Positions 1-64,000 of a DNA stretch of 64,000 nt are shown here, one piece after another. The position numbers and the translations under genes were made by a program. This stretch comes from Zhihengliuella salsuginis (GTDB lineage: Bacteria > Actinomycetota > Actinomycetes > Actinomycetales > Micrococcaceae), in assembly GCF_014651715.1 (NCBI RefSeq), contig NZ_BMXK01000012.1, positions 1-64,000 of the forward strand. Reading direction: 5' to 3'. Under the pieces are notes generated by a model that was given only the letters and a program-made list of their open reading frames with translations, was not told where the DNA came from and did not search any database. Positions within the stretch are counted from its first letter, which is position 1. Every line of letters starts with the position of its first letter.

Positions 1-107
1 TGCGCCCGTCGAACACCGAGCCGTTCCTGCGCTACAACGGCGAGGCCGCCGAACGTGACACCATGGAAACGATCCGCGACACGGTTTTGGGAATGGTGAG
101 AGGCTAA
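1..107 (+). CDS. manB: Phosphomannomutase/phosphoglucomutase, C-terminal tail (partial)
   Basis: The window opens inside this gene. The reading frame that begins at base 3 encodes 34 residues and stops at TAA 105-107. The tail starts RPSNTEPFLR, which matches the RPS(G/N)TEP phosphate-binding loop near the C terminus of the alpha-D-phosphohexomutase family (ManB/Pmm type). These enzymes interconvert hexose 6- and 1-phosphates and so feed GDP-mannose or other sugar nucleotides. The next gene starts only 4 bases after the stop, so the two are probably co-transcribed, which fits a role in supplying precursor to the glycosyltransferases that follow. Only the tail is visible, so mannose versus glucose specificity cannot be judged. 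Confidence 0.75.
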   Translation, partial: RPSNTEPFLRYNGEAAERDTMETIRDTVLGMVRG

Positions 108-111
108 CGAC

Positions 112-1845
112 ATGGTGGACCTGCCAGATGATTTCTTTGAACTCGACGCACACTATGTGCCGCGACTTCGATTCGGATCGGAAGGAGTTTCGGAAGCTCT
201 GTCTGACCAACTCCTCTATGGGCACGACGAGATCACCAGATTAATTCGTGTCAGTAACCAGGCGATCTCCGCGGGTGGCCAGTCGCCCAAGTTGAGTTCG
301 CCACTTGACGGCGCACAGGCTGTGACGGCATTAGTCAGGAAGGGAGATTATGATGGAGCGATGCTCTGGGCCTGCATCCTGGCTCCAAAACATTGGAATC
401 ACATCTCATTCCTCAAGGCACTTCGCGACTTGTTCACGAAGAGAGGAATGCCGGAAGCGGCCCTTGCTATGACGAATGCGGTCGCAAACAAAGACCAGGG
501 GATTAGCCCGCAGGCGATTCGCCGTGTTGAAGGGCGCCTGCGTGAAACGTCAGGGTGGTATCCGCGTCTTGCAGGTCCCCTTGTTCGCGTGGCTGACCCA
601 GTCGCTGGCCGTGTCCTGCATTTGGTCAAGGAATCACGCCCATACCTGTCCAATGGCTTTACCTCGAGAAGTCACCAGAACTTCTTAGCTGAGAAGCGTG
701 CTGGGCTGGAACCCATGGTCCTTACGGAGCCTGGTTTCCCACGAAGCGTGACCGGTAAGGAATCCCGTTCTAGTGAACTAGTAGATGGCATTTACCATTC
801 GCGCTTGGACGTGGGAAACATCGAGTACTCGAGTATGCCGAATGATACTTTTCTTCAACTATTCGCGGAGCTCGCCTATCAGCGAATTCAGGAGCTACGT
901 CCATCCATCATTCATGTCAGCTCCGGACGACGCGGGTACGAGACGGCGCTCGTCGGTTTGGCATTACAGGAGAAGACAGGCCTGCCGCTTGTCTATGAGG
1001 TTCGGTCGTTCTTCGAGGCAAACTGGACGGCGGATATTGAGTGGGAGACTCGCGGTGAACTCTTTAGTAGGCGCATAGAGGCGGAACGAATGTGCATGGA
1101 AAGAGCGGATCGGGTTCTAACAATTGGTTCGTCGATGAAAGGCGAACTTATTGCTAGGGGGGTGCCAGCCGAGAAGATCGGCGTGATCCCTAACGCCGTC
1201 CAGGTGGAGAGTTTCACAGTTCGTCAACGTTCGAGAGCTCTGGAAGATCAACTAGGAATACGCGGTGTGCCCACATTTGGATATGTTTCCAATATGGACC
1301 ACTACCGCGAATCGCAAGAGACGTTAATTGAAGCGGCTTCTCTTCTCAAACGCGCAGGGTCTAAAATGCATTGCATCCTCGTGGGTGACGGGCCTAGGCG
1401 CGCCCATCTCGAAACGCTTGCTTCAGAACTCGGCGTAAGGGACCGTGTCCTGTTTGTTGGAGCGGTTGACCACGAAGTGATCCCAGACTATTACGGTTTA
1501 ATCGATATATTCGTTGTCCCGAGGATCCGCGAACGCGCAGCGACGTACGTCACGCCCCTTAAGCCGTTCGAAGCTATGGCATTGGGGCGTCCGCTCGTGG
1601 TCGCCGATCTACCTGCCCTACTTGAGATTGCGGAGCCGCCTCTTCGCGGACACTCGTTCGAGTCTGGAAACGCGGCCGACCTTGTGGAAGTTATATTGCG
1701 TCTCAGCGCCGACCACGAAGAGACCGAGCGGTTGAGCGTGGCTGGCCGTGTTTGGGTGGAGAACGAACGAACGTGGGACCACAACGGAGAAAGGTATGTC
1801 CGTGAGTTTTCTGAGGTGGCGGAAGCCTTGAAGGGTACTGATTAA
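112..1845 (+). CDS. GT4-like glycosyltransferase with N-terminal helical domain
   Basis: The protein has 577 residues. A GT-B N-lobe begins near residue 168 (VLHLVKESRPYLSNGF) and is followed by a typical GT4 C-lobe: a VPNAV-like segment (GVIPNAV), a nucleotide-sugar region (LVGDGPRRAHLE) and KPFEAMALGRPLV, which carries the last Glu of the retaining-GT motif. The first 165 residues are helical and TPR-like. The whole architecture recurs in the genes at 17254 and 38451. The start is ATG 112, preceded by a GAGAGG ribosome site that overlaps the upstream stop. The stop overlaps the next start by one base (TAATG). Composition is clearly AT-richer than most of the window: 27 of 60 bases are G or C at 841-900, and TTA Leu codons occur. 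This suggests recent transfer. The sugar substrate is unknown. Confidence 0.85.
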   Translation: MVDLPDDFFELDAHYVPRLRFGSEGVSEALSDQLLYGHDEITRLIRVSNQAISAGGQSPKLSSPLDGAQAVTALVRKGDYDGAMLWACILAPKHWNHISFLKALRDLFTKRGMPEAALAMTNAVANKDQGISPQAIRRVEGRLRETSGWYPRLAGPLVRVADPVAGRVLHLVKESRPYLSNGFTSRSHQNFLAEKRAGLEPMVLTEPGFPRSVTGKESRSSELVDGIYHSRLDVGNIEYSSMPNDTFLQLFAELAYQRIQELRPSIIHVSSGRRGYETALVGLALQEKTGLPLVYEVRSFFEANWTADIEWETRGELFSRRIEAERMCMERADRVLTIGSSMKGELIARGVPAEKIGVIPNAVQVESFTVRQRSRALEDQLGIRGVPTFGYVSNMDHYRESQETLIEAASLLKRAGSKMHCILVGDGPRRAHLETLASELGVRDRVLFVGAVDHEVIPDYYGLIDIFVVPRIRERAATYVTPLKPFEAMALGRPLVVADLPALLEIAEPPLRGHSFESGNAADLVEVILRLSADHEETERLSVAGRVWVENERTWDHNGERYVREFSEVAEALKGTD

Positions 1846-3029
1846 TGCGAGTCAACTACGCAGGGTTTCAAGCAACGAATCATAGCCCGGCTGCCGAACT
1901 CCTTGGCGGGCTCCGCCAAGTTTCGCACACACACGCGAGACCTCATTTACTGGGCTACACACCCGTAGCTAGGATGAATCCTTATCAGGCATTGACGTAC
2001 AGGCGATTTGCGGAGGAGGGGATCGCCGCAGCACCGATCCTCAAGCCTGCCGATTTTCGTGATTTGCGACATATCGCACCCTTGGCGAGTCGAACTACTT
2101 TGCACCTTCATTGGAATTCATGGATTATTGGCCAGCAGGCGGATGAGGAAGCGGCGCAACGTGTTGGGCGCGGGATGATCGGGCGCATGGAGGCGTTACG
2201 GGCGGCCGGCATCAACCTAATGTGGACGGTCCACAACGTATTTCCGCATGATGCGCGATTCCCAGACCTCGAGGTCGAGCTCCAGAATTCTATTGCGGAG
2301 TCCTCTAACATCATTCATCTGATGTCGCCTGGCACTATTGAAGATATTGAACCCTACGTTAATATCGATAAACGTAAGGTTATATGTTCACCGCATCCGA
2401 GTTATCTCGGCGCCTACCCAGATGTCACAAGTCGCGCAGAAGCGCGATTGGTACTCGGTATCGACCCTGATGAATACGTTTTCGTCATGTTCGGCGCTAT
2501 CAAGGCGTACAAAGGCCTTGGGCGCCTACTGGATGCATTTCACGAGGCCACGAAGCGTGCATCAGAACAAGGGCAACGGCTGCGACTGGTAGTTGCTGGA
2601 GGTGCCGATCAAGATGAAGAGTGTCGCGAGTTTATTGCTCGCGCTCGAGTACACCCTCAGGTTCTGATTGAAACTAACAAGATCCCCGCGGATAAAATTC
2701 AGTATTTTTTGCGGTCTGCCGACTGTGGGCTCGTTCCATACGAGCGTATGTTAAACAGTGGGGCCGCCCTGCTGTATGGTACGTTCGACCTTCCAATAGT
2801 CTCCAGTGATCGCGCCACGATCAGGGGAATATTTGGTGACGACATTGTGGAGTATATGAAGACACCCGATATCGAAGGATTGACCGCTGCCCTATTGTCG
2901 GCCACCGAGCGATTCCCATCGGGGAGTTCCCCTGTCGACTCAATACGTCGGGTTATGAGCTCGTACGATCCCGACCGAGTGTCGCTAGATTTCGCACGAC
3001 AAATCACGGAAAAGGTCCTCCAGCAGTGA
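1845..3029 (+). CDS. Glycosyltransferase, GT-B fold, GumI/mannosyltransferase-like
   Basis: The 394-residue protein is probably cytosolic or membrane-associated. Visible landmarks are LHLHWNSWIIG and TVHNVFPHDA in the N-lobe, then CSPHPSYLGAYP and VFVMFGAIKAYKGL at the lobe junction. These are typical of GT-B enzymes related to GumI-type beta-mannosyltransferases and of the rhamnosyl/mannosyl transferases seen in exopolysaccharide loci. The C-lobe has VPYERMLNSGAALL in place of the standard E-x7-E segment. The gene starts at ATG 1845, overlapping the upstream stop, so translation is coupled. It shares the AT-rich composition of its two neighbours. Linkage to an upstream phosphomannomutase makes a mannose donor plausible, but this is inference. 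Confidence 0.75.
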   Translation: MRVNYAGFQATNHSPAAELLGGLRQVSHTHARPHLLGYTPVARMNPYQALTYRRFAEEGIAAAPILKPADFRDLRHIAPLASRTTLHLHWNSWIIGQQADEEAAQRVGRGMIGRMEALRAAGINLMWTVHNVFPHDARFPDLEVELQNSIAESSNIIHLMSPGTIEDIEPYVNIDKRKVICSPHPSYLGAYPDVTSRAEARLVLGIDPDEYVFVMFGAIKAYKGLGRLLDAFHEATKRASEQGQRLRLVVAGGADQDEECREFIARARVHPQVLIETNKIPADKIQYFLRSADCGLVPYERMLNSGAALLYGTFDLPIVSSDRATIRGIFGDDIVEYMKTPDIEGLTAALLSATERFPSGSSPVDSIRRVMSSYDPDRVSLDFARQITEKVLQQ

Positions 3030-3183
3030 GTATGATTTCTCCCGCTCCGACGGTCTCCATCGGAACGGTTCCTCTCCAGGGTTTCCCAGCGCTCCGAATG
3101 TGACTACCATGGTCCTGGAGGCTAAAATTTCGCAGAGGACCGGAAACTAAGTGGTCAGGGTTGCGTGAAGTTCTCTAATCCGG

Positions 3184-5025
3184 ATGGATTCTGCAGGGGT
3201 GGATAAGGGACGATTCGTTCGTCCTTCGCGAATGGGGGGAATATTGTCTAATTACTTGTTGCTGGTTGCTCGACGAGAGTGGCGTGACCGGTGTCGTTCT
3301 ATGCTCGGTGGCGACTCGGAATCAACACAACATGTGACACTTTCCTTGAATGCAGGATTCGACCTTCATTATGTTTCTAGGGGAGCACAGGGGGAGCTGG
3401 ATGCAGACGCTAGGATGATCTTTCGGGGTCACGCAATCGATGCGGATCACGAGAGTATGGTCTTCGGCCTGCCAGGTGTCCAGGAGTTCGAGGCCTCGAC
3501 TGGCCTCAGATTTGACCTTCAGTCCTATGAGGGCTGTTATGTGCACGCTCGATGGAATGAGACCAAGCTGACGGTTGTCAATGACCTTTTTGCTTTATGC
3601 TCGATGGCGCATACGGCCGGGAGCGGCTTCGCTGCGATTTCTGATTCTGTATTCACGCTGACTCGAGTTCGCGAAGCATTCGGCGCAGGTAACAAATTAA
3701 ACGCCTCGTCGGCTATTGCCAGAACGTGGGGCAACGCCATGGGCGGCCAGTTGTTGAGCGATAGCACCGTTTTTGATGCGGTTAATTATTCATCTGTCGG
3801 ATCCAAGGTAGTAATTGAGGCGGGATCTGACGCGAGTCTGCATGTCGTACGGCTCCCTTGCGACAACGTCTTTCCGCCCCTCGAGGGTGATTACAGCGAG
3901 TCGCTCCGTCGAGCAGCCATCAACTTCTCTGCCACGTTGCGTGCGGCGGCTTCGACGGGTGAGTATGCGCTGAGGTTGGCATTATCTGGTGGCCTGGATT
4001 CTAGGGTCTGTCTCGCCGCCGTACTGCTAGACCAGCAGACTCGCAAGAATACGGTGTTGAACTGTACAAACACCAATCCATCGCATCGGCGTGACTATGA
4101 GGTTGTCTCGGCTCTCGCGACACATTTCGATTTCCAGCTCGGAATGCCAGATGGAGCGCCGCGCCCGGCACCGGTGAAAAGGTTCAACGAAACACTGGGT
4201 TTATGGTATCTCTCCAACGCAGGAATATACGACTTCTTGGTATTGCCCGGATATGAATCTTCCGGAGCTGGAACATTTACGGTGGGCGGGCATGGCGCCG
4301 AACTACATAAGGGTAACTTCGGATGGCGGCCGGTACAAAGGATAATCCAGAATATCGGAGAGCCGAACGTGGCTGCCGCCGTTGGCCAAGAGGTTGAAAC
4401 GGCCTTGGCTGCCTACGGCGTCGATCCGTATTCGGATATCGGATCCGAGTGGCATTACCTCTACTATCGAAATGCTCTCCATTCAGGGAGATTCAGTGTG
4501 ACGAGTATGACGGGGCTCCGGCCGTTCATGAGTCGAGAGCTTGTGCGACTGAGTAGATCGGAGCGAGCGCCCTATTCGAAGCCGACCAAGGCAGATTTGA
4601 GCGTCATCAACGAAATGCTCCTGCTCCTTTCACCTGACGCTGCTGCCTTTGAGTTCGATGATCGAGCGAAGAATATGGACCATGATTTCGTGAGAACCCG
4701 CGTCCGTGAGCTTGGTGGGCCGATCGGTCTTGGCGAGATACCCGAGTACCGTACTTATGGGGATCCAGCGTCGGTTAACAGCGGCTTTGCTCAACCGCTC
4801 GCCCGACTGGTGAGTGATGTTGGACTCTGGCACCGGGCTACGCGGGAGCAACTGACTGAGGCTTGTCGGGACGGATTCGACGGGATTACGGTGCCCGAGA
4901 TTAGAGAAGCATATGAACCTGTTCTCCGAGAGGCCGAGGCTAAGCTGGGCGATGAGGGCCTGTCCTTTATGCAAATGCGCGGTTCAGTCGGAAAGCTGCT
5001 AACTCTTGGTCTCGCTAATTCTTGA
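3184..5025 (+). CDS. Asparagine synthetase-like amidotransferase homologue lacking the glutaminase Cys
   Basis: The protein has 613 residues. The ATP-pyrophosphatase loop SGGLDS is at residues 268-273, with the surrounding ALRLALSGGLDSRV context of class B asparagine synthetases. The N-terminal region keeps the outline of an Ntn glutaminase fold (YEGCYVHARWN, then TVVNDLFALCSMAH), but there is no Met-Cys-Gly start, so glutamine hydrolysis should be lost. AsnB-like proteins in surface polysaccharide clusters can convert uronic acids to uronamides (WbpS/WbtH type). Ammonia-dependent amidation, or amide-bond formation on another acid, are both possible. ATG 3184 is the first in-frame start after a stop, but its ribosome site is weak; ATG 3232 is an alternative. 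It shares the low-GC composition of the two genes before it, after a 154-base gap. Confidence 0.7.
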   Translation: MDSAGVDKGRFVRPSRMGGILSNYLLLVARREWRDRCRSMLGGDSESTQHVTLSLNAGFDLHYVSRGAQGELDADARMIFRGHAIDADHESMVFGLPGVQEFEASTGLRFDLQSYEGCYVHARWNETKLTVVNDLFALCSMAHTAGSGFAAISDSVFTLTRVREAFGAGNKLNASSAIARTWGNAMGGQLLSDSTVFDAVNYSSVGSKVVIEAGSDASLHVVRLPCDNVFPPLEGDYSESLRRAAINFSATLRAAASTGEYALRLALSGGLDSRVCLAAVLLDQQTRKNTVLNCTNTNPSHRRDYEVVSALATHFDFQLGMPDGAPRPAPVKRFNETLGLWYLSNAGIYDFLVLPGYESSGAGTFTVGGHGAELHKGNFGWRPVQRIIQNIGEPNVAAAVGQEVETALAAYGVDPYSDIGSEWHYLYYRNALHSGRFSVTSMTGLRPFMSRELVRLSRSERAPYSKPTKADLSVINEMLLLLSPDAAAFEFDDRAKNMDHDFVRTRVRELGGPIGLGEIPEYRTYGDPASVNSGFAQPLARLVSDVGLWHRATREQLTEACRDGFDGITVPEIREAYEPVLREAEAKLGDEGLSFMQMRGSVGKLLTLGLANS

Positions 5026-5049
5026 CATACTGGGGCCGAGTAAAGGCGA

Positions 5050-5092
5050 ACGACCGGTCACCGGTTCACTTAACTCCGAGGTGACCGGTCGT
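5050..5092. terminator. Bidirectional hairpin terminator
   Basis: A perfect 13-base-pair inverted repeat (5050-5062 with 5080-5092, core CGACCGGTCACC) encloses a 17-base loop. It lies between the stop of the plus-strand asparagine-synthetase-like gene and the stop of the minus-strand pyruvyl transferase gene. There is no strong T tract on either side. It marks the boundary between the AT-richer block and the GC-rich remainder. Confidence 0.7.
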
Positions 5093-5099
5093 GCTTGCT

Positions 5100-6086
5100 C
5101 TAGACGTGCTGGTTGATGGCGTGCGCAACTGAATGAACGCCTTCGAAGGCCTCCATGCGCATGAGTTTGAGTGCATCGGGGGAGTACGGCATACGCGCCA
5201 ACTTGACCTTTTCGTACATGGATTCATCGTTCGGACCCGAGAGCAGTGGCGCGCGTCCGAGGCGGCGGTACAGGTTCTGTGATTTGGACGTCGCGGAGAG
5301 AACCACAGAACCGACCTGGTACGTCGTCGCGACGACAGTCCCGTGAAATTTGTTTGAGATCAATGTGTCTAGACCGCCAATCGTTGCGCTAATGTCGTCG
5401 ACGGTCTCGCTCTCGTAGATCTGCTGGCCTTTGAGAGGAAATGACTCGGCGACTTCGAGGTCTGCTGCTCGGGTCTTGCCTGTGCCCATGACCACGTTGG
5501 CGATGTCGAACCCTTCGGCCTGGAGTCGCTGACAGGTGTCAAGCAGGACCTTAGGATCTGCGTTGGCCGAGTGGGTCCGGACATTGATTCCCACCGTAGG
5601 ATTCTGGAATTTGCGGGCGGGCGGATAGAAGTTGGCGTAGGCCAGATCTGCGTGGTGCAGCACGGGAATCCGTGGCCGCAGCTTTTCACGGATCCACTCC
5701 GCGCTTTCCGCATCGCGCGTCGAAATGTACTTGACGTTGGGGTGCTGGAAGAAATTTCTCAACCTCTCCATGACATGGTCATCTTCGACTTTGACCCAGC
5801 GAGGCACACCGATACCGGAAATGAAAATCGGCTTTGCTAGCCATGCCCGATTCCAGTAGAGCGGGGAAATCTTGTTGGGTATGACCAAATCGCCGCCTCC
5901 GATAACAATCGCGTCGACGCCTGCAGCTACTTCCTTTGCCGGTCGACTGAAATAAGGGTTCTGCGTGAGATCGTTGAGAACGGTCGTTTCGTGAATCGAT
6001 CCCAGGGACCGTTCCCACACCATACGAAAGATTTCATCGCCGTAGTTGCCCCAACCGAAGAATCCTACCAATCCTACCTTTGCCAT
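5100..6086 (-). CDS. Polysaccharide pyruvyl transferase family protein
   Basis: The 328-residue protein matches the polysaccharide pyruvyl transferase family (CsaB/WcaK type). It starts KVGLVGFFGWGNYGDE, has AIVIGGGDLV in the first half, and ends with the conserved SNKFHGTVVA histidine segment. Such enzymes move pyruvate from phosphoenolpyruvate onto a sugar to form a ketal, giving wall polymers negative charge. CsaB-type pyruvylation creates ligands for SLH-domain proteins in some Gram-positives. The start ATG (6086) is fixed by AAGGAGCAG, which overlaps the stop of the upstream gene 8 bases away. It is the last gene of a three-gene operon transcribed away from the IclR regulator. Acceptor sugar unknown. 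Confidence 0.85.
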   Translation of the reverse strand: MAKVGLVGFFGWGNYGDEIFRMVWERSLGSIHETTVLNDLTQNPYFSRPAKEVAAGVDAIVIGGGDLVIPNKISPLYWNRAWLAKPIFISGIGVPRWVKVEDDHVMERLRNFFQHPNVKYISTRDAESAEWIREKLRPRIPVLHHADLAYANFYPPARKFQNPTVGINVRTHSANADPKVLLDTCQRLQAEGFDIANVVMGTGKTRAADLEVAESFPLKGQQIYESETVDDISATIGGLDTLISNKFHGTVVATTYQVGSVVLSATSKSQNLYRRLGRAPLLSGPNDESMYEKVKLARMPYSPDALKLMRMEAFEGVHSVAHAINQHV

Positions 6087-6094
6087 ACTGCTCC

Positions 6095-6862
6095 TTAGCT
6101 GGTGAGTTCGTTGAGAATTTGTCGAGCGTATACGTTCCCGTATGAACGATTCATGTGATAAAAGTCACCTCGTTCGTAGAAGGCTCTGGTGGAACCGTTC
6201 GGGTCGCCCAGTGAGTACTCGTCCCGGGTGAACCAACAGTCTGTGATCGTGTCGATCGGCTGTTCCGCGACGAGGAAGCCGGACTCAGAGATTCGCTTCG
6301 TCTGCCTCTGGTATTGGGAGAGCAAGAACTCCCTGGCCGACTCATTTTCTGAAAGAAGTCCGTAGGCAAGCGAGCGTTCTCGGGTATCAGAAGCGACCCA
6401 GCGCGCCGGGTGAGGGGCTGGAACAAGGACAATGTCGGCGGTGGTGTGTGCGCGTAGCCGGTCCAGGATACTTCGGGCTGTGGTCGTCGTGAACGTGTGG
6501 TCGACATAGTCGTCGAAATCGCTGTCCGCGAGAAGCTGAGGTGCAAGATCCAGGGACATGGATTCCGGCTGGTACAACTGAACTGCCTCTATCAGGTGGA
6601 TCAAAGAGAACTGGAATCCGCAGACGTAGAAGCGGTCGTAAACGCGCGTATCAAGTACGTCAGGAACGCCGTTGTCGACGTCGAGCTGGACGTCCTCGAC
6701 GATGTCTGCGTGGGTGCCGGAGACGATCTTGAGTTGCTGCTGGCCGTACGTGCGTGAGATGAAGTACGTGGCATTGACGTCGTAGGCGTCGGTCCTTGTG
6801 AGTCCTGCAAGTTCCGGTGCGATGGGGCCAAGGTGGGAATTACCTATGAGGGCGATTTTCAT
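6095..6862 (-). CDS. SGNH/GDSL-like hydrolase or acyl-modifying protein
   Basis: The 255-residue protein begins KIALIGNSHLGP, a GNSH variant of the SGNH block I that would carry the nucleophilic Ser. Near the end it has DFYHMNRSYG, which supplies the Asp-x-x-His pair of block V. No signal peptide or membrane segment is visible, so it should act in the cytosol. SGNH proteins in glycopolymer loci usually add or remove acyl groups on sugars. The start overlaps the end of the GSCFA gene by 4 bases (ATGA), and the stop lies 8 bases before the pyruvyl transferase. The function is inferred from fold motifs and context; the substrate is unknown. Confidence 0.65.
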   Translation of the reverse strand: MKIALIGNSHLGPIAPELAGLTRTDAYDVNATYFISRTYGQQQLKIVSGTHADIVEDVQLDVDNGVPDVLDTRVYDRFYVCGFQFSLIHLIEAVQLYQPESMSLDLAPQLLADSDFDDYVDHTFTTTTARSILDRLRAHTTADIVLVPAPHPARWVASDTRERSLAYGLLSENESAREFLLSQYQRQTKRISESGFLVAEQPIDTITDCWFTRDEYSLGDPNGSTRAFYERGDFYHMNRSYGNVYARQILNELTS

Positions 6863-7965
6863 TGGGCGAAGTTCTCCAGTAGGGCTTCTTCGCAGAATAG
6901 CTGCTCGTGGTCGACCGCTGCCTCTTCCTTGCGTTTCCGTTGGGGGTGATGTTCGGCGAAGAAGTACGTCATGACATTATTTACGACTTCCGGGCGAACA
7001 TTGCGACCAGTCGAATCGAACGGTTGATTGGTGATGTGATTTGTGGTCACGAGTTCGTATGAGGGGAAGTAATCGACATCCGGACAACGTCGGTGGATTT
7101 CTGATGCAACCGTCCGGAGAACTGCCTTTGAGTGTGTTGTGGCAGTCAAGACGTGCTCACCGGTTGCAGTCGCAGCGAGTGGTACAGGCGAAACTGTGAT
7201 CACGAACTTGGCGCGGCGGTTGACGCGCCGAACTAGTGTACGGAACGCGAGGAAGCTGGCTAGGACATCCTGGTATCCGTAGTTGACGAACCGATACTTG
7301 TCGGAATCGTAGTCCCCGGCGATAGTTCCGGGCGCTGTGGGATAAGCGGTACCGTCGGTCACCGACTCCCACCCTTCGGTGAGGCCGAACGTGAACACGA
7401 AAACGTCCATGGTGGTCAGCATCTGCCTGACGGCTTCTACGTGGCGCTTGCGGTGTCGGAGAACGAGATCCGGTGACTTGAAGCCGTTTGGAAAGATGTT
7501 GGGTCGAAGGGCGTCGTAGTACCGTCCGCCGCTTTCCCAGACGACCTCGTTGGGTTCTCGCCCCTCGAGGGCCTCTCGTGCCAGCTGCTCGAGCTGCTTG
7601 GCGTAGTAAATGTTACCGAAGCGGGCGGAGTAGATCCCATAGCCTTTGGCAAGGGACTCTTGTAACGAAAAGTGACCCGGGGCCGGTTCGGCGTCGATGA
7701 CAGAATATCCGTTGGCCCGGAGGTGCCTTGAGATGTGCTGGGCAAAACAGCTGCCCGCGGTCGCAATACGTTCCAGGGGACGGATCTCGAAACGCTTCTG
7801 GTAGAAGTCGGGGACGTCGGCGACGGAGCGGCCGGTCATGGCCGACTTCCAGTAGGTTCGGGAAGGATTGCTGCGGTAGGGTGACGTCGGATTTCGAGAT
7901 GCGCTCATTACGTCCGGTTTCTCCTGTACTTTCCTGACTCGGCGGACAATGTGAAATTCTGGCAT
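6859..7965 (-). CDS. GSCFA-domain protein
   Basis: The 368-residue protein carries the family-naming motif as TAGSCFAQHISRHL. Before it stands the SNPSRTYWKSA entry segment, and after it VFVFTFGLTEGW and ITVSPVPLAATA, all typical of the GSCFA family. That family is structurally related to SGNH hydrolases and recurs in polysaccharide clusters with poorly known function. The longest frame starts at ATG 7965 behind GAGGAA. ATG 7908 (residue 20) is an alternative behind AGGAG and agrees better with usual family starts. It heads an operon with the SGNH-like and pyruvyl transferase genes, and the 4-base overlap suggests coupled translation. A role in acyl modification of a polymer sugar is inference. 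Confidence 0.75.
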   Translation of the reverse strand: MPEFHIVRRVRKVQEKPDVMSASRNPTSPYRSNPSRTYWKSAMTGRSVADVPDFYQKRFEIRPLERIATAGSCFAQHISRHLRANGYSVIDAEPAPGHFSLQESLAKGYGIYSARFGNIYYAKQLEQLAREALEGREPNEVVWESGGRYYDALRPNIFPNGFKSPDLVLRHRKRHVEAVRQMLTTMDVFVFTFGLTEGWESVTDGTAYPTAPGTIAGDYDSDKYRFVNYGYQDVLASFLAFRTLVRRVNRRAKFVITVSPVPLAATATGEHVLTATTHSKAVLRTVASEIHRRCPDVDYFPSYELVTTNHITNQPFDSTGRNVRPEVVNNVMTYFFAEHHPQRKRKEEAAVDHEQLFCEEALLENFAQ

Positions 7966-7983
7966 AGATCGGCCGATTCCTCG

Positions 7984-8718
7984 TTATTCTGACCTAAGGA
8001 TTTCGGAGGTCTGCCTCAGTGCAGCACTCAACTGAGAGGCCCCTTTGACGACCGTCTCGGCGTGGATTTTGCCAGGTTGACGGGTGAGTCGTTCAATCGG
8101 ACCCGAGATGGATACGGCTGCGATCACACGTCCGTTGGGTCCTCGGACGGGCGCCGACACGGATGCTACACCGGGCTCGCGCTCTCCAAGGGACTGTGCC
8201 CAGCCACGCCGTCTCACGCCGGCCAGGATCGTCGGTGTGAAGCGGGCGCCGTGCAAGCCGTCGAGCAAACGTTGGTGGTCCTCCCAGGCGAGGAGAACCT
8301 GGGCGGCGGATCCAGCCCGCATCGACAGTTGTGTGCCGATAGGGATGGTGTCGCGCAACCCGACGGGTCGTTCGGCGCTGGCCACGCAGACGCGGTTGTC
8401 GCCCTGTCGCCGGAAGACCTGCGAGCTTTCACCCGTCGTGTCGCGGAGCTGCACAAGCAGGGGGCCCGCGGCCGCGATCAGTCGATCCTCACCGGCGGCC
8501 GATGCCAGCTCTACGAGGCGGCTGCCCAGGACGAATCGACCGTGGATGTCCTTGCCGAGGAGGCGGTGATGGACCAGGGCCTGAGCGAGACGGTGCACCG
8601 TAGGTCTGGAGAGTCCCGTAGCCGCAACCAGTTGCGCCAGGCTCGTGGGCCCGGCTTCCAGCGCGTCCAACACCATGGCGGCTTTGTCCAGCACGCCGAC
8701 TCCACTAGATCCGTCCAT
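7984..8718 (-). CDS. ndgR: IclR-family regulator of leucine biosynthesis (NdgR/LtbR type)
   Basis: The 244-residue protein has an N-terminal winged helix-turn-helix (about residues 10-65, including LAQLVAATGLSRPTVHRL). A C-terminal IclR effector domain follows (GESSQVFRRQGDNRVC, AAVSISGP). It is transcribed divergently from leuC, the conserved arrangement of NdgR (Streptomyces) and LtbR (Corynebacterium), which control leuCD and other amino-acid genes. ATG 8716-8718 is the start. The 106-base divergent region holds a palindromic candidate operator. Identity is strong from context plus family; effector and target range here are inferred. Confidence 0.85.
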   Translation of the reverse strand: MDGSSGVGVLDKAAMVLDALEAGPTSLAQLVAATGLSRPTVHRLAQALVHHRLLGKDIHGRFVLGSRLVELASAAGEDRLIAAAGPLLVQLRDTTGESSQVFRRQGDNRVCVASAERPVGLRDTIPIGTQLSMRAGSAAQVLLAWEDHQRLLDGLHGARFTPTILAGVRRRGWAQSLGEREPGVASVSAPVRGPNGRVIAAVSISGPIERLTRQPGKIHAETVVKGASQLSAALRQTSEILRSE

Positions 8719-8730
8719 GCTTTGATATTA

Positions 8731-8751
8731 GCGTCTCAACATCTGAGATGC
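8731..8751. promoter_or_regulatory. Candidate IclR-type operator between ndgR and leuC
   Basis: The site contains two overlapping palindromes: TCTCA-5 bases-TGAGA (8734-8748) and the odd-length perfect palindrome CATCTGAGATG (8740-8750). It lies 13 bases upstream of the regulator start and about 75 bases upstream of leuC, a suitable place to control both divergent genes. Binding is inferred from symmetry and position only. Confidence 0.45.
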
Positions 8752-8824
8752 ACGCCGAAAAACTAGCGCCATGACGGGGCTGGTGTTTGAGTTGAGTCAT
8801 CGGCACTACCTGACGGAGGAAATC

Positions 8825-10282
8825 ATGGGCGATAGGCAAACCAGTCTGACGCTGGCGGAGAAGGTCTGGAACTCGCACGTGGTCAAACAGGGCGAGGGTG
8901 ACGGAGCTGGACGCAAGCCCGACCTCGTGTACATCGATCTTCACCTCGTCCACGAGGTCACCTCCCCTCAGGCGTTCGAAGGGCTGCGATTGGCAGGCCG
9001 TCCTCTTCGACGGCCGGATCTGACGATCGCGACGGAGGACCACAACACCCCGACGCTCGACATCGACAAGCCGATCGCCGATCCGACGAGTCGCAAGCAG
9101 ATCGAGACCTTGCGAGCCAACTGCAAGGAATTCGGTGTTCGGCTGCACCCGCTGGGGGACGCCGAGCAGGGGATCGTGCACGTCGTCGGACCGCAGCTCG
9201 GGCTGACGCAGCCGGGCATGACGGTTGTCTGCGGCGATTCGCACACGTCGACCCACGGCGCATTCGGCGCACTGGCCATGGGCATCGGCACCTCCGAGGT
9301 CGAGCACGTCATGGCGACCCAGACGCTCTCACTCAAGCCGTTCAAGACCATGGCGGTCAACGTCGAGGGCAGCCTGAAGACAGGCGTGACGTCCAAGGAC
9401 ATCATCCTCGCCGTGATCGCGAAGATCGGCACCGGTGGCGGCCAGGGCTACGTTCTGGAATACCGTGGATCGGCGATCGAAGAGCTCTCGATGGATGCCC
9501 GGATGACTATCTGCAACATGTCCATCGAGGCTGGTGCCCGTGCCGGCATGATCGCTCCCGACCAGACGACGTTCGACTATGTTCAGGGACGTCCCCATGC
9601 GCCCACCGGGGCCGACTGGGATGCTGCCGTCGAATACTGGAAGACCCTGCGGACGGACGACGACGCGTCCTTCGACGCCGAGGTGTCCATCGATGCGGAC
9701 GAGCTCGAGCCGTTCGTCACGTGGGGGACCAACCCCGGTCAGGGCGTCTCGCTCTCCGAGTCTGTGCCGGACCCGGAGGATTTCGGAGACGAGAACACGA
9801 AGCTCTCCGCGCAGCGGGCGCTCGAGTACATGGATCTGAAGGCCGGAACCCCGATGAAGGAGGTCAGGGTCGACACCGTGTTCCTCGGTTCGTGCACCAA
9901 CTCGCGGATGGAGGACCTGCGGGCTGCCGCCGAGATCATCCGCGGGCGAACGAAGGACCCGGACGTGCGGATGATCGTCGTCCCGGGATCGGCACGCGTG
10001 CGTCTCGAGGCCGAAGCCGAAGGTCTGGACAAGGTGTTCGAGGAATTCGGCGCGGAGTGGCGTTTTGCCGGATGCTCGATGTGCCTGGGCATGAACCCCG
10101 ATCAGCTCGAGCCCGGTGAGCGCTGTGCGTCGACCTCGAACCGCAACTTCGAGGGCCGCCAGGGCAAGGGCGGGCGAACCCACCTCGTCTCGCCGCTGGT
10201 GGCGGCTGCGACGGCCGTCCGAGGCACCCTGAGTTCCCCGTCCGATCTCGACGAAGAGCCCGCTGCTGCGGCAGCCGCGTAA
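8825..10282 (+). CDS. leuC: 3-isopropylmalate dehydratase large subunit
   Basis: The protein has 485 residues from ATG 8825, chosen because GGAGG lies 5 bases upstream; an in-frame ATG at 8771 has no such site and would add 18 unconserved residues. LeuC with LeuD isomerises 2-isopropylmalate to 3-isopropylmalate in leucine biosynthesis. The iron-sulfur cysteines are visible in [13 protein letters not shown] and [11 protein letters not shown], and the [13 protein letters not shown] segment of aconitase-family enzymes is present. Length is normal for the family. leuD follows after 9 bases, and the divergent IclR gene points to NdgR-type control. Confidence 0.97.
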
Positions 10283-10291
10283 GGAGACAGC

Positions 10292-10891
10292 ATGGAACAG
10301 ATCATTCGCCATACCGGCATCGGCGTGCCGATGCGCCAGAGCAACGTCGATACCGACCAGATCATCCCGGCGGTCTACCTCAAGCGGATCACCCGCACCG
10401 GGTTCGAGGACGCGCTGTTCGCCGCTTGGCGGCGCAACGACGACTTCATCCTGAACAAGGAGCCGTTCAACCGCGGCTCGGTCCTCGTCGCGGGGTCGGA
10501 CTTCGGCACGGGGTCTTCGCGTGAACACGCTGTCTGGGCGCTGAAGGACTTCGGGTTCAAGGTGGTGCTGTCGACCCGATTCGCCGATATTTTCCGCGGA
10601 AACGCAGGCAAGCAGGGACTCGTCGCCGGCCAGCTCCAGCCAGAGGACATCGAGCTGCTCTGGAAAGAGCTGGAGAACAATCCCGGCGCCGAAGTAAGTG
10701 TGGATCTCGACACACGTCAGGTGACGTGCGGCGCGATTACGGCCGACTTCGAGATCGACGACTACACCCGCTGGCGTCTGATGGAGGGTCTCGACGACAT
10801 CGGATTGACGCTGCAGTCCGAGGAAGACATCACCGCCTACGAGGCGTCCCGCCCCGCGTTCAAGCCGGCTACGCTCCCAGCGAAGCCCTGA
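10292..10891 (+). CDS. leuD: 3-isopropylmalate dehydratase small subunit
   Basis: The 199-residue protein carries the aconitase swivel-domain signature: [16 protein letters not shown] near the start and [17 protein letters not shown] in the middle. It is the partner subunit of LeuC. The start ATG 10292 is preceded by AAGGAGA, and only 9 bases separate it from leuC, so the two form one operon. A long hairpin follows 30 bases after the stop. Length and motifs are ordinary. Confidence 0.97.
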
Positions 10892-10920
10892 TCCCTCGAA
10901 ACTGCACTCGGCCAGGCCTC

Positions 10921-10972
10921 CGGCCCCCTCACCACGTGCTCAGGTGAAATTGAGCAGGTGTTGAGGGGGCCG
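10921..10972 (+). terminator. Long hairpin terminator after leuCD
   Basis: A 22-base arm (10921-10942) pairs with 10951-10972 with two mismatches around an 8-base loop. A further 7-base outer pair (ACTGCAC 10901-10907 with GTGCAGT 10973-10979) can extend it. There is no T tract, as is common in actinobacteria. It separates leuCD from murA. Confidence 0.65.
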
Positions 10973-11073
10973 GTGCAGTCCGAGTGGTGCCCGGGAATCA
11001 GTACTGTCAGTTGTATGCTTACGAGGAGCTCCCGGTGACATCCGGGCACCCAACGAACGCGAGGTTTTCATTC

Positions 11074-12399
11074 ATGGGCAAAGTCCTGACTATTCACGGC
11101 GGAGTACCACTCAAGGGCACCGTCAACGTCAGGGGCGCCAAGAATCTGGTGCCGAAAGCCATGGTCGCGGCGCTTCTGGGCGACAGCCCGTCTGTGCTCC
11201 GCAACGTGCCGGAGATTCGCGATGTCGAGATCGTCACGAGCCTGCTCCAGATCCACGGCGTGACTGTGGAGAAGGACCCGGAGACGGGTGACCTGACGCT
11301 CGACCCGCGCGGAGCCACGCGTGCGCCGTCGAAGGAGATCGACACCCACGCTGGCGACTCACGCATCCCGATCCTGTTCTGCGGGCCGTTGATCCACAGC
11401 ATCGGCGAGGCGTTCATCCCTGATCTCGGCGGCTGCCGGATCGGCGACCGTCCGATCGACTTCCACCTGAACGTGCTGCGGGCCTTCGGCGCCGTCGTCG
11501 ACAAGCGTGTCGAGGGCATCGCTATCAGCGCCCCGCATGGACTGAAGGGCGCGAAGCTGGAGCTTCCGTTCCCCTCCGTCGGCGCGACCGAGCAGGTGCT
11601 GCTCTCGGCCGTCCGGGCAGAGGGCATCACGGAGCTGAAGAACGCGGCGGTCGAGCCCGAGATCATGGACCTGATCGCGATCCTGCAGAAGATGGGTGCC
11701 ATCATCCAGGTGCAGACGGACCGTGTCATCCGGATCGAGGGCGTCCCCACGCTCACCAGCTACAACCACATGGCCGTACCGGATCGGAACGAAGCCGCTT
11801 CCTGGGCGTCCGCTGCCCTGGTCACCGAGGGCGACATCTTCGTGGCCGGCGCACGCCAGCCGGACCTGACCGCGTTCCTCAACATCTACCGGAAGATCGG
11901 CGGCGCCTTCGACGTCCACGACGACGGCATCCGGTTCTACCACACGGGGAAGCCGTTGAAGCCGCTGGTGCTGGAGACCGACGTGCATCCGGGCTTCATG
12001 ACGGACTGGCAGCAGCCGCTCGTCGTCGCCCTGACGCAGGCAGCGGGCGTGTCGATCGTGCACGAGACGGTCTACGAGAACCGATTCGGTTTCACGGAGG
12101 CCCTGATCCGCATGGGGGCCACGATCCAACTGCACCGCGAGTGCCTCGGCTCGGTGCCCTGCCGATTCGGGCAGCGCAACTTCCTGCACTCGGCTGTCAT
12201 CACCGGACCGGCCCCGCTGGTCGGGCGCGACATCGACATTCCCGACCTGCGCGGCGGCTTCTCGCACCTGATCGCCGCCCTCGCCGCCGAGGGGACGAGC
12301 AACGTGACCGGAATCGAGCTGATCGACCGGGGCTACGAGCGCTTCCTCGACAAGCTCCAGGGGTTGGGCGCAAGCGTGGAAATCAGCGAGCGGGGTTAG
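11074..12399 (+). CDS. murA: UDP-N-acetylglucosamine 1-carboxyvinyltransferase
   Basis: MurA transfers enolpyruvate from PEP to UDP-GlcNAc, the first committed step of peptidoglycan synthesis. From ATG 11074 the protein has 441 residues; an in-frame ATG at 10984 would add 30 residues unlike the family, and GAGG precedes 11074. The N-terminal VRGAKNLVPKAMVAALL and the active-site Cys in LGGCRIGDRPIDFHL are visible; organisms with Cys here are normally fosfomycin-sensitive. It is followed after 6 bases by plsC and then gpsA and ddl, a conserved actinobacterial envelope operon. Confidence 0.95.
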   Translation: MGKVLTIHGGVPLKGTVNVRGAKNLVPKAMVAALLGDSPSVLRNVPEIRDVEIVTSLLQIHGVTVEKDPETGDLTLDPRGATRAPSKEIDTHAGDSRIPILFCGPLIHSIGEAFIPDLGGCRIGDRPIDFHLNVLRAFGAVVDKRVEGIAISAPHGLKGAKLELPFPSVGATEQVLLSAVRAEGITELKNAAVEPEIMDLIAILQKMGAIIQVQTDRVIRIEGVPTLTSYNHMAVPDRNEAASWASAALVTEGDIFVAGARQPDLTAFLNIYRKIGGAFDVHDDGIRFYHTGKPLKPLVLETDVHPGFMTDWQQPLVVALTQAAGVSIVHETVYENRFGFTEALIRMGATIQLHRECLGSVPCRFGQRNFLHSAVITGPAPLVGRDIDIPDLRGGFSHLIAALAAEGTSNVTGIELIDRGYERFLDKLQGLGASVEISERG

Positions 12400-12405
12400 C
12401 AGCTC

Positions 12406-13218
12406 TTGCCTGTGAGTTTGAGCGAGCGCTGCGCATTCGGCACGCTGGCGGGTCTCGTCCTGCCGGCGCTGAACGCCATGATCGGCAAGCGCTGGGAAGG
12501 TTTCGACCGTCTGCCCGAGGGCGGGTTCATCGCCTGCCCCAGCCATTCCACCGAGATCGATCCACTGATCGTGGGGCACGCGATCTACCGGTCGGGCCGC
12601 CTGCCCCGGTATCTGGCGAAGGAATCGCTGTTCCGGGTCCCGGTTCTCGGCTGGTTTCTGAAGAAGACGCGGCAGATCCCGGTGGCCCGCAGCTCACAGG
12701 GTGCAAAGCGGTCGCTGCAACTGGCCGGAGAGCTCCTGAACGAGGGATCCGTGGCCATCGTCTACCCCGAGGGCACTCTGACGAGGGACCCGGACATGTG
12801 GCCAATGAAGGGTCGGACCGGTGCGGCGCGTTTGGCCCTTCAGACGGGCGCGCCCGTGATTCCGATCGGCCATTGGGGCGCTCACGAGCTCCTCCCGCGC
12901 TATGGGAAGCGGCTTCACCTCTTCCCCCGCAAGCAGGCGCGGGTCGTCGTCGGCGAGGCGGTGGACCTGTCCGATCTCCGGGGCAAGCCGATGACGAAGG
13001 CAGTGCTCGTCGAGGCCACCGAACGCATCATGAACGCTGTTGCGGAGCTGGTGGGCGACCTGCGCGGCGAATCGCCGCCCGAGACATTGTGGGATCCCTC
13101 GGCGCACGGCCAGGCGCTCTCCGGGCGTGACTACGAACAACGCGATCCGGGCGCGTCCCGACGGCCATCCGGCACGGATGGGCCGGCCCCCACCAACCGA
13201 GCGGGAGAGCAGGGATGA
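12406..13218 (+). CDS. plsC: 1-acyl-sn-glycerol-3-phosphate acyltransferase family protein
   Basis: The 270-residue protein has the acyltransferase HX4D motif (PSHSTEID), KESLFRVPVLGW, and the YPEGTLTRD block, so it should acylate lysophosphatidic acid at the inner membrane face. No clear membrane helix is seen beyond a hydrophobic N terminus. The start is uncertain: TTG 12406 or GTG 12412, both just after murA. The last 40 residues are polar and variable. Its stop overlaps the gpsA start (ATGA), so the two are translationally coupled, linking phosphatidate and glycerol-3-phosphate supply. Confidence 0.88.
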   Translation: MPVSLSERCAFGTLAGLVLPALNAMIGKRWEGFDRLPEGGFIACPSHSTEIDPLIVGHAIYRSGRLPRYLAKESLFRVPVLGWFLKKTRQIPVARSSQGAKRSLQLAGELLNEGSVAIVYPEGTLTRDPDMWPMKGRTGAARLALQTGAPVIPIGHWGAHELLPRYGKRLHLFPRKQARVVVGEAVDLSDLRGKPMTKAVLVEATERIMNAVAELVGDLRGESPPETLWDPSAHGQALSGRDYEQRDPGASRRPSGTDGPAPTNRAGEQG

Positions 13219-14261
13219 CAGTCACTTCGAAAATGGCCGTGATCGGTGCCGGCAGCTGGGGCACGACCTTCGCCAAAGTCGCGGCAGATGCCGCCACGCG
13301 GGTTGACGGCCACGGCGATATCGCCCTCTGGGCCCGTCGCGAGAGCGTCGCTGATGAGATCAACAGCTCCCACACGAACAGTCAGTATCTCGGAGACATC
13401 GAGCTGCCCCAGAGCATCAGGGCGACCGGCGATCTGCAGGAAGCGCTGGCGGGGGCCGACGTCGTCGTGCTGGCGGTGCCGGCGCAGACCCTTCGGGCCC
13501 AACTTCGCCAGATGCGCGACGCCATCAGCCCCGACACCGTTGTGATCTCCCTCATGAAGGGCCTCGAGCGCGGCACCGATGCGCGCATGAGCGAGGTCAT
13601 CGCGGAGGAGCTCGGACTCGAAGACGCCCAGATCGTCGTCGTCTCCGGCCCGAACCTGGCCATGGAGATCGCGCGCGAGGAACCCACCGCCTCAGTGGTG
13701 GCCTGCTCCGACGAGGAGGTCGCGACGCGAATCGCCTCGGCAGTGAGCGCTCCGTACTTCCGCCCCTACACCAACTCCGATGTCGCCGGTGTCGAAATCG
13801 GCGGCATCGTCAAGAACGTCATCGCCCTCGCCGTCGGGATCTGCGACGGGCTCGGCATGGGCGACAACACCAAGGCGTCAGTCATCACCAGGGGACTGGC
13901 GGAGACGACTCGCCTGGCCATCGCGCTCGGCGGGCAGTTGGAGACCATGGCCGGTCTCGCCGGTCTCGGAGACCTCGTCGCCACGTGCTCGTCCCCGTTG
14001 TCGCGGAACCGCACGGCCGGCCGCCTGCTCGGGGAGAACCTCAGCGCCGTCGAGGTCGGCGAAGCGATGACGCAGACCGCCGAGGGGATGAAATCGGCCC
14101 ACGCCGTCCTGGACCTGGCCCGCCGAAACGACGTCGAGATGCCGATCGCAGAGGCGGTTGTCGGGGTCCTCGACGGGCGCCTCACCATCGAGGGCATGGC
14201 GCGCCAACTACTGGGCCGCGATCTGAAATCCGAAACGAACCATGGCCGAGAAAGCGACTAG
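13215..14261 (+). CDS. gpsA: NAD(P)-dependent glycerol-3-phosphate dehydrogenase
   Basis: The 348-residue cytosolic enzyme reduces dihydroxyacetone phosphate to sn-glycerol 3-phosphate for phospholipid and glycerol-phosphate polymer synthesis. The Rossmann loop VIGAGSWGTTFAKV is at the N terminus. EIGGIVKNVIALAVGICDG carries the catalytic Lys region, and GLGDLVATC follows. ATG 13215 overlaps the plsC stop by 4 bases. The stop lies one base before the preferred ddl start. Length is normal. Confidence 0.96.
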   Translation: MTVTSKMAVIGAGSWGTTFAKVAADAATRVDGHGDIALWARRESVADEINSSHTNSQYLGDIELPQSIRATGDLQEALAGADVVVLAVPAQTLRAQLRQMRDAISPDTVVISLMKGLERGTDARMSEVIAEELGLEDAQIVVVSGPNLAMEIAREEPTASVVACSDEEVATRIASAVSAPYFRPYTNSDVAGVEIGGIVKNVIALAVGICDGLGMGDNTKASVITRGLAETTRLAIALGGQLETMAGLAGLGDLVATCSSPLSRNRTAGRLLGENLSAVEVGEAMTQTAEGMKSAHAVLDLARRNDVEMPIAEAVVGVLDGRLTIEGMARQLLGRDLKSETNHGRESD

Positions 14262-14262
14262 T

Positions 14263-15399
14263 ATGCCTGCTACCACCAAACCGCGTGTCCTCTTGCTCTT
14301 CGGTGGCCGGTCCTCTGAGCATTCCGTCTCCTGCGTGACTGCGGCGAGTGTGATGAAGGCGATCGATCGGCGCAAGTACGACGTCATTCCCGTCGGCATC
14401 ACCAAGGCCGGCAGCTGGACGCTCGTCGATTCCAGCCCGGGCGACTGGACGCTGACCTCGGGGGAGCACCCGGAGGTGGCGGCAGGGTCGAGTCAGCTCC
14501 ACCTGAGCGACGGCGAGGGAACCGCGGAGATCAGCGTCGCCAAGGAATCCCGCCTGATGTCCGGCGCGAACGGCGAGATCGAGGACCTGGGGCGCGTCGA
14601 CGTCGTCTTCCCCCTGCTGCACGGTCCCTTCGGCGAGGACGGGACGCTGCAGGGCATGCTGGAACTGGCCGATCTGCCCTACGTGGGTGCCGGAGTGGCC
14701 GCGAGCGCCATCGGCATGGACAAGCACTACATGAAGGTCGTTTTCGAGTCCGCCGGGTTCCGGGTCGGGCCCTACGCAGTCATCACCGACAAACAGTGGC
14801 GCCGTGACCCCGAAGCGGCGCTGGCCGGCACGCACGGCCTGGAACTGCCGTTGTTCGTCAAGCCCGCCCGCGCCGGCTCGTCGATGGGCATCACCCGTGT
14901 GGATGATCGCGACCAGCTGCGGACGGCGGTCGAAGCCGCGCGCGAGCACGATCCGAAGGTTGTCATCGAGGAGGGCATCACCGGCCGCGAAATCGAGTGC
15001 GGCGTCCTCGAGGGCCATGGAGACGAGCCGCCGCGCGCGTCCTTCCCCGGAGAGATCGCCGTCCCCGAAGGCGCCCACGCCTTCTACGACTTCGAGGCCA
15101 AGTACGTCGACGACAGCGCCGCCCTGAGCTGCCCTGCAGATCTGCCGGAGGAAGACGGGGAGGCCATCCGCCGCCTCGCGGTCGCGGCCTTCGACGCCGT
15201 CGGCGCCGAGGGGCTGGCGCGCGTCGACTTCTTCTACACTGACGTCGGCGAGTGGGTCATCAACGAGATCAACACGATGCCGGGATTCACGCCGAGCAGC
15301 ATGTACCCCCAGATGTGGGCCAAGACCGGGATCGCCTATCCGGACCTGATCGATGAGCTGATCGAGCTGGCGCTCGAGCGTCCGCTCGGCCTCCGCTGA
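14263..15399 (+). CDS. ddl: D-alanine--D-alanine ligase
   Basis: Ddl joins two D-alanines with ATP to make the peptidoglycan dipeptide. From ATG 14263 it has 378 residues; ATG 14242 (7 residues longer, overlapping gpsA) is also possible. ATP-grasp features are clear: LLFGGRSSEHSVSC at the start, PLLHGPFGEDGTLQGML, FVKPARAGSSMGI and the metal-binding ending INEINTMPGFTPSSMYP. It closes the murA-plsC-gpsA-ddl operon and converges with the DUF3515 gene across 3 bases. Confidence 0.95.
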   Translation: MPATTKPRVLLLFGGRSSEHSVSCVTAASVMKAIDRRKYDVIPVGITKAGSWTLVDSSPGDWTLTSGEHPEVAAGSSQLHLSDGEGTAEISVAKESRLMSGANGEIEDLGRVDVVFPLLHGPFGEDGTLQGMLELADLPYVGAGVAASAIGMDKHYMKVVFESAGFRVGPYAVITDKQWRRDPEAALAGTHGLELPLFVKPARAGSSMGITRVDDRDQLRTAVEAAREHDPKVVIEEGITGREIECGVLEGHGDEPPRASFPGEIAVPEGAHAFYDFEAKYVDDSAALSCPADLPEEDGEAIRRLAVAAFDAVGAEGLARVDFFYTDVGEWVINEINTMPGFTPSSMYPQMWAKTGIAYPDLIDELIELALERPLGLR

Positions 15400-15402
15400 C
15401 AG

Positions 15403-15927
15403 TCAGGGCAGATTGGTTTCCTGTTCGGTGGACAGGCACTCCGTCTCTGCGGGATTGGCCTGTACAGCTGCCGCGAGCTCGGGCAGGACGTTGCTCGATG
15501 GAACTTCCAGCGGATCGAACAGGACCTCGGTCGCAGGGGTCCGGCCGAACGTCGTCAGCGTCCAGGCGGTCTCGCCCTCCCGTGCGATCCAATCGACTCC
15601 ATTCGCAGTCACGCACGGATCGGTCGTCACCCGGCTCGGGCTCGCCACCCCGCAACGCAGCACGATTGCGGCCGGATCTCCCCAGACGGCCGTCGCCTGA
15701 CTGTTGGTATCACGGCGTTCGTGGCCCGAAACCTCGTCCGGCAGGATGACCATCGTGTCTGCACACGACGGATCGTTGGCGTTGGGTGCCGGATCGACAT
15801 CGACGGCGGGGGCACAGGCCGACAGCGACATGACCACAAGCACTAATGCGCCCGTGCGTGTCAAACCGGTGTATCGTTGCCGCGCTGATGCTTTGGCGGA
15901 TCTGACAGGAAAGCTGAAGGAAAGCAC
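15403..15927 (-). CDS. DUF3515 family lipoprotein
   Basis: The 174-residue protein has a basic N terminus, a hydrophobic stretch (GALVLVVMSLSAC) with a lipobox-like LSAC, and a C-terminal domain with PSCADTMVILPDEV, NSQATAVWGDPAAIVLRCG and GVDWIAREG. This matches the DUF3515 family found beside ddl in many actinobacteria. It should be exported and lipid-anchored. The longest start (15927) gives an unusually long n-region, and an internal start nearer the signal is possible. In relatives thiL commonly follows; here a glycopolymer block stands there instead. Function unknown. Confidence 0.8.
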   Translation of the reverse strand: MLSFSFPVRSAKASARQRYTGLTRTGALVLVVMSLSACAPAVDVDPAPNANDPSCADTMVILPDEVSGHERRDTNSQATAVWGDPAAIVLRCGVASPSRVTTDPCVTANGVDWIAREGETAWTLTTFGRTPATEVLFDPLEVPSSNVLPELAAAVQANPAETECLSTEQETNLP

Positions 15928-16016
15928 TTTAGGATTCTATCCGGATCGTCTGACTGGTTGCGCCCACTCCTGGGGGCGGTCGACGGCGTGACGGAACCGT
16001 ATACAAGGAGCGAAAC

Positions 16017-17069
16017 ATGGCCGGTCTTGACGGCATGGGGGATGGGTACAACGACGAGCCGAAGCGGCGGAAGCGGCGTTCCGGGGTCATTGCGCTCATC
16101 GCCGTACTGACGGTGGTCGTGATGGCCGCGGGACTGGCCCTCGGCTATCTCTTCAGCCTCAAGAACAGCTTCGATCAGAAATCGCAGTCCATCGAATCCG
16201 CATTTCCTACCGCGGATCGGCCAGATCGTTCCGAGGAGAGCGAAGACGCGATCAACTACCTCGTCATCGGCTCCGACAGCCGCGGCGGGAGCGGCGAGAC
16301 CGAGAACCTGCCTGATGTGCCCAACGGCGGACGTGCCGACACGATGATGCTGGTCAACATCCCCGGTGACCGCAAGAGCATCAACGTCATGTCCATCATG
16401 CGCGATACGTGGGTTGAGATCCCCGGTCATGGGGAACACAAGATCAATGCGGCGCTCGCCCTGGGTGGCGTCCCCCTGCTGGTCCAGACGATCGAATCCG
16501 TGGTGGATGCTCCCGTCGACCACATCGCGATCATCGACTTCGAAGGCTTCAAGTCGTTGACGGAATCCCTCGGCGGCGTGGAAGTGAACAATCCGCGGGC
16601 CTTCACCGTCAGCGGGGGCGAGCAGTCCTACTCCTACGAGGCAGGCCCCATCACACTCGAAGGCGATCGTGCCCTTCGCTTCGTCAGGGAGCGCAAGCAG
16701 TTCACGGACGGCGACTATACGCGGGTCGCGAACCAGCAGCTCTTCCTGAAGGCCGTCATGGCTCGATTCCTCACGCAGGAGACGCTGACCGACCCCGGTA
16801 AGATCTCGAGCATCGTCGACAACTTCTCGCCCTACGTGACGGTCGATGAGGACGTCGACGCGTTCGGGCTCGGTCAGCTCGGTTTGAGCCTGCGGAACGT
16901 CCGGACGGGCGATGTCCACACCTTCACCCTGCCGAACCGGGGGACCGGCCGTTCGTCCGATGGGCAGTCGATCGTCCTCCATGACCCCGCGGCTACACAC
17001 CAGGTCTCGGAGGCTCTCAAGTCGGACACGTTGACGACTTACATCGAGAATCAAGGTCTCGAGAACTAG
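16017..17069 (+). CDS. LytR-CpsA-Psr (LCP) family ligase, first copy
   Basis: LCP enzymes transfer lipid-linked glycopolymers to peptidoglycan on the outer membrane face. This 350-residue protein has a basic cytosolic tail, one membrane helix (about residues 22-47) and the extracellular LCP domain with VIGSDSRGG, GRADTMMLVNI, SIMRDTWVEIPGHG and IIDFEGF; the conserved Asp and Arg residues that hold the pyrophosphate are present. The start ATG is fixed by AAGGAG. It heads block B and is clearly paralogous to the LCP gene at 36101. The divergent 89-base gap to DUF3515 should hold its promoter, but no convincing -35/-10 pair was found. Confidence 0.92.
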   Translation: MAGLDGMGDGYNDEPKRRKRRSGVIALIAVLTVVVMAAGLALGYLFSLKNSFDQKSQSIESAFPTADRPDRSEESEDAINYLVIGSDSRGGSGETENLPDVPNGGRADTMMLVNIPGDRKSINVMSIMRDTWVEIPGHGEHKINAALALGGVPLLVQTIESVVDAPVDHIAIIDFEGFKSLTESLGGVEVNNPRAFTVSGGEQSYSYEAGPITLEGDRALRFVRERKQFTDGDYTRVANQQLFLKAVMARFLTQETLTDPGKISSIVDNFSPYVTVDEDVDAFGLGQLGLSLRNVRTGDVHTFTLPNRGTGRSSDGQSIVLHDPAATHQVSEALKSDTLTTYIENQGLEN

Positions 17070-17253
17070 TCCCCGGGGTGGCCTATCTGGCCGTTCTCCG
17101 AGACGCAAGATATTCTCGACGAGTTGCTGTGACACGAAAACGGCAACTGGAGGCCGTCCTCATGTCGATACGGCCGTCAACGGAAGGCAGTGCGCTACAC
17201 GTGCTTGAACACGAACGAGGCCGGGAGATTCCGGGCCGAGGTGATGGCCCCCG

Positions 17254-18993
17254 ATGAAACGGTTGCTGGCCAAACGGCACACCCTTCGTCGTCACTGGAA
17301 AGAGGATTCCGTCGCGTTCGTCGAACGTCTCTGGCGCAGGCGGGCGACGCCCACCGCGGAACGACTTCTCGGGTTTTTCGACGCGGGTTTGGGATCTTTC
17401 CCATCTCTGACGGCATCATCGATGGTCTCCTTGTTGGCCGGTAACGCCGACGAGATCGCCCATCGCCTGCGGACTGCTCTTGCAAAGGGGCCCCGAGGTG
17501 CGAAGGCCCGAAATCTGGCTAATATCGCTTTGGCGGCCGATCAGCCGCAGATTGCCGGCATTTTCGCCGCCCGCATGGATGATGTCGAGGGCAGAGACCT
17601 CACCCTGGCGAAACTCGAGTTCTACAACGGCCACACTACTGCGGCGATCCAGCGTCTCAATCCGACGAGCCGACGTCTCAGCCGCCTCCGGGACCGCTAC
17701 GCAGCCGAACGTGATGTCTTCGGCGATTGGGCTCCATCCGTTGCCCCCGTAGATGATTACACACCGCGGGATCAAGTTGTGCTCCACCTCCTGACCAATT
17801 CCCTTCCCTACACGGCGACCGGATACACCCGGCGATCACAATCGTTCCTGAAGGCACAGGCCGAGGAAGGGTGGGAGGTCCACGCGGTAACGCGGCTCGG
17901 ATATCCCGAATCGCTCGGATTCGTGCAAGCCCCTCGGAAGCAACGCATCGACGACGTCACCTACCACAGATTGGTGGTCAAGGGCGCTGTCCCCAACCTC
18001 CGCGATCGTCTCCAGGCGGAGACGGAACGCCTGCTTGATCTCGTCCGGGTGCTCAAGCCGGAAGTTCTGCACACCACGACTCACTTCGTGAATGGATTGG
18101 TTGTCCGCGCAGTCGCGGAAGCCGTGGGAGTCCCGTGGGTGTACGAGGTCCGTGGCCAACTTGCTGATACGTGGGCGTCGAAGCGCGGGCCGGAGGCAGT
18201 GTCCTCCGAACGCTACAAGCGTTTCAACATCCGCGAAGGCGAGGTCATGAGGGACGCCGACCTGGTGCTGACACTGGGGGCGTCCATGCGCGACAGGATC
18301 GTCGAATATGGTGTTCCACGAGAGCGCATCCGTCTGGTGCCGAACGCGGTGGGGGCGGACTTTCTATCAACTCCAACAAGTGCCCGACAAGCCAAGGCGA
18401 AGCTCGGCATCGACCCGGACAAGCTGTACATAGGCACGGTCTCGTCCCTTGTTGCCTATGAGGGAATCGACGATTTGCTGACCGCCTATTCGCTCCTTCG
18501 TCGACGACGGGACGACGTACGCCTTCTCATCGTCGGCAGTGGTGCCGCTATGCAGGAACTGCGGCTTCACGCAGCGGAAGTCGGTCTGGACCCGGCGGAC
18601 ATCTTCGTCGGCCGGGTATCGACGTCCGATGCAGTCCGGTATCACGGGGCGTTGGACATTTTCGTCGTACCTCGCAAGGACTTTGCCGTCACACGTTCCG
18701 TCACGCCTCTGAAACCGGTCGAGGCGATGGCATCCTGCCGTCCGGTCGTCGCCTCCGATCTCCCGGCATTGAGGGAGACTGTCGACGACGGCATCAATGG
18801 GCTCCTCGTTCCGGCGGAGGACCCTGAGGCCTTGGCCCGCGCCATCGATAGACTCGCTGACAATGCAGAACTGCGGGAGCGCATGGGATTCACCGGGCGC
18901 AAGTTCGTCCTCAGCACGCGGACCTGGAAGCGAAACGCCGAGCTGTGCGTTGATCTTTACGCGACGCTCAGACACCATCAGGAGTCTTCATAG
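17254..18993 (+). CDS. GT4-like glycosyltransferase with N-terminal helical domain
   Basis: The 579-residue protein has an N-terminal helical, TPR-like region (1-165) ending in RLRDRYAAERDVF. The GT-B N-lobe follows (VLHLLTNSLPYTATGYTRRS from about residue 177), then YEVRGQLADTWAS, RLVPNAVG and SVTPLKPVEAMASCRPVV. The same layout and motifs occur in the protein at 38451, and more distantly at 112. ATG 17254 has GAGGTGAT upstream. The stop overlaps the permease start by one base, with the permease ribosome site inside this gene. It probably adds a sugar to the block B polymer; donor and acceptor unknown. Confidence 0.87.
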   Translation: MKRLLAKRHTLRRHWKEDSVAFVERLWRRRATPTAERLLGFFDAGLGSFPSLTASSMVSLLAGNADEIAHRLRTALAKGPRGAKARNLANIALAADQPQIAGIFAARMDDVEGRDLTLAKLEFYNGHTTAAIQRLNPTSRRLSRLRDRYAAERDVFGDWAPSVAPVDDYTPRDQVVLHLLTNSLPYTATGYTRRSQSFLKAQAEEGWEVHAVTRLGYPESLGFVQAPRKQRIDDVTYHRLVVKGAVPNLRDRLQAETERLLDLVRVLKPEVLHTTTHFVNGLVVRAVAEAVGVPWVYEVRGQLADTWASKRGPEAVSSERYKRFNIREGEVMRDADLVLTLGASMRDRIVEYGVPRERIRLVPNAVGADFLSTPTSARQAKAKLGIDPDKLYIGTVSSLVAYEGIDDLLTAYSLLRRRRDDVRLLIVGSGAAMQELRLHAAEVGLDPADIFVGRVSTSDAVRYHGALDIFVVPRKDFAVTRSVTPLKPVEAMASCRPVVASDLPALRETVDDGINGLLVPAEDPEALARAIDRLADNAELRERMGFTGRKFVLSTRTWKRNAELCVDLYATLRHHQESS

Positions 18994-19883
18994 TGGAAGT
19001 TGGAAGCGGCGACGGGGCACCCTCGTCTGTGCCGACATTGGTGGACGTCACGGGGATGCACGAGCGCGGAGGCCGTCCCGCGTTCGTGGACTATCTTGTA
19101 CGCGTTTGGGACGCTCGCAGTTTCATGCTGCACGAAGCACGGTCGAAAGTGGACGAAGCGGGCAAGCGGCAGTACCTGGGCAATCTCTGGCTCATCATCA
19201 ACCCGATCCTCGACGGTGCGATGTTCTACTTCGTCTTCGGCGTCATCCTGAACATTGAGAAGGGCATTCCCAACTTCATCGCCTTCCTGCTCGTCGGCGT
19301 CTTCTTCTTCCAACTGACGTCCAAGTCGGTAAATTCCGCCGCCGCAACTCTCCTGAATTGGAAGAAGAACACCTCCGGTGCCCCACTACCGCCAATCACC
19401 GGGCCACTGAGCGCCGTGGTAAGGGTCTGGTTGACGGGATTTCCGAGCTACGTGGTCATGGTCGTCATGATCTTCGCTATTTCTCCGCCGGAACAGATCA
19501 GTTGGATTGTCCTCCTGGTCTTGCCGGTCATCGGGCTGCAGATCATGTTGGCGACCGGCATCGCTCTGGTCTCGGCCCATTTTGTCGGCCTTGTGCCCGA
19601 CGTGCAGAATCTCCTCCGAGCGGCGACTCGGGCCTGGATGTTCGGGTCGGGCGTCATGTTCGCTGCTGATCGGTTCCTCGGCGTACATCCCATCATTGAT
19701 TTCTTGGTGCATTGGAACCCCATGTACTGGGTCCTCGAATACGTTAGGTCTGCATTGGTCTACAACGAAGTACCCGTGGGCGAGGGCTGGTACATCATGG
19801 CGTTGTGGGCGGTGCTTCCCTTACTCGTCGGGTCATGGTTGATCTGGCGCCAGAGCGACAACTACGGGATGAACGGGGGCTGA
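18993..19883 (+). CDS. wzm: ABC-2 type polysaccharide export permease (Wzm-like), first copy
   Basis: The 296-residue membrane protein has about six hydrophobic segments. NLWLIINPILDGAMFYFVFG follows an amphipathic N terminus and is the hallmark of Wzm/TagG-type permeases. It is a clear paralogue of the permease at 58295: both share a RSF-containing entry helix, LNPIL/INPIL, GIPNF/NIPNF and a late WNPMYWVLEYVR/LNPLFCVLDITR segment. GTG 18993 overlaps the upstream stop, with AGGAG 8 bases before it. The next gene, one base after the stop, encodes an ATPase homologue without catalytic motifs, so this permease may depend on another ATPase. Confidence 0.88.
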   Translation: MEVGSGDGAPSSVPTLVDVTGMHERGGRPAFVDYLVRVWDARSFMLHEARSKVDEAGKRQYLGNLWLIINPILDGAMFYFVFGVILNIEKGIPNFIAFLLVGVFFFQLTSKSVNSAAATLLNWKKNTSGAPLPPITGPLSAVVRVWLTGFPSYVVMVVMIFAISPPEQISWIVLLVLPVIGLQIMLATGIALVSAHFVGLVPDVQNLLRAATRAWMFGSGVMFAADRFLGVHPIIDFLVHWNPMYWVLEYVRSALVYNEVPVGEGWYIMALWAVLPLLVGSWLIWRQSDNYGMNGG

Positions 19884-19884
19884 C

Positions 19885-20697
19885 GTGAATCGACAGACAA
19901 GAGTCCGTCCAACGCTGCTGCTGCACGAAGTCTCCGCGTCAAAGCATCAAGGGCGCGGCAAGAGTGAGTTCACGGCCAAACTGAACACCTTGACATTCAT
20001 GGCATTGCCCGGCGAATCGGTAGGGATTCTCGGCAGTCGACGCGACGGCGCCCAACTGGTGACTGAGCTTGTCGCCGGCAGCAAAGACCCCGAGCAGGGA
20101 AAGATCTATATTGATGGTGACCCCGTCGTCCTGGACGCTCCCGGTGCCTTCCTCTCCGAGGAAACGTTGCGGTTCAATGCCGTCAGGTTCGCCATGGCTC
20201 ACGGGATGAGCGGGCAACGCGTCCGGAGCGCTGTCGCCATCGTGGCTCAGGAAGCGGCACTCGACGACGCGGTTTTCGATGACCAAGTTCGCAACATCGA
20301 CCATCAGACTGTAGAGCGGGTGCGGTTCTACTTGGCGTTGGCCACGGGAACCAAGGCACTCGTCATCGACGACTCTGAGGTCCTGTTTGAACTGCTCCAG
20401 AACGAGTGGGAGCAGAAGAAGGTGGAGGCCTTCTACGGACGTGGCGGCTCAATGATTCTGGTCAGCAATGACATTCGTCACTTGAGTCCATTGGCGGGGC
20501 GTATTTGCTGGCTCCACGAAGGGAACTTCATCATGGATGCGGAGACTGCCACCGTTAAGCGTTGGCGAACTCAGTTGGCAAAGGCCGAACGCGAAAAGGA
20601 CACCAAGCGCGCGGGTCAGCTGGTGCGTCGATTCCAAGCTGAGTACGAACCACCGGCGCTCTCGCTCAGGGGGAACGCCAGAAGGCGCACGACATAG
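19885..20697 (+). CDS. Degenerate Wzt-like ABC protein (predicted pseudo-ATPase)
   Basis: The 270-residue protein aligns with the intact Wzt at 57445 but has lost every catalytic motif. Walker A is GSRRDGAQL (residues 50-58; the Lys and Ser are Ala56 and Gln57). The signature SSGM is DHQT (139-142). The Walker B Glu is Asp163 (ALVIDDSE). The H-loop His is Asn195 (LVSNDIRHL). From signature to H-loop the spacing to the intact protein is constant, so the fold is probably retained. There is no frameshift or premature stop: the frame is open over its full length, with a GTG start one base after the permease. It could be a structural or regulatory partner in a heteromeric exporter. A basic, helical tail of about 45 residues follows the ABC domain. 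Confidence 0.8.
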   Translation: MNRQTRVRPTLLLHEVSASKHQGRGKSEFTAKLNTLTFMALPGESVGILGSRRDGAQLVTELVAGSKDPEQGKIYIDGDPVVLDAPGAFLSEETLRFNAVRFAMAHGMSGQRVRSAVAIVAQEAALDDAVFDDQVRNIDHQTVERVRFYLALATGTKALVIDDSEVLFELLQNEWEQKKVEAFYGRGGSMILVSNDIRHLSPLAGRICWLHEGNFIMDAETATVKRWRTQLAKAEREKDTKRAGQLVRRFQAEYEPPALSLRGNARRRTT

Positions 20698-20802
20698 ACG
20701 ATCGGTATATCTGCTGACAGCGGATCTTCATTTGACCCGGCTGCCGGCGACCGGGGCAGATTCTCCTCAACGCCATCCGTATCTACGACGACAGAAAGCC
20801 TC

Positions 20803-23800
20803 ATGAGTATCGACAAGTCCTACTCCGGTTCTCCTCTCGACCGAGCGCTGGCCTACAGCCTGACCGAGAACAAAGATTCGGTCGTCGAAGAGTTCCTTCG
20901 GTTGCGTTCGAGCGAGGCCTCTCTGGCCAAGCGTGCGCAGTCCCTCGAGCGTGCGCTGCAGCAATCCAAGGCCGATCAAGCGCAGCTGAAGCAGGATCTG
21001 GAGAGACTCTCCCGCCGAAACGAGCGGCTTCGGGAGCTGTACGACAATCAGACGGCACGCGTCGAAAAGTTCAAGGCGGCCTACGAGAGGCTGCGCGACG
21101 ATCCCGCGATCAAAGTCTCGAAGGCCGTCGCGCGCCCTCAAGCGATTGCGGCCAGGCTCTGGACGAAGGCCCGGGGTGCTGGCAGGTCGGCACCAGGCAA
21201 CCAAGCTGAAAAGCCAATGTCCGTGACATCAGGCCCCCCGTCCGGCGGTATCCACGCTGCCTCGTCGAGTTCGGTTCCCTTTGCACCCAGTACCGGCGGC
21301 GGCCCGGCTGAAGTCACGTGCAAGTCTCTGCTGGCCGACGCTCGACAGGCTTACTTCGTTCGCGGCGGCGTTCTCGCAGCCCGCGACATACTGGCACGGA
21401 TGCCTGACGATGACGGATTCGAAGGCTCCGGCTATGAACCGACTGATCGCGATCGCTCGTTTATCGATCAAGTCCACGGTCTTGCGCGTTTCGTCGACAG
21501 TCTGCCGTACGTCCCGCCGCAAAGCAGCACACCCGGATATCAGCCCGTCGCGCGGCGCATCATGTACTGCGCCCACAGCACCGGCGAATTCAATTCGAAC
21601 GGATACTCGACCCGAACCTCGGGGCTGGTCAGCGGGCTCGCCGCCAACGGCGAAGACGTGTTCGTCGCGGCCCGGCCGGGATATCCGTGGGACAGCAAGA
21701 CAAGTGGCCCCTCGCTGGAGACGAAGCGGTCCAACCGGATTCACGAGGGTGTGCGATACGTCTACAACCCGGGGCCGAATGTCGCCCGGACCCCGCTCGA
21801 CACATACCTGCATCAGGCGGCGGATGCGTACGTCCGCGAAGCTGTGATCAACCGGCCCGCACTTATCCAGAGCGCCTCGAATCATCTCACCGCGCTGCCG
21901 GCCCTGCTGGCGGCCCGCCGCCTCGGTGTTCCCTTCGTCTACGAAGTCCGTGGCCTCTGGGAGATCACCGAGGCGGCCGCCAAGGGCGAGGCATGGACGT
22001 CGACCGAGAAGTTCGGCATCGCCCGTGACCTCGAATCGCTCGTGGCCCGGGAGGCGGACCAGGTCCTGGCCATCACGGAGGAGGTGCGTGACGAACTCAT
22101 CCGTCGGGGTGTTTCAGCGGACCGCATCCGGTTGGTCCCGAATGCCGCGGACCCTGCCAAGTTCGTTCCCGTCTCCCGCGACCGGTCGCTCGCCGCGAGG
22201 CTCGGGATCGAACCGGGGCACTTCGTCATCGGCTACGCGGGCAGCATGGTGTCCTACGAGGGTCTCGATCTCCTCGTCGATGCCTTCGCAGAGTTGGCTG
22301 ATCGAAATCCGGATGCCCGACTGCTCCTGGTCGGTGACGGGCCTTCCCTGGAGTCCTTGAAGCGACAGGTCAGGGAGCTGGACCTGATGTCGAGGGTCGT
22401 GTTCACGGGACGGGTCGATTCGGGCGACATTCCCGCATACCTGAGCCTCTTCGATGCGGCGCCGTGCCCCCGTGTGAGCAATGTCGTCACGGAGATGGTT
22501 TCACCCTTGAAACCCCTCGAGGCGATGGCCGCAGGCATCGCCGTCGTCGGCTCCGACGTCGCTCCGCTGAGGCATCTCCTCGGTGCAGTTGGGGAGAGGG
22601 GTCTCCTGTTCGACGCCGGGAACGCGGCGCACCTGGCGGAACGGCTCGCGGAGTTGATGGATGACGAATCGCTGAGAGCCGACCTGGGCAGAGCCGCACG
22701 GTGGTGGACGGTGCACGAACGTTCGTGGGAGGCCATCGCCGACCGGGTCGCCGCGGCCCACGCTCCGCTTCTCGCGGCCGTGGAAACGGGTGGGTCCCGC
22801 CCCGGCCTGGAGTCGGGGCGCGAGCGGCCTCTCGCCTCCATTCGCCTCGGCATCATTGCTGACGAGTTCACGACCAAGAGCCTCGAAGCAGAATGCGATC
22901 TGGTCCCCATGGACCGGGACACCTGGGGCCGGCAGCTCGATGAGGACGGGATCGACGCCCTGCTGGTCGAATCGGCGTGGGAAGGCAACGGCGGCCAGTG
23001 GCGACGGGGTGTCGGCTTCTATACCGACGAAGAATTCGAACCGCTGCGCTCACTCCTCGCCACCTGTCGCGAACGGGGGATCCGGACGATCTTCTGGAAT
23101 AAAGAGGACCCGGTCCACATCGACCGGTACGTTCCGACTGCAGCGCACTTCGACCACGTCTTCACGACGGATGCCGACTGCATTCCGCGGTACGCGTCCG
23201 GGAGAGATACCAAATCGATCGCCGCACTGCCGTTCTTCGCGCAACCGCAGCTGCACAATCCGACGCCGAGCGCACGAGACTACGATCATTCGGTCGCCTA
23301 CGGCGGTTCCTACTACGGTGACCGTTACCCGGACCGCTCGAAGGAGCTGGCTCGGATGCTCGGAGAGATCAGCGAGCACGGTCTGACGATCTACGACCGC
23401 CAGGTGAACCATCCGGGAAGCCCCTACCAGTTCCCGGGCGCGCTCGCTCCCTTCGTGCAGGGCGGGTTGCCGTATGCGGAGATGGTGGAAGCGTACAAGT
23501 CCCACCCCGTGCATGTGAATGTGAATTCCGTCGCCACGTCGCCGACGATGTTCTCGCGACGGGTGATGGAGCTTGCGGCGTGCGGAACTCCGATCATCAC
23601 GGGATCGGGGACGGGGGTGCCGACGTTCTTCGCGCCCCACCTGCCCTTGGCAACGAGCCCGGGGGAGGCGGGCCTCCTCGCGAACTACTGGCTGAACAAC
23701 GAAGGTGGACGGAACCATGACGCGTGGGTCCTCCACCGGCTGGTCTACCGGGCGCACCTGGCCGGGCACCGGCTCGCGCTCATGCTGCGCACGGCGGGAA

Positions 23801-25269
23801 TCCCAGTCGCGGGCCCCCGTCTGGACGACTACGCCCTCATTCTCGACGACGTGTCGGAGCAGACCGCTGGGGACGTGCTGCGCCAGACCCACCGGCCTTC
23901 CGTCGTCGTCTGCGCAGGCGGCGACGGCCCCGGGGCTGACCTGCTGGTGCGTGCCGGCGTTCAGGTCCTGTCCGAGGTCCCGGAAGGGCTGCTGACGGCG
24001 TGGTTCGGCCCGTATCTCGGTGACGACCTCCTCGGGGAGGACCTCTGCCGCGGTGCATGGCTGAAGTCCCTCACCGGCGATTCGACTACCCGAACGGTCC
24101 AGGCCGGACCGCGTGACCTGTCGACTCCCGGGCATGCGCTCATCGAGGAAGGTATCGCGGAAGAGGGGTGGCCCTGGCTGGGGGCAGAACCGGTCGACGG
24201 GGAACGTGTCGTCCTGCTCCGCCGCGAGTTGACCACGCGAACGTCGGCGGAGGAGGCCGCCGCCGAGGTGTCTCAGCCGGCGTCGCAGACGATCCTCGTC
24301 GCCGGCCACGACCTCAAATTCGCGGGGTCGCTGATCGGGCGCCTGCGCGGGCGCGGCCACAGGCTCCTGTTCGACGAATGGGAGGACCACGGGAAACACG
24401 ATCCGGAGGTCAGCCACCGGCTGCTCGAGCAGGCGGACATCGTTTTCTGCGAGTGGTCGCTCGGAAATGCCGAGTGGTACGCCCGGAACTGCAGGGACGG
24501 CCAGCGTCTGGTGGCGCGCTTCCACTCGCAGGAGCTTTTCACTCCATACCCGGAGCGCACCCAGCTCGGACGGATCGACCAGACCGTCTTCGTCGGCGGT
24601 CTTGTGGAGCAGATGGCGACGTCCCGGTACCGGTACGCCCGCGGGACGACCGTCGTCGTACCTAACGCCGTCGACAGTTCCTACTTCGGGTCGGACAAGG
24701 CGGACGGGGCACGGTTCAACCTCGGACTGGTCGGCATCGTTCCGATGCAGAAGCATCTCGACCGCGCGCTGGATGTGCTCGCCGAGCTGCGCAGGCACGA
24801 CGACCGCTACCAGTTGTTCGTCAAAGGCCGGACACCAGAGGACTATCCGTGGATGCTCAAACGCGAACGCGAGATGGCCTACTACGATGCCCAGCAGTCC
24901 CGAATCCAGAACGACCCGCTGCTGCGCGGAGCCGTCCATTTCGACGGTCACGGTGATGACATGCCCGAGTGGTACCGGAAGATCGGGATTGTGCTGTCGG
25001 TCAGCGATTTCGAGTCGTTCCATCTGACCCTGGCCGACGGCGGCGCCTCCGGGGCGCTGCCCGTCTCCTTGGCATGGCCCGGCGCGGAGCAGATCTATCC
25101 TGAGCACTGGCTCCACCTCACGACGGACGATATGGCCGCCACCATCGCCGCCGTGGTGGGCGACGATGAGGCCTACGCCAGTGCGACGGAGCACGCCCGC
25201 CAGTACTGTCGTCGGTTCGAGGAATCAGCGGTCCTCGACCAGCTGGAAGCCGTGGTTGTCGGCCCGTAG
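20803..25269 (+). CDS. Giant multidomain glycosyltransferase (coiled coil plus three GT-like units)
   Basis: The protein has 1488 residues. Residues 35-105 form a coiled coil rich in Leu, Glu, Lys and Arg, and a Pro/Ser-rich linker follows. Residues about 240-640 are a GT4 unit (VYEVRGLWEITEAA, VPNAADPAKFVP, VSPLKPLEAMAAG). Residues about 685-1130 are a CgeB-like second unit (HVNVNSVATSPTMFSRRVME at about 905-925, then LAACGTPIITG). Residues 1164-1488 are a GT-like module beginning ILVAGHDLKF, which also occurs in the proteins at 41154 and 55691. No membrane segment is seen. Fusion of several transferases suggests processive assembly of a repeat or linkage unit, as in multidomain capsule and teichoic-acid polymerases; which units are active is unknown. 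It ends block B. Confidence 0.85.
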   Translation: MSIDKSYSGSPLDRALAYSLTENKDSVVEEFLRLRSSEASLAKRAQSLERALQQSKADQAQLKQDLERLSRRNERLRELYDNQTARVEKFKAAYERLRDDPAIKVSKAVARPQAIAARLWTKARGAGRSAPGNQAEKPMSVTSGPPSGGIHAASSSSVPFAPSTGGGPAEVTCKSLLADARQAYFVRGGVLAARDILARMPDDDGFEGSGYEPTDRDRSFIDQVHGLARFVDSLPYVPPQSSTPGYQPVARRIMYCAHSTGEFNSNGYSTRTSGLVSGLAANGEDVFVAARPGYPWDSKTSGPSLETKRSNRIHEGVRYVYNPGPNVARTPLDTYLHQAADAYVREAVINRPALIQSASNHLTALPALLAARRLGVPFVYEVRGLWEITEAAAKGEAWTSTEKFGIARDLESLVAREADQVLAITEEVRDELIRRGVSADRIRLVPNAADPAKFVPVSRDRSLAARLGIEPGHFVIGYAGSMVSYEGLDLLVDAFAELADRNPDARLLLVGDGPSLESLKRQVRELDLMSRVVFTGRVDSGDIPAYLSLFDAAPCPRVSNVVTEMVSPLKPLEAMAAGIAVVGSDVAPLRHLLGAVGERGLLFDAGNAAHLAERLAELMDDESLRADLGRAARWWTVHERSWEAIADRVAAAHAPLLAAVETGGSRPGLESGRERPLASIRLGIIADEFTTKSLEAECDLVPMDRDTWGRQLDEDGIDALLVESAWEGNGGQWRRGVGFYTDEEFEPLRSLLATCRERGIRTIFWNKEDPVHIDRYVPTAAHFDHVFTTDADCIPRYASGRDTKSIAALPFFAQPQLHNPTPSARDYDHSVAYGGSYYGDRYPDRSKELARMLGEISEHGLTIYDRQVNHPGSPYQFPGALAPFVQGGLPYAEMVEAYKSHPVHVNVNSVATSPTMFSRRVMELAACGTPIITGSGTGVPTFFAPHLPLATSPGEAGLLANYWLNNEGGRNHDAWVLHRLVYRAHLAGHRLALMLRTAGIPVAGPRLDDYALILDDVSEQTAGDVLRQTHRPSVVVCAGGDGPGADLLVRAGVQVLSEVPEGLLTAWFGPYLGDDLLGEDLCRGAWLKSLTGDSTTRTVQAGPRDLSTPGHALIEEGIAEEGWPWLGAEPVDGERVVLLRRELTTRTSAEEAAAEVSQPASQTILVAGHDLKFAGSLIGRLRGRGHRLLFDEWEDHGKHDPEVSHRLLEQADIVFCEWSLGNAEWYARNCRDGQRLVARFHSQELFTPYPERTQLGRIDQTVFVGGLVEQMATSRYRYARGTTVVVPNAVDSSYFGSDKADGARFNLGLVGIVPMQKHLDRALDVLAELRRHDDRYQLFVKGRTPEDYPWMLKREREMAYYDAQQSRIQNDPLLRGAVHFDGHGDDMPEWYRKIGIVLSVSDFESFHLTLADGGASGALPVSLAWPGAEQIYPEHWLHLTTDDMAATIAAVVGDDEAYASATEHARQYCRRFEESAVLDQLEAVVVGP

Positions 25270-25292
25270 CGCCAGCGGGGCGGGAAGCCGGC

Positions 25293-25622
25293 TCAGGAGA
25301 GGTACAGGCCGAGGGCGACCAGCGGGACCGCGGCGACCGCGATGATCAGGATCGCCCTTGCGACGAGGCGCTTGCGCGCGATCTTGTCCGCCGTAGGTGC
25401 CTGCGAGATCAGCTTGATGAAGCCGGTGTCCTCGTGCGGTTCCGCGGGCCCGGCGCTATGCCGCGTCGTGCCGAGCAGCGGGGCCGCATCGAACGGCGGC
25501 AGGAAAGGGTCCGGATAGCCCGTCCGGATGGCGAACCGGCCCTCCTGCCGTGCATGGCGCGCCCCGGGGACGACGCCGTCTGCGTCGGTCCTGGAGCCCT
25601 GCGAAGCCTGACGGCCCATCAA
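25293..25622 (-). CDS. Small C-terminally anchored membrane protein, unknown
   Basis: The 109-residue open frame converges with the giant glycosyltransferase gene across 23 bases. The first 80 residues are polar and low in recognisable motifs. The last 20 (starting AILIIAVAAVPLV) form one hydrophobic helix reaching the C terminus, preceded by the basic KIARKRLVAR. The predicted topology is an N-terminal cytosolic domain with a tail anchor. I do not recognise the family. The frame is supported by the coherent charge-then-helix pattern but has no strong ribosome site, so it may be spurious. Confidence 0.45.
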   Translation of the reverse strand: MMGRQASQGSRTDADGVVPGARHARQEGRFAIRTGYPDPFLPPFDAAPLLGTTRHSAGPAEPHEDTGFIKLISQAPTADKIARKRLVARAILIIAVAAVPLVALGLYLS

Positions 25623-25842
25623 TTGCCCTTACTGTCGGTACGGTCCTGCCCGTCCGATCTTACGCGCGGGTAGAACAGGGCCGGAATTCGGCACCGCGGC
25701 CGCGTGTCAGCAACCCGGCTACCAGCGGTGCCATGGGATAGGCTGGAACGAGCAGAGTCTGCGGTGAGAATGCCGCGACGGCCGAGGCGAAGACGCCCAA
25801 CCCTCCTGTGGCAGCGAAGGGTGACGGCCGGCGAATCGTGAA

Positions 25843-26838
25843 TTGAATGGGATAGACGTGCAGCAGAAACTCGCCACCGGCGTGTCCGGTGCCAAAGCGT
25901 GGTTGAAGCAGGCCGAGACGGTTCTTGCCAACCACAGTGACCGCCTCGATGCGATCAACGTCTTCCCCGTTCCCGACGGCGATACCGGAACCAATCTCTA
26001 CGAGACCGTGAAGGTCGCCTCCCAAGCGGCGCAAGCGGTCGAGACGGACTCGGATCTCGGCCTCGTCTTGTCCGCGGCCGCGCAAGCGGCCCTGGAGGAC
26101 GCCCGCGGAAATTCCGGCACACTCCTGTCGGTCTTCCTCGTCGGGTTCGCCGAACCCCTGCAGGGGCAGGCGCGCCTGAACCTCACGTTGCTGGCCGAAT
26201 CCCTGGATCGCGGGCAGCTCCGCAGCTGGTCCGCTCTGACGGACCCGGTTCCCGGGACCATGCCGACGGCGATGACGGCAGCCAGCCGGGCGGTGTTCTC
26301 CGCGTTGCAGGAGGCGGAGGCGAGCGCCGAGCCGCATTCCCGCGCCGCGCTGCTGCACGGGCTGGACGCCGCCATTGACGCGACGAGGACCGCGGTCGTC
26401 CAGTCCGAGGCGCAGATCGATTCGCTGGCGGCGGCCCGCGTGGTCGACTCGGGGGCCGTGGGCTTCCTGCTGGTGCTCGAGGCGATGAAGGCGGCGGTCG
26501 CCGGATCTGAAGTCGGCGAAGAGGTATTGGACGGGTTCCCCGGCTACGGTATCCAGGACCCGCACGTGCACCGTTCAGTGCCGGTCGAGGAGGGGGTGGA
26601 GGTCATGTGCAGCATGAGTCTCAGCCCGCTCGATGCCGCCCTCCTGCGCGCCCGGCTCGACGACGTGGGCGAGTCCGTGATCATCAGCGCACTTCCCGGC
26701 GGCGAGGAGGACGAGGCCCGCTGGCGCATCCACGTCCACGTCCCGGAGGAAGAGACGACCCTGGAGATGCTGAAGACCTTCGGCGAGCCGGAGAACGTCA
26801 GCGTCACCGCCCTGAGCACGTCGGACTCCTGCGCCTGA
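25843..26838 (+). CDS. DAK2-domain protein (FakA/DhaL-like)
   Basis: The 331-residue protein begins with a DhaL-type kinase domain: INVFPVPDGDTGTNLYETV carries the Asp residues that bind Mg-ADP, and ARGNSGTLLSVFL follows. A middle domain (EEGVEVMCSMSL, then WRIHVHVPEEE) resembles FakA. The C-terminal domain of full-length FakA (about 550 residues) is absent. FakA phosphorylates fatty acids presented by FakB; whether this short form does so is unknown. The start is uncertain (TTG 25843 or GTG 25858). recG starts 4 bases after the stop, a conserved actinobacterial pairing. Confidence 0.8.
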   Translation: MNGIDVQQKLATGVSGAKAWLKQAETVLANHSDRLDAINVFPVPDGDTGTNLYETVKVASQAAQAVETDSDLGLVLSAAAQAALEDARGNSGTLLSVFLVGFAEPLQGQARLNLTLLAESLDRGQLRSWSALTDPVPGTMPTAMTAASRAVFSALQEAEASAEPHSRAALLHGLDAAIDATRTAVVQSEAQIDSLAAARVVDSGAVGFLLVLEAMKAAVAGSEVGEEVLDGFPGYGIQDPHVHRSVPVEEGVEVMCSMSLSPLDAALLRARLDDVGESVIISALPGGEEDEARWRIHVHVPEEETTLEMLKTFGEPENVSVTALSTSDSCA

Positions 26839-26842
26839 ACGC

Positions 26843-29026
26843 ATGGTCACCGAGCAGCTGGAGGCAGCGGGGCGGATGCTCCAGAGCCCCCTCGAACAGA
26901 TCCTCGCCCCCAAGACCGCCTTGTCCCTGGCCGAGACGCTCGGGCGCGCGACGGTCGGCCAGCTCCTGGGTTATTTCCCGCGCAGATACGCCGAACGGGG
27001 CGCGCTCGCGGAGATTTCGACGGCGGCGCCCGGGGAGAGCGTGACGCTCGTCGGCTACGTGGTCGACGCGCGCAGCCGCTACATGCGGAGCCGCCGCGGC
27101 AAGATCTACGAATTCCTGCTCGCCGCCGATCCGTCCGACACCGGGGACGTCATCACGGTGTCCTTCTTCAACAACCGGTCGCTGGAGCGGGTCCAGCGGG
27201 GGACCCGCCTGCTGGTCTCCGGCACCGTCTCCGTCTACCGCGACAAGCGCAGCCTCAGCCACCCCGACTTCGAGATCCTGTCCGACGACGACGGGTCCGC
27301 CGAGGGTGCCGTCGACGTCCGCCCGGTCCCGATCTACCCGGCGACGAAGAAGGTGAGCAGCGAGCTCGTCCGGAAGAGCATCCGCAAGATCCTGGCCGCC
27401 GGGCTGCCCGAGACACTGCCCGACCCGCTGCCGGCCGAACTGCGCCGGGCCGAGGGGCTCATGCCCTACGGGGACGCACTGCGGACCATCCATTCCCCGG
27501 ACGAGGTCAAGGACGCCTACCGTGCCCGGCACCGTTTCAAGTTCGAGGAGGCGTTCCTCCTCCAGACGGTCCTGGCGACGCGACGCGCGGCGCACCAGTC
27601 CGAACCGGCCTCGGCGCGCCCCGGCCGCCCCGACGGTGTGTTGGCCGCCTTCGACGCGCGGCTGCCGTTCGCGCTCACCTCCGGCCAGCAGGAGAACGGA
27701 GAGGTGATCTCCGCCGAGCTGGCCACGACCCGACCCATGAACCGGCTCCTCCAGGGCGAGGTCGGATCGGGCAAGACGGTCGTGGCGCTGCGGGCGCTGC
27801 TGCAGGTCGTCGATTCCGGAGCGCAGACCGCGTTCCTGGCCCCCACCGAGGTCTTGGCGGAGCAGCATTTCCGGTCCATCAACGAACTGCTCGGCGACCT
27901 GGGCGGCGCCGGCACGCTGGGTTCGGACCCGCTGGCCATCCGCGTCGAGCTCCTCACCGGATCGATGACCCAGTCGACCAAGAAGCGGGTGCTGCTGGGT
28001 CTGGCCTCGGGGGAGGTCGACCTCGTGGTCGGCACCCACGCGCTGCTCTCCGAGCACGTCGGCTTCGCCGAGCTGGGGATGATCGTCGTGGACGAACAGC
28101 ACCGGTTCGGGGTCGAGCAGCGGGACGCCCTGCGCCAGCGCGCATCCACGGCCCCGCACGTCCTGATCATGACCGCGACGCCGATCCCGCGCACCGTGGC
28201 GATGACGAGTTTCGGCGACCTGGCGGTCTCCACGCTCACGGAGCTGCCGGCCGGCCGGCAGCCGATCCGGTCCCACGTCGTCGCCCTGGACAGCCACCCC
28301 GGCTGGGAGCAGCGGATCTGGGAACGGGCGCGTGAGGAGATCGACGCGGGACGTCAGGTCTTCGTGGTGTGCCCGCTGATCGACGAGCCGTCCTCCGACC
28401 CCGGCGACGGCCCGCCCCGGGCCTCGGTCGAGAGCACGTTCGGGCACCTGCAGCAGCAGGCGGACCTCGCCGGGTGCCGCATCGGGAAGCTCCACGGGGG
28501 CATTCCCGGCGATGAGAAGGAGGCGGCGATGCTGGCCTTCGCGGCCGGCGACATCGACCTCCTGGTCGCGACGACCGTGATCGAAGTCGGCGTCAACGTG
28601 CCCAACGCGACGCTGATGATCGTGCTCGACGCCGACCGGTTCGGCATCGCCCAACTGCACCAGCTTCGCGGCCGGATCGGCCGGGGGAGCCACGAGAGCC
28701 TCTGCCTGCTCGTCACCGCGCTGCCCGAGGGGCATCCGTCCGTGGAACGGCTGACGAAGGTCGCGAGCACGACGGACGGCCTCGAGCTGAGCGAGTACGA
28801 TGTCGAAACGCGCAAAGAGGGCGATATCCTCGGAGCGGCGCAGAGCGGCGGCGTCAGCAGCCTCACCCTGCTGCGCGTCGTCCAGGACCGCGCATTGATC
28901 GAACGGGCCCGCCAGGCCGCCTTCGAGCTCGTCAGCCGCGATCCGCAGCTCGCCGGCGAGCCCGTCCTCCGCCAGACCATCGCCTCCCTGGATGAGGAGA
29001 GCAAAGAGTACCTCGAACGCGCCTGA
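26843..29026 (+). CDS. recG: ATP-dependent DNA helicase RecG
   Basis: RecG remodels stalled replication forks and Holliday junctions. The 727-residue protein has the N-terminal wedge/OB region (VTLVGYVVDAR). Helicase motif I is LLQGEVGSGKTVVAL, motif II is VVDEQHRFGVEQR and motif III is MTATPIPRTVAM. The C-terminal DADRFGIAQLHQLRGRIGRG segment completes it. Length is normal. It lies 4 bases after the DAK2 gene and 41 bases before rsmD. Confidence 0.96.
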   Translation: MVTEQLEAAGRMLQSPLEQILAPKTALSLAETLGRATVGQLLGYFPRRYAERGALAEISTAAPGESVTLVGYVVDARSRYMRSRRGKIYEFLLAADPSDTGDVITVSFFNNRSLERVQRGTRLLVSGTVSVYRDKRSLSHPDFEILSDDDGSAEGAVDVRPVPIYPATKKVSSELVRKSIRKILAAGLPETLPDPLPAELRRAEGLMPYGDALRTIHSPDEVKDAYRARHRFKFEEAFLLQTVLATRRAAHQSEPASARPGRPDGVLAAFDARLPFALTSGQQENGEVISAELATTRPMNRLLQGEVGSGKTVVALRALLQVVDSGAQTAFLAPTEVLAEQHFRSINELLGDLGGAGTLGSDPLAIRVELLTGSMTQSTKKRVLLGLASGEVDLVVGTHALLSEHVGFAELGMIVVDEQHRFGVEQRDALRQRASTAPHVLIMTATPIPRTVAMTSFGDLAVSTLTELPAGRQPIRSHVVALDSHPGWEQRIWERAREEIDAGRQVFVVCPLIDEPSSDPGDGPPRASVESTFGHLQQQADLAGCRIGKLHGGIPGDEKEAAMLAFAAGDIDLLVATTVIEVGVNVPNATLMIVLDADRFGIAQLHQLRGRIGRGSHESLCLLVTALPEGHPSVERLTKVASTTDGLELSEYDVETRKEGDILGAAQSGGVSSLTLLRVVQDRALIERARQAAFELVSRDPQLAGEPVLRQTIASLDEESKEYLERA

Positions 29027-29067
29027 GAGATCGGCGCGCGCGAAACACCGAAGGGAGACGTCAAGAC

Positions 29068-29634
29068 ATGAGCCGCATCATCGCCGGCACCGCGGGTGGG
29101 CTGTCGCTGGGCAACGTCTCAGGCGACGGCACCCGTCCCACCACCGACCGGGTCAAGGAGTCGGTCTTCTCCCGGCTGGAGCACTGGGACGCCTTCAGCG
29201 GCGCCAGCGTGCTGGACCTGTTCGCGGGCAGCGGCGCGCTGGGGCTGGAGGCCATGAGCCGGGGCGCCCACCACGCCGTCCTCGTCGACGCCGCGTCGGC
29301 CGCCGTCAAGGTATCCCAGGCCAACGCCCGGCGGGTGGCGAAGTCGCTCGGCCGGCCGGACGCGATCCGCGTGGTGAAGGGCAAGGCGCCCGGCGTCCTC
29401 TCCAGCATCGACGGCGACTGGGACCTCGTCTTCGTCGATCCGCCCTACCCGATGGCCGAGAACGAGCTCGCGCACGTGCTGGAGACGATCGCACCGCGCC
29501 TGCGTCCCGACGCCGTCGTCGTGGTCGAACGCTCCAGCCGGTCGCCGGAACCGGTCTGGCCCGCGGGGCTCAAGCCGCTCTCCGAGAAGAAGTACGGCGA
29601 GACCCGCGTCTACTACGTCGAACCGGTCGCCTAG
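29068..29634 (+). CDS. rsmD: 16S rRNA (guanine966-N2)-methyltransferase
   Basis: The 188-residue protein has the RsmD layout: IIAGTAGGLSL at the start, RPTTDRVKESVFSRLEHW, the SAM-binding LDLFAGSGALGLEAMSRGA, and the catalytic FVDPPYP. It methylates the small-subunit rRNA. GGGAGA precedes ATG 29068. Its last bases overlap the end of the converging spermidine-synthase-like gene by 4 bases. Confidence 0.94.
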   Translation: MSRIIAGTAGGLSLGNVSGDGTRPTTDRVKESVFSRLEHWDAFSGASVLDLFAGSGALGLEAMSRGAHHAVLVDAASAAVKVSQANARRVAKSLGRPDAIRVVKGKAPGVLSSIDGDWDLVFVDPPYPMAENELAHVLETIAPRLRPDAVVVVERSSRSPEPVWPAGLKPLSEKKYGETRVYYVEPVA

Positions 29635-30410
29635 CCCGAGAAGCGGTCCAGATCCGGGCCGGACAGCGTCGTCGCCGGGTGCGGGCCGGCTGCCGCGATG
29701 GAGTCCCGCGCCGCGACCGGGATCGGCGCCTGCGCGGCCGCGGCGATGATGTTCCCGGCGTACCGGGTGGTGAAGAGGTTCGACGCGCCGGTGGCGAGGA
29801 CGTCGCCGAAGACCCCCTGCAGGGCGCGCAGCTGGCCGCGCGCGAAGTGCATGCCCTCGTCGTCGCCCAGGTTGACGATCAGCAGGCCGTCCGTTGCGAG
29901 CAGGCGGCCCAGCAGCCCGTAGAACTCGCCGTTGGCCAGGTGCTGCGGCGAGTCGCCGCCGGTGAAGATGTCCAGCACGACGACGTCCCAGGGCTCGCGT
30001 GGGCCGCCCTCCGCGAGCAGGTCCTCGACGTGGTCCCGCGCGTCGGCGACGACGGAGTCGACCCGCGCACCGGCGGGCAGCGGCACGTGGGTCAGCACGA
30101 AACTGACCAGTTCGCGCTCGATGTCGACGACGCACTGCTCGCTGCCCGGCCGCGTGAGGGCCAGCCGGCGCGGGAGGGTCAATGCGCCGGCGCCCAGATG
30201 CAGGGAGCGGAGCGGCCGGCCGGGTTCGAACAGGGCGTCGATCACGTGCGCGGCCCGGGCGAGGTACTCGTAGAAGATGTCCTCCTGCCGGTTCAGCAGC
30301 ACGTGCGACTGCTCGGCCCCGTCGACTTCGAGGATGACCGCGTCCGGGTCGAGCGGATCGGGCAGGATCCGGGCGACGGTTCCCGACGCCATCGAGAGGG
30401 AGCGGGTCAC
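29631..30410 (-). CDS. Spermidine synthase-like methyltransferase-fold protein
   Basis: From GTG 30410 the protein has 259 residues. The start is chosen because it overlaps the aminotransferase stop in a GTGA junction; extending further upstream gives a frame that merely shadows that gene. SHVLLNRQEDIFYEYLARAA, RSLHLGAGALTLPRRL and WDVVVLDIFTGGDSP are typical of spermidine-synthase-fold proteins that are widespread in actinobacteria. There is no N-terminal membrane domain. Aminopropyl transfer is not established for this subgroup, so the substrate is uncertain. Confidence 0.8.
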   Translation of the reverse strand: MTRSLSMASGTVARILPDPLDPDAVILEVDGAEQSHVLLNRQEDIFYEYLARAAHVIDALFEPGRPLRSLHLGAGALTLPRRLALTRPGSEQCVVDIERELVSFVLTHVPLPAGARVDSVVADARDHVEDLLAEGGPREPWDVVVLDIFTGGDSPQHLANGEFYGLLGRLLATDGLLIVNLGDDEGMHFARGQLRALQGVFGDVLATGASNLFTTRYAGNIIAAAAQAPIPVAARDSIAAAGPHPATTLSGPDLDRFSG

Positions 30411-31666
30411 ACCATCAGCTCCGGCAGGCGCTTCAGGCGCTCCGCGGCCTCCTGGAGCACGTCCTCGCGTTTGCAGAACGCGAACCGCAGCAGCGACGAG
30501 TAGTGGCGGGCCTCGTGGGGTTGGACGAATGCGCTGACCGGGATCGCCGCGATCCCGAGCTCCTCCGGCAGCCGGTAGGCCAGGGCGGAGGCGTCCTCGA
30601 AACCGAGCGAGGAGACGTCGGCGATCGCGAAGTACCCCGCAGCCGGGTCCGACACGGTCAGGCCCGCCGAGCGGAGGGCGGCTACCAGGACGTCCCGGCC
30701 CGCTCGGAGTCGGTCGGCCTGCCCGCGGAAGTAGGCGTCGTCGTACGCGAGACCCTGTGCGACGGCGGCCTGGAACGGGCCGCCCGACGAGTAGCTGAGG
30801 AACTGCTTGACCGAACGGACGGCCGTGATGAGCTCCGCCGGGCCCGTGACCCAGCCGACCTTCCACCCGGTGAGGGAGAACGTCTTGCCCGCCGATCCGA
30901 GCGTCAGCGTGCGCTCGGCCGCGCCCTCGATGGCGGCGACCGGCAGGTGGGGGCCGTCGAAGACCAGGTGCTCGTACACCTCGTCGCTGAGGATCAGTGC
31001 GCCGACCTCGGCCGCGCGGGAGACGATGCGCTCGAGGGTGCCCCGCGAGAGCGCGGTGCCGGTGGGATTGTGCGGGGTGTTCACGATCACGAGCCGGGTC
31101 CCGGCGGTGATCGCGGCATCGATCTCCTCATCCGCCGGGGCGAAGTCCGGCCACCGCATCCCCACCGTGGCGTGTTCGCCGCCGGCCAGCCCGATCATCG
31201 CCGCATAGGAGTCGTAGAAGGGCGAGAGGGTCACGACCCGGTCGCCGGGGGAGACGAGAGCGAGGATGGAGGCCGCGATCCCCTCGGTGGCACCGGTGGT
31301 CACGAGGACGTTGCGCCCGGCGTCCAGATCACGGCCGTAGAACCGCCGCTGGTGGTCGACGATGGAATCGCGCAGCGCGGGCAGGCCCAGGCCCGGGGCG
31401 TACTGGTTGAGGCCGCCGTCGCCGAAAGCGGACCGGATGGAACGCTCGGCGATCCGCTTGAGCTCCTCGGGACCGTCGGTGTCGGGAAACCCCTGGCCCA
31501 GGTTGATGGCCCCGTGCTCGAGAGCGAGGGCGGTGAGCTCCTCGAAGATCGTCGGCTTGATGGATCCGTCGGCGCCGAGAAGGTTGGCACCGGTGGCGGC
31601 TCGCTGCCACGGCGCCGTTGTCTGCGGGGTGGGCTGGTGGTTCACGGTCGGATCCTTCGCAGTCAA
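30407..31666 (-). CDS. Class I/II PLP-dependent aminotransferase
   Basis: The 419-residue protein has the fold-type I aminotransferase pattern: LGQGFPDTDGPEEL, NQYAPGLGLPALR, TTGATEGIAASILAL, NTPHNPTG, LSDEVYEHLVFDG and the PLP lysine in GSAGKTFSLTGWKVGW. It resembles kynurenine aminotransferase, the actinobacterial DapC (N-succinyldiaminopimelate aminotransferase) and methionine-salvage enzymes, which cannot be separated by motif alone. It is co-transcribed with the spermidine-synthase-like gene by a 4-base overlap and is divergent from coaD. Confidence 0.88.
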   Translation of the reverse strand: MTAKDPTVNHQPTPQTTAPWQRAATGANLLGADGSIKPTIFEELTALALEHGAINLGQGFPDTDGPEELKRIAERSIRSAFGDGGLNQYAPGLGLPALRDSIVDHQRRFYGRDLDAGRNVLVTTGATEGIAASILALVSPGDRVVTLSPFYDSYAAMIGLAGGEHATVGMRWPDFAPADEEIDAAITAGTRLVIVNTPHNPTGTALSRGTLERIVSRAAEVGALILSDEVYEHLVFDGPHLPVAAIEGAAERTLTLGSAGKTFSLTGWKVGWVTGPAELITAVRSVKQFLSYSSGGPFQAAVAQGLAYDDAYFRGQADRLRAGRDVLVAALRSAGLTVSDPAAGYFAIADVSSLGFEDASALAYRLPEELGIAAIPVSAFVQPHEARHYSSLLRFAFCKREDVLQEAAERLKRLPELMV

Positions 31667-31857
31667 CGGTCGGGTGCTGGGGTGCGCCCGGCCGGAGGCC
31701 GCAACGCGCTACTCGAGAAGCTTAGGCGCGGCAGGAAACAGATGCATGCTGCGCGCGCCGGAGACCGCCACCCGGCCCGGCCGGGGACGCGCGCGGCAGC
31801 CGCGGAGGGCGGTTGTCACGCCGGGTGTCGGCTGAGACGAAATCATTGCTTGTCGGG

Positions 31858-31863
31858 TAGATT
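31858..31863 (+). promoter_or_regulatory. Candidate -10 element for coaD
   Basis: TAGATT ends 8 bases before the second in-frame ATG of coaD (31872). Transcription from it would begin at about 31870-31872, giving a leaderless or nearly leaderless mRNA. The -35 is poor (GAGACG region around 31834-31840). The call rests on spacing and the -10 match only. Confidence 0.35.
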
Positions 31864-31871
31864 CGATGAGT

Positions 31872-32345
31872 ATGAGACGAGCTGTCTGCCCGGGATCCTT
31901 CGACCCGATTCACAAAGGGCACATCGAGATCATCGCGCGGGCTACCGCGCTCTTCGACGAGGTCATCGTGGCTGTATCCACCAACTACGCCAAAAAGTAC
32001 CGTTTCGACGAAGACGAGCGCATCGGCATCGCCCGGCAGACCCTGTCCTCGCTCGCCGGGATCACCGTGCAGCCGATGGGGGACGGCCTGCTGGCGGAGT
32101 ACTGCCGGGAAGTCGGCGCCAACGCCATCGTCAAGGGGCTGCGCAACGCGACGGACTACCAGTACGAGGCGCCGATGGCGGCCATGAACCGGCACCTGAC
32201 CGGTGTGGAGACGGTGTTCCTGCTGGCCGACAACCAGTACACGCACGTGTCCTCGACGCTCATCAAAGAAGTTCACTCCCTGGGCGGGGACATCGCGGAC
32301 TATGTTCCGCGCGCGGTGTTGAGCCGCTTGAACTCCTCGCGCTGA
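31872..32345 (+). CDS. coaD: Phosphopantetheine adenylyltransferase
   Basis: CoaD adenylates 4-phosphopantetheine in coenzyme A synthesis. The N-terminal nucleotidyltransferase loop PGSFDPIHKGH and the C-terminal YTHVSSTLIKEV segment are diagnostic. The protein has 157 residues from ATG 31872 (MRRAVCPGS, the usual family start). ATG 31866 adds two residues but lies between a -10-like TAGATT and the likely transcription start. No ribosome site is seen, consistent with a leaderless transcript. Confidence 0.95.
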   Translation: MRRAVCPGSFDPIHKGHIEIIARATALFDEVIVAVSTNYAKKYRFDEDERIGIARQTLSSLAGITVQPMGDGLLAEYCREVGANAIVKGLRNATDYQYEAPMAAMNRHLTGVETVFLLADNQYTHVSSTLIKEVHSLGGDIADYVPRAVLSRLNSSR

Positions 32346-32414
32346 CAGCCCGCGCCGGGGCTGCGGTACCCGGTGCGCACCGAAATTCATGTAGACGACG
32401 GAAGGACCTGGAGA

Positions 32415-33311
32415 ATGGCGCAAGCCCGACAGATTACCAAGGCAGTCATCCCCGCAGCGGGACTGGGAACGCGATTCCTGCCGGCGACGAAAGCCATGCC
32501 GAAGGAGATGCTGCCGGTCGTCGACCGTCCCGCCATCCAGTACGTCGTCGCGGAGGCGGTACGGGCAGGGCTCGAAGACGTCCTCATGATCACGGGCCGC
32601 TCGAAGCGGGCCCTCGAAGACCACTTCGATCGCGTGCCGGGACTCGAGGCCAGCCTGATCGCCAAAGGCGACGACGCGAAGCTCGCCCTCGTGAACGAGG
32701 CCACCGCGCTCGGCGACATCCACTTCGTGCGCCAGATCGATCCACAGGGCCTCGGCCACGCGGTCCTCTGCGCCAAGCGCCACGTCGGCGACGAGCCGTT
32801 CGCCGTCCTGCTGGGTGACGACCTCATCGGCGAGCAGGAGGCTCTGCTCGAGGAGATGATGGAAGTGCAGCTCGCCACCGGAGGCTCCGTCGTCGCACTG
32901 ATGGAGGTCGACCGCGAGGCGATCAGCTCCTACGGCTGCGCGGACGTCGAAGCGGTCGACGGGCAGGACTACGTGAAGGTCAACGGGCTCGTCGAGAAGC
33001 CGGCGCCGGAGGACGCTCCCTCCAACCTTGCGGTGATCGGGCGCTACGTCCTCTCGCCCAAGGTGTTCGAGGTGCTGGAGAAGACCGGCCCGGGCCGCGG
33101 CGGCGAGATCCAGCTCACCGATGCCCTCGAGACCCTGGCCCAGGACGAGGGGCCGGGCGGCGGTGTCTACGCCGTCACGTTCACCGGCCGCCGCTACGAC
33201 ACCGGCGACAAGCTCAGCTACCTGAAGGCGGTCGTCGAACTGGCCTGCGCCCGCGAGGACCTGGGGTCCGGCCTGAAGCCGTGGCTGAAGGAATTCGCCA
33301 AAGAGCTGTAG
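32415..33311 (+). CDS. galU: UTP--glucose-1-phosphate uridylyltransferase
   Basis: GalU makes UDP-glucose. The 298-residue protein begins after AAGGA at ATG 32415; a longer in-frame start at 32373 lacks support. It has the pyrophosphorylase loop VIPAAGLGTRFLPATKAMPK, then LLGDDLIGEQ, VEKPAPEDAPSN and the sugar-binding GRYVLSPKVFE. Its product is the substrate of the UDP-glucose dehydrogenase at 59328 and can serve directly as a donor for the many glycosyltransferases nearby. Confidence 0.95.
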   Translation: MAQARQITKAVIPAAGLGTRFLPATKAMPKEMLPVVDRPAIQYVVAEAVRAGLEDVLMITGRSKRALEDHFDRVPGLEASLIAKGDDAKLALVNEATALGDIHFVRQIDPQGLGHAVLCAKRHVGDEPFAVLLGDDLIGEQEALLEEMMEVQLATGGSVVALMEVDREAISSYGCADVEAVDGQDYVKVNGLVEKPAPEDAPSNLAVIGRYVLSPKVFEVLEKTGPGRGGEIQLTDALETLAQDEGPGGGVYAVTFTGRRYDTGDKLSYLKAVVELACAREDLGSGLKPWLKEFAKEL

Positions 33312-33343
33312 GTCACGGAGCACAGCCCCTGTCTGGCCTGCGC

Positions 33344-33382
33344 CGTCGGGTGCCGCCGTGGGAGAATAGGCGCAGCCCGACG
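33344..33382 (+). terminator. Possible hairpin after galU
   Basis: CGTCGGG (33344-33350) can pair with CCCGACG (33376-33382) across a 25-base loop that itself has little structure. It lies about 33 bases after the galU stop and before the next promoter candidate. It is weak because of the large loop and lack of a T tract. Confidence 0.3.
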
Positions 33383-33399
33383 CGCCGTGTCGGCCGAGT

Positions 33400-33428
33400 T
33401 TGGGCGAACCGCCAATAGCGGCTACGAT
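33400..33428 (+). promoter_or_regulatory. Candidate promoter of the DUF177-rpmF-rnc-mutM operon
   Basis: TTGGGC (33400-33405) and TACGAT (33423-33428) are separated by exactly 17 bases, matching sigma70-type spacing and 4 of 6 consensus bases in the -10. Transcription should start near 33434, about 27 bases before the AGGAG at 33451-33455 ends its leader. Confidence 0.5.
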
Positions 33429-33517
33429 GTAATGTCGGTCTATGTTCTACAGGAGTTCCCATCAGCGACAAGCGAAATGATCACCCGTCGTCACACGGAG
33501 TCGATCGCAGCTCGCCG

Positions 33518-34078
33518 TTGACCTTCTCGGTCAAGGACCTCGGGCGCAGCCCGGGGAGCATGAGAACTCTGGAGGACACGATCGCCGCACCGGCAGAACT
33601 CGGTGTGGCCCTGATCGGCGCAGCAAAGGGATCGGATGTCGATCTCGAGCTGCGTTTCGAGGCCGTGCACGAGGGGGTCCTCGTCACCGGAAAGGCATTC
33701 GTCGAGATCACAGGCGAATGCGGTCGGTGCCTCGGCCCCATCGAGTACGAGCTGGAGGCCGATTTTCAAGAGCTCTTCTACTACGACGCCGCCGAGGCGT
33801 CGGAAGACGAAGAAGCAGAACAGTATGTGGTCCAGGACGACTTCGTCGACGTGGAGCCCTTGCTGAGGAACGCAGTGGTGACCGCACTGCCGTTCCAGCC
33901 GGTGTGCCGGGAAGACTGTGAAGGCCTCTGCCCTGAATGTGGGATACGCCTTGATGAGGATCCGGACCACCACCATGAGGTCCTTGATCCTCGCTGGGCA
34001 GCCCTGAGCGGATTGCTCGGCACCACCGCCGATGAGGCGGATCAGAGTAACGATTCAGTCGAGAGAGAAGAGAGTTAG
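33518..34078 (+). CDS. DUF177 (YceD-like) protein upstream of L32
   Basis: The protein has 186 residues from TTG 33518. [13 protein letters not shown], the [21 protein letters not shown] block and the [13 protein letters not shown] cysteine cluster identify the DUF177 family, which is almost always next to rpmF and linked to 23S rRNA accumulation. The start is doubtful. The frame stays open upstream with family-like residues ([13 protein letters not shown]), but the only codon near AGGAG (33451-33455) is ATC at 33461. The TTG itself is overlapped by the stop of a 29-codon leader frame (33432-33521). rpmF follows after 2 bases. Confidence 0.9.
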
Positions 34079-34080
34079 CC

Positions 34081-34284
34081 GTGGCTGTTCCGAAGCGGAA
34101 AATGTCTCGCGCCAATACCCGCGCACGCCGTTCCCAGTGGAAGGCCACCGCGCCGAACCTGGTCAAGACCGTTGAGAACGGCCGCGTCACGTACAGCCTG
34201 CCGCACCAGGCCAAGGTCGTGACCGATTCTGCTGGCACCGAGCTGTTCCTTGAGTACAAGGGCCGCAAGGTAGCAGACGTCTAA
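34081..34284 (+). CDS. rpmF: 50S ribosomal protein L32
   Basis: The 67-residue protein begins [17 protein letters not shown] and is rich in Lys and Arg, as expected for L32. It has no zinc-ribbon cysteines, so it is the zinc-independent form. The GTG start is 2 bases after the DUF177 stop, and rnc follows after 9 bases, so all lie in one operon. Confidence 0.96.
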
Positions 34285-34293
34285 ATACGTCTG

Positions 34294-34995
34294 ATGCCAG
34301 CATCAGAAGACCTGTTGAAGCGTCTCGGAGTCGATATCGACTCCGAGACGCTTCGTCTTGCCCTGACACACCGCTCCTACGCGTACGAGCACGGCGGGAT
34401 CCCCACGAACGAGCGCCTGGAATTCCTCGGCGACTCGGTGCTGGGATTCAGCGTGACCGAATACCTGTACGCGCGGTACCCCGACCTGCCCGAGGGCGAC
34501 CTGGCCAAGCGGCGGGCCGCCGTCGTGAGCACGCGCGCCCTCGCCCGCGTGGCGCGCGAGTTGTCGCTGGGCCAGTTCGTCTACCTGGGCCAGGGGGAGA
34601 AGCTCACCAACGGCGCCGACAAGTCCTCCATCCTCGCCGACACCACCGAGGCCCTCATCGGCGCGACGTTCCTCAGCCAGGGGATCGACGTCGCTAAGGA
34701 CTTGGTCCTGCGCCTGATGGCGCCGCTCATCGACGAGGTGGAGAACCTGGGCGCCGGGATCGATTGGAAGACCGCGATCCAGGAGATCGCCGCGGCCCGC
34801 AAGCTGGGACAGATCCAGTACGTGGTCGAGGGCTCCGGTCCGGATCACGCGCGAGTCTTCGTCGCAACGCTGACGATCGGCGGGACCGCCTACGGCACCG
34901 GCACCGGCCCCTCCAAGAAGGAGGCGGAGCAGGAAGCCGCCGCCTCCAGCTGGCACCTGCTGAACCCGGACGCCGCGGCCTCCGCGCAGTCGTGA
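34294..34995 (+). CDS. rnc: Ribonuclease III
   Basis: RNase III cleaves double-stranded RNA in rRNA processing. The 233-residue protein has the signature [16 protein letters not shown], the second acidic region [15 protein letters not shown], and a C-terminal double-stranded RNA-binding domain ending [19 protein letters not shown]. mutM begins 9 bases later. Ordinary length and content. Confidence 0.96.
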
Positions 34996-35004
34996 CCCGC
35001 TGAC

Positions 35005-35985
35005 ATGCCGGAACTCCCCGAAGCCGAGGTCGTCCGCCGCGGCCTGGCCCGCTGGTTCGCCGGCCGCAGCATCTCCCATGCCACGGTCCTCGATCCCCGC
35101 TCGCTGCGCAGGCACGACGGCGGCGCCCCCGCCTTCACCGCCGAGCTCACCGGCCGCCGTGTCCTGGCCGCCGTACGCCGCGGCAAATTCCTCTGGTTCC
35201 CCCTCGCTCCCGAGAACGGCGACATCCCGCGGCGTGCGCTGGTCGCCCATCTCGGCATGAGCGGGCAACTGCTCATGCAGTCCTCGCACCTGGCCGAGCC
35301 GAAGCACCTGAAAGTCCGCCTGCTGCTGGGGGAGGGCGCCGCGTCCCCGGAGCCGGACCCCGCGGACCTGCCGGACGAGCTGCGCTTCGTGGACCAGCGG
35401 ATCTTCGGCGGCATGCACATCGCCGACCTCGTGCCCACGGCGGACGGCGGCCCAGGCGGCGACGGCGCGCCGCTGCCCCTGCTTCCGGCGCCCGCCTCCC
35501 ACATCGCGCGGGACGTGCTCGACCCCCTCTGGACTGCGGGGGGCTTCCACGGCGCGCTGACCCGGCTCCCCAGCGGACGGGGCCGGACGACCGGCATCAA
35601 GCGCGTCATCCTCGACCAGGGGGTCGTCTCCGGGGTCGGAAACATCTACGCGGACGAGGCCCTCTGGGAGGCCCGACTCCACTACGACAAGCCGGCGGCG
35701 GGCCTGCGCAGGCCGCAGAGCGAGGCCCTGCTGGAGGCGCTGATCGAGGTCATGCAGCGGGCCCTGGACGAGGGCGGCACGTCGTTCGACGCGCTCTACG
35801 TGAACGTGAACGGCGAGAGCGGCTACTTCGCCCGATCGCTCCAGGCTTACGGCCGGGAGGGGCAGCCCTGTCGCCGGTGCCAGCGGGCGATGGTCCGCGA
35901 GCCCTTCATGGGCCGTTCCTCGTACCGCTGCCCGCACTGCCAGCGCCGCCCGCGCCTGCAGAGTTCTCACAGCAAAAAGGTCTAG
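35005..35985 (+). CDS. mutM: Formamidopyrimidine-DNA glycosylase
   Basis: Fpg/MutM removes 8-oxoguanine. The catalytic N-terminal Pro and Glu are in MPELPEAEVVRRGL, GVGNIYADEALWEARLH is the helix-two-turn-helix, and the C-terminal zinc finger has CRRCQRAMVRE and YRCPHCQRRP. The 326 residues include a low-complexity loop (about 110-170) longer than usual. In relatives smc commonly follows; here about 25 kb of glycopolymer genes intervene. Confidence 0.95.
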   Translation: MPELPEAEVVRRGLARWFAGRSISHATVLDPRSLRRHDGGAPAFTAELTGRRVLAAVRRGKFLWFPLAPENGDIPRRALVAHLGMSGQLLMQSSHLAEPKHLKVRLLLGEGAASPEPDPADLPDELRFVDQRIFGGMHIADLVPTADGGPGGDGAPLPLLPAPASHIARDVLDPLWTAGGFHGALTRLPSGRGRTTGIKRVILDQGVVSGVGNIYADEALWEARLHYDKPAAGLRRPQSEALLEALIEVMQRALDEGGTSFDALYVNVNGESGYFARSLQAYGREGQPCRRCQRAMVREPFMGRSSYRCPHCQRRPRLQSSHSKKV

Positions 35986-36100
35986 AGTAGAACGGTTCGC
36001 TTTTCAATCGGTGACTGCTGGCAGGGGGAACCAGCGACGGCTTGTGCCGTGCGCCCTTCTCTCCCGCGCCGACGTCCTTCGACATCTAGGAGTCTTGCGC

Positions 36101-37237
36101 GTGCCACGCCCCGACCTGCCGGCGAAATACACGCCGCGCCACCAGGCCGTGCCCCGGCGCCGCCGCGGGCGGACGGCGCTCTTCGTCAGCCTCGCCGTCG
36201 TCCTGGTGCTGGTGCTGGGCGCGGGCGGATACGTTGTCAGCCTGATGAGCACGTTCTCGTCCAAGACGCAGACGATCGACGCCGGCCTCGGCACTCGACC
36301 GGTCGACGAGAAGGAGCTCGAAGGGCCGCGGAACATCCTGCTACTCGGCTCCGACTCACGCGGTGACGGCAACGATCTGGCCGCGGTGAAGGGCGAGGAC
36401 GGGCTGCGGTCGGACACGATGATGATCGTGCACATCCCCGAAGACCGCGAGGACGTCTACATCATGTCGATGGTCCGCGACCTCTACGTCGAGATTCCCG
36501 GACACGGCCAGCGCAAGGTCAACGCGGCGCTGAACCTGGGCGGCTACCCGCTGGTGGTCGAAACCATGGAGGAGCTCATCGGCGCGCCGATCGACAACGT
36601 CGTCTCCGTCGACTTCGAGGGCTTCAGCGCCCTGACGGAGGCCCTCGGCGGTGTCACGGTCGACAACCCCAACGAGTTCTGCACAGGTCACGCCCGGCCG
36701 ACCTGCTTCGAGAAGGGCGACATCCATCTCGAGGGCAACGACGCGCTCCGCTTCGTGCGCGAACGCAAAGCCTTCCTCGAGGGCGACTTCCAGCGCGTGG
36801 CGAACCAGCAGCTCTTCATCAAGGCCGTCATGCGCCAGTTCCTCAACACGGAGACGCTCTCCAACCCGGTGCGCATCTACGACATCGTCGACAAATTCTC
36901 CGAATACCTCACCGTGGACGACACCCTGGACTCGGCCACCATGGTCGGTCTCATCAGCACGGTCAAGGACGTCCGAACGGATGACGTCCACTTCTTCACC
37001 ATCCCGACGGGCCCGCCAGACCAGGTCGGCGGCGCGGAGATCATCACCCAGGACCCCGAGGCGATGACGGCCCTCAGGGAGGCGCTGCTGTCCGACGACC
37101 TGCGCGGCTTCCTCGAGGACGGGGACTGGACGAACGCCTACGGGAATCCGATCACCGGTGGAACGAGCGGCACGGAGGCCCCCAGCACCCCCGGGAGCGA
37201 GGCTCCCGCAGGAGACGGCACCGGCGTGGGAGAGTAG
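36101..37237 (+). CDS. LytR-CpsA-Psr (LCP) family ligase, second copy
   Basis: From GTG 36101, chosen for TAGGAG 8 bases upstream, the protein has 378 residues. It has a basic tail, one membrane helix (about 25-46) and the LCP domain with LLGSDSRGDG, RSDTMMIVHI, SMVRDLYVEIPGHGQRK and SVDFEGF. The Asp/Arg ligand residues are conserved, so transfer of a lipid-linked polymer to peptidoglycan is expected. The tail after residue about 345 is Gly/Thr/Pro/Glu-rich and disordered. It heads block C, 5 bases before a glycosyltransferase gene. Close paralogue of the copy at 16017. Confidence 0.92.
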   Translation: MPRPDLPAKYTPRHQAVPRRRRGRTALFVSLAVVLVLVLGAGGYVVSLMSTFSSKTQTIDAGLGTRPVDEKELEGPRNILLLGSDSRGDGNDLAAVKGEDGLRSDTMMIVHIPEDREDVYIMSMVRDLYVEIPGHGQRKVNAALNLGGYPLVVETMEELIGAPIDNVVSVDFEGFSALTEALGGVTVDNPNEFCTGHARPTCFEKGDIHLEGNDALRFVRERKAFLEGDFQRVANQQLFIKAVMRQFLNTETLSNPVRIYDIVDKFSEYLTVDDTLDSATMVGLISTVKDVRTDDVHFFTIPTGPPDQVGGAEIITQDPEAMTALREALLSDDLRGFLEDGDWTNAYGNPITGGTSGTEAPSTPGSEAPAGDGTGVGE

Positions 37238-37242
37238 AGGAC

Positions 37243-38451
37243 GTGAAAGTTCTGCTCCTGACGCATTCCTACGACCCCGAGGTCACCGCCCCGCAGCGTC
37301 GTTGGAACGCGTTCGTCTCGGCCTTCCGCGCGCGTGGATGGGACGTGGACGTCGTCGTACCGGCGGCCCACCCCGAGCGGACGCCCACGCACGTACGACC
37401 CGGCGCCTACGGCCGCGTCCTGCACCGGGAAACCGGACGCCACGGCGAACGGATCCTGCGGGTCCCGCTGGCGCGGCACACCGAATCCAGGCTCAGCAAG
37501 CTCGTGTCCAACCTCGCGAGTTCGGTGCTGGCCGTTCCGCGGTCGCTGCTCGCGGGACGGCCCGACGTCGTGATCGTCACCGTGCCGGCCCTGCCGAACA
37601 TCGCTGCCGGGTACGCCGTTTCGCGGATCTGGCGCCGTCCCCTCGTCGTCGACATGCGCGATGCCTGGCCCGACCTCGCCCGGGACGCCAACGTCGTGAC
37701 ATCGCCGGAGCCGGGTGTCATGGAGACGATCGTCTCGTTCGTCCAACGGCGGGCGGAGGCTGTGGTCTCGGTCACCAACGGGTTCGCCGATCTGCTCCGG
37801 GCACGCGGGGCCCGGCGGGTCGCGGTCGTGCCCAACGGCGTGCTCCGGAATCGGATGCCCCGGCTTGCGGAGCCGTCCTCCGCGTCGCCGGAGCGTCCGC
37901 TGCGGGTCCTGTATCTCGGCAACCACGGGGAGAGCCAGGGACTCGAGGTCCTGATCGACGCGGCCCGCCGCTGCGGCGACGGCGTCCACCTGCGGCTGGT
38001 CGGCACGGGGACCCAGAAGCAGCACCTGCAGGACTACGCCGCCGGGACGGGATCCCGGGTCGAGTTCCTGGACGCGACCCACGACGACCAGACTCTGGCC
38101 CAGTACGACTGGGCGGACACCACCGTGGTCTCCCTGCGGGACGACTGGCCGAGCTTCGAGTGGACGATCCCCTCGAAGACCTACGAACTGCTCGCCGTCG
38201 GCAAGCACATCACAGCGGTCGTCCGTGGGGAAGCGGCGGACGTCCTCACCGAGGCCGGCGGGGCCGACGTCGTTCCTGCGGACCCCGAGGCCGTCGCCGA
38301 GCTCTGGCGAGGCCTGCACCAGCACCCGGAACGGCTCCAGGTCGGAGACCGGGGCCGTGCCTGGGTGGCGGAGCACCGCAACCTGGCCCACCTCGGCGCG
38401 GACTTCGCGGACCTCGTAGCGGAGACCGTTTCGAAGCGGAAGGCCGATTGA
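37243..38451 (+). CDS. GT4-like glycosyltransferase (WbuB-like)
   Basis: The 402-residue protein starts KVLLLTHSYDPEVTAPQRRW, has RRPLVVDMRDAWPDLA and VVPNGVLRN in the N-lobe, and YLGNHGESQGLEVLIDAA in the C-lobe. These are typical of WbuB-type transferases that use UDP-amino sugars. The C-terminal region has PSKTYELLAVGKHITAV in place of the usual E-x7-E stretch. GTG 37243 follows the LCP stop by 5 bases. TGA 38449-38451 shares a base with the next ATG. Confidence 0.88.
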   Translation: MKVLLLTHSYDPEVTAPQRRWNAFVSAFRARGWDVDVVVPAAHPERTPTHVRPGAYGRVLHRETGRHGERILRVPLARHTESRLSKLVSNLASSVLAVPRSLLAGRPDVVIVTVPALPNIAAGYAVSRIWRRPLVVDMRDAWPDLARDANVVTSPEPGVMETIVSFVQRRAEAVVSVTNGFADLLRARGARRVAVVPNGVLRNRMPRLAEPSSASPERPLRVLYLGNHGESQGLEVLIDAARRCGDGVHLRLVGTGTQKQHLQDYAAGTGSRVEFLDATHDDQTLAQYDWADTTVVSLRDDWPSFEWTIPSKTYELLAVGKHITAVVRGEAADVLTEAGGADVVPADPEAVAELWRGLHQHPERLQVGDRGRAWVAEHRNLAHLGADFADLVAETVSKRKAD

Positions 38452-40241
38452 TGAAGTCCACCCTGGAAGGGCGTCACGTTGTGTCGCAACGAGCACTCAA
38501 CCTGAGACTCGCCGCTTCGACTGCGCGGCAACACCTCGGAGACGACCCCGCCGGACTTGTCCTGCAGATCTCGCGCCGACTGCCTGCCGGACTGGTACAG
38601 CCTGCCGCCGGACTCATCGCCAAGGGGTTCATCCGACATGACTCGGTGGTCGGCGGCATCGCGCGCACCGTGCAGGGCCGCGACCGAGAGGTCCACGAGG
38701 ACCTGCTCCGGGCAGTTTCGGAGATCCGCGACGGAGGTCCCGCGAGGGGCTCGGCATCGGTGCGGGCCGTGCGCCTCGCGGATGTCGCCGTCGGCATCGG
38801 TGCGTTCGATATTGCTCGGGAGCTGCTGGATCTGGCACCGGATTCGCAGGCGCGCGCGGTGACCCGCGCGCGCCTGCACTGGCAGCAGGGCGATATGAGC
38901 GAAGCGATCGCCGCGCTTGCCACCGCCGGCCGTCGAGGACGGAGACTGCGCGCCCGGTACGCAGCGGAGAAGAGGGTTTTCGATGGTTGGGAACCGGTGC
39001 TTCCCCAGACGTCGACCGCGGGTGGGACGCGTGCGGGCAGCGTCCTGCACGTACTGACCAACTCGCTGCCGCACACAGGATCCGGCTACGCGCAGAGATC
39101 CCATTCGATCCTGACGGCCGAACGCGATCTCGGCTGGAGTGTTTCGGCGGTCACGCGCCTGGGGTGGCCGGTTCTGGTCGGCAGGCCGATGGCCGGCAGC
39201 AGCGATGTCGTCGACGGCGTCCTCTACCGGCGGCTGCTGCCAGGACGGATTCCGGAGGAGCTGGACGGCCGGCTCCAGCTCTACGCCGAGGCCCTGGCCG
39301 ACGTGGTCCGCGAAGCCAAGCCGGCGGTCCTCCACACGACCACTGACTTCTTCAACGCCGTCGTCGTCCGCGCCGTGGCCCGCGCGTTCGGCCTGCCCTG
39401 GGTGTACGAGGTCCGCGGTCAGCTCGCCGACACGTGGGCCTCGACCCGGGGACCGGACGCCTACGACTCGGAGAAGTACCGCCTGTTCAGGGACCGCGAG
39501 GCCCAGGCGGCCAAGGACGCGTCGGCCGTCGTGACGCTGGGCCGGGTCATGCAGTCTGAGCTCGTCTCCCGGGGTGTCGACGAGTCGCAGATCTCGGTGT
39601 GCCCCAACGCTGTCGGGGAGTCTTTCCTCCTGGAACCGGTGGATCGAATGGAGGCGATCCGGCAGCTCGGCCTCGACCCCCAGGCCACCTATGTCGGCAC
39701 CGTCAGCAGCATTGTCAGCTACGAGGGACTCGACGACCTCCTCGAGGCCTTCGCCATGGTCGCCGCAGACCACCCCGACGCACGTCTGCTGATCGCCGGC
39801 GACGGCGCTGCACTGCCCGGGCTGAAGCAGCTCGCCGCACGGCTGGGGATCGAGGACCGCACCCACTTCGCGGGTCGCGTCTCCCGCGCCGATGCACACC
39901 TCTACCACCGGGCGTTGTCTGTGTTCGCCGTGCCGCGCAAGGACCTCTCGGTGACCCGGAGCGTGACGCCGTTGAAATCCGTCGAGGCATCGGCCAGTGC
40001 CAGGCCGGTGGTCGCGACGCGCCTGCCGGCTCTGGAGGAACTCGTCCACGACGGGGAGACGGGCCTGTTGTTCGAGCCGGGCTCCGTGGACGATCTGGCC
40101 TCGAAGGTGGGCAGACTCCTGGCAGATCCCGTGCTCAGGGACGGGCTCGGGCAGCGAGGCCGGGAGTGGGTCCTCGAGGAGCGGACCTGGGCGGCCAACG
40201 CGGCAAGATATGACCGGGTCTACCGCGACGTGTTGCGGTGA
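38451..40241 (+). CDS. GT4-like glycosyltransferase with N-terminal helical domain
   Basis: The protein has 596 residues from ATG 38451, which overlaps the previous stop (TGATG); a much longer frame upstream only shadows that gene. The first 190 residues are helical and TPR-like (LHWQQGDMSEAIAAL, then RLRARYAAEKRVFDGWEP). The catalytic GT-B part follows (VLHVLTNSLPHTGSGYAQRS from residue 198, YEVRGQLADTWAS, CPNAVGES, SVTPLKSVEASASARPVV). It is the closest paralogue of the block B enzyme at 17254, so the two blocks probably use a similar donor or acceptor. Confidence 0.88.
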   Translation: MKSTLEGRHVVSQRALNLRLAASTARQHLGDDPAGLVLQISRRLPAGLVQPAAGLIAKGFIRHDSVVGGIARTVQGRDREVHEDLLRAVSEIRDGGPARGSASVRAVRLADVAVGIGAFDIARELLDLAPDSQARAVTRARLHWQQGDMSEAIAALATAGRRGRRLRARYAAEKRVFDGWEPVLPQTSTAGGTRAGSVLHVLTNSLPHTGSGYAQRSHSILTAERDLGWSVSAVTRLGWPVLVGRPMAGSSDVVDGVLYRRLLPGRIPEELDGRLQLYAEALADVVREAKPAVLHTTTDFFNAVVVRAVARAFGLPWVYEVRGQLADTWASTRGPDAYDSEKYRLFRDREAQAAKDASAVVTLGRVMQSELVSRGVDESQISVCPNAVGESFLLEPVDRMEAIRQLGLDPQATYVGTVSSIVSYEGLDDLLEAFAMVAADHPDARLLIAGDGAALPGLKQLAARLGIEDRTHFAGRVSRADAHLYHRALSVFAVPRKDLSVTRSVTPLKSVEASASARPVVATRLPALEELVHDGETGLLFEPGSVDDLASKVGRLLADPVLRDGLGQRGREWVLEERTWAANAARYDRVYRDVLR

Positions 40242-40273
40242 GAATTCCCGCTTCAGTCACGAGGCCCACTTGC

Positions 40274-40303
40274 GGCGATTCCCGCCCTTCCACGGGTCTC
40301 GCC
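40274..40303 (+). terminator. Possible hairpin between glycosyltransferase genes
   Basis: GGCGA-TT-CCCG can pair with CGGG-TC-TCGCC around an 8-base loop, 33 bases after a stop codon and 18 bases before the next open frame. There is no T tract. It may be an attenuating or processing structure; support is only the symmetry. Confidence 0.3.
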
Positions 40304-40320
40304 TCGGGGCGAACTAGACT

Positions 40321-41157
40321 ATGACAGGCAATGACAGCTCAGCCGGCTCAGGACCTGCCGATTCAGAGGAGAACACCACGCGCATGAACCTGCGTCGATA
40401 TTTGGGCAAGTCAGCCGGGATCGTCCGGCGGAAGCTCTCGCCGGAGCAGCGCAAAGAAATCAAGCGGGTGCTGCGCCGCGGCGCAAAGACCCTGCCCGGC
40501 CCCGTGCAGCGCCGCCTCAAGGCGGCGCTGCCCATCGGGCGGGGTGTGGCACGCTCCCGTGGCCGCAGCGCCGCCCGCCCCGCTGATCCTCTCGGGCTGG
40601 CCGTCGACGCCCGGCCCGCCAATGCCGTCGCACGCTCGGGACGCGCCGCAGGGGCCGGCGGCGAGGACCCCGACCGCGCTGAGCGCCTCGTCTCCGCACT
40701 GCGCACGGCCGGACCACTCCGGCCCACTGGGCGGCGCCGCATCGCGGGAGTCCTCGGCCCCGATCTTTCCGACGCGCTGGCGGACGCCGGGTACGACGTC
40801 GTGCCGCTGGCTCCCGGGACCGCGGCGGCCACCGCGGGGGAGGCGAGCGCCGAAGTCCTCCTGATCGACCTGGAGGGGTTCACCGGGCTCTGGGCCGGCG
40901 GGCTCACGGCCGCCGGCACGGGCCTGTTCTCCGAAGTCCACGCGGCCATCGACCGCGCCCGCAGCCACGGCGCCACCGTCTGGGTCGTCGCCCGTGGGGC
41001 CGGACGGTTCACACCCGGCGGCACGGCCCTGCGTCAGGATGGACGGGTCGACCTGATCGAAGGCCCCCAGCAGGCAGAACACCCCACAGAGGACCCGGGA
41101 GACGCGCCGCGCGGAATCCTCGACATCGTCCGCAACATCATGGGAATCACCGTATGA
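40321..41157 (+). CDS. Stand-alone glycosyltransferase half-domain-like protein, unknown
   Basis: The 278-residue protein has a highly basic N-terminal third (RKLSPEQRKEIKRVLRRG). A Rossmann-like segment follows (RIAGVLGPDLSDALADAGYD, EVLLIDLEGFTGLW, HAAIDRARSHGATVWVVARG) that resembles the first lobe of the CgeB-like unit in the giant protein at 20803. No donor-binding C-lobe is present, so it is unlikely to be active alone. It overlaps the next gene by 4 bases (ATGA), implying coupled synthesis with that two-unit transferase. The start may be ATG 40384, which has AGGAG upstream; ATG 40321 abuts a -10-like TAGACT. Not recognised as a named family. Confidence 0.65.
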   Translation: MTGNDSSAGSGPADSEENTTRMNLRRYLGKSAGIVRRKLSPEQRKEIKRVLRRGAKTLPGPVQRRLKAALPIGRGVARSRGRSAARPADPLGLAVDARPANAVARSGRAAGAGGEDPDRAERLVSALRTAGPLRPTGRRRIAGVLGPDLSDALADAGYDVVPLAPGTAAATAGEASAEVLLIDLEGFTGLWAGGLTAAGTGLFSEVHAAIDRARSHGATVWVVARGAGRFTPGGTALRQDGRVDLIEGPQQAEHPTEDPGDAPRGILDIVRNIMGITV

Positions 41158-43382
41158 ACCAGCAGAGCCGAACCTCCGAGAAGCCCCGCGTCCTGTTGTA
41201 CGGCGACGTCGACCTCAACGTCTTGGACGGATCGGCCGTGTGGCTGACGTCCATGGCGGAGGCGTGGGCGGCAGCCGGCGTCAGCGTGGACGTCCAGCTC
41301 AAGGCGTCCGAGAACCGCGACCTGCTCTCGGGCGTTCTGCGCAATCTGCCCGGCGTCGCGGTCCTCCCGGCCAGGGTCCGCGCTGGACACCAGACGATGA
41401 GCTGCGCCGAAGCCGCGGACGTGCTGGAGGAACTGGACGAGCGTGCGCCGTACGACGTCGTCTTCGTCCGCGGCATCCACATGTGCGCCGAACTCGCCGA
41501 ACGCGACGCGTTCACCGGCCGCCTGTGGTCCTACGTCACCGAATTCTCCTATCCGGCCGAGTCGATGGACGCCGAACGGCGGGCCACCCTCGGCGGAATC
41601 GCCGAGGCCAGCCGTCTGGTTCTGGCGCAGACCCCGCAGGCCCGCGCCGTGCTCGAGGCCACCATTCCGGCTGCGGCCGGCCGGACCGTTGAGCTCACGC
41701 CGATGATTCCCGATGCTCTCGGCCGCGCTGGTGGCCCCGGTGGCGTCGAAGGCAGTCACGAACACGCCGACGGAGTGGCCGGCGACAGCTCCATCAACCT
41801 GGTCTACACGGGCAAGTTCGCCCGCGACTGGCGCACCGACCTCATGCCCGAGATCGTCGACGAGCTCAGGGCTCTCGGTCACGATGCGCGGCTGACGATG
41901 GTCGGCGACAAGGTGCAGCGGTCCGCGGAGGAGCCCGAATGGCCCCACCGGATGCGCGAGGTCATGGAGACTCCCCGCACCGGCGTCGACTGGGCCGGAG
42001 CGCACGACCGTGCCGGCGCGACAGCCCTCACCCGGGCCGCCGACATTTCGCTCGGCTGGCGCTCGCCCGCTCTCGACCTCAGCGTGGAGCTCTCCACCAA
42101 GGTCCTCGAGAGCTGCGCCCTGGGCGTTCCACCGCTGCTCAACCGCACGTCCTTGCACGAGGAGCTGCTCGGCGCCGATTACCCGCTCTTCGTCGACGCC
42201 GTTCACGACACTCCGGCGGATATCGCCAGGACCATCGTCGCCGCGCGGTCCCAGCTCGCCGAGCTGTCCGAACGGGTTCGCGGGCTTGCAGCCCCCTACC
42301 GCATCGCCGCCCGGGCCGACGTCCTGCGCGGCTATCTGGACCGCGTCCTGCCGGACGTCGCCCCGCAGCCGCCGGGCTCGAGTGGCGGGCGGCTGCCGCG
42401 ACGTGTCCTCGTCGCCGGGCACGACCTCAAGTTCGCCGGAGAACTGATCGACCTGTTGACCTCGCACCCGGACATCGAGGTGCGTTTCGACCGGTGGACG
42501 AGCCTGCACCACCACGACGAGTCCGCGTCCCGCAGCCTCCTGGAGTGGGCCGACGTCGTCATGTGCGAATGGGCCGGGCCGAACGCCGTCTGGTATGCCC
42601 GGCACAAGAGCGACGGCCAGCGTCTGGTGGTCCGCATGCACATGTTCGAGCTCCGCGGCCGCTGGTTGGAGGACCTGGACACGACGCGCGTGGATCAGTT
42701 CGTGGCCGTTTCGCAGCTGTACAAGGAGTTGCTGATGGAGCAGCTCGAGGTCCCGTCCGAGCAGGTCACAGTGGTCCCGAATGCCGTCAGTGTTGCCGAC
42801 TTGGCCCGGACCAAATCCGAGGGCGCCGAATTCCGGCTCGGACTCGTGGGTATCGTGCCGCTCCGCAAGCGTTTGGACCGCGCGTTCGACACGCTCCGCC
42901 TCCTGCGTGAGCGGGACGACCGCTACACGTTGCACATCCGGGGCAAGCTGCCGTGGGAGTACCCGCACGAGTGGCGCAAGACCGAGCAGCGCGAGGCCTA
43001 CCTGGACTGGTTCGCCCGGCTGGGCCGGAGCGATATCGCCGGCGCCGTCGCCTTCGAGCCGTTCGGGGCGGACATGGGGAACTGGCTGTCCAAGATCGGC
43101 TGGGTCCTCTCGCCGAGCACGACCGAGAGTTTCCATCTGGCACCGGCCGAGGGCATGGCGAGCGGAGGCCTGCCGGTGCTGTGGGAGCGTCCGGGCGTGG
43201 AGGGGATCTTCGGGAGCGACTTCGTCGTCCCCGACACGGCCGCAGCAGCGGACTTCATCCTGCGGACCGATTCCGACCCGACGCGACGCGCCGAACTTGT
43301 CGAGCGGGCACGCCGCGTCGCCGACGGATTCGACGAACTCTCCGTGAACCGCCTCTGGCTCGGATTGCTGCTCCAACGGTGA
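41154..43382 (+). CDS. Two-unit glycosyltransferase with C-terminal AGHDLKF module
   Basis: The 742-residue protein has an N-terminal GT-B unit (RVLLYGDVDLNVLDGSAVWL, LVYTGKFARDWRTDLMPEI, LSTKVLESCALGVPPLLN). From residue 418 comes a second unit that begins VLVAGHDLKFAGELI and continues with DVVMCEWAGPNAVWYARH, VPNAVSV, VGIVPLRKRLDRAFD and LSPSTTESFHLAPAEGMASG. The second unit recurs in the giant protein at 20803 and in the protein at 55691. The ATG overlaps the previous gene, and the stop overlaps the next start (TGATG). It is probably a polymer-elongating or linkage-unit transferase; substrate unknown. Confidence 0.85.
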   Translation: MNQQSRTSEKPRVLLYGDVDLNVLDGSAVWLTSMAEAWAAAGVSVDVQLKASENRDLLSGVLRNLPGVAVLPARVRAGHQTMSCAEAADVLEELDERAPYDVVFVRGIHMCAELAERDAFTGRLWSYVTEFSYPAESMDAERRATLGGIAEASRLVLAQTPQARAVLEATIPAAAGRTVELTPMIPDALGRAGGPGGVEGSHEHADGVAGDSSINLVYTGKFARDWRTDLMPEIVDELRALGHDARLTMVGDKVQRSAEEPEWPHRMREVMETPRTGVDWAGAHDRAGATALTRAADISLGWRSPALDLSVELSTKVLESCALGVPPLLNRTSLHEELLGADYPLFVDAVHDTPADIARTIVAARSQLAELSERVRGLAAPYRIAARADVLRGYLDRVLPDVAPQPPGSSGGRLPRRVLVAGHDLKFAGELIDLLTSHPDIEVRFDRWTSLHHHDESASRSLLEWADVVMCEWAGPNAVWYARHKSDGQRLVVRMHMFELRGRWLEDLDTTRVDQFVAVSQLYKELLMEQLEVPSEQVTVVPNAVSVADLARTKSEGAEFRLGLVGIVPLRKRLDRAFDTLRLLRERDDRYTLHIRGKLPWEYPHEWRKTEQREAYLDWFARLGRSDIAGAVAFEPFGADMGNWLSKIGWVLSPSTTESFHLAPAEGMASGGLPVLWERPGVEGIFGSDFVVPDTAAAADFILRTDSDPTRRAELVERARRVADGFDELSVNRLWLGLLLQR

Positions 43383-44908
43383 TGAGGACCTCGCTACCGG
43401 CCCTCATCCGCCGGTTCCTGTCCAGAGCCTGTGCCGACGGGGAGCGTAACTCTGAAGCAACAACGGGGACTGCGACCACGACGGGAGCAAGCGGGACGGA
43501 CTGGCGCCGTCAGCTGCCGAGCACGCTCACCATGGAGCAGGCGGTCACTGCGCTGACGGTCGACAACGAATTTCTGCGCTCCCGCCAGACTGCCCGGCCT
43601 TGGGACGGTCCCGCCGTCGCCGAGAGTGATGAATCCCAGCGGGAACTGGCCGCCGAGTATCTCCTCGGACAGCATCGTGCCCAGCAAGACGGCCCTCGCC
43701 ACCTGGTGATCGTGCACAACTACCCGCGTCCCGGCGCCGAGTACGGCAACGGGTTCGTCCACCGTCGCGTGAAGCTCTACCAGCAGGCCGGTGTCACTGT
43801 CGACGTCGTCGTGACGGGTCCACGGGTTGCACAGCGAATCTACGAGTACGACGGCGTCCGCGTCCTCTCCGGCAGCAGTCCTCTCCTGCGAGCCTTCTTG
43901 GCTCTGGTGGACCACGGCGGCGTGCGGGAGGCCGGCGGAGACCGCCGGACCAAGGAGGGGCCCGGTGGGTTGCGACGAACCTATTCCAGCGCCAGCACCC
44001 ACTTCCTCAACGATCAGATCTGGGCAGCGGTGGGGGACTACCGGAAACAACTCGACTGGTACGTCTACGTCCACGGATTCGAGGCACGGCATTGGGTGCG
44101 CACACTCTGCAACATCGGGCTCGACGATCCTGCGTTGCCGAAACAAGTCGCTGCCACCGCGAGACGCCAATGGTTCTGGCGCCACGTTCTCGAAGCCGAC
44201 GACGGACCTGCGGGCTACATCTTCGTCTCCGACTGGTGGCGGCGGGCCTGTCAGCAGGATATGCACGTAGTCTTCCCGGCCGGGCGCACGAGCGTCATCA
44301 ACAACGTCATCGATGACAGGCTCTTCTATCCCGGCACCGGCAGGCAGCAGCGGATGGCAGACGACCGCTTCCGGATCGTCTGGGTGCGCTCTGCGAGCCG
44401 GCCCAACTACGGCGCCGATTTGGCTGCCCGGGCTCTAGAACTCCTGCGGGCGACCCCCTATTGGGATCGTCTCCAGATTTCCATCATCGGCGAAGGGCCG
44501 TGCATGTCCGAGTTCACAGACCGGTTCGGCGAGGACGCCAACGTGGGAATTGAAGAGCGCTTTGCATCTCAGCAGGAGGTGTCAAACCTGTACCGCGCCC
44601 ACGGCATCGCTCTGGTTCCGTCCCGGCTGGACACGCAAGGAGTCTCCCGTGACGAAGCGATGGCCTGCGCGTGCGTACCGGTCACCAACGCCGTCGCGGC
44701 AATCCCGGAGTTCGTCGACGGCACGGAATCGGTGCTTGCCCCAGCGGAGGATGCAGAAGCGATGGCCGCAGGAGTCATTGAACTTTTCGACGATGCCGAG
44801 GAGTACTTGCGACGTTCTCAGCGGGCCGCCGAGAACGTGCAGAACCGTAGCCTGCCGGCGCAGACCATCGCCCGTGAACTCCTCTTGATGGGTCTGGGAG
44901 AACAGTAG
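43382..44908 (+). CDS. Glycosyltransferase of the YGNGFVHRR type
   Basis: From ATG 43382 (overlapping the previous stop) the protein has 508 residues; a longer upstream frame only shadows the previous gene. After a variable, polar first 105 residues comes VIVHNYPRPGAEYGNGFVHR, then YVYVHGFEARHWVRT, FVSDWWRRACQQDM and a GT4 C-lobe (WVRSASRPNYGADL, SRLDTQGVSRDEAMACACVP). The last stretch carries the retaining-GT Glu. The protein at 49096 is a clear paralogue. These two enzymes bracket the four nucleotide-sugar genes, so both may use that sugar; inference. Confidence 0.85.
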   Translation: MRTSLPALIRRFLSRACADGERNSEATTGTATTTGASGTDWRRQLPSTLTMEQAVTALTVDNEFLRSRQTARPWDGPAVAESDESQRELAAEYLLGQHRAQQDGPRHLVIVHNYPRPGAEYGNGFVHRRVKLYQQAGVTVDVVVTGPRVAQRIYEYDGVRVLSGSSPLLRAFLALVDHGGVREAGGDRRTKEGPGGLRRTYSSASTHFLNDQIWAAVGDYRKQLDWYVYVHGFEARHWVRTLCNIGLDDPALPKQVAATARRQWFWRHVLEADDGPAGYIFVSDWWRRACQQDMHVVFPAGRTSVINNVIDDRLFYPGTGRQQRMADDRFRIVWVRSASRPNYGADLAARALELLRATPYWDRLQISIIGEGPCMSEFTDRFGEDANVGIEERFASQQEVSNLYRAHGIALVPSRLDTQGVSRDEAMACACVPVTNAVAAIPEFVDGTESVLAPAEDAEAMAAGVIELFDDAEEYLRRSQRAAENVQNRSLPAQTIARELLLMGLGEQ

Positions 44909-45092
44909 TCGCGAGGCCCTTCGCACCGGATCAGCTGACGCCGAATGTGATTCTGCACCGCGCGTTTGTCGTGCCGGAGCCAGTGCCTTGCCCGGTGCTA
45001 GTCTGGTGGAGATCGACGCGCGCAACGCGCCCGGGCGCAGAGCGGATGCGATTCTAGGCCCGGTTTTTCAACGTGAAGGATGGAACGTACTG

Positions 45093-46394
45093 GTGAAGAT
45101 CGCAGTGATCGCACTCGGCAAGATTGGGCTGCCGCTGGCGGTGCAGTTCGCCACGAAGGGCCACGAGGTAGTCGGCGTGGATGTGAACCAGAACGTGGTT
45201 GATCTGGTCAACGAGGGGCGGGAGCCGTTCCCGGGCGAGTATCAGCTGCAGGAGAAGCTGGCTGAGACCGTCGGCAACGGTTCCTTGCGTGCTACGAGCG
45301 ACTACGGCGATGCCGTTCCGGGCGCAGACGCCGTCGTTCTCGTGGTTCCGCTGTTCGTCGACTCCGATGCCAAACCCGATTTCGGGTGGATGGACGCAGC
45401 GACGACGGACCTGGCCGAGCACCTGACTCCCGGCACGCTGGTCTCCTATGAGACGACCCTGCCGGTGGGCACCTCTCGTACCCGGTGGAAGCCGATGCTG
45501 GAGGCCGGGTCCGGCCTGGTCGAGGGCGAGGATTTCCACGTGGTGTTCTCACCGGAGCGTGTACTGACGGGCCGCGTCTTCGCGGATCTCCGGAAGTACC
45601 CCAAGCTCATCGGTGGACTGGGCGATGCCGGTGCACTGCGGGCGAAGGAGTTCTACGAGTCCGTGCTGGACTTCGACGACCGCGAGGACCTGGCGCGGCC
45701 CAACGGCGTGTGGGACCTCGGCAGCGCCGAGGCATCTGAACTGGCGAAGCTCGCCGAAACGACGTATCGAGACGTGAACATCGGCCTGGCCAATCAGTTC
45801 GCGCGGTATGCCGGCGAGAACGGCATCGACATCTACAAGGTCATCGAGGCCTCGAATTCGCAGCCGTACAGTCATATCCACCGTCCCGGCATCGCCGTCG
45901 GAGGGCACTGCATCCCGGTCTACCCCCGGCTGTACCTCTGGAATGACCCCGAGGCCTCGATCGTGCGGACCGCCCGCGCCGCGAACGCGGATATGCCGGC
46001 CTTCGCCGTCGGCATGTTGGCGGGTGTCCACGGCGACCTGGCCGGTCAGCGCGTCGTCGTCCTGGGTGCTGCCTATCGTGGAGGCGTGAAGGAGACCGCG
46101 TTCTCCGGCGTATTCGCCACGGTGGACTCGCTCAAGGAGCGCGGGGCGGTGGTCCTGGTGCATGATCCGCTCTACACGGATGAGGAGCTCGAGAGCCTCG
46201 GCTTCACTGCCTACCATCTGGGGGAGGCGGCCGACGCGGCCGTCATCCAGACCGATCACGCCGACTACAGGGAGCTGAGTCCGGCGGATCTTCCGGGCGT
46301 TCGATCGCTCGTGGACGGGCGCAACATGACCGACCCGCAGAAGTGGAGCGGCGTCGCGCATCGCGTCATCGGGCTGCCACCGAAGAACGCTTAG
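45093..46394 (+). CDS. wbpA: UDP-N-acetylglucosamine/UDP-ManNAc 6-dehydrogenase (WbpA/WecC type)
   Basis: The 433-residue protein begins at GTG 45093 (KIAVIALGKIGLPLAVQFA); a longer frame from 44988 has no conserved residues. The NAD-binding loop is at the N terminus, and the catalytic Cys is in RPGIAVGGHCIPVYPRL. It oxidises the C6 of a UDP-HexNAc to the uronic acid with two NAD. It lies directly before WbpD-, WbpE- and WbpB-like genes, which favours UDP-GlcNAc as substrate (WbpA role) over UDP-ManNAc. A 184-base gap upstream may hold a promoter, though no convincing -35/-10 pair was found; it has a small GC hairpin near 45015. Confidence 0.87.
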   Translation: MKIAVIALGKIGLPLAVQFATKGHEVVGVDVNQNVVDLVNEGREPFPGEYQLQEKLAETVGNGSLRATSDYGDAVPGADAVVLVVPLFVDSDAKPDFGWMDAATTDLAEHLTPGTLVSYETTLPVGTSRTRWKPMLEAGSGLVEGEDFHVVFSPERVLTGRVFADLRKYPKLIGGLGDAGALRAKEFYESVLDFDDREDLARPNGVWDLGSAEASELAKLAETTYRDVNIGLANQFARYAGENGIDIYKVIEASNSQPYSHIHRPGIAVGGHCIPVYPRLYLWNDPEASIVRTARAANADMPAFAVGMLAGVHGDLAGQRVVVLGAAYRGGVKETAFSGVFATVDSLKERGAVVLVHDPLYTDEELESLGFTAYHLGEAADAAVIQTDHADYRELSPADLPGVRSLVDGRNMTDPQKWSGVAHRVIGLPPKNA

Positions 46395-46410
46395 CGACGA
46401 GGAGCATCAC

Positions 46411-47019
46411 GTGAGTGAATCGGGCGTTTTCGCTGCAGACGGGGCCGACGTCTCGGCCGATGCCAGCATCGGCGCGGGAAGCAAGATCTGGCATCTGGCC
46501 CAGGTCCGGGAGCAGGCGAGTCTGGGCCGCAACTGCATTATCGGCCGGGGTGCCTACGTCGGCACCGGCGTGAGCATGGGGGAGAACTGCAAGGTCCAGA
46601 ACTACGCGCTGGTGTACGAGCCGGCGCTGCTTGAAGACGGCGTCTTCATCGGCCCGGCCGTTGTGCTGACCAACGACACCTACCCCCGCGCGATCAACGC
46701 CGACGGGTCCCAGAAGTCCGCGTCCGATTGGGATGCTGTGGGCGTCACCATCCGCCGTGGCGCGTCCATCGGCGCGCGTTCGGTGTGCGTCGCCCCCGTG
46801 GAGATCGGCGCCTGGAGCCTGGTCGCCGCCGGTTCCGTGGTCACGGCCGACGTACCCGCGCACGCGCTGGTGGCCGGCGTTCCGGCCCGCCGAATCGGCT
46901 GGGTGGGGACCACCGGCCGCAAGCTTGAAGAACATGATGGTCGCTGGATCTGCCCGGACACGGGCGAGACGTACCGCGAGGTCGGCGACGCACTGGTGAA
47001 GGAAGAGGAGACACCATGA
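46411..47019 (+). CDS. wbpD: Hexapeptide-repeat UDP-sugar N-acetyltransferase (WbpD/WlbB type)
   Basis: The 202-residue protein is a left-handed beta-helix built of hexapeptide repeats (ASIGAGSKIWHLAQVREQ, CIIGRGAYVGTGVSMG, VFIGPAVVLTND). It ends with a short tail (WICPDTGETY). The layout matches WbpD/WlbB, which acetylate the 3-amino group of UDP-GlcNAc3NA. GTG 46411 has GAGGAG upstream. It overlaps the aminotransferase gene by 4 bases, fixing the pathway operon. Confidence 0.87.
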   Translation: MSESGVFAADGADVSADASIGAGSKIWHLAQVREQASLGRNCIIGRGAYVGTGVSMGENCKVQNYALVYEPALLEDGVFIGPAVVLTNDTYPRAINADGSQKSASDWDAVGVTIRRGASIGARSVCVAPVEIGAWSLVAAGSVVTADVPAHALVAGVPARRIGWVGTTGRKLEEHDGRWICPDTGETYREVGDALVKEEETP

Positions 47020-48119
47020 CTGAATTCATCCCGCCGGCCAAACCGATCATCGGCGACGAGGAGCGCGCGGCCGTGGACCGGGTGCTGCGCAGCGGAATGG
47101 TCGCCCAGGGCCCCGAGGTAGCCGCGTTCGAGGAGGAGTTCGCGCGAGAGCTCGTCGAGGGGCGGGACTGCGTGGCCGTGAACTCGGGCACCTCCGGTCT
47201 GCATCTGGGGCTGCTGGCAGCGGGGATCGGCGAAGGTGACGAGGTCATCGTTCCGGCGTTCACGTTCGCTGCAACGGGAAATTCAGTACGTCTGGCCGGA
47301 GCGACACCTGTCTTCGCGGACATCGAACTGGACACCTACACGTTGGATCCGGCCCATGTCGAGTCACTGATCACGGGCCGTACCAAGGCCATCATGCCGG
47401 TGCACCTGTACGGTCATCCTGCCCGGATGGACGAGCTGGCCGCGATTGCCGAGAAGCACTCGCTGATGCTGTTCGAGGACGCGGCCCAGGCCCACGGTGC
47501 GAAATGGAGAGGCCGCGCGGTCGGCACGTTCGGCGCGTTCGGGATGTTCAGCCTCTATCCGACGAAGAACATGACCAGCGGCGAGGGCGGCATGGTCTCC
47601 GTGGACTCGGAGGACATGCGCCGGCGGATGCGCCTGCTGCGCAATCAGGGCATGGAGACCCAGTACCAGAACGAGCTCATCGGGTTCAACAACCGGATGA
47701 CCGACATCCACGCCGCGATCGGACGCGTGCAGTTGACCAAGGTCGCGGCATGGACGAAGCAGCGCCAGGAGAATGCGGCTGTTCTCGACGCCGGTCTCAA
47801 GCACGTCAAGACGCCGGTGGTGCTCGAAGGCGCGGTACACGTCTACCACCAGTACACCGTCCGCCTGCCCGAGGATCTGGTCTCGAAGAGGTCGGAGATC
47901 CTGTCCCGGTTGAAGGATGAATTCGGTGTGGGCACGGGCGTGTACTACCCGGTGCCGACAAACGAGCTTCCGTCCTTCGGAGTCGAGGCGGACCTGCCGG
48001 CGACTCGTGAGGCGACGCGGTCCGTGTTCTCCCTTCCCGTGCACCCGTCCTTGAGCCCTGAGGATCTGCAGCGGATCATCCACGCCGTCAATACCGTCCT
48101 CGAGGAGGCGAGCGCATGA
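47016..48119 (+). CDS. wbpE: DegT/DnrJ/EryC1 aminotransferase (WbpE/WlbC type)
   Basis: The 367-residue PLP enzyme has NSGTSGLHLGLLAAGIGEGD, VPAFTFAATGNSV, FEDAAQAHGAKW and the PLP lysine in SLYPTKNMTSGEGG. It should convert the 3-keto-UDP-GlcNAcA made by the WbpB homologue into the 3-amino sugar using glutamate. Four-base overlaps on both sides place it between the acetyltransferase and the oxidoreductase. Length is normal for sugar aminotransferases. Confidence 0.9.
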   Translation: MTEFIPPAKPIIGDEERAAVDRVLRSGMVAQGPEVAAFEEEFARELVEGRDCVAVNSGTSGLHLGLLAAGIGEGDEVIVPAFTFAATGNSVRLAGATPVFADIELDTYTLDPAHVESLITGRTKAIMPVHLYGHPARMDELAAIAEKHSLMLFEDAAQAHGAKWRGRAVGTFGAFGMFSLYPTKNMTSGEGGMVSVDSEDMRRRMRLLRNQGMETQYQNELIGFNNRMTDIHAAIGRVQLTKVAAWTKQRQENAAVLDAGLKHVKTPVVLEGAVHVYHQYTVRLPEDLVSKRSEILSRLKDEFGVGTGVYYPVPTNELPSFGVEADLPATREATRSVFSLPVHPSLSPEDLQRIIHAVNTVLEEASA

Positions 48120-49099
48120 GCATCAGGACCGGCCTGATCGGCCTGGGCATGATGGGTCGCCACCACGCCCGTGTCATGCGCAGCATCGAGGGGACCGAGC
48201 TGGTCGCCGTCGCCGACCCCTTCGGCGACAAGCACGGTGCGGCAGCCGGCCTGCCGCTGTTCCAGACGGTCGAGGAGCTCATCGCCCACGGCGTGGACGC
48301 GGTGGTCTGCGCGGTCCCGACCGGACTGCACGAAGAGGTCGGGCTGAAGCTCGCCGCGGCGGGCGTGCACGTCATGGTGGAGAAGCCGATCGCCGAGAAC
48401 GTCGAGGCCGGCCAGCGGCTGGTCGATGCGTTCGACTCCGCCGGGCTCGTCGGCGCGGTTGGTCACATCGAACGCTTCAACCCGGCCCTGCAGCAGATGA
48501 GGAAGCGGATCGAGTCCGGCGAGCTGGGGGACATCTACCAGATCGCGACCCGTCGTCAGGGCCCCTTCCCGGCCCGTATTGCAGACGTCGGCGTCGTCAA
48601 GGATCTTGGAACCCACGACATCGACCTCACGGCGTGGATCGCCCAGTCCCCGTTCGCCGAGGTGAATGCCAAGACGTTCACTGCCTCCGAGCGTCCGCAC
48701 GAGGACATGATCGTCGCCACCGGCCGTCTTGCTTCCGGGGTGATCACCAACCACATCGTGAACTGGCTGTCGCCGATGAAGGAGCGCCTGACGATCGTCA
48801 CCGGCGAACGCGGCGCGTTCGTGGCGGACACTGTGACGGCGGATCTGACCTTCTACGAAAACGGCAGCGTTCCGACCGAATGGGACGCTTTGTCCGCCTT
48901 CCGTGGCGTCTCCGAGGGCAACGTCACCCGCTATGCCTTCGCCAAGGCCGAACCCCTCAAGACAGAGCACGAGGCTTTCCGCGACGGCATCCTCGGCAAC
49001 CGGAACGCCTACGTGTCCATGCGCGAGGGCCTGGATACGCTGCGCGTTGCCGAATCAATGCTCGAATCGGCTGACTCCGGCAGTAGTGTCCACCTATGA
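48116..49099 (+). CDS. wbpB: Gfo/Idh/MocA oxidoreductase (WbpB/WlbA type)
   Basis: The 327-residue protein has the N-terminal Rossmann loop GLIGLGMMGRHHARVM, the family EKPIAENVEAGQRL motif and GHIERFNPALQQM. It ends with a C-terminal alpha/beta domain that includes GTHDIDLTAWI. WbpB-type enzymes oxidise C3 of UDP-GlcNAcA. With the adjacent WbpA-, WbpE- and WbpD-like genes it completes synthesis of UDP-GlcNAc3NAcA. No C2-epimerase (WbpI type) is present in the window. ATGA overlaps join it to its neighbours. Confidence 0.88.
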   Translation: MSIRTGLIGLGMMGRHHARVMRSIEGTELVAVADPFGDKHGAAAGLPLFQTVEELIAHGVDAVVCAVPTGLHEEVGLKLAAAGVHVMVEKPIAENVEAGQRLVDAFDSAGLVGAVGHIERFNPALQQMRKRIESGELGDIYQIATRRQGPFPARIADVGVVKDLGTHDIDLTAWIAQSPFAEVNAKTFTASERPHEDMIVATGRLASGVITNHIVNWLSPMKERLTIVTGERGAFVADTVTADLTFYENGSVPTEWDALSAFRGVSEGNVTRYAFAKAEPLKTEHEAFRDGILGNRNAYVSMREGLDTLRVAESMLESADSGSSVHL

Positions 49100-50700
49100 G
49101 CCCCCAAGTCCCCAGACCGATTCGCAGCAGCGGACGGCAACTGGCCGGGGCCGTCGGCCGTGCCGCCCGCCGCTTCCCCAAGCCCGTCAAAAACGCTGGA
49201 CGAGAATTTTTTGACCTGTTGCCCGACAGCGACATGAAGCACCGCCTCGGACACGTCCTTCGTGGCACGCCAGCGGCGGGTCGGAAATACGCTCGCGGTG
49301 CGGCGTACAGCGACACCGACGTCCCCCTGGTCAACCGAGGCAGCACATACACCGCCGGCGAGGTCTCCACCTACCTGCAGCTCGAGGCCGCGTACCTGCG
49401 CCGTCGCCTGTTCGCCGTACAGGCGACCGCCCGTGCAGTCGGGAACGCAGCCGGCAGTCATGAGGACGACGCTGCGGCCGGTGTGCTCGTCGACGAATAC
49501 CTTCGGCTGGTTGACGTGGGGGAGGAAACGGAGGCCGGGGCGCACCTCGTCGTCGTGAACGTCTACCCGAGCGTGGGCAACGAATACGGCAACGGATTCG
49601 TCCACCGCCGCATCAAGTACTACCTCGAGGCTGGTGCAAGGGTCCACGTGGTGGTCATCGGCCCCGAAACCGAGTCGTCGGTATACCAATACGACGGCGT
49701 AACGGTCATCACAGGCGACGGTTCGGAGGCGCGGGAGCTGTTGCGCCGGACCACCTACCGCAGCGTCGGCGTCCACTTCATGGGCCGCTACATCTGGGAC
49801 CAGATCCAGGACGACCTCAAGGAGCAGACGTTCTTCTGCTTCATGCACGGGTTCGAGTCGCGCCGCTGGGTCCGCACCCGGTACAACTACCGTTCGCCGG
49901 ACCAGGTCGATGCTGCCATTGCCGACACCGTGGATCGGCAGGCCCTCTGGCGCGAGGTACTCGCCCACCCCTGGGGGCCGGTCAAGTTCGTGTTCGTTTC
50001 CGACTGGTGGCGCCGCGCTTCCCAAGAGGACATGGAGCTCGTCTACCCGGCAGCGCGCTCCGAGGTGGTGCACAACGTCATCGAGACCAAGTTGTTCCGC
50101 TACGTGCCCAAGGACCCGGAGCAGCGGTTCAGGCTCCTCTGGGTGCGTTCGGCCAGCAACTTCAACTACGGCAGCGACATCGCTATCGAGGTTCTGACGA
50201 AGCTGCGCGAGACCGCACACTGGGACCGGATCGAGGCCCGTATCATCGGTGACGGACGCCACTTCGGCGGATTCGAGTCGGCCTTCGAGGACGACGCGAA
50301 CATCACGGTCGAACGCCGGTTCGCCGCCCAGGACGAGATTGCTCGACTGCACCGCGACTACGGCGTCTTCCTGGTGCCCAGCCGGCTCGACTCGCAGGGT
50401 GTCTCGCGTGACGAGGCAATGGCCAGCGGGCTGGTTCCGGTGACCAACACGGTCAGCGCCATCCCGGAGTTCGTCGATGAGACCTGCGCCGTCCTTGCCC
50501 CGGGCGAGGACGCTGACGCCATGGTCGCCGGTCTGATCCGCCTGTTCGAGAACCCGGAGCTGTTCCGCCGGATGTCGTCCGCCGCAGCAGAACGAGCAGA
50601 GCGCCAGAGCGGCCCCGACGCGACCATCCGCAAGGAGATGAGGATGCTCGGTATCACCGCCGAGACCGTGGACCCGTCCAGTGAAGGGAGCCAGGCGTGA
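49096..50700 (+). CDS. Glycosyltransferase of the YGNGFVHRR type, second copy
   Basis: The 534-residue protein shares with the one at 43382 an otherwise unusual series: VVVNVYPSVGNEYGNGFVHR (about residue 150), CFMHGFESRRWVRT, FVSDWWRRASQEDM, WVRSASNFNYGSDI and SRLDSQGVSRDEAMASGLVP. The first 150 residues are basic and poorly conserved. The N terminus overlaps the oxidoreductase gene by 4 bases, which ties it to the GlcNAc3NAcA pathway. The next gene overlaps its stop (GTGA). Probably a retaining GT4-type enzyme; substrate inferred only from context. Confidence 0.86.
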   Translation: MSPQVPRPIRSSGRQLAGAVGRAARRFPKPVKNAGREFFDLLPDSDMKHRLGHVLRGTPAAGRKYARGAAYSDTDVPLVNRGSTYTAGEVSTYLQLEAAYLRRRLFAVQATARAVGNAAGSHEDDAAAGVLVDEYLRLVDVGEETEAGAHLVVVNVYPSVGNEYGNGFVHRRIKYYLEAGARVHVVVIGPETESSVYQYDGVTVITGDGSEARELLRRTTYRSVGVHFMGRYIWDQIQDDLKEQTFFCFMHGFESRRWVRTRYNYRSPDQVDAAIADTVDRQALWREVLAHPWGPVKFVFVSDWWRRASQEDMELVYPAARSEVVHNVIETKLFRYVPKDPEQRFRLLWVRSASNFNYGSDIAIEVLTKLRETAHWDRIEARIIGDGRHFGGFESAFEDDANITVERRFAAQDEIARLHRDYGVFLVPSRLDSQGVSRDEAMASGLVPVTNTVSAIPEFVDETCAVLAPGEDADAMVAGLIRLFENPELFRRMSSAAAERAERQSGPDATIRKEMRMLGITAETVDPSSEGSQA

Positions 50701-52886
50701 AGATCCTCCTGCTCACATCCGGGATGAGCCCGGCCGAGGCGATGTGGGTCGACGTGCTCGACGACGCCGGCCACACCGTCGACGTATTCGACGCGCCTAG
50801 CGCTCAGTGGCTGCGTCGCCGCGCCTACCACCCGGCGAAGGTGGTCCCCGATTGGGTCCGATCCTGGACCTACCGAAGCACCGGCAACGCCATCAACAGC
50901 TTCTACCGGCTGCTGGTGGAGGGCGGCGATTATGACGACGTCGTCACCTCCGGGATCGCGGCCGGCGGGGCGATGGCTCGGCACTGCGAGCGTGGTTTCA
51001 CGCCGCTGCTCTGGCGTGGGGACCTGGACTTCTCCTCGGCACGTGTTGTCCTCACCGAAGACTTCGAGGCCTTGACCAGCGCCGCCGGGCGCATCCTCCT
51101 AGAGGACGAGTACGAGTTCGACAAAGCACTGTCCAAGGGGTCCAACAGTGCTCATCTCCTGCACTCGACGCGGCCAGTGGACAGCTTGCGGCCATTGCTG
51201 CAGCCACCGTCGGCCGCAGGCGCGGGACAGTACCCGAAAGTCGCGGTGCTTCATCCCGAGCGCATGTCCGAGGCGCGCTTGGAGGCCTACCGCCGTATGC
51301 TCGACGCCGTCGCCCAGCGTTACGGCGGAAGCGCAGAGGCCGTCTCGGCCGCTTCCTTGTACCGGCTGCGCGATGCGCAGCGGAATCGCCGGTTCGACGA
51401 CATCGCAAGCACGCGCCTCGAGGGGTTCACCCACGCCGTTCTCATCGGCGTCTCGCGGGACCACAGCTCACTCGCGGATGCGTTCGATGCACCAGCGACT
51501 CGAGACCGATTCGTCGTCGAGGACACCATCGGCATGGGGTTCTGGGCGGATCGTGCCGGTTTCGGGCGAACCGGACGCGGCGCACGGCTCGGCGAAGTTC
51601 TCGACGAGGTGCTCTCCGGCGGATCCGAGTCAGGCGCTGACCCGGTCCAGCCTGCAGACACGGTCACGCCGCCCACGACCTCGGACGATCCGATGGTACC
51701 GCTCCGTCGCATCATGGAGCGTCCTGTCCCGCGTCTCTACGAAGAACTGCGCGCCGTCGAAGCTGACGGCCCGCTGGATGTCTTCTTCTCCACCTCACCG
51801 CTGGAGGACCGGACCAACGGGGCGCGTCCGCAGCGCGTCCGGAACATGGCTGAGGCACTGGACGAACGGAGTCCAGCAGTCCGGGTCTACTCGACTCCTG
51901 GGGTCTTCGAGCGCCGGGCGGATCTGATCCACCGGCTGCTCCGTGGTGGCCGTGCGGCCGGCCTGCTCTACGCCGAGAACTCGACGTCTCCGATCCCGTT
52001 CGACACCACCTTGAACGGCCTCGAGCGCCTGTTCGCAGAGTTCCGCGCGGCCGGCGGACGCAGCGCCTGGTTCGTGCGCGATCTGCACTGGCTGGAGAAG
52101 GACGCCGACTTCCTCGACGACCCCGAGCGCAAGCAGGAATTCATCAAGCGCGGGCTGCGCGAGTTGTCCATCGCCGGCCAAGGCACGGACGTGCTGCTGG
52201 CTCCGTGCGATGCATCCGCGGTCGGCTTCGAAAGCCTGCTCGCCGGACTCGACGACGCGGAGTACCGCTGGGCGGCGATGCCGCCCGCTGTTGCCGATGC
52301 CAACGCTGTCACCCCCCACGCCAACGCTTCCGAGACCACCACGCTGCTCTACGCTGGCGGTGTCGGTTCCTTCTACGCGATGGACAGCTATCTGCAGGCC
52401 ATCACGTCTCTCCCAACGGAGCGCTTCCGCTTCGACTTCCTCGTCCGCCCGGCTGAGGTTGAGAACCTCGTGGGGTTCTTGGCTGCACACGGTCTCGAGG
52501 ACGACGCCCGGGTCGCGATCACCACGGACGAGTTGGACGTGTACGCGCCCAGGGAGGGTGTCACCATTGGGACCGTCCTCCTGGACAGCGAGTATGCGCG
52601 ATTCGCCTTCCCGTACAAGACCGTCAGTATGCTCGAAAAGGGCTTCCCGCTGCTGACGTACAGCGACATGGCCATCGCGGACTTCGTCGAGTCCAACGAG
52701 ATCGGCACCACCTGTGAGCGCACTGCCGCCTCGGTCGCGGAGGCCCTCGAGGCGATGAGCCGGCACGACTACACGGACGCGATCCGACGTGCCCGCGTCA
52801 CCGAGAGCTGGACGGCACGAATCCGCCAGCTGGAAGCGCTCCTCGACTCTGAGCGCGAGGGCTCGCAGCCGGCGTCGACTTCTTGA
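50697..52886 (+). CDS. Tandem GT-B-like glycosyltransferase
   Basis: The 729-residue protein appears to hold two GT-B-like halves. Residues 1-310 (KILLLTSGMSPAEAMWVDVL, then VAVLHPERMSEARLEAYRRM) lack a recognisable retaining-GT Glu motif. Residues 340-720 (LDVFFSTSPLEDRTNGARPQ, AWFVRDLHWLEKDADFL, LLYAGGVGSFYAMDSYL) look like a fuller transferase ending with FPYKTVSMLEKGFPLLTY. No membrane helix is seen. GTG 50697 overlaps the previous gene, and it ends the plus-strand run of block C, followed at once by a hairpin. Family and sugar not recognised. Confidence 0.8.
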   Translation: MKILLLTSGMSPAEAMWVDVLDDAGHTVDVFDAPSAQWLRRRAYHPAKVVPDWVRSWTYRSTGNAINSFYRLLVEGGDYDDVVTSGIAAGGAMARHCERGFTPLLWRGDLDFSSARVVLTEDFEALTSAAGRILLEDEYEFDKALSKGSNSAHLLHSTRPVDSLRPLLQPPSAAGAGQYPKVAVLHPERMSEARLEAYRRMLDAVAQRYGGSAEAVSAASLYRLRDAQRNRRFDDIASTRLEGFTHAVLIGVSRDHSSLADAFDAPATRDRFVVEDTIGMGFWADRAGFGRTGRGARLGEVLDEVLSGGSESGADPVQPADTVTPPTTSDDPMVPLRRIMERPVPRLYEELRAVEADGPLDVFFSTSPLEDRTNGARPQRVRNMAEALDERSPAVRVYSTPGVFERRADLIHRLLRGGRAAGLLYAENSTSPIPFDTTLNGLERLFAEFRAAGGRSAWFVRDLHWLEKDADFLDDPERKQEFIKRGLRELSIAGQGTDVLLAPCDASAVGFESLLAGLDDAEYRWAAMPPAVADANAVTPHANASETTTLLYAGGVGSFYAMDSYLQAITSLPTERFRFDFLVRPAEVENLVGFLAAHGLEDDARVAITTDELDVYAPREGVTIGTVLLDSEYARFAFPYKTVSMLEKGFPLLTYSDMAIADFVESNEIGTTCERTAASVAEALEAMSRHDYTDAIRRARVTESWTARIRQLEALLDSEREGSQPASTS

Positions 52887-52914
52887 CAGGCGCCGGCCCG
52901 CGGAAGGCGGCCTG
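52887..52914. terminator. Hairpin terminator at convergent junction
   Basis: Directly after TGA 52884-52886, CAGGCGCC (52887-52894) pairs with GGC-G-GCCTG (52906-52914) with one bulged G around an 11-base loop. It lies in the 82-base gap where the two block C operons converge and could stop transcripts from either side. Confidence 0.5.
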
Positions 52915-52968
52915 CGCCCATCAGGGTATTCGGATGCGAATTCGCTGCCCGGCTGCGGCGCCCTGCGC

Positions 52969-55575
52969 TCAGTCGGTGCCGAGTGCCCGGCCGAGTCGTG
53001 CCAGGGATTCCTGGCGGTGCACGCGCTCGACATAGGCGGGACCCTCCGAGCGGCGGGCCTGCGCCGCCGCACCCTCGGCCGGCTCGTTGGCCAGAGCAGC
53101 AGCGATGCTCAACACAGTCTCGCCGAGTGCGTCGAGCCCGCTGATCCGCAGCGGAGCTGTGCGGGAGAGATCCTCGCGCAGCGGATGCGGAGGCCCGCCG
53201 ACGACCGTCAGACCGTGGGCCCACGCCATAACCGCGTAGGGCGTGGGCTCACCCGAAGCCAGAGCGTCGACCAGAATCGCGGCACGGCCGGCGGCCACCA
53301 CGAGGGCCTCGGGCGCTGGCGCACCGGGTACGAACGGCGGGAGTTCGACGACGTCGAGCCCTTCGGCCCGCCAGATCTCGACGGCGGAGGCAAGCACCCG
53401 GTTTTCCGCGGCCGAACGTCGAACCCCGGCGATGAGGATCCTCGGATTGCCTGCGGTTGCCGTGCCGTCCGTTGGCGCGGCCTCGCCGACGCTACCGGTC
53501 GCATGTGGAAACCAGCTCAGGGGCGCCGGGTAGGGCAGCCAGACGGCATCGGGGAACTGTCGCGCCGCGAGTTCGCCCCACGTCAGGACCGGCCACTGTC
53601 CGTGACGGAGGCCGTCGCGGACCCGGCCCGTCTGTCGGTCGTACCGGGTCGCACTGGAACCCTGGAGATCGAGCAGGGGATGGTCGGGTTTCACCTCCGC
53701 GAGGTGGCCGCGCGAGAAAAGGGCATCGGGATCGAGGATGGCCGCCGTGCGCACGCCCAGATCGTTCAGCGCGAGGCGCTCGGCCTGCGGAGAACCTGCG
53801 TGCCCGTTCAGCGCGGGTAGCGCGTCCCCGACGACGACCGCACGGACGTCACGGGCCGCCTCGGTGACTATTGCCGTCGCCTCCTGGAGCCCCGGGAGCC
53901 GGCCGAACAGGTCGGGCTTCTCCGGCGCGGCCGGACGCTCGATGGACCTGAACACGGGACCGGTGTGGTCGGTCCCGGCCAGTTCGGCCACAGTATCGAG
54001 AACAGTTCGCACTGCCGGGGTGACGGGTCCTACAACCAGCCATTTCGAGGGATTGCTGTGCCTGTCGGCAGTATCGGGAACCCGATCGGGTGCCGGGCGG
54101 AGGCCTGCCCAGACGCGATGGAGGACGGGCTCGCTGCCCTCCCACGTGTGGGCCCGTGCGAACGTTTCTGTGAGCCGTTCGGCGAATCGGTCGACGTCGT
54201 CGAGCACAGTCCTGATCGCGTGGGCGAGATCTTCCGCGTCACCGGGCCGGTGAACCGTGCCGAGACCGTGGCCGCGCACGAAGGAGGCCTGGGCGGCGAG
54301 GTCGGAGACCACCACCGGCAAACCGGATTGGATGTATTCGCGAATCTTGGTCGGCAGTGCGGCCTCGTGTGCCGTCGTCGGGTGCAGTGGGCTCAGGCCG
54401 GCCGTAGCCGACGCGACGTACCACGTGACGTTGCGGGCGGGGACGTAGTCGTGGATGTGCACTCGATGAGCCACACCGAGTTCGGCAGCTACTTCGCGTA
54501 GCCGACCCCGAAGCTTCGGGTCCTTGTTGGCCACGAATGCAAGGTGTGTCCCCGGCAGGAGCGGCAAGGCAGCGACAGCGTCGAAGATCCCTCGCGACTC
54601 CGAGAGTTTGCCCACGTAGACCAGGAGCGGCGTGCTCTCGTCCAGTCCGCACTCCGCGCGCAGGGTGCAGCGGTCCGCCGGGTCCATGGGGTGGCGCCCT
54701 GCTGACGGGGCGTTGACTACGACGGAGGGGCGTTGGGCCAGGTGGTGGCGCTTCATCATGCGCTCCGCGAGCTCGTCCGAGACGGTGATGACTGCGTCGG
54801 CGCGCTGAATCAAGTCGCGTTCGGCGGCGAGCCAGGCACTCCGGGGTTGGGATCCACCGGAGAAATCAACGCCGGGCAGCCATTCGTGGGCGTCGTAAAC
54901 CCACCGGACGGGGCGCCCCTGAACGGCACGCCAGGACGCATAGGTATCGGCCGCCGCCATCGGGTGCCGGTCGTGCACATGAACCAGGTCCGGATCGAGG
55001 GCGACGAGCGCGCGAAGGAACCCCTCCTCGTAGTCTTCGATCTGCGGCCACACCTCCCGGTACTTCTCCCCGAAGGTGCTGGCGTTCTCGCGTATTCGGC
55101 CGACGGCGTTCGGCCATTTCTCGGAGCCGGCGTCGAGTAGGTTCCGGGCGGCGCGTGACGCCGAGGCGCCGGTGCGGTGGCCCAGTCGCGTGGCGAGACG
55201 CACGGGTATGCGGGTCCACGCGGCCGAGCCGTTCAATGGCGGCAGGACCTCGCGGTGCTGCCGGGCGACCGCCGCCGAATCGACCGCGTGGCCCTGGAGC
55301 ATGTCGGCTAGCAGGGGTGTCCGCCAGGCGTTGGAACGCGAGCCGTAGGTATTTTCCTGCTGCCAGCGTATGGTGCGCTCGAACGGCATCGAGATGCGGT
55401 AGATGGGGATGTCGTCGTGGGCACTGAACGACGTGACAGTGCGATTGCGTTCACCCACGATTGTGACGCGGTATCCAGCTTGGGCGGCGCTCTCTGCTGC
55501 TTTGAGTACGCGTGAATCGCCGACGACCAGATTTCCGACGAGCATGGCCATGTGGGGCCCCTGCGCCTGCGTCAA
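52969..55575 (-). CDS. Large glycosyltransferase with degenerate C-terminal half
   Basis: The protein has 868 residues from TTG 55575, chosen because GAGGAG lies 6 bases upstream; a frame extending further only covers the intergenic region. Residues 1-520 are a GT4 enzyme (LVGNLVVGDSRVLKAAESAA, VYDAHEWLPGVDFS, VVVNAPSAG, LVYVGKLSESRGIFDAV, LPTKIREYIQSGLPVVVSD). Residues 550-868 (KWLVVGPVTPAVRTVL, ILIAGVRRSAAENRVLASAV, AVMAWAHGLTVVGGPPHPL) resemble a second, shortened GT-like unit without a clear catalytic Glu. A 115-base gap separates it from the upstream gene. Substrate unknown. Confidence 0.83.
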   Translation of the reverse strand: MTQAQGPHMAMLVGNLVVGDSRVLKAAESAAQAGYRVTIVGERNRTVTSFSAHDDIPIYRISMPFERTIRWQQENTYGSRSNAWRTPLLADMLQGHAVDSAAVARQHREVLPPLNGSAAWTRIPVRLATRLGHRTGASASRAARNLLDAGSEKWPNAVGRIRENASTFGEKYREVWPQIEDYEEGFLRALVALDPDLVHVHDRHPMAAADTYASWRAVQGRPVRWVYDAHEWLPGVDFSGGSQPRSAWLAAERDLIQRADAVITVSDELAERMMKRHHLAQRPSVVVNAPSAGRHPMDPADRCTLRAECGLDESTPLLVYVGKLSESRGIFDAVAALPLLPGTHLAFVANKDPKLRGRLREVAAELGVAHRVHIHDYVPARNVTWYVASATAGLSPLHPTTAHEAALPTKIREYIQSGLPVVVSDLAAQASFVRGHGLGTVHRPGDAEDLAHAIRTVLDDVDRFAERLTETFARAHTWEGSEPVLHRVWAGLRPAPDRVPDTADRHSNPSKWLVVGPVTPAVRTVLDTVAELAGTDHTGPVFRSIERPAAPEKPDLFGRLPGLQEATAIVTEAARDVRAVVVGDALPALNGHAGSPQAERLALNDLGVRTAAILDPDALFSRGHLAEVKPDHPLLDLQGSSATRYDRQTGRVRDGLRHGQWPVLTWGELAARQFPDAVWLPYPAPLSWFPHATGSVGEAAPTDGTATAGNPRILIAGVRRSAAENRVLASAVEIWRAEGLDVVELPPFVPGAPAPEALVVAAGRAAILVDALASGEPTPYAVMAWAHGLTVVGGPPHPLREDLSRTAPLRISGLDALGETVLSIAAALANEPAEGAAAQARRSEGPAYVERVHRQESLARLGRALGTD

Positions 55576-55690
55576 TTCTTGCTCCTCGTTCAGTATCCTG
55601 CGTGTCGGGGATCGTTCGCGGTCGAGTCTAGCCAGATCTCGATCACGAGCAGACGGCTGCGCCTGCGTTGCCGCGCAGCACCGCCATCGG

Positions 55691-57445
55691 TCAGTGGGTC
55701 GGGCCGAGCAGAGTTCGTACGAACTGTTCCACGACGACGTCTGTCCCGTAGCGTTTGCGGCAGTAGTCGTCTGCCTCGGCGACCGCCGCAGCATGGTTGT
55801 CGGGGTCTCTCAGCGACAGTATGGATTCGGCCACGCCGGAAGCATCAGCCTCGAGCCACTGCTGCGGATACAGCAAGTCGCTGCCGGGCCAAGCGATGGA
55901 GCGCGGAGCTGCGCCCCTGACGGCTCCGTCGGGAAGCGTGAAATGGAATGACTCGAAGTCGCTGGTGGAGAGGGCAATGCCGATCCCGGCGTACCAGGGA
56001 TCCAGATCCGCACTGTAGCCATCCCAGTGGACTGCGCCTCGGAGTAGCTGGGACCGTTCGATGCGCCTGTACTGCTCTTGGAAATAGTCTTGTTCGGTGG
56101 AGCGCTCGCGGAACCACGCGTAGTCGGTGGGCCTATGCCCCTTCAGGTGCAGTTCGTAGGCCGGGTCGATCACTCGGAGCTCCTCGAGCACGTCCAGGCC
56201 CGTGGACAAGCCTTTGCGTGCCGGCGTCACGCCAACCATGCCGATCTTGTGCGGATCGCCGAGAACGGACTGTGCGGGGACTTTCACTGCATTCGTAATG
56301 GTGCTGGACTTCATACGCGCCCAGCCGAAGTGCCGATTGGCCTCACGGCGGATGTGCTCGCCGACGAAAATCATGTGGCGGTCGCCTTCGAAGCTGATGT
56401 GCCGGGGGAAGCTCGTGGTGAGCTCCTGCAGATGGAAGCGGGTCACCACTCGGGTCGTGGCAGGGAGGTTGCGGGTGAACCAGACCGAGTTGCCCAGAGC
56501 CCACTCGCACCACACCACGTCGACCTCTGCCGCCAGGCCCCGCGAACGGTCAGTCTGGTGCCGGTTGTGCCCCTCCCACTGATCGACGAGGACCTGGTGA
56601 CCGGCGGATTCGAGTGCGGCAACGATCTCGTGCGTGAACTTGAGGTCGTGACCGGCCAGGAGGATGCGGCGCGATTCCCGGACCTGCAGCCTCGACTCAC
56701 CAGATGCGTCGCTGGATGGGTAGCCGAGGGAAGCGCCGGGACCGCCCTGCAGTGCATCAAGCTCCCGGAGGGCCGACAACCGCGTTCTGCGGCGCTCCGC
56801 ACCCCAGAGGCCGCCCCCGTAGCCGGGCTCGTCGTGGTATCGGTGCACGGGCTCGAGTCGCGTGCGCCGGTTGACGCGTCGGACCGGAACCCCAGCGAGA
56901 CGGGAGCCGAGGATCCAGGGGGCGAAGGTCTGCTCGTCAGCGGATTCGGGCGCCCAGACCGCCGCACAAGAATTCAACAGGGCCAGGTACTGTCCGGCGT
57001 CCGGTTGGGCAGCATAGAGCACGCGAGAGCCTCGGGGGAGCGGTGCCGGCGCGGGGATCCGAGTTCCGTCGACGGATACCACCACGTAGAGGCGAGGGAG
57101 CCCGATCGCGGGTATTTCGGGTGCTTTCGCATCCGAGGCGAGGACGAGCACGGCGTTGTTCCGAGCATCCGGTCGCAAGACGGGACCCAAGCGCCATGGT
57201 TGCGCAAGGGGCAGGAAGTAGGACGCGGGGTCGTCGACGTCGGGAACGGCGCGGTGGTCCCGCGTGCCAAGCCGGGGCCAGGCGCGCTGCGGGATGCTCT
57301 CCCGCCACGTCGGGGTGGCCGCCCGGAGAGCCAAGTGCGTGGCGCGGTCAGTGACGCGGTCGGCGACCCGCCGTCCCAAGGCCTGACCAGCGCGGCCGAG
57401 TTTGCGGGCGCGGGCCGGGAAGCCCGAGGCATTGGGCGGACCCAC
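55691..57445 (-). CDS. Glycosyltransferase with C-terminal AGHDLKF module
   Basis: The protein has 584 residues from GTG 57445, which shares a base with the Wzt stop (TAGTG). Residues 1-255 are a variable half (AVLVLASDAKAPEIPAIGL, LLNSCAAVWAPESADEQTF) that looks like part of a GT-B fold. From residue 261 comes the module ILLAGHDLKFTHEIV, DVVWCEWALGNSVWFTRN, RFHLQELTTSFPRH, VGVTPARKGLSTGLDVL and LSTSDFESFHF. This module is shared with the proteins at 20803 and 41154. Position immediately after wzt and wzm suggests action on the exported polymer before transport. Confidence 0.83.
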   Translation of the reverse strand: MGPPNASGFPARARKLGRAGQALGRRVADRVTDRATHLALRAATPTWRESIPQRAWPRLGTRDHRAVPDVDDPASYFLPLAQPWRLGPVLRPDARNNAVLVLASDAKAPEIPAIGLPRLYVVVSVDGTRIPAPAPLPRGSRVLYAAQPDAGQYLALLNSCAAVWAPESADEQTFAPWILGSRLAGVPVRRVNRRTRLEPVHRYHDEPGYGGGLWGAERRRTRLSALRELDALQGGPGASLGYPSSDASGESRLQVRESRRILLAGHDLKFTHEIVAALESAGHQVLVDQWEGHNRHQTDRSRGLAAEVDVVWCEWALGNSVWFTRNLPATTRVVTRFHLQELTTSFPRHISFEGDRHMIFVGEHIRREANRHFGWARMKSSTITNAVKVPAQSVLGDPHKIGMVGVTPARKGLSTGLDVLEELRVIDPAYELHLKGHRPTDYAWFRERSTEQDYFQEQYRRIERSQLLRGAVHWDGYSADLDPWYAGIGIALSTSDFESFHFTLPDGAVRGAAPRSIAWPGSDLLYPQQWLEADASGVAESILSLRDPDNHAAAVAEADDYCRKRYGTDVVVEQFVRTLLGPTH

Positions 57446-58290
57446 TACGGGCTCCACACGACTTCGGTCTTGACCAACTGCTCCATCAAGGCATTGCGCT
57501 GCTTGCGCGGCGCTTTGACTCGACCACGGCCCATCTGGCCCGCGTACGAGTCGTACTGCTCGGTGACTTCCTCCGGGTCGCCGTCCATGATCAGGACGCC
57601 GCGCTCGATCCAGAGCACGCGGCTGCACATCTCGCGGATGGTGCCGAGCGAGTGGCTGACCAGGAACACGCAGCCGGCTTGACCGCGGAGGGAGTCCAGG
57701 TGCTGGCGGGTCTTCTCGCGGAACTGGGCATCGCCGGTGTTCAGCGCCTCGTCGATGATGAGGATATCCGGATCGATCGAGGTCGCGATGGCGAACTGGA
57801 GGCGGGCCGACATGCCGGATGAGTACGACTTCAGTGGCAGATGGATCGAGTCCTGCAGGCCCGCGAGAGCGATGATGCTCTCCCGCTTGGGCTCGAGCTG
57901 CCTTCGGGTCATCCCCATGGCGAGGCAGCCGAGAGTGATGTTGTCGTCGCCGGAGATCTGGGGCTGGAGCGCTGCGTTGACTCCGAGCATCACCGGCGTG
58001 CTCGTAGCGTGCACGTTGCCGCTCGTGGGATTGATCTGCCCGGTGAGGATCTTCATCAGCGTCGATTTGCCGGAGCCGTTGGTGCCGATCACGCCGACGC
58101 TCTCGCCTCGGTGCGCCACGAATGTGAGCTCCTTCAGGGCATGTACATCGACCGTAGTGGTCCCGATGAAGTCCCGGACGCGGCGGCGGAGGGTCCGTTT
58201 TCCCTCGTCGTCCTTGGCCCGGACCTTGTAGGTCATCGACACGTGGTCGACGACGACTGCGACATCCTTTTCGAGGTTCTCCCCGGTCAT
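57445..58290 (-). CDS. wzt: Polysaccharide ABC exporter ATPase (Wzt/TagH type), intact
   Basis: The 281-residue protein has a complete ABC domain: Walker A GTNGSGKST (69-77), signature YSSGM (156-160), Walker B ILIIDE (176-181) and H-loop His213. It lacks the C-terminal carbohydrate-binding domain of some Wzt proteins and ends with a short basic tail. It powers export of undecaprenyl-linked polymer through a Wzm permease. The Wzm partner lies 4 bases upstream. It is the only catalytically competent exporter ATPase in the window and the reference for the degenerate homologue at 19885. Confidence 0.94.
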   Translation of the reverse strand: MTGENLEKDVAVVVDHVSMTYKVRAKDDEGKRTLRRRVRDFIGTTTVDVHALKELTFVAHRGESVGVIGTNGSGKSTLMKILTGQINPTSGNVHATSTPVMLGVNAALQPQISGDDNITLGCLAMGMTRRQLEPKRESIIALAGLQDSIHLPLKSYSSGMSARLQFAIATSIDPDILIIDEALNTGDAQFREKTRQHLDSLRGQAGCVFLVSHSLGTIREMCSRVLWIERGVLIMDGDPEEVTEQYDSYAGQMGRGRVKAPRKQRNALMEQLVKTEVVWSP

Positions 58291-58294
58291 GCCA

Positions 58295-59179
58295 CTAGGC
58301 CCTTTCCTGGTTGTAGGACTCTTCGGCCTTCCAGAAGGCGATAGAGCCGACGATCAGTAGCACAAGCGTCCAGGTACCGAGCACGGCCCATCGCTCGAAG
58401 CTCGGGACGTTGCCGTAGAGGAGGGCGTCGCGTGTGATGTCGAGGACGCAGAAAAGCGGATTCAGCTGCATCGCCTGGTAGATCCCGGGGTTGTTCTCAA
58501 ACCGGTCCAGCGAGAAGAAGACACAGGAGAGGTAGAGCCAGATCCGGGTGCCGAAGGAAATCAGGTTCACGACGTCGGGGAACCGCGTCACGATTCTGCA
58601 CAGCAGCAGACTGAGTCCCAAGTTGAAGAGGAACTGGACGATCACCACGGGGAAGATGAGCAACCACAGCCAGGAAATCTCCTCCAGCGGGGGGATCGCC
58701 AGGATGAGCACCAGCATGGTGGTGATGACGATGACTTGAGACATCAGCTCGCGGACGTTCACCGCCAGCGGCAAGGTCGCGCGCGGGAAGTTGAAGGCGC
58801 GCATCATCGACTGGTTGTTGTTGAGCGCGCGGGCTCCCTGCGTGATCGCACCTGTCGTGAAGCGGAACATGAACGTGCCGATGATCAGGTAGCCCAAGAA
58901 GTTCGGGATGTTCTTGGCGGTGTCCAGCAGGATCCCGAAGACGAAGAAGTACGTCGCGCCGTTGAGGATCGGGTTCAGAACGAGCCAAATGCGGCCCAGA
59001 GCGTCGTCGCTGTTGCCGGTGGCGATACGGGATCGGGAATCGAAGTGGATGAACGACCGGAACTGCCAGATCTGCCGTATGTACTCGAAGAATCCGGGGC
59101 GGGCGCCAATACTGACCAGATCGTGTGGGGAGACGTGAATTCGTTGAGTGCGATTGCTCGCTGGAACCTGTTCCGTCAT
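58295..59179 (-). CDS. wzm: ABC-2 type polysaccharide export permease (Wzm/TagG type), second copy
   Basis: From ATG 59179 the protein has 294 residues; a frame extending to 59272 adds an Arg-rich stretch with no conserved features. After an amphipathic entry segment (RQIWQFRSFIHFDSR) come about six membrane helices with IWLVLNPILNGATYFFVFG, IPNFLGYLIIGTFMF and LQFLFNLG-like segments (VQFLFNLGLSLLLCRIV). It is paralogous to the permease at 18993. It works with the downstream Wzt to move lipid-linked glycopolymer to the outer face. Confidence 0.92.
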   Translation of the reverse strand: MTEQVPASNRTQRIHVSPHDLVSIGARPGFFEYIRQIWQFRSFIHFDSRSRIATGNSDDALGRIWLVLNPILNGATYFFVFGILLDTAKNIPNFLGYLIIGTFMFRFTTGAITQGARALNNNQSMMRAFNFPRATLPLAVNVRELMSQVIVITTMLVLILAIPPLEEISWLWLLIFPVVIVQFLFNLGLSLLLCRIVTRFPDVVNLISFGTRIWLYLSCVFFSLDRFENNPGIYQAMQLNPLFCVLDITRDALLYGNVPSFERWAVLGTWTLVLLIVGSIAFWKAEESYNQERA

Positions 59180-59327
59180 GGTCTTCGCTGACGCCTTTCG
59201 CTCGTGTGCCTGACCTACTCTAAGGCGTAAACGCTGGCGTCGACGTCGAAGACGCGCTGGTGCGGGCCGCACCTAGGCGCGATGGGTCCGGAATGACGGG
59301 CGAATTATCGGCTTCGTATCGTGAACG

Positions 59328-60719
59328 TCACCTCGCGGCGACAGTTTCGGGCACGCCGGGTCGGTGGCCGAGTGCTTGGAAAGTCCAACCGCGGTCGGTC
59401 CATTTCTCGCCGTCGAGGACGTTGCGGCCATCGATGATGCGCCGTTCGCGGACATAGGGCTCCAGGTCCTGCGGGCCCATCCGCTTGAATTCGTCCCACT
59501 CCGTCAACAGCAGCACCAGATCGGCTTCGGCTGCAGCAGCATGCGCCGAATCAACGTAGTTCAGCCGCGGGAAACGCGCTGCGGCGTTCCGGTTGCCCTG
59601 GGGATCGTAGACGCTGACCTCGGCACCCGAGCTGTAGAGGCGGGCGGCGATGTCGAGCGCGGGGGAGTCCCGGACGTCGTCGGACTCCGGTTTGAAGGAC
59701 ACGCCGAGGACGGCGATGCGGGCGCCATCGAGAATCCCCAGGTGTTCTTCGGCGAGGTGCACGACACGGTCGCGGCGGCGCAGGTTGATCTCGTCGACCT
59801 CGGTCAGGAAGCGCATGGCAGCGGAAGCACCTACTTCGTTCGCCCGCGCCTGCAGGGCGCGGATGTCTTTCGGGAGGCAGCCTCCGCCGAATCCGACTCC
59901 GGCGTTGAGGAATTTCCGCCCGATGCGGGTGTCGTGTCCGAGCGCGTCGGCGAGAGTGCGGATGTCTCCGCCGACGATCTCCGTCACCTCGCTGAACGCG
60001 TTGATGAACGAGATCTTGGTGGCGAGGAAGGCGTTTGCTGCTACTTTGACCAGTTCCGCGGTCTCGTAGTCGGTCTCGATGAGCGGTGTGCCCGCCGACA
60101 GCGGTTTTGCGTACACCCGGCGCAGCAATCCGTGCGCCCATTCACGCTCGGTATCCTCCGGGCGGTTCGTTCCGGTACCGACGACGAGGCGGTCGGGGGT
60201 CAGCGTGTCCTCGACGGCGCGTCCCTCGCGGAGGAACTCCGGATTCCAGGCCAGCGCCACCTTCAGGCCGTCCATGCCGCGTTCGGCGAGGACCGAGTCG
60301 ACGACGGCGCGCAGACGCCGTGCTGTGCCGACGGGAACCGTGGATTTGCCCACGATCAGGGCGTCCTTGCGGAGGTGGCGTGCGAGCTGCAGGACGGCAT
60401 CATCGACATAGGTGAGGTCGGCTGCGTGCTCGCCCGGCTTCTGCGGCGTGCCGACGCCGATGAAGTGGACGTCCCCGAATTCCGCCGCCTCCGTGTAGTC
60501 GGTGGTGAACCGGAGCCTTCCGGAAGCGAGGTGCTTGCGCAGCAGCTCGGGGAGGTGTGGCTCGTGGAAGGGGAGCACTCCGCGCGAGAGGGAATCGATT
60601 TTGTCCTGGTCCACGTCGACGCCGAGGACGTTGAACCCCAGCTCGGCCATGCAGGTGGCGTGGGTCGCACCCAGGTAGCCGGTGCCGATGACGGTGATGT
60701 TCAAATCCATGTCTGACAT
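59328..60719 (-). CDS. ugd: UDP-glucose 6-dehydrogenase
   Basis: The protein has 463 residues from ATG 60719 (ATG 60710 is also possible; the longer frame to 60851 is unconserved). The Rossmann loop VIGTGYLGATHATCMAELG, AWNPEFLREGRAV, the catalytic Cys in GVGFGGGCLPKDIRAL and SFKPESDDVRDSPALD identify the UDP-glucose dehydrogenase family. It makes UDP-glucuronic acid from GalU-derived UDP-glucose. It heads the minus-strand operon that contains wzm, wzt and two glycosyltransferases, after a 148-base gap. No ribosome site precedes the start, so it may be leaderless. Confidence 0.93.
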   Translation of the reverse strand: MSDMDLNITVIGTGYLGATHATCMAELGFNVLGVDVDQDKIDSLSRGVLPFHEPHLPELLRKHLASGRLRFTTDYTEAAEFGDVHFIGVGTPQKPGEHAADLTYVDDAVLQLARHLRKDALIVGKSTVPVGTARRLRAVVDSVLAERGMDGLKVALAWNPEFLREGRAVEDTLTPDRLVVGTGTNRPEDTEREWAHGLLRRVYAKPLSAGTPLIETDYETAELVKVAANAFLATKISFINAFSEVTEIVGGDIRTLADALGHDTRIGRKFLNAGVGFGGGCLPKDIRALQARANEVGASAAMRFLTEVDEINLRRRDRVVHLAEEHLGILDGARIAVLGVSFKPESDDVRDSPALDIAARLYSSGAEVSVYDPQGNRNAAARFPRLNYVDSAHAAAAEADLVLLLTEWDEFKRMGPQDLEPYVRERRIIDGRNVLDGEKWTDRGWTFQALGHRPGVPETVAAR

Positions 60720-60937
60720 CGTATCGAAGCGTCGGGCGGAGGCCCGTCTCTGCGGGCCAACACGACATGTTGATTGGGTGTCCGAGGTGTGAAGAGCCGG
60801 GCACCTGTGCGTGACCAGTTCGCCGTGTCCGCGGCGGTTCAGAAGGCCCACGGGCGGCGTCCGCGGTAGATTGAGGCTGCACCGGAACTGCGCGGGCCGC
60901 CGACTCGGCCAGCCCCAGCGCCGACAAGGAAGGGCCC

Positions 60938-63900
60938 ATGCACCTGAAGTCCCTGACCGTCCGAGGGTTCAAGTCCTTCGCGTCGGCGACGTCGTTCGAG
61001 TTCGAGCCGGGGGTCACCGCGGTTGTCGGGCCGAACGGCTCCGGCAAGTCGAACGTCGTCGACGCGCTGGCCTGGGTCATGGGCGAGCAGGGGGCCAAGA
61101 CCCTCCGCGGCGGCAAGATGGAGGACGTGATCTTCGCCGGCACGTCCGGGCGCCCGCCCCTCGGACGCGCCCAGGTCTCGCTCACGATCGACAACTCCGA
61201 CGGCGCCCTGCCGATCGAATACTCCGAGGTCACCATCTCGCGCACGCTGTTCCGCGCCGGCGGCAGCGAATACGCCATCAACGGCGAGCAGTGCCGCCTG
61301 CTCGACATCCAGGAGCTCCTCTCCGACTCCGGCCTCGGCCGCGAGATGCACGTCATCATCGGCCAGGGCCAGCTCGACCGGGTCCTGCACGCGACACCGG
61401 AGGACCGGCGCGGGTTCATCGAGGAGGCCTCCGGCATCCTCAAGCACCGCCGCCGCAAGGAGAAGACCCTCCGGAAGCTCGACGCCATGCAGGCCAACCT
61501 GCAGCGGCTCCAGGATCTGACGTCGGAGATCCGGCGGCAGCTGACGCCGCTGGGCAAGCAGGCCGCCGTCGCCCGGCGGGCGCAGACCGTCCAATTCGAT
61601 CTCCGCGATGCCAGATCCCGCCTCCTCGCGGACGACCTCGTCAACCTCCGCGACGGGATGGAGCGTGACCAGGAGGATCAGGAGGCGGTCAAACTACGGC
61701 AGCAGGCCGTGACCGCGGACCTCGAGCGCGCCCGGCACGACCTCGCGCGTCTGGAAGTCGACGCCGCACAGGCGACGCCGGCGCAGAACGCCGCCCGGGA
61801 CATGGTCTACTCGCTCGGTTCGGCGCTGGAGCGATTCCGTTCCCTGGCCGCTCTGGCCGACGAACGCTCCCGGCTCCTCGGCCAGACCGACGCGTCCGGC
61901 TCCGACGAGGGGCGCGACCCTGAACGACTGGCCGAGCAGGCCGACCAGCTGACAGAGGAGCTCGAGGAACTCCAGGAGCAGAACGAGGAGTTCGCCGAGA
62001 ACCTCGAGGGCGCCGTCGCGGACCGCGGATCAGCGGAGGAGGCCGCGGCGGCCGAGGAGCAGCGGCTGACGACCCTGCTGCGGGCCGCGGCAGACCGGCG
62101 GGAGGGGCTGGCCCGACTGGCCGGGCAGGTCGCCGCGGCGCGCAGCCGCGTCGAGGCCGCGGAAGGCGAACGGGACCGACTGCGCTCTGCGGCCGGCGAG
62201 GCCTCCGAACGGAGGGACCGCGCGCAGGAGGAGTACACGGTCCTCGAACAGCAGGCCGCGCACGCCGACGGGGAACCCGTCGCCGAGCACGCGCGAGCCC
62301 ACGAAGCAGCGTCGCAGGCCGTCGCGGCGGCCCGCTCGGCCGCCGAGGAACTCCAGACGGCCTCCCGGGACGTGCACGGGATCCGGGCCGGGCTGCAGGC
62401 GCGCGTAGATACGTTAACGGCGGCCCTCGAACGCCGGGACGCCAGCGCCGACGCCCTCGAACGCTGGCCCGAGGTCCTGGGCGGGCGGCTCTCGAGCCTC
62501 ATGCGGATCGAGGCGGGGTACGAGCAGGCCGTCGCCGCGGTGCTCGGTCCGTACGCCGAGGCGCTCACAGTGGACGCGGGGCGGGCCCCGGAGCTTCTCG
62601 GGGACGTTCGGCGGGACGATCTGGGCCGCCTCCACCTCGTGCATCTCGCGCCCCACGACGACACCCGGGCGGAGACTCCCGTCCCGGCCGCGGCGGGCGC
62701 GGACGCGGTTCGCGCGGCGCTGTCCGTCGTCGAAGCCGACAGCGCCATCGCGCCGGCGCTGGCCGAGCTGCTGGCCGGCACCGTCGTCGTCGAGGACGTC
62801 GAGACCGCATATCGGCTGCTGGGCGATCCTTCCGGCGGCGTCCGGCGCGCCGTCACCAGGGACGGGCACGTCGTGACCGGTGCGACGGTCGAGGGCGGCA
62901 CCGCCAAGGCGCCGTCGCTCATCGAGCAGCAGGCGGATCTGGAGGCCGCGCGCGTGGAGCTGGACGCCACGGCGGACCGGGAAGCGGGCATCGCGGACGA
63001 GCTGGCGGCCGCCCGGGAGGCTCTGGAGCGCGCACAGGGCGACGAGGCCGAGGCCCGCCGGGCCCAGCGGACCGCCGAGGCCAGGAACGCTGAGGTCGGC
63101 CAGCAGCTGGCCGGCCTCAGCGCGACCCTGCGTCAGGCGGACGCCGAAGTCGTCCGCCTGAACGACCAGGCCGCGGCGGCGCAGGAACAGATCGCCCGAG
63201 AGCTCGCCTCCCTCGAAGACCTGGCCGTGCGCTTGGACGCAGCCCAGCAGGAGCCCGACGACGAACGGGAACCGTCCAGCGACGAGCGGGACCGGCTCAA
63301 CGCGGCGGCCGCCGCGGCGCGGCAGCGCGAGGTCGACTCCCGCCTGGCCCTGCGCAGCGGTGAAGAGCGCGCAGGAAACCTGAACGGGCGCATCCAGTCG
63401 CTGCGGCGCGCAGCGGAGACCGAGCGCCGCGCCCGCGCCGAGGCCCGGCGCCGAGCCCGCGTCCGGGCCCGGCAGGCGGGCATCGCCCGCGCCGTCGCCG
63501 CCGCAGCCCGCCACGCTGCGGCCGCCGTCGAGGTGTCGCTGGCGGCCGCGCGGGACGAGCTCACCCGGACGGAAGCCGAGCGCACGCGCCTCGAATCGGA
63601 GTTGGCCGACGCACGGAAGATCGCCGACTCCCTCAACCACGAACTCGGACAGCTGACGGACCGGGCCCACCGCGAGGAACTGGCGCGGGCCGAGCAGCGG
63701 CTGAAGATCGAGGTCCTAGAGGACCGGGCCGTCGACGAGCTGGGGCTGACGCCGGAACACCTGGTGGAGAACTACGGACCGGACCAGCCGGTCCCCGTGC
63801 CCGCGGACGACAAGTGGGCGGAGCTGCGCCGCAGCGTCGACGAGAACGGCGAGCCCGTTCCCGAGGGCGTCCCCTACGACCGCGCGGAGCAGACGAAACG

Positions 63901-64000
63901 GCTCAAGCGCGCGGAGAAGGACCTGCAGTCGCTCGGCAAGGTGAACCCGCTCGCGCTCGAGGAGTTCGCAGCCCTCGAGGAACGCCACAAGTTCCTGGTC
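60938..64000 (+). CDS. smc: Chromosome segregation protein SMC (partial, 5' end)
   Basis: The frame from ATG 60938, with AAGGAAGGG upstream, runs open to the window end (1021 codons). It starts MHLKSLTVRGFKSFAS, with Walker A GPNGSGKSN at residues 31-39 and the YAINGEQCRL/IIGQGQLDRVL head segment. Coiled coil follows and is interrupted by the hinge near residues 520-640 (YEQAVAAVLGPYAEAL). The second coiled coil is Ala/Arg/Glu-rich, and the signature and Walker B lie beyond the window. SMC organises and segregates the chromosome. It is divergent from ugd across 218 bases, which contain a TAGATT -10-like element (60867-60872) without a good -35. Confidence 0.95.
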   Translation, partial: MHLKSLTVRGFKSFASATSFEFEPGVTAVVGPNGSGKSNVVDALAWVMGEQGAKTLRGGKMEDVIFAGTSGRPPLGRAQVSLTIDNSDGALPIEYSEVTISRTLFRAGGSEYAINGEQCRLLDIQELLSDSGLGREMHVIIGQGQLDRVLHATPEDRRGFIEEASGILKHRRRKEKTLRKLDAMQANLQRLQDLTSEIRRQLTPLGKQAAVARRAQTVQFDLRDARSRLLADDLVNLRDGMERDQEDQEAVKLRQQAVTADLERARHDLARLEVDAAQATPAQNAARDMVYSLGSALERFRSLAALADERSRLLGQTDASGSDEGRDPERLAEQADQLTEELEELQEQNEEFAENLEGAVADRGSAEEAAAAEEQRLTTLLRAAADRREGLARLAGQVAAARSRVEAAEGERDRLRSAAGEASERRDRAQEEYTVLEQQAAHADGEPVAEHARAHEAASQAVAAARSAAEELQTASRDVHGIRAGLQARVDTLTAALERRDASADALERWPEVLGGRLSSLMRIEAGYEQAVAAVLGPYAEALTVDAGRAPELLGDVRRDDLGRLHLVHLAPHDDTRAETPVPAAAGADAVRAALSVVEADSAIAPALAELLAGTVVVEDVETAYRLLGDPSGGVRRAVTRDGHVVTGATVEGGTAKAPSLIEQQADLEAARVELDATADREAGIADELAAAREALERAQGDEAEARRAQRTAEARNAEVGQQLAGLSATLRQADAEVVRLNDQAAAAQEQIARELASLEDLAVRLDAAQQEPDDEREPSSDERDRLNAAAAAARQREVDSRLALRSGEERAGNLNGRIQSLRRAAETERRARAEARRRARVRARQAGIARAVAAAARHAAAAVEVSLAAARDELTRTEAERTRLESELADARKIADSLNHELGQLTDRAHREELARAEQRLKIEVLEDRAVDELGLTPEHLVENYGPDQPVPVPADDKWAELRRSVDENGEPVPEGVPYDRAEQTKRLKRAEKDLQSLGKVNPLALEEFAALEERHKFLV

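Follow-up and report, generated by a model that had tools for sequence, protein, structure and literature searches.

What can an ABC-ATPase homologue be doing beside its own permease once its ATP motifs are lost? The question is raised by an ORF (19885 to 20697, forward strand, as are all features below unless stated) in the window, by which we mean the whole 64,000-nucleotide stretch of Zhihengliuella salsuginis DNA that was analysed. The ORF encodes psi-Wzt, a 270-aa, predicted non-catalytic paralogue of the Wzt/TagH-type ABC-ATPases, recognized by alignment, a PDB match, AlphaFold2 modelling and a structure search. As the earlier note had stated, the frame is uninterrupted. It begins with GTG, one base past the stop of a Wzm gene (wzm2, 18993 to 19883), and spans 270 codons.

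The psi-Wzts were aligned with 27 intact Wzts, namely the catalytic paralogue encoded in the same genome (Wzt1, 57445 to 58290, reverse strand) and 26 others. In the psi-Wzt of the window, the Walker A motif GxNGSGKST is replaced by GSRRDGAQL (G50-S-R-R-D-G-A56-Q57-L58; 20032 to 20058) and the ABC signature YSSGM by IDHQT (I138-D-H-Q-T142; 20296 to 20310). The Walker B strand (20356 to 20373) reads ALVIDD for ILIIDE, with D163 in place of Glu, and the H-loop position (20467 to 20469) holds Asn195 for His. The alignment bears out the earlier note, which had read Ala56 and Gln57 for the Walker A Lys and Ser, DHQT for the signature, Asp in Walker B and Asn in the H-loop, and had found the spacing from signature to H-loop to match that of Wzt1 residue for residue: both motifs exhibit the same offset of 18 residues. 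Two further losses, absent from that note, are located at 19942 to 20013. The A-loop Tyr is replaced by K20, and the β1-β2 extension ("gate helix") is shortened. From the A-loop position to a conserved GE, this stretch measures 24 residues here and 42 in Wzt1, and it ranges from 24 to 27 residues in the eight known psi-Wzts against 31 to 60 in the 27 intact Wzts. In papers on solved structures (PMC6379404, PMC7078476), this stretch contains the Wzt gate helix or, in TarH, the gate loop, and these elements lie where the substrate enters.

The Pfam ABC_tran profile matches psi-Wzt with an E-value of 0.057, under the Pfam cut-off. Its closest solved relatives by sequence (phmmer against the PDB) are TagH/TarH/Wzt ATPases, with an E-value of 4.6e-12 for TagH (7dd0). 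An AlphaFold2 model, computed from an input alignment of 35 Wzt-like proteins, reached a pLDDT of 92.7 and a pTM of 0.88. TagH and WztN were the top matches of this model in Foldseek and VIA-align (WztN 6m96: Z 23.4, 221 residues, rmsd 3.0). Given the phmmer match to TagH and the structural matches of the model to Wzt and TagH, the homology to ABC-ATPases is not due to chance. As modelled, psi-Wzt keeps a complete Wzt/TagH-type nucleotide-binding-domain fold.

Full-length psi-Wzts were identified in 5/5 species of the source genus, 2/2 of a second genus and 1/3 of a third. The set thus comprises eight genomes (the source and seven orthologues) from three genera of one family. None of the eight exhibits the Walker A Lys, the A-loop Tyr, the signature Ser or the signature Gly. 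The Walker B Glu is present in two (G002 and G021, both reading DE), and the H-loop His in one (G002). Since the Glu remains in two psi-Wzts and the His in one, these residues appear to have decayed later or piecemeal within the clade. The idea that orthologues beside a Wzm gene share the non-catalytic residues thus holds in all eight for Walker A and the signature, and only partly for Walker B and the H-loop. The Ser-Gly of Walker A is replaced by Asp54-Gly55, invariant in 8/8, and Asp54 and Leu95 are conserved specifically in psi-Wzts.

In phylogenetic analysis the psi-Wzts form a single clade (support 100/100) with long branches. Their Wzm2 partners likewise form one clade (100/100), nested within the Wzm tree of the family. 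An order-wide profile search separated the psi-Wzts, with E-values below 1e-100, by a wide margin from all other matches, at 1e-37 or weaker; over the profile searches taken together, the non-psi matches reach 1e-42 at best, and the non-psi loci fetched have Walker A and signature intact. When 395 genomes of the class were searched with the profile, the source's own psi-Wzt was the only one found at an E-value of 1e-42, a peptide-pattern scan of genome contigs with this single protein gave one weak, unrelated match (L020), and tblastn against plasmids gave distant matches only, all below 60% identity. Among same-genus relatives the locus always carries a psi-Wzt and never an intact Wzt; intact Wzts in the same operon occur in more distant genera. 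The existence of a conserved pseudo-ATPase clade is well supported.

At the distances compared here, neutral sequence would be expected to exhibit a pN as high as pS. For psi-Wzt, pN/pS is 0.34-0.36 in the three closest genomes, at a pS of 0.71-0.78, where synonymous sites are saturated. For G000 and G002, between which dS is correctable, dN/dS comes to 0.14, a value that says no more than that the ratio is well below 1. These values indicate purifying selection. Compared with its neighbours, the gene evolves more quickly, with a higher pN/pS, and is still constrained. The earlier note had taken psi-Wzt for a maintained pseudo-ATPase rather than a decaying gene, and the ratios and the single clade across eight genomes and three genera agree with this. 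The constraint itself has shifted: mean pairwise identity in the ATP-contact columns is 0.94 among intact Wzts and 0.26 among psi-Wzts, against 0.50 and 0.34, respectively, in the other core columns.

The gene order gtA - wzm2 - psiwzt - gtB is found in all eight psi genomes. The first gene of this block, gtA (17254 to 18993), encodes a GT4 glycosyltransferase of 579 aa, and the conserved downstream partner gtB (20803 to 25269) a multi-domain glycosyltransferase of 1488 aa. A LytR-CpsA-Psr (LCP) glycopolymer-peptidoglycan ligase is encoded upstream of the block (16017 to 17069). The order in 24 further genomes of the family is gtA - wzm - wzt - glycosyltransferase - sugar-nucleotide dehydrogenase - gtB, with Walker A and signature present in the Wzt. 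As the same gtA and gtB enclose an intact pair in those genomes, the psi pair occupies the site where an active exporter normally stands. The divergence of psi-Wzt follows that of its neighbours, with mirror-tree correlations of 0.89 (wzm2), 0.88 (gtA) and 0.86 (gtB); these come from eight genomes only, and such agreement inside one operon partly reflects linkage and is complicated by recombination at the locus.

Wzm2, encoded directly upstream of psi-Wzt in 8/8 genomes, belongs to the ABC-2 permeases (PF01061, ABC2_membrane, 35.9 bits). The earlier note had called this permease apparently intact, but it is not an ordinary Wzm in every respect. The LGxxW of the LG-loop, the TM1 Pro and the TM4-5 Asp are all retained in 8/8; the LG-loop, Trp, Pro and TM4-5 Asp of Wzm have been tied to the channel entrance (PMC6379404). 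The coupling-helix FP(R/K) is lost in 8/8 (LP without a following Arg/Lys), as is the C-terminal EE; each is present in 17 other aligned Wzms of the family. Because of these two losses in Wzm2, both faces of the Wzm2/psi-Wzt interface appear to have changed together, judging from where the coupling helix lies (PMC7078476).

Each of the eight psi genomes also carries exactly one intact Wzm1/Wzt1 pair elsewhere in the genome; in the source, Wzm1 (58295 to 59272, reverse strand) is the permease partner of Wzt1. In ABC dimers, an ATP site combines the Walker A and B motifs from one subunit with the signature from its partner. Since psi-Wzt has neither Walker A nor signature, a psi homodimer would form no site and a psi-Wzt/Wzt1 heterodimer no complete one. 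ATP-driven work by a Wzm2-psiWzt complex is thus unlikely. By its sequence, Wzm2-psiWzt has the make-up of a Wzm/Wzt pair and yet lacks the features that define the ATPase.

The reading that we judge most likely, with a probability of about one in two, is that Wzm2-psiWzt is a non-catalytic platform for glycosyltransferases and that export is carried out by Wzm1-Wzt1. It is drawn from operon linkage and by exclusion. Wzm2 and psi-Wzt would derive from a duplicated Wzm/Wzt pair of the family that lost its ATP chemistry once, in the common ancestor; it may have arisen in situ, by duplication of the intact pair of the operon, or have been acquired. The pair would then have been retained as a non-catalytic membrane complex, in which psi-Wzt, no longer binding ATP, covers Wzm2 on its cytosolic side as a fixed structural part. 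Such a complex would recruit the products of gtA and gtB and keep them, together with the growing lipid-linked polymer, at the membrane, ATP-driven translocation being left to the separate Wzm1-Wzt1 exporter. That psi-Wzt has lost its ATP parts and is yet kept in eight species beside a permease and sugar enzymes suggests that its present role is to keep the machinery together and not to power polymer export. The broader statement that Wzm2-psiWzt is an exporter-derived complex working without ATP of its own, either as a membrane scaffold or as an ATP-independent polymer conduit, is somewhat more probable than the platform itself.

A pure scaffold would not need the channel-entrance residues that Wzm2 keeps, and these residues count in favour of a conduit, which we rank second. 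Wzm2 would be a putative polymer channel and psi-Wzt a fixed plug or frame, the drive coming from gtB-catalysed elongation or from LCP-ligation pulling outside. The loss of the gate helix would have removed an ATP-driven gate, and the glycosyltransferase genes share the block with the pair and diverge in step with it. An ATP-driven pair is, however, also kept in every psi genome, and the operon has no processive membrane synthase, gtA and gtB being of GT4 type. We consider such a conduit unlikely.

A mixed exporter, ranked third and less likely still, would join Wzm2/psi-Wzt to Wzm1/Wzt1 in an asymmetric heteromer with psi-Wzt as its degenerate half. In ABC exporters with degenerate sites, one site normally still works. 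Heteromeric exporters in which a single site is degenerate are a well-known class (PMC12038006, PMC5216877), and the strict co-occurrence of the psi pair with one intact pair in 8/8 genomes would suit such an assembly. In TM287/288 and MsRv1273c/72c, an ABC subunit has lost catalytic residues, as in psi-Wzt, but one complete site is kept per dimer; with Walker A and signature both gone from psi-Wzt, both composite sites would be incomplete. The intact paralogue is moreover encoded at a separate locus and does not co-diverge with psi-Wzt: the mirror-tree correlation is 0.24 (p = 0.11) with wzt1 and 0.10 with wzm1, again from eight genomes only, against 0.87 between wzt1 and wzm1. The Wzt1 sequences of G000 and G004 are 91% identical, whereas their psi-Wzts are 35% identical. 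Over the intact pair (57445 to 59272 compared with L031), these two genomes exhibit about 90% identity, and the identity to other species of the genus is about 50%. From these values the Wzm1/Wzt1 pair appears to have been exchanged horizontally between lineages. A classical heteromeric exporter, the frame in which the earlier note had discussed the degenerate sites, is accordingly disfavoured by the lack of both a complete ATP site and co-divergence.

The loss of catalytic residues with retention of the fold is typical of pseudoenzymes that have become allosteric partners. A regulatory psi-Wzt would sense the polymer or its lipid carrier and control the glycosyltransferases or the active exporter, Wzm2 being a membrane anchor only. 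The fold kept without catalytic residues fits this role, as do the new psi-specific residues Asp54 and Leu95. Psi-Wzt carries no added ligand-binding domain, and the evidence does not separate a regulator from a platform; we hold this role doubtful and place it below the mixed exporter. A decaying pseudogene or a sequencing artefact, to which the fast divergence, the long branches and the pN/pS above that of the neighbours might point and which the earlier note had allowed for, is rejected as highly improbable, since eight intact frames in independent assemblies form one clade, pN is far under pS at saturation and the model is well folded.

The nearest known counterparts of the proposed glycosyltransferase platform are the polysaccharide and teichoic acid exporters with Wzt/TagH-TarH ABC-ATPases, represented by Aquifex WzmWzt (6m96), Bacillus subtilis TagH (7dd0) and Staphylococcus aureus TarGH (9cfl). 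Psi-Wzt resembles these ATPases, which are its best matches in both sequence and structure, in fold, in its place beside a Wzm/TarG permease and in its glycopolymer operon. It differs from them by the absence of the A-loop Tyr, the Walker A Lys/Ser, the signature, the Walker B Glu, the H-loop His and the gate helix or loop. A catalytically dead partner kept in a polysaccharide pathway is likewise seen in EcpK, a tyrosine pseudokinase of Myxococcus exopolysaccharide synthesis (PMC12004946). Its fold and pathway are unrelated, and the likeness is an analogy only. In DrrABC, DrrA is taken as the ATP-binding subunit. This transporter, a putative ABC hetero-oligomer containing two different permeases (PMC11539658), offers another likeness, from which the psi operon differs in that its own ATPase is apparently dead.

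The literature searched, which excluded most subscription papers and is therefore weak evidence of absence, does not describe any Wzt/TagH clade in which every ATP motif is missing. If the complex does work without ATP of its own, as scaffold or as conduit, this would be, as far as that literature goes, the first known case of an ABC polysaccharide exporter turned into a machine other than a motor. Throughout this Wzt clade neither half of the ATP sandwich remains, nor does the substrate gate, and the gene is nonetheless under selection beside its own permease. The clade thus provides a natural experiment for telling the parts of Wzm and Wzt needed for structure and enzyme recruitment from those needed for the motor. 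It also calls for caution in annotation, as "Wzm plus Wzt" is not necessarily an exporter.

Several further features of these loci were observed. G002 and G003 (L026, L028) are close relatives, with recG 97% and dak 98% identical and dS of about 0.2. In the block (compared over 16017 to 25269 of the window), their psi-Wzts are 57% and their Wzm2s 63% identical with saturated synonymous sites, and gtB is 90% identical. The psi locus looks as if it had been exchanged by recombination, like a surface-antigen locus. Besides several glycosyltransferase domains, the gtB product has an N-terminus of weak coiled-coil-like character. Strong gtB homologues are present in 48 of 295 sampled genomes of the family; seven loci (L138, L139, L140, L143, L145, L151, L167) have a gtB homologue and no Wzm/Wzt within the fetched surrounding stretch. 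Four large open frames within glycopolymer clusters of the window (3184 to 5025, 50697 to 52886, 55691 to 57628 and 61807 to 62991) have no Pfam match at an E-value of 1e-5. The Wzm1/Wzt1 cluster in the window includes genes for a UDP-sugar dehydrogenase, a hexapeptide acyltransferase, an aminotransferase and an oxidoreductase. At 44988 to 49099, genes for a UDP-sugar dehydrogenase, a hexapeptide acyltransferase, a DegT aminotransferase and a GFO/IDH/MocA oxidoreductase are arranged in a row, which resembles a pathway for a di-N-acetylated uronic acid.
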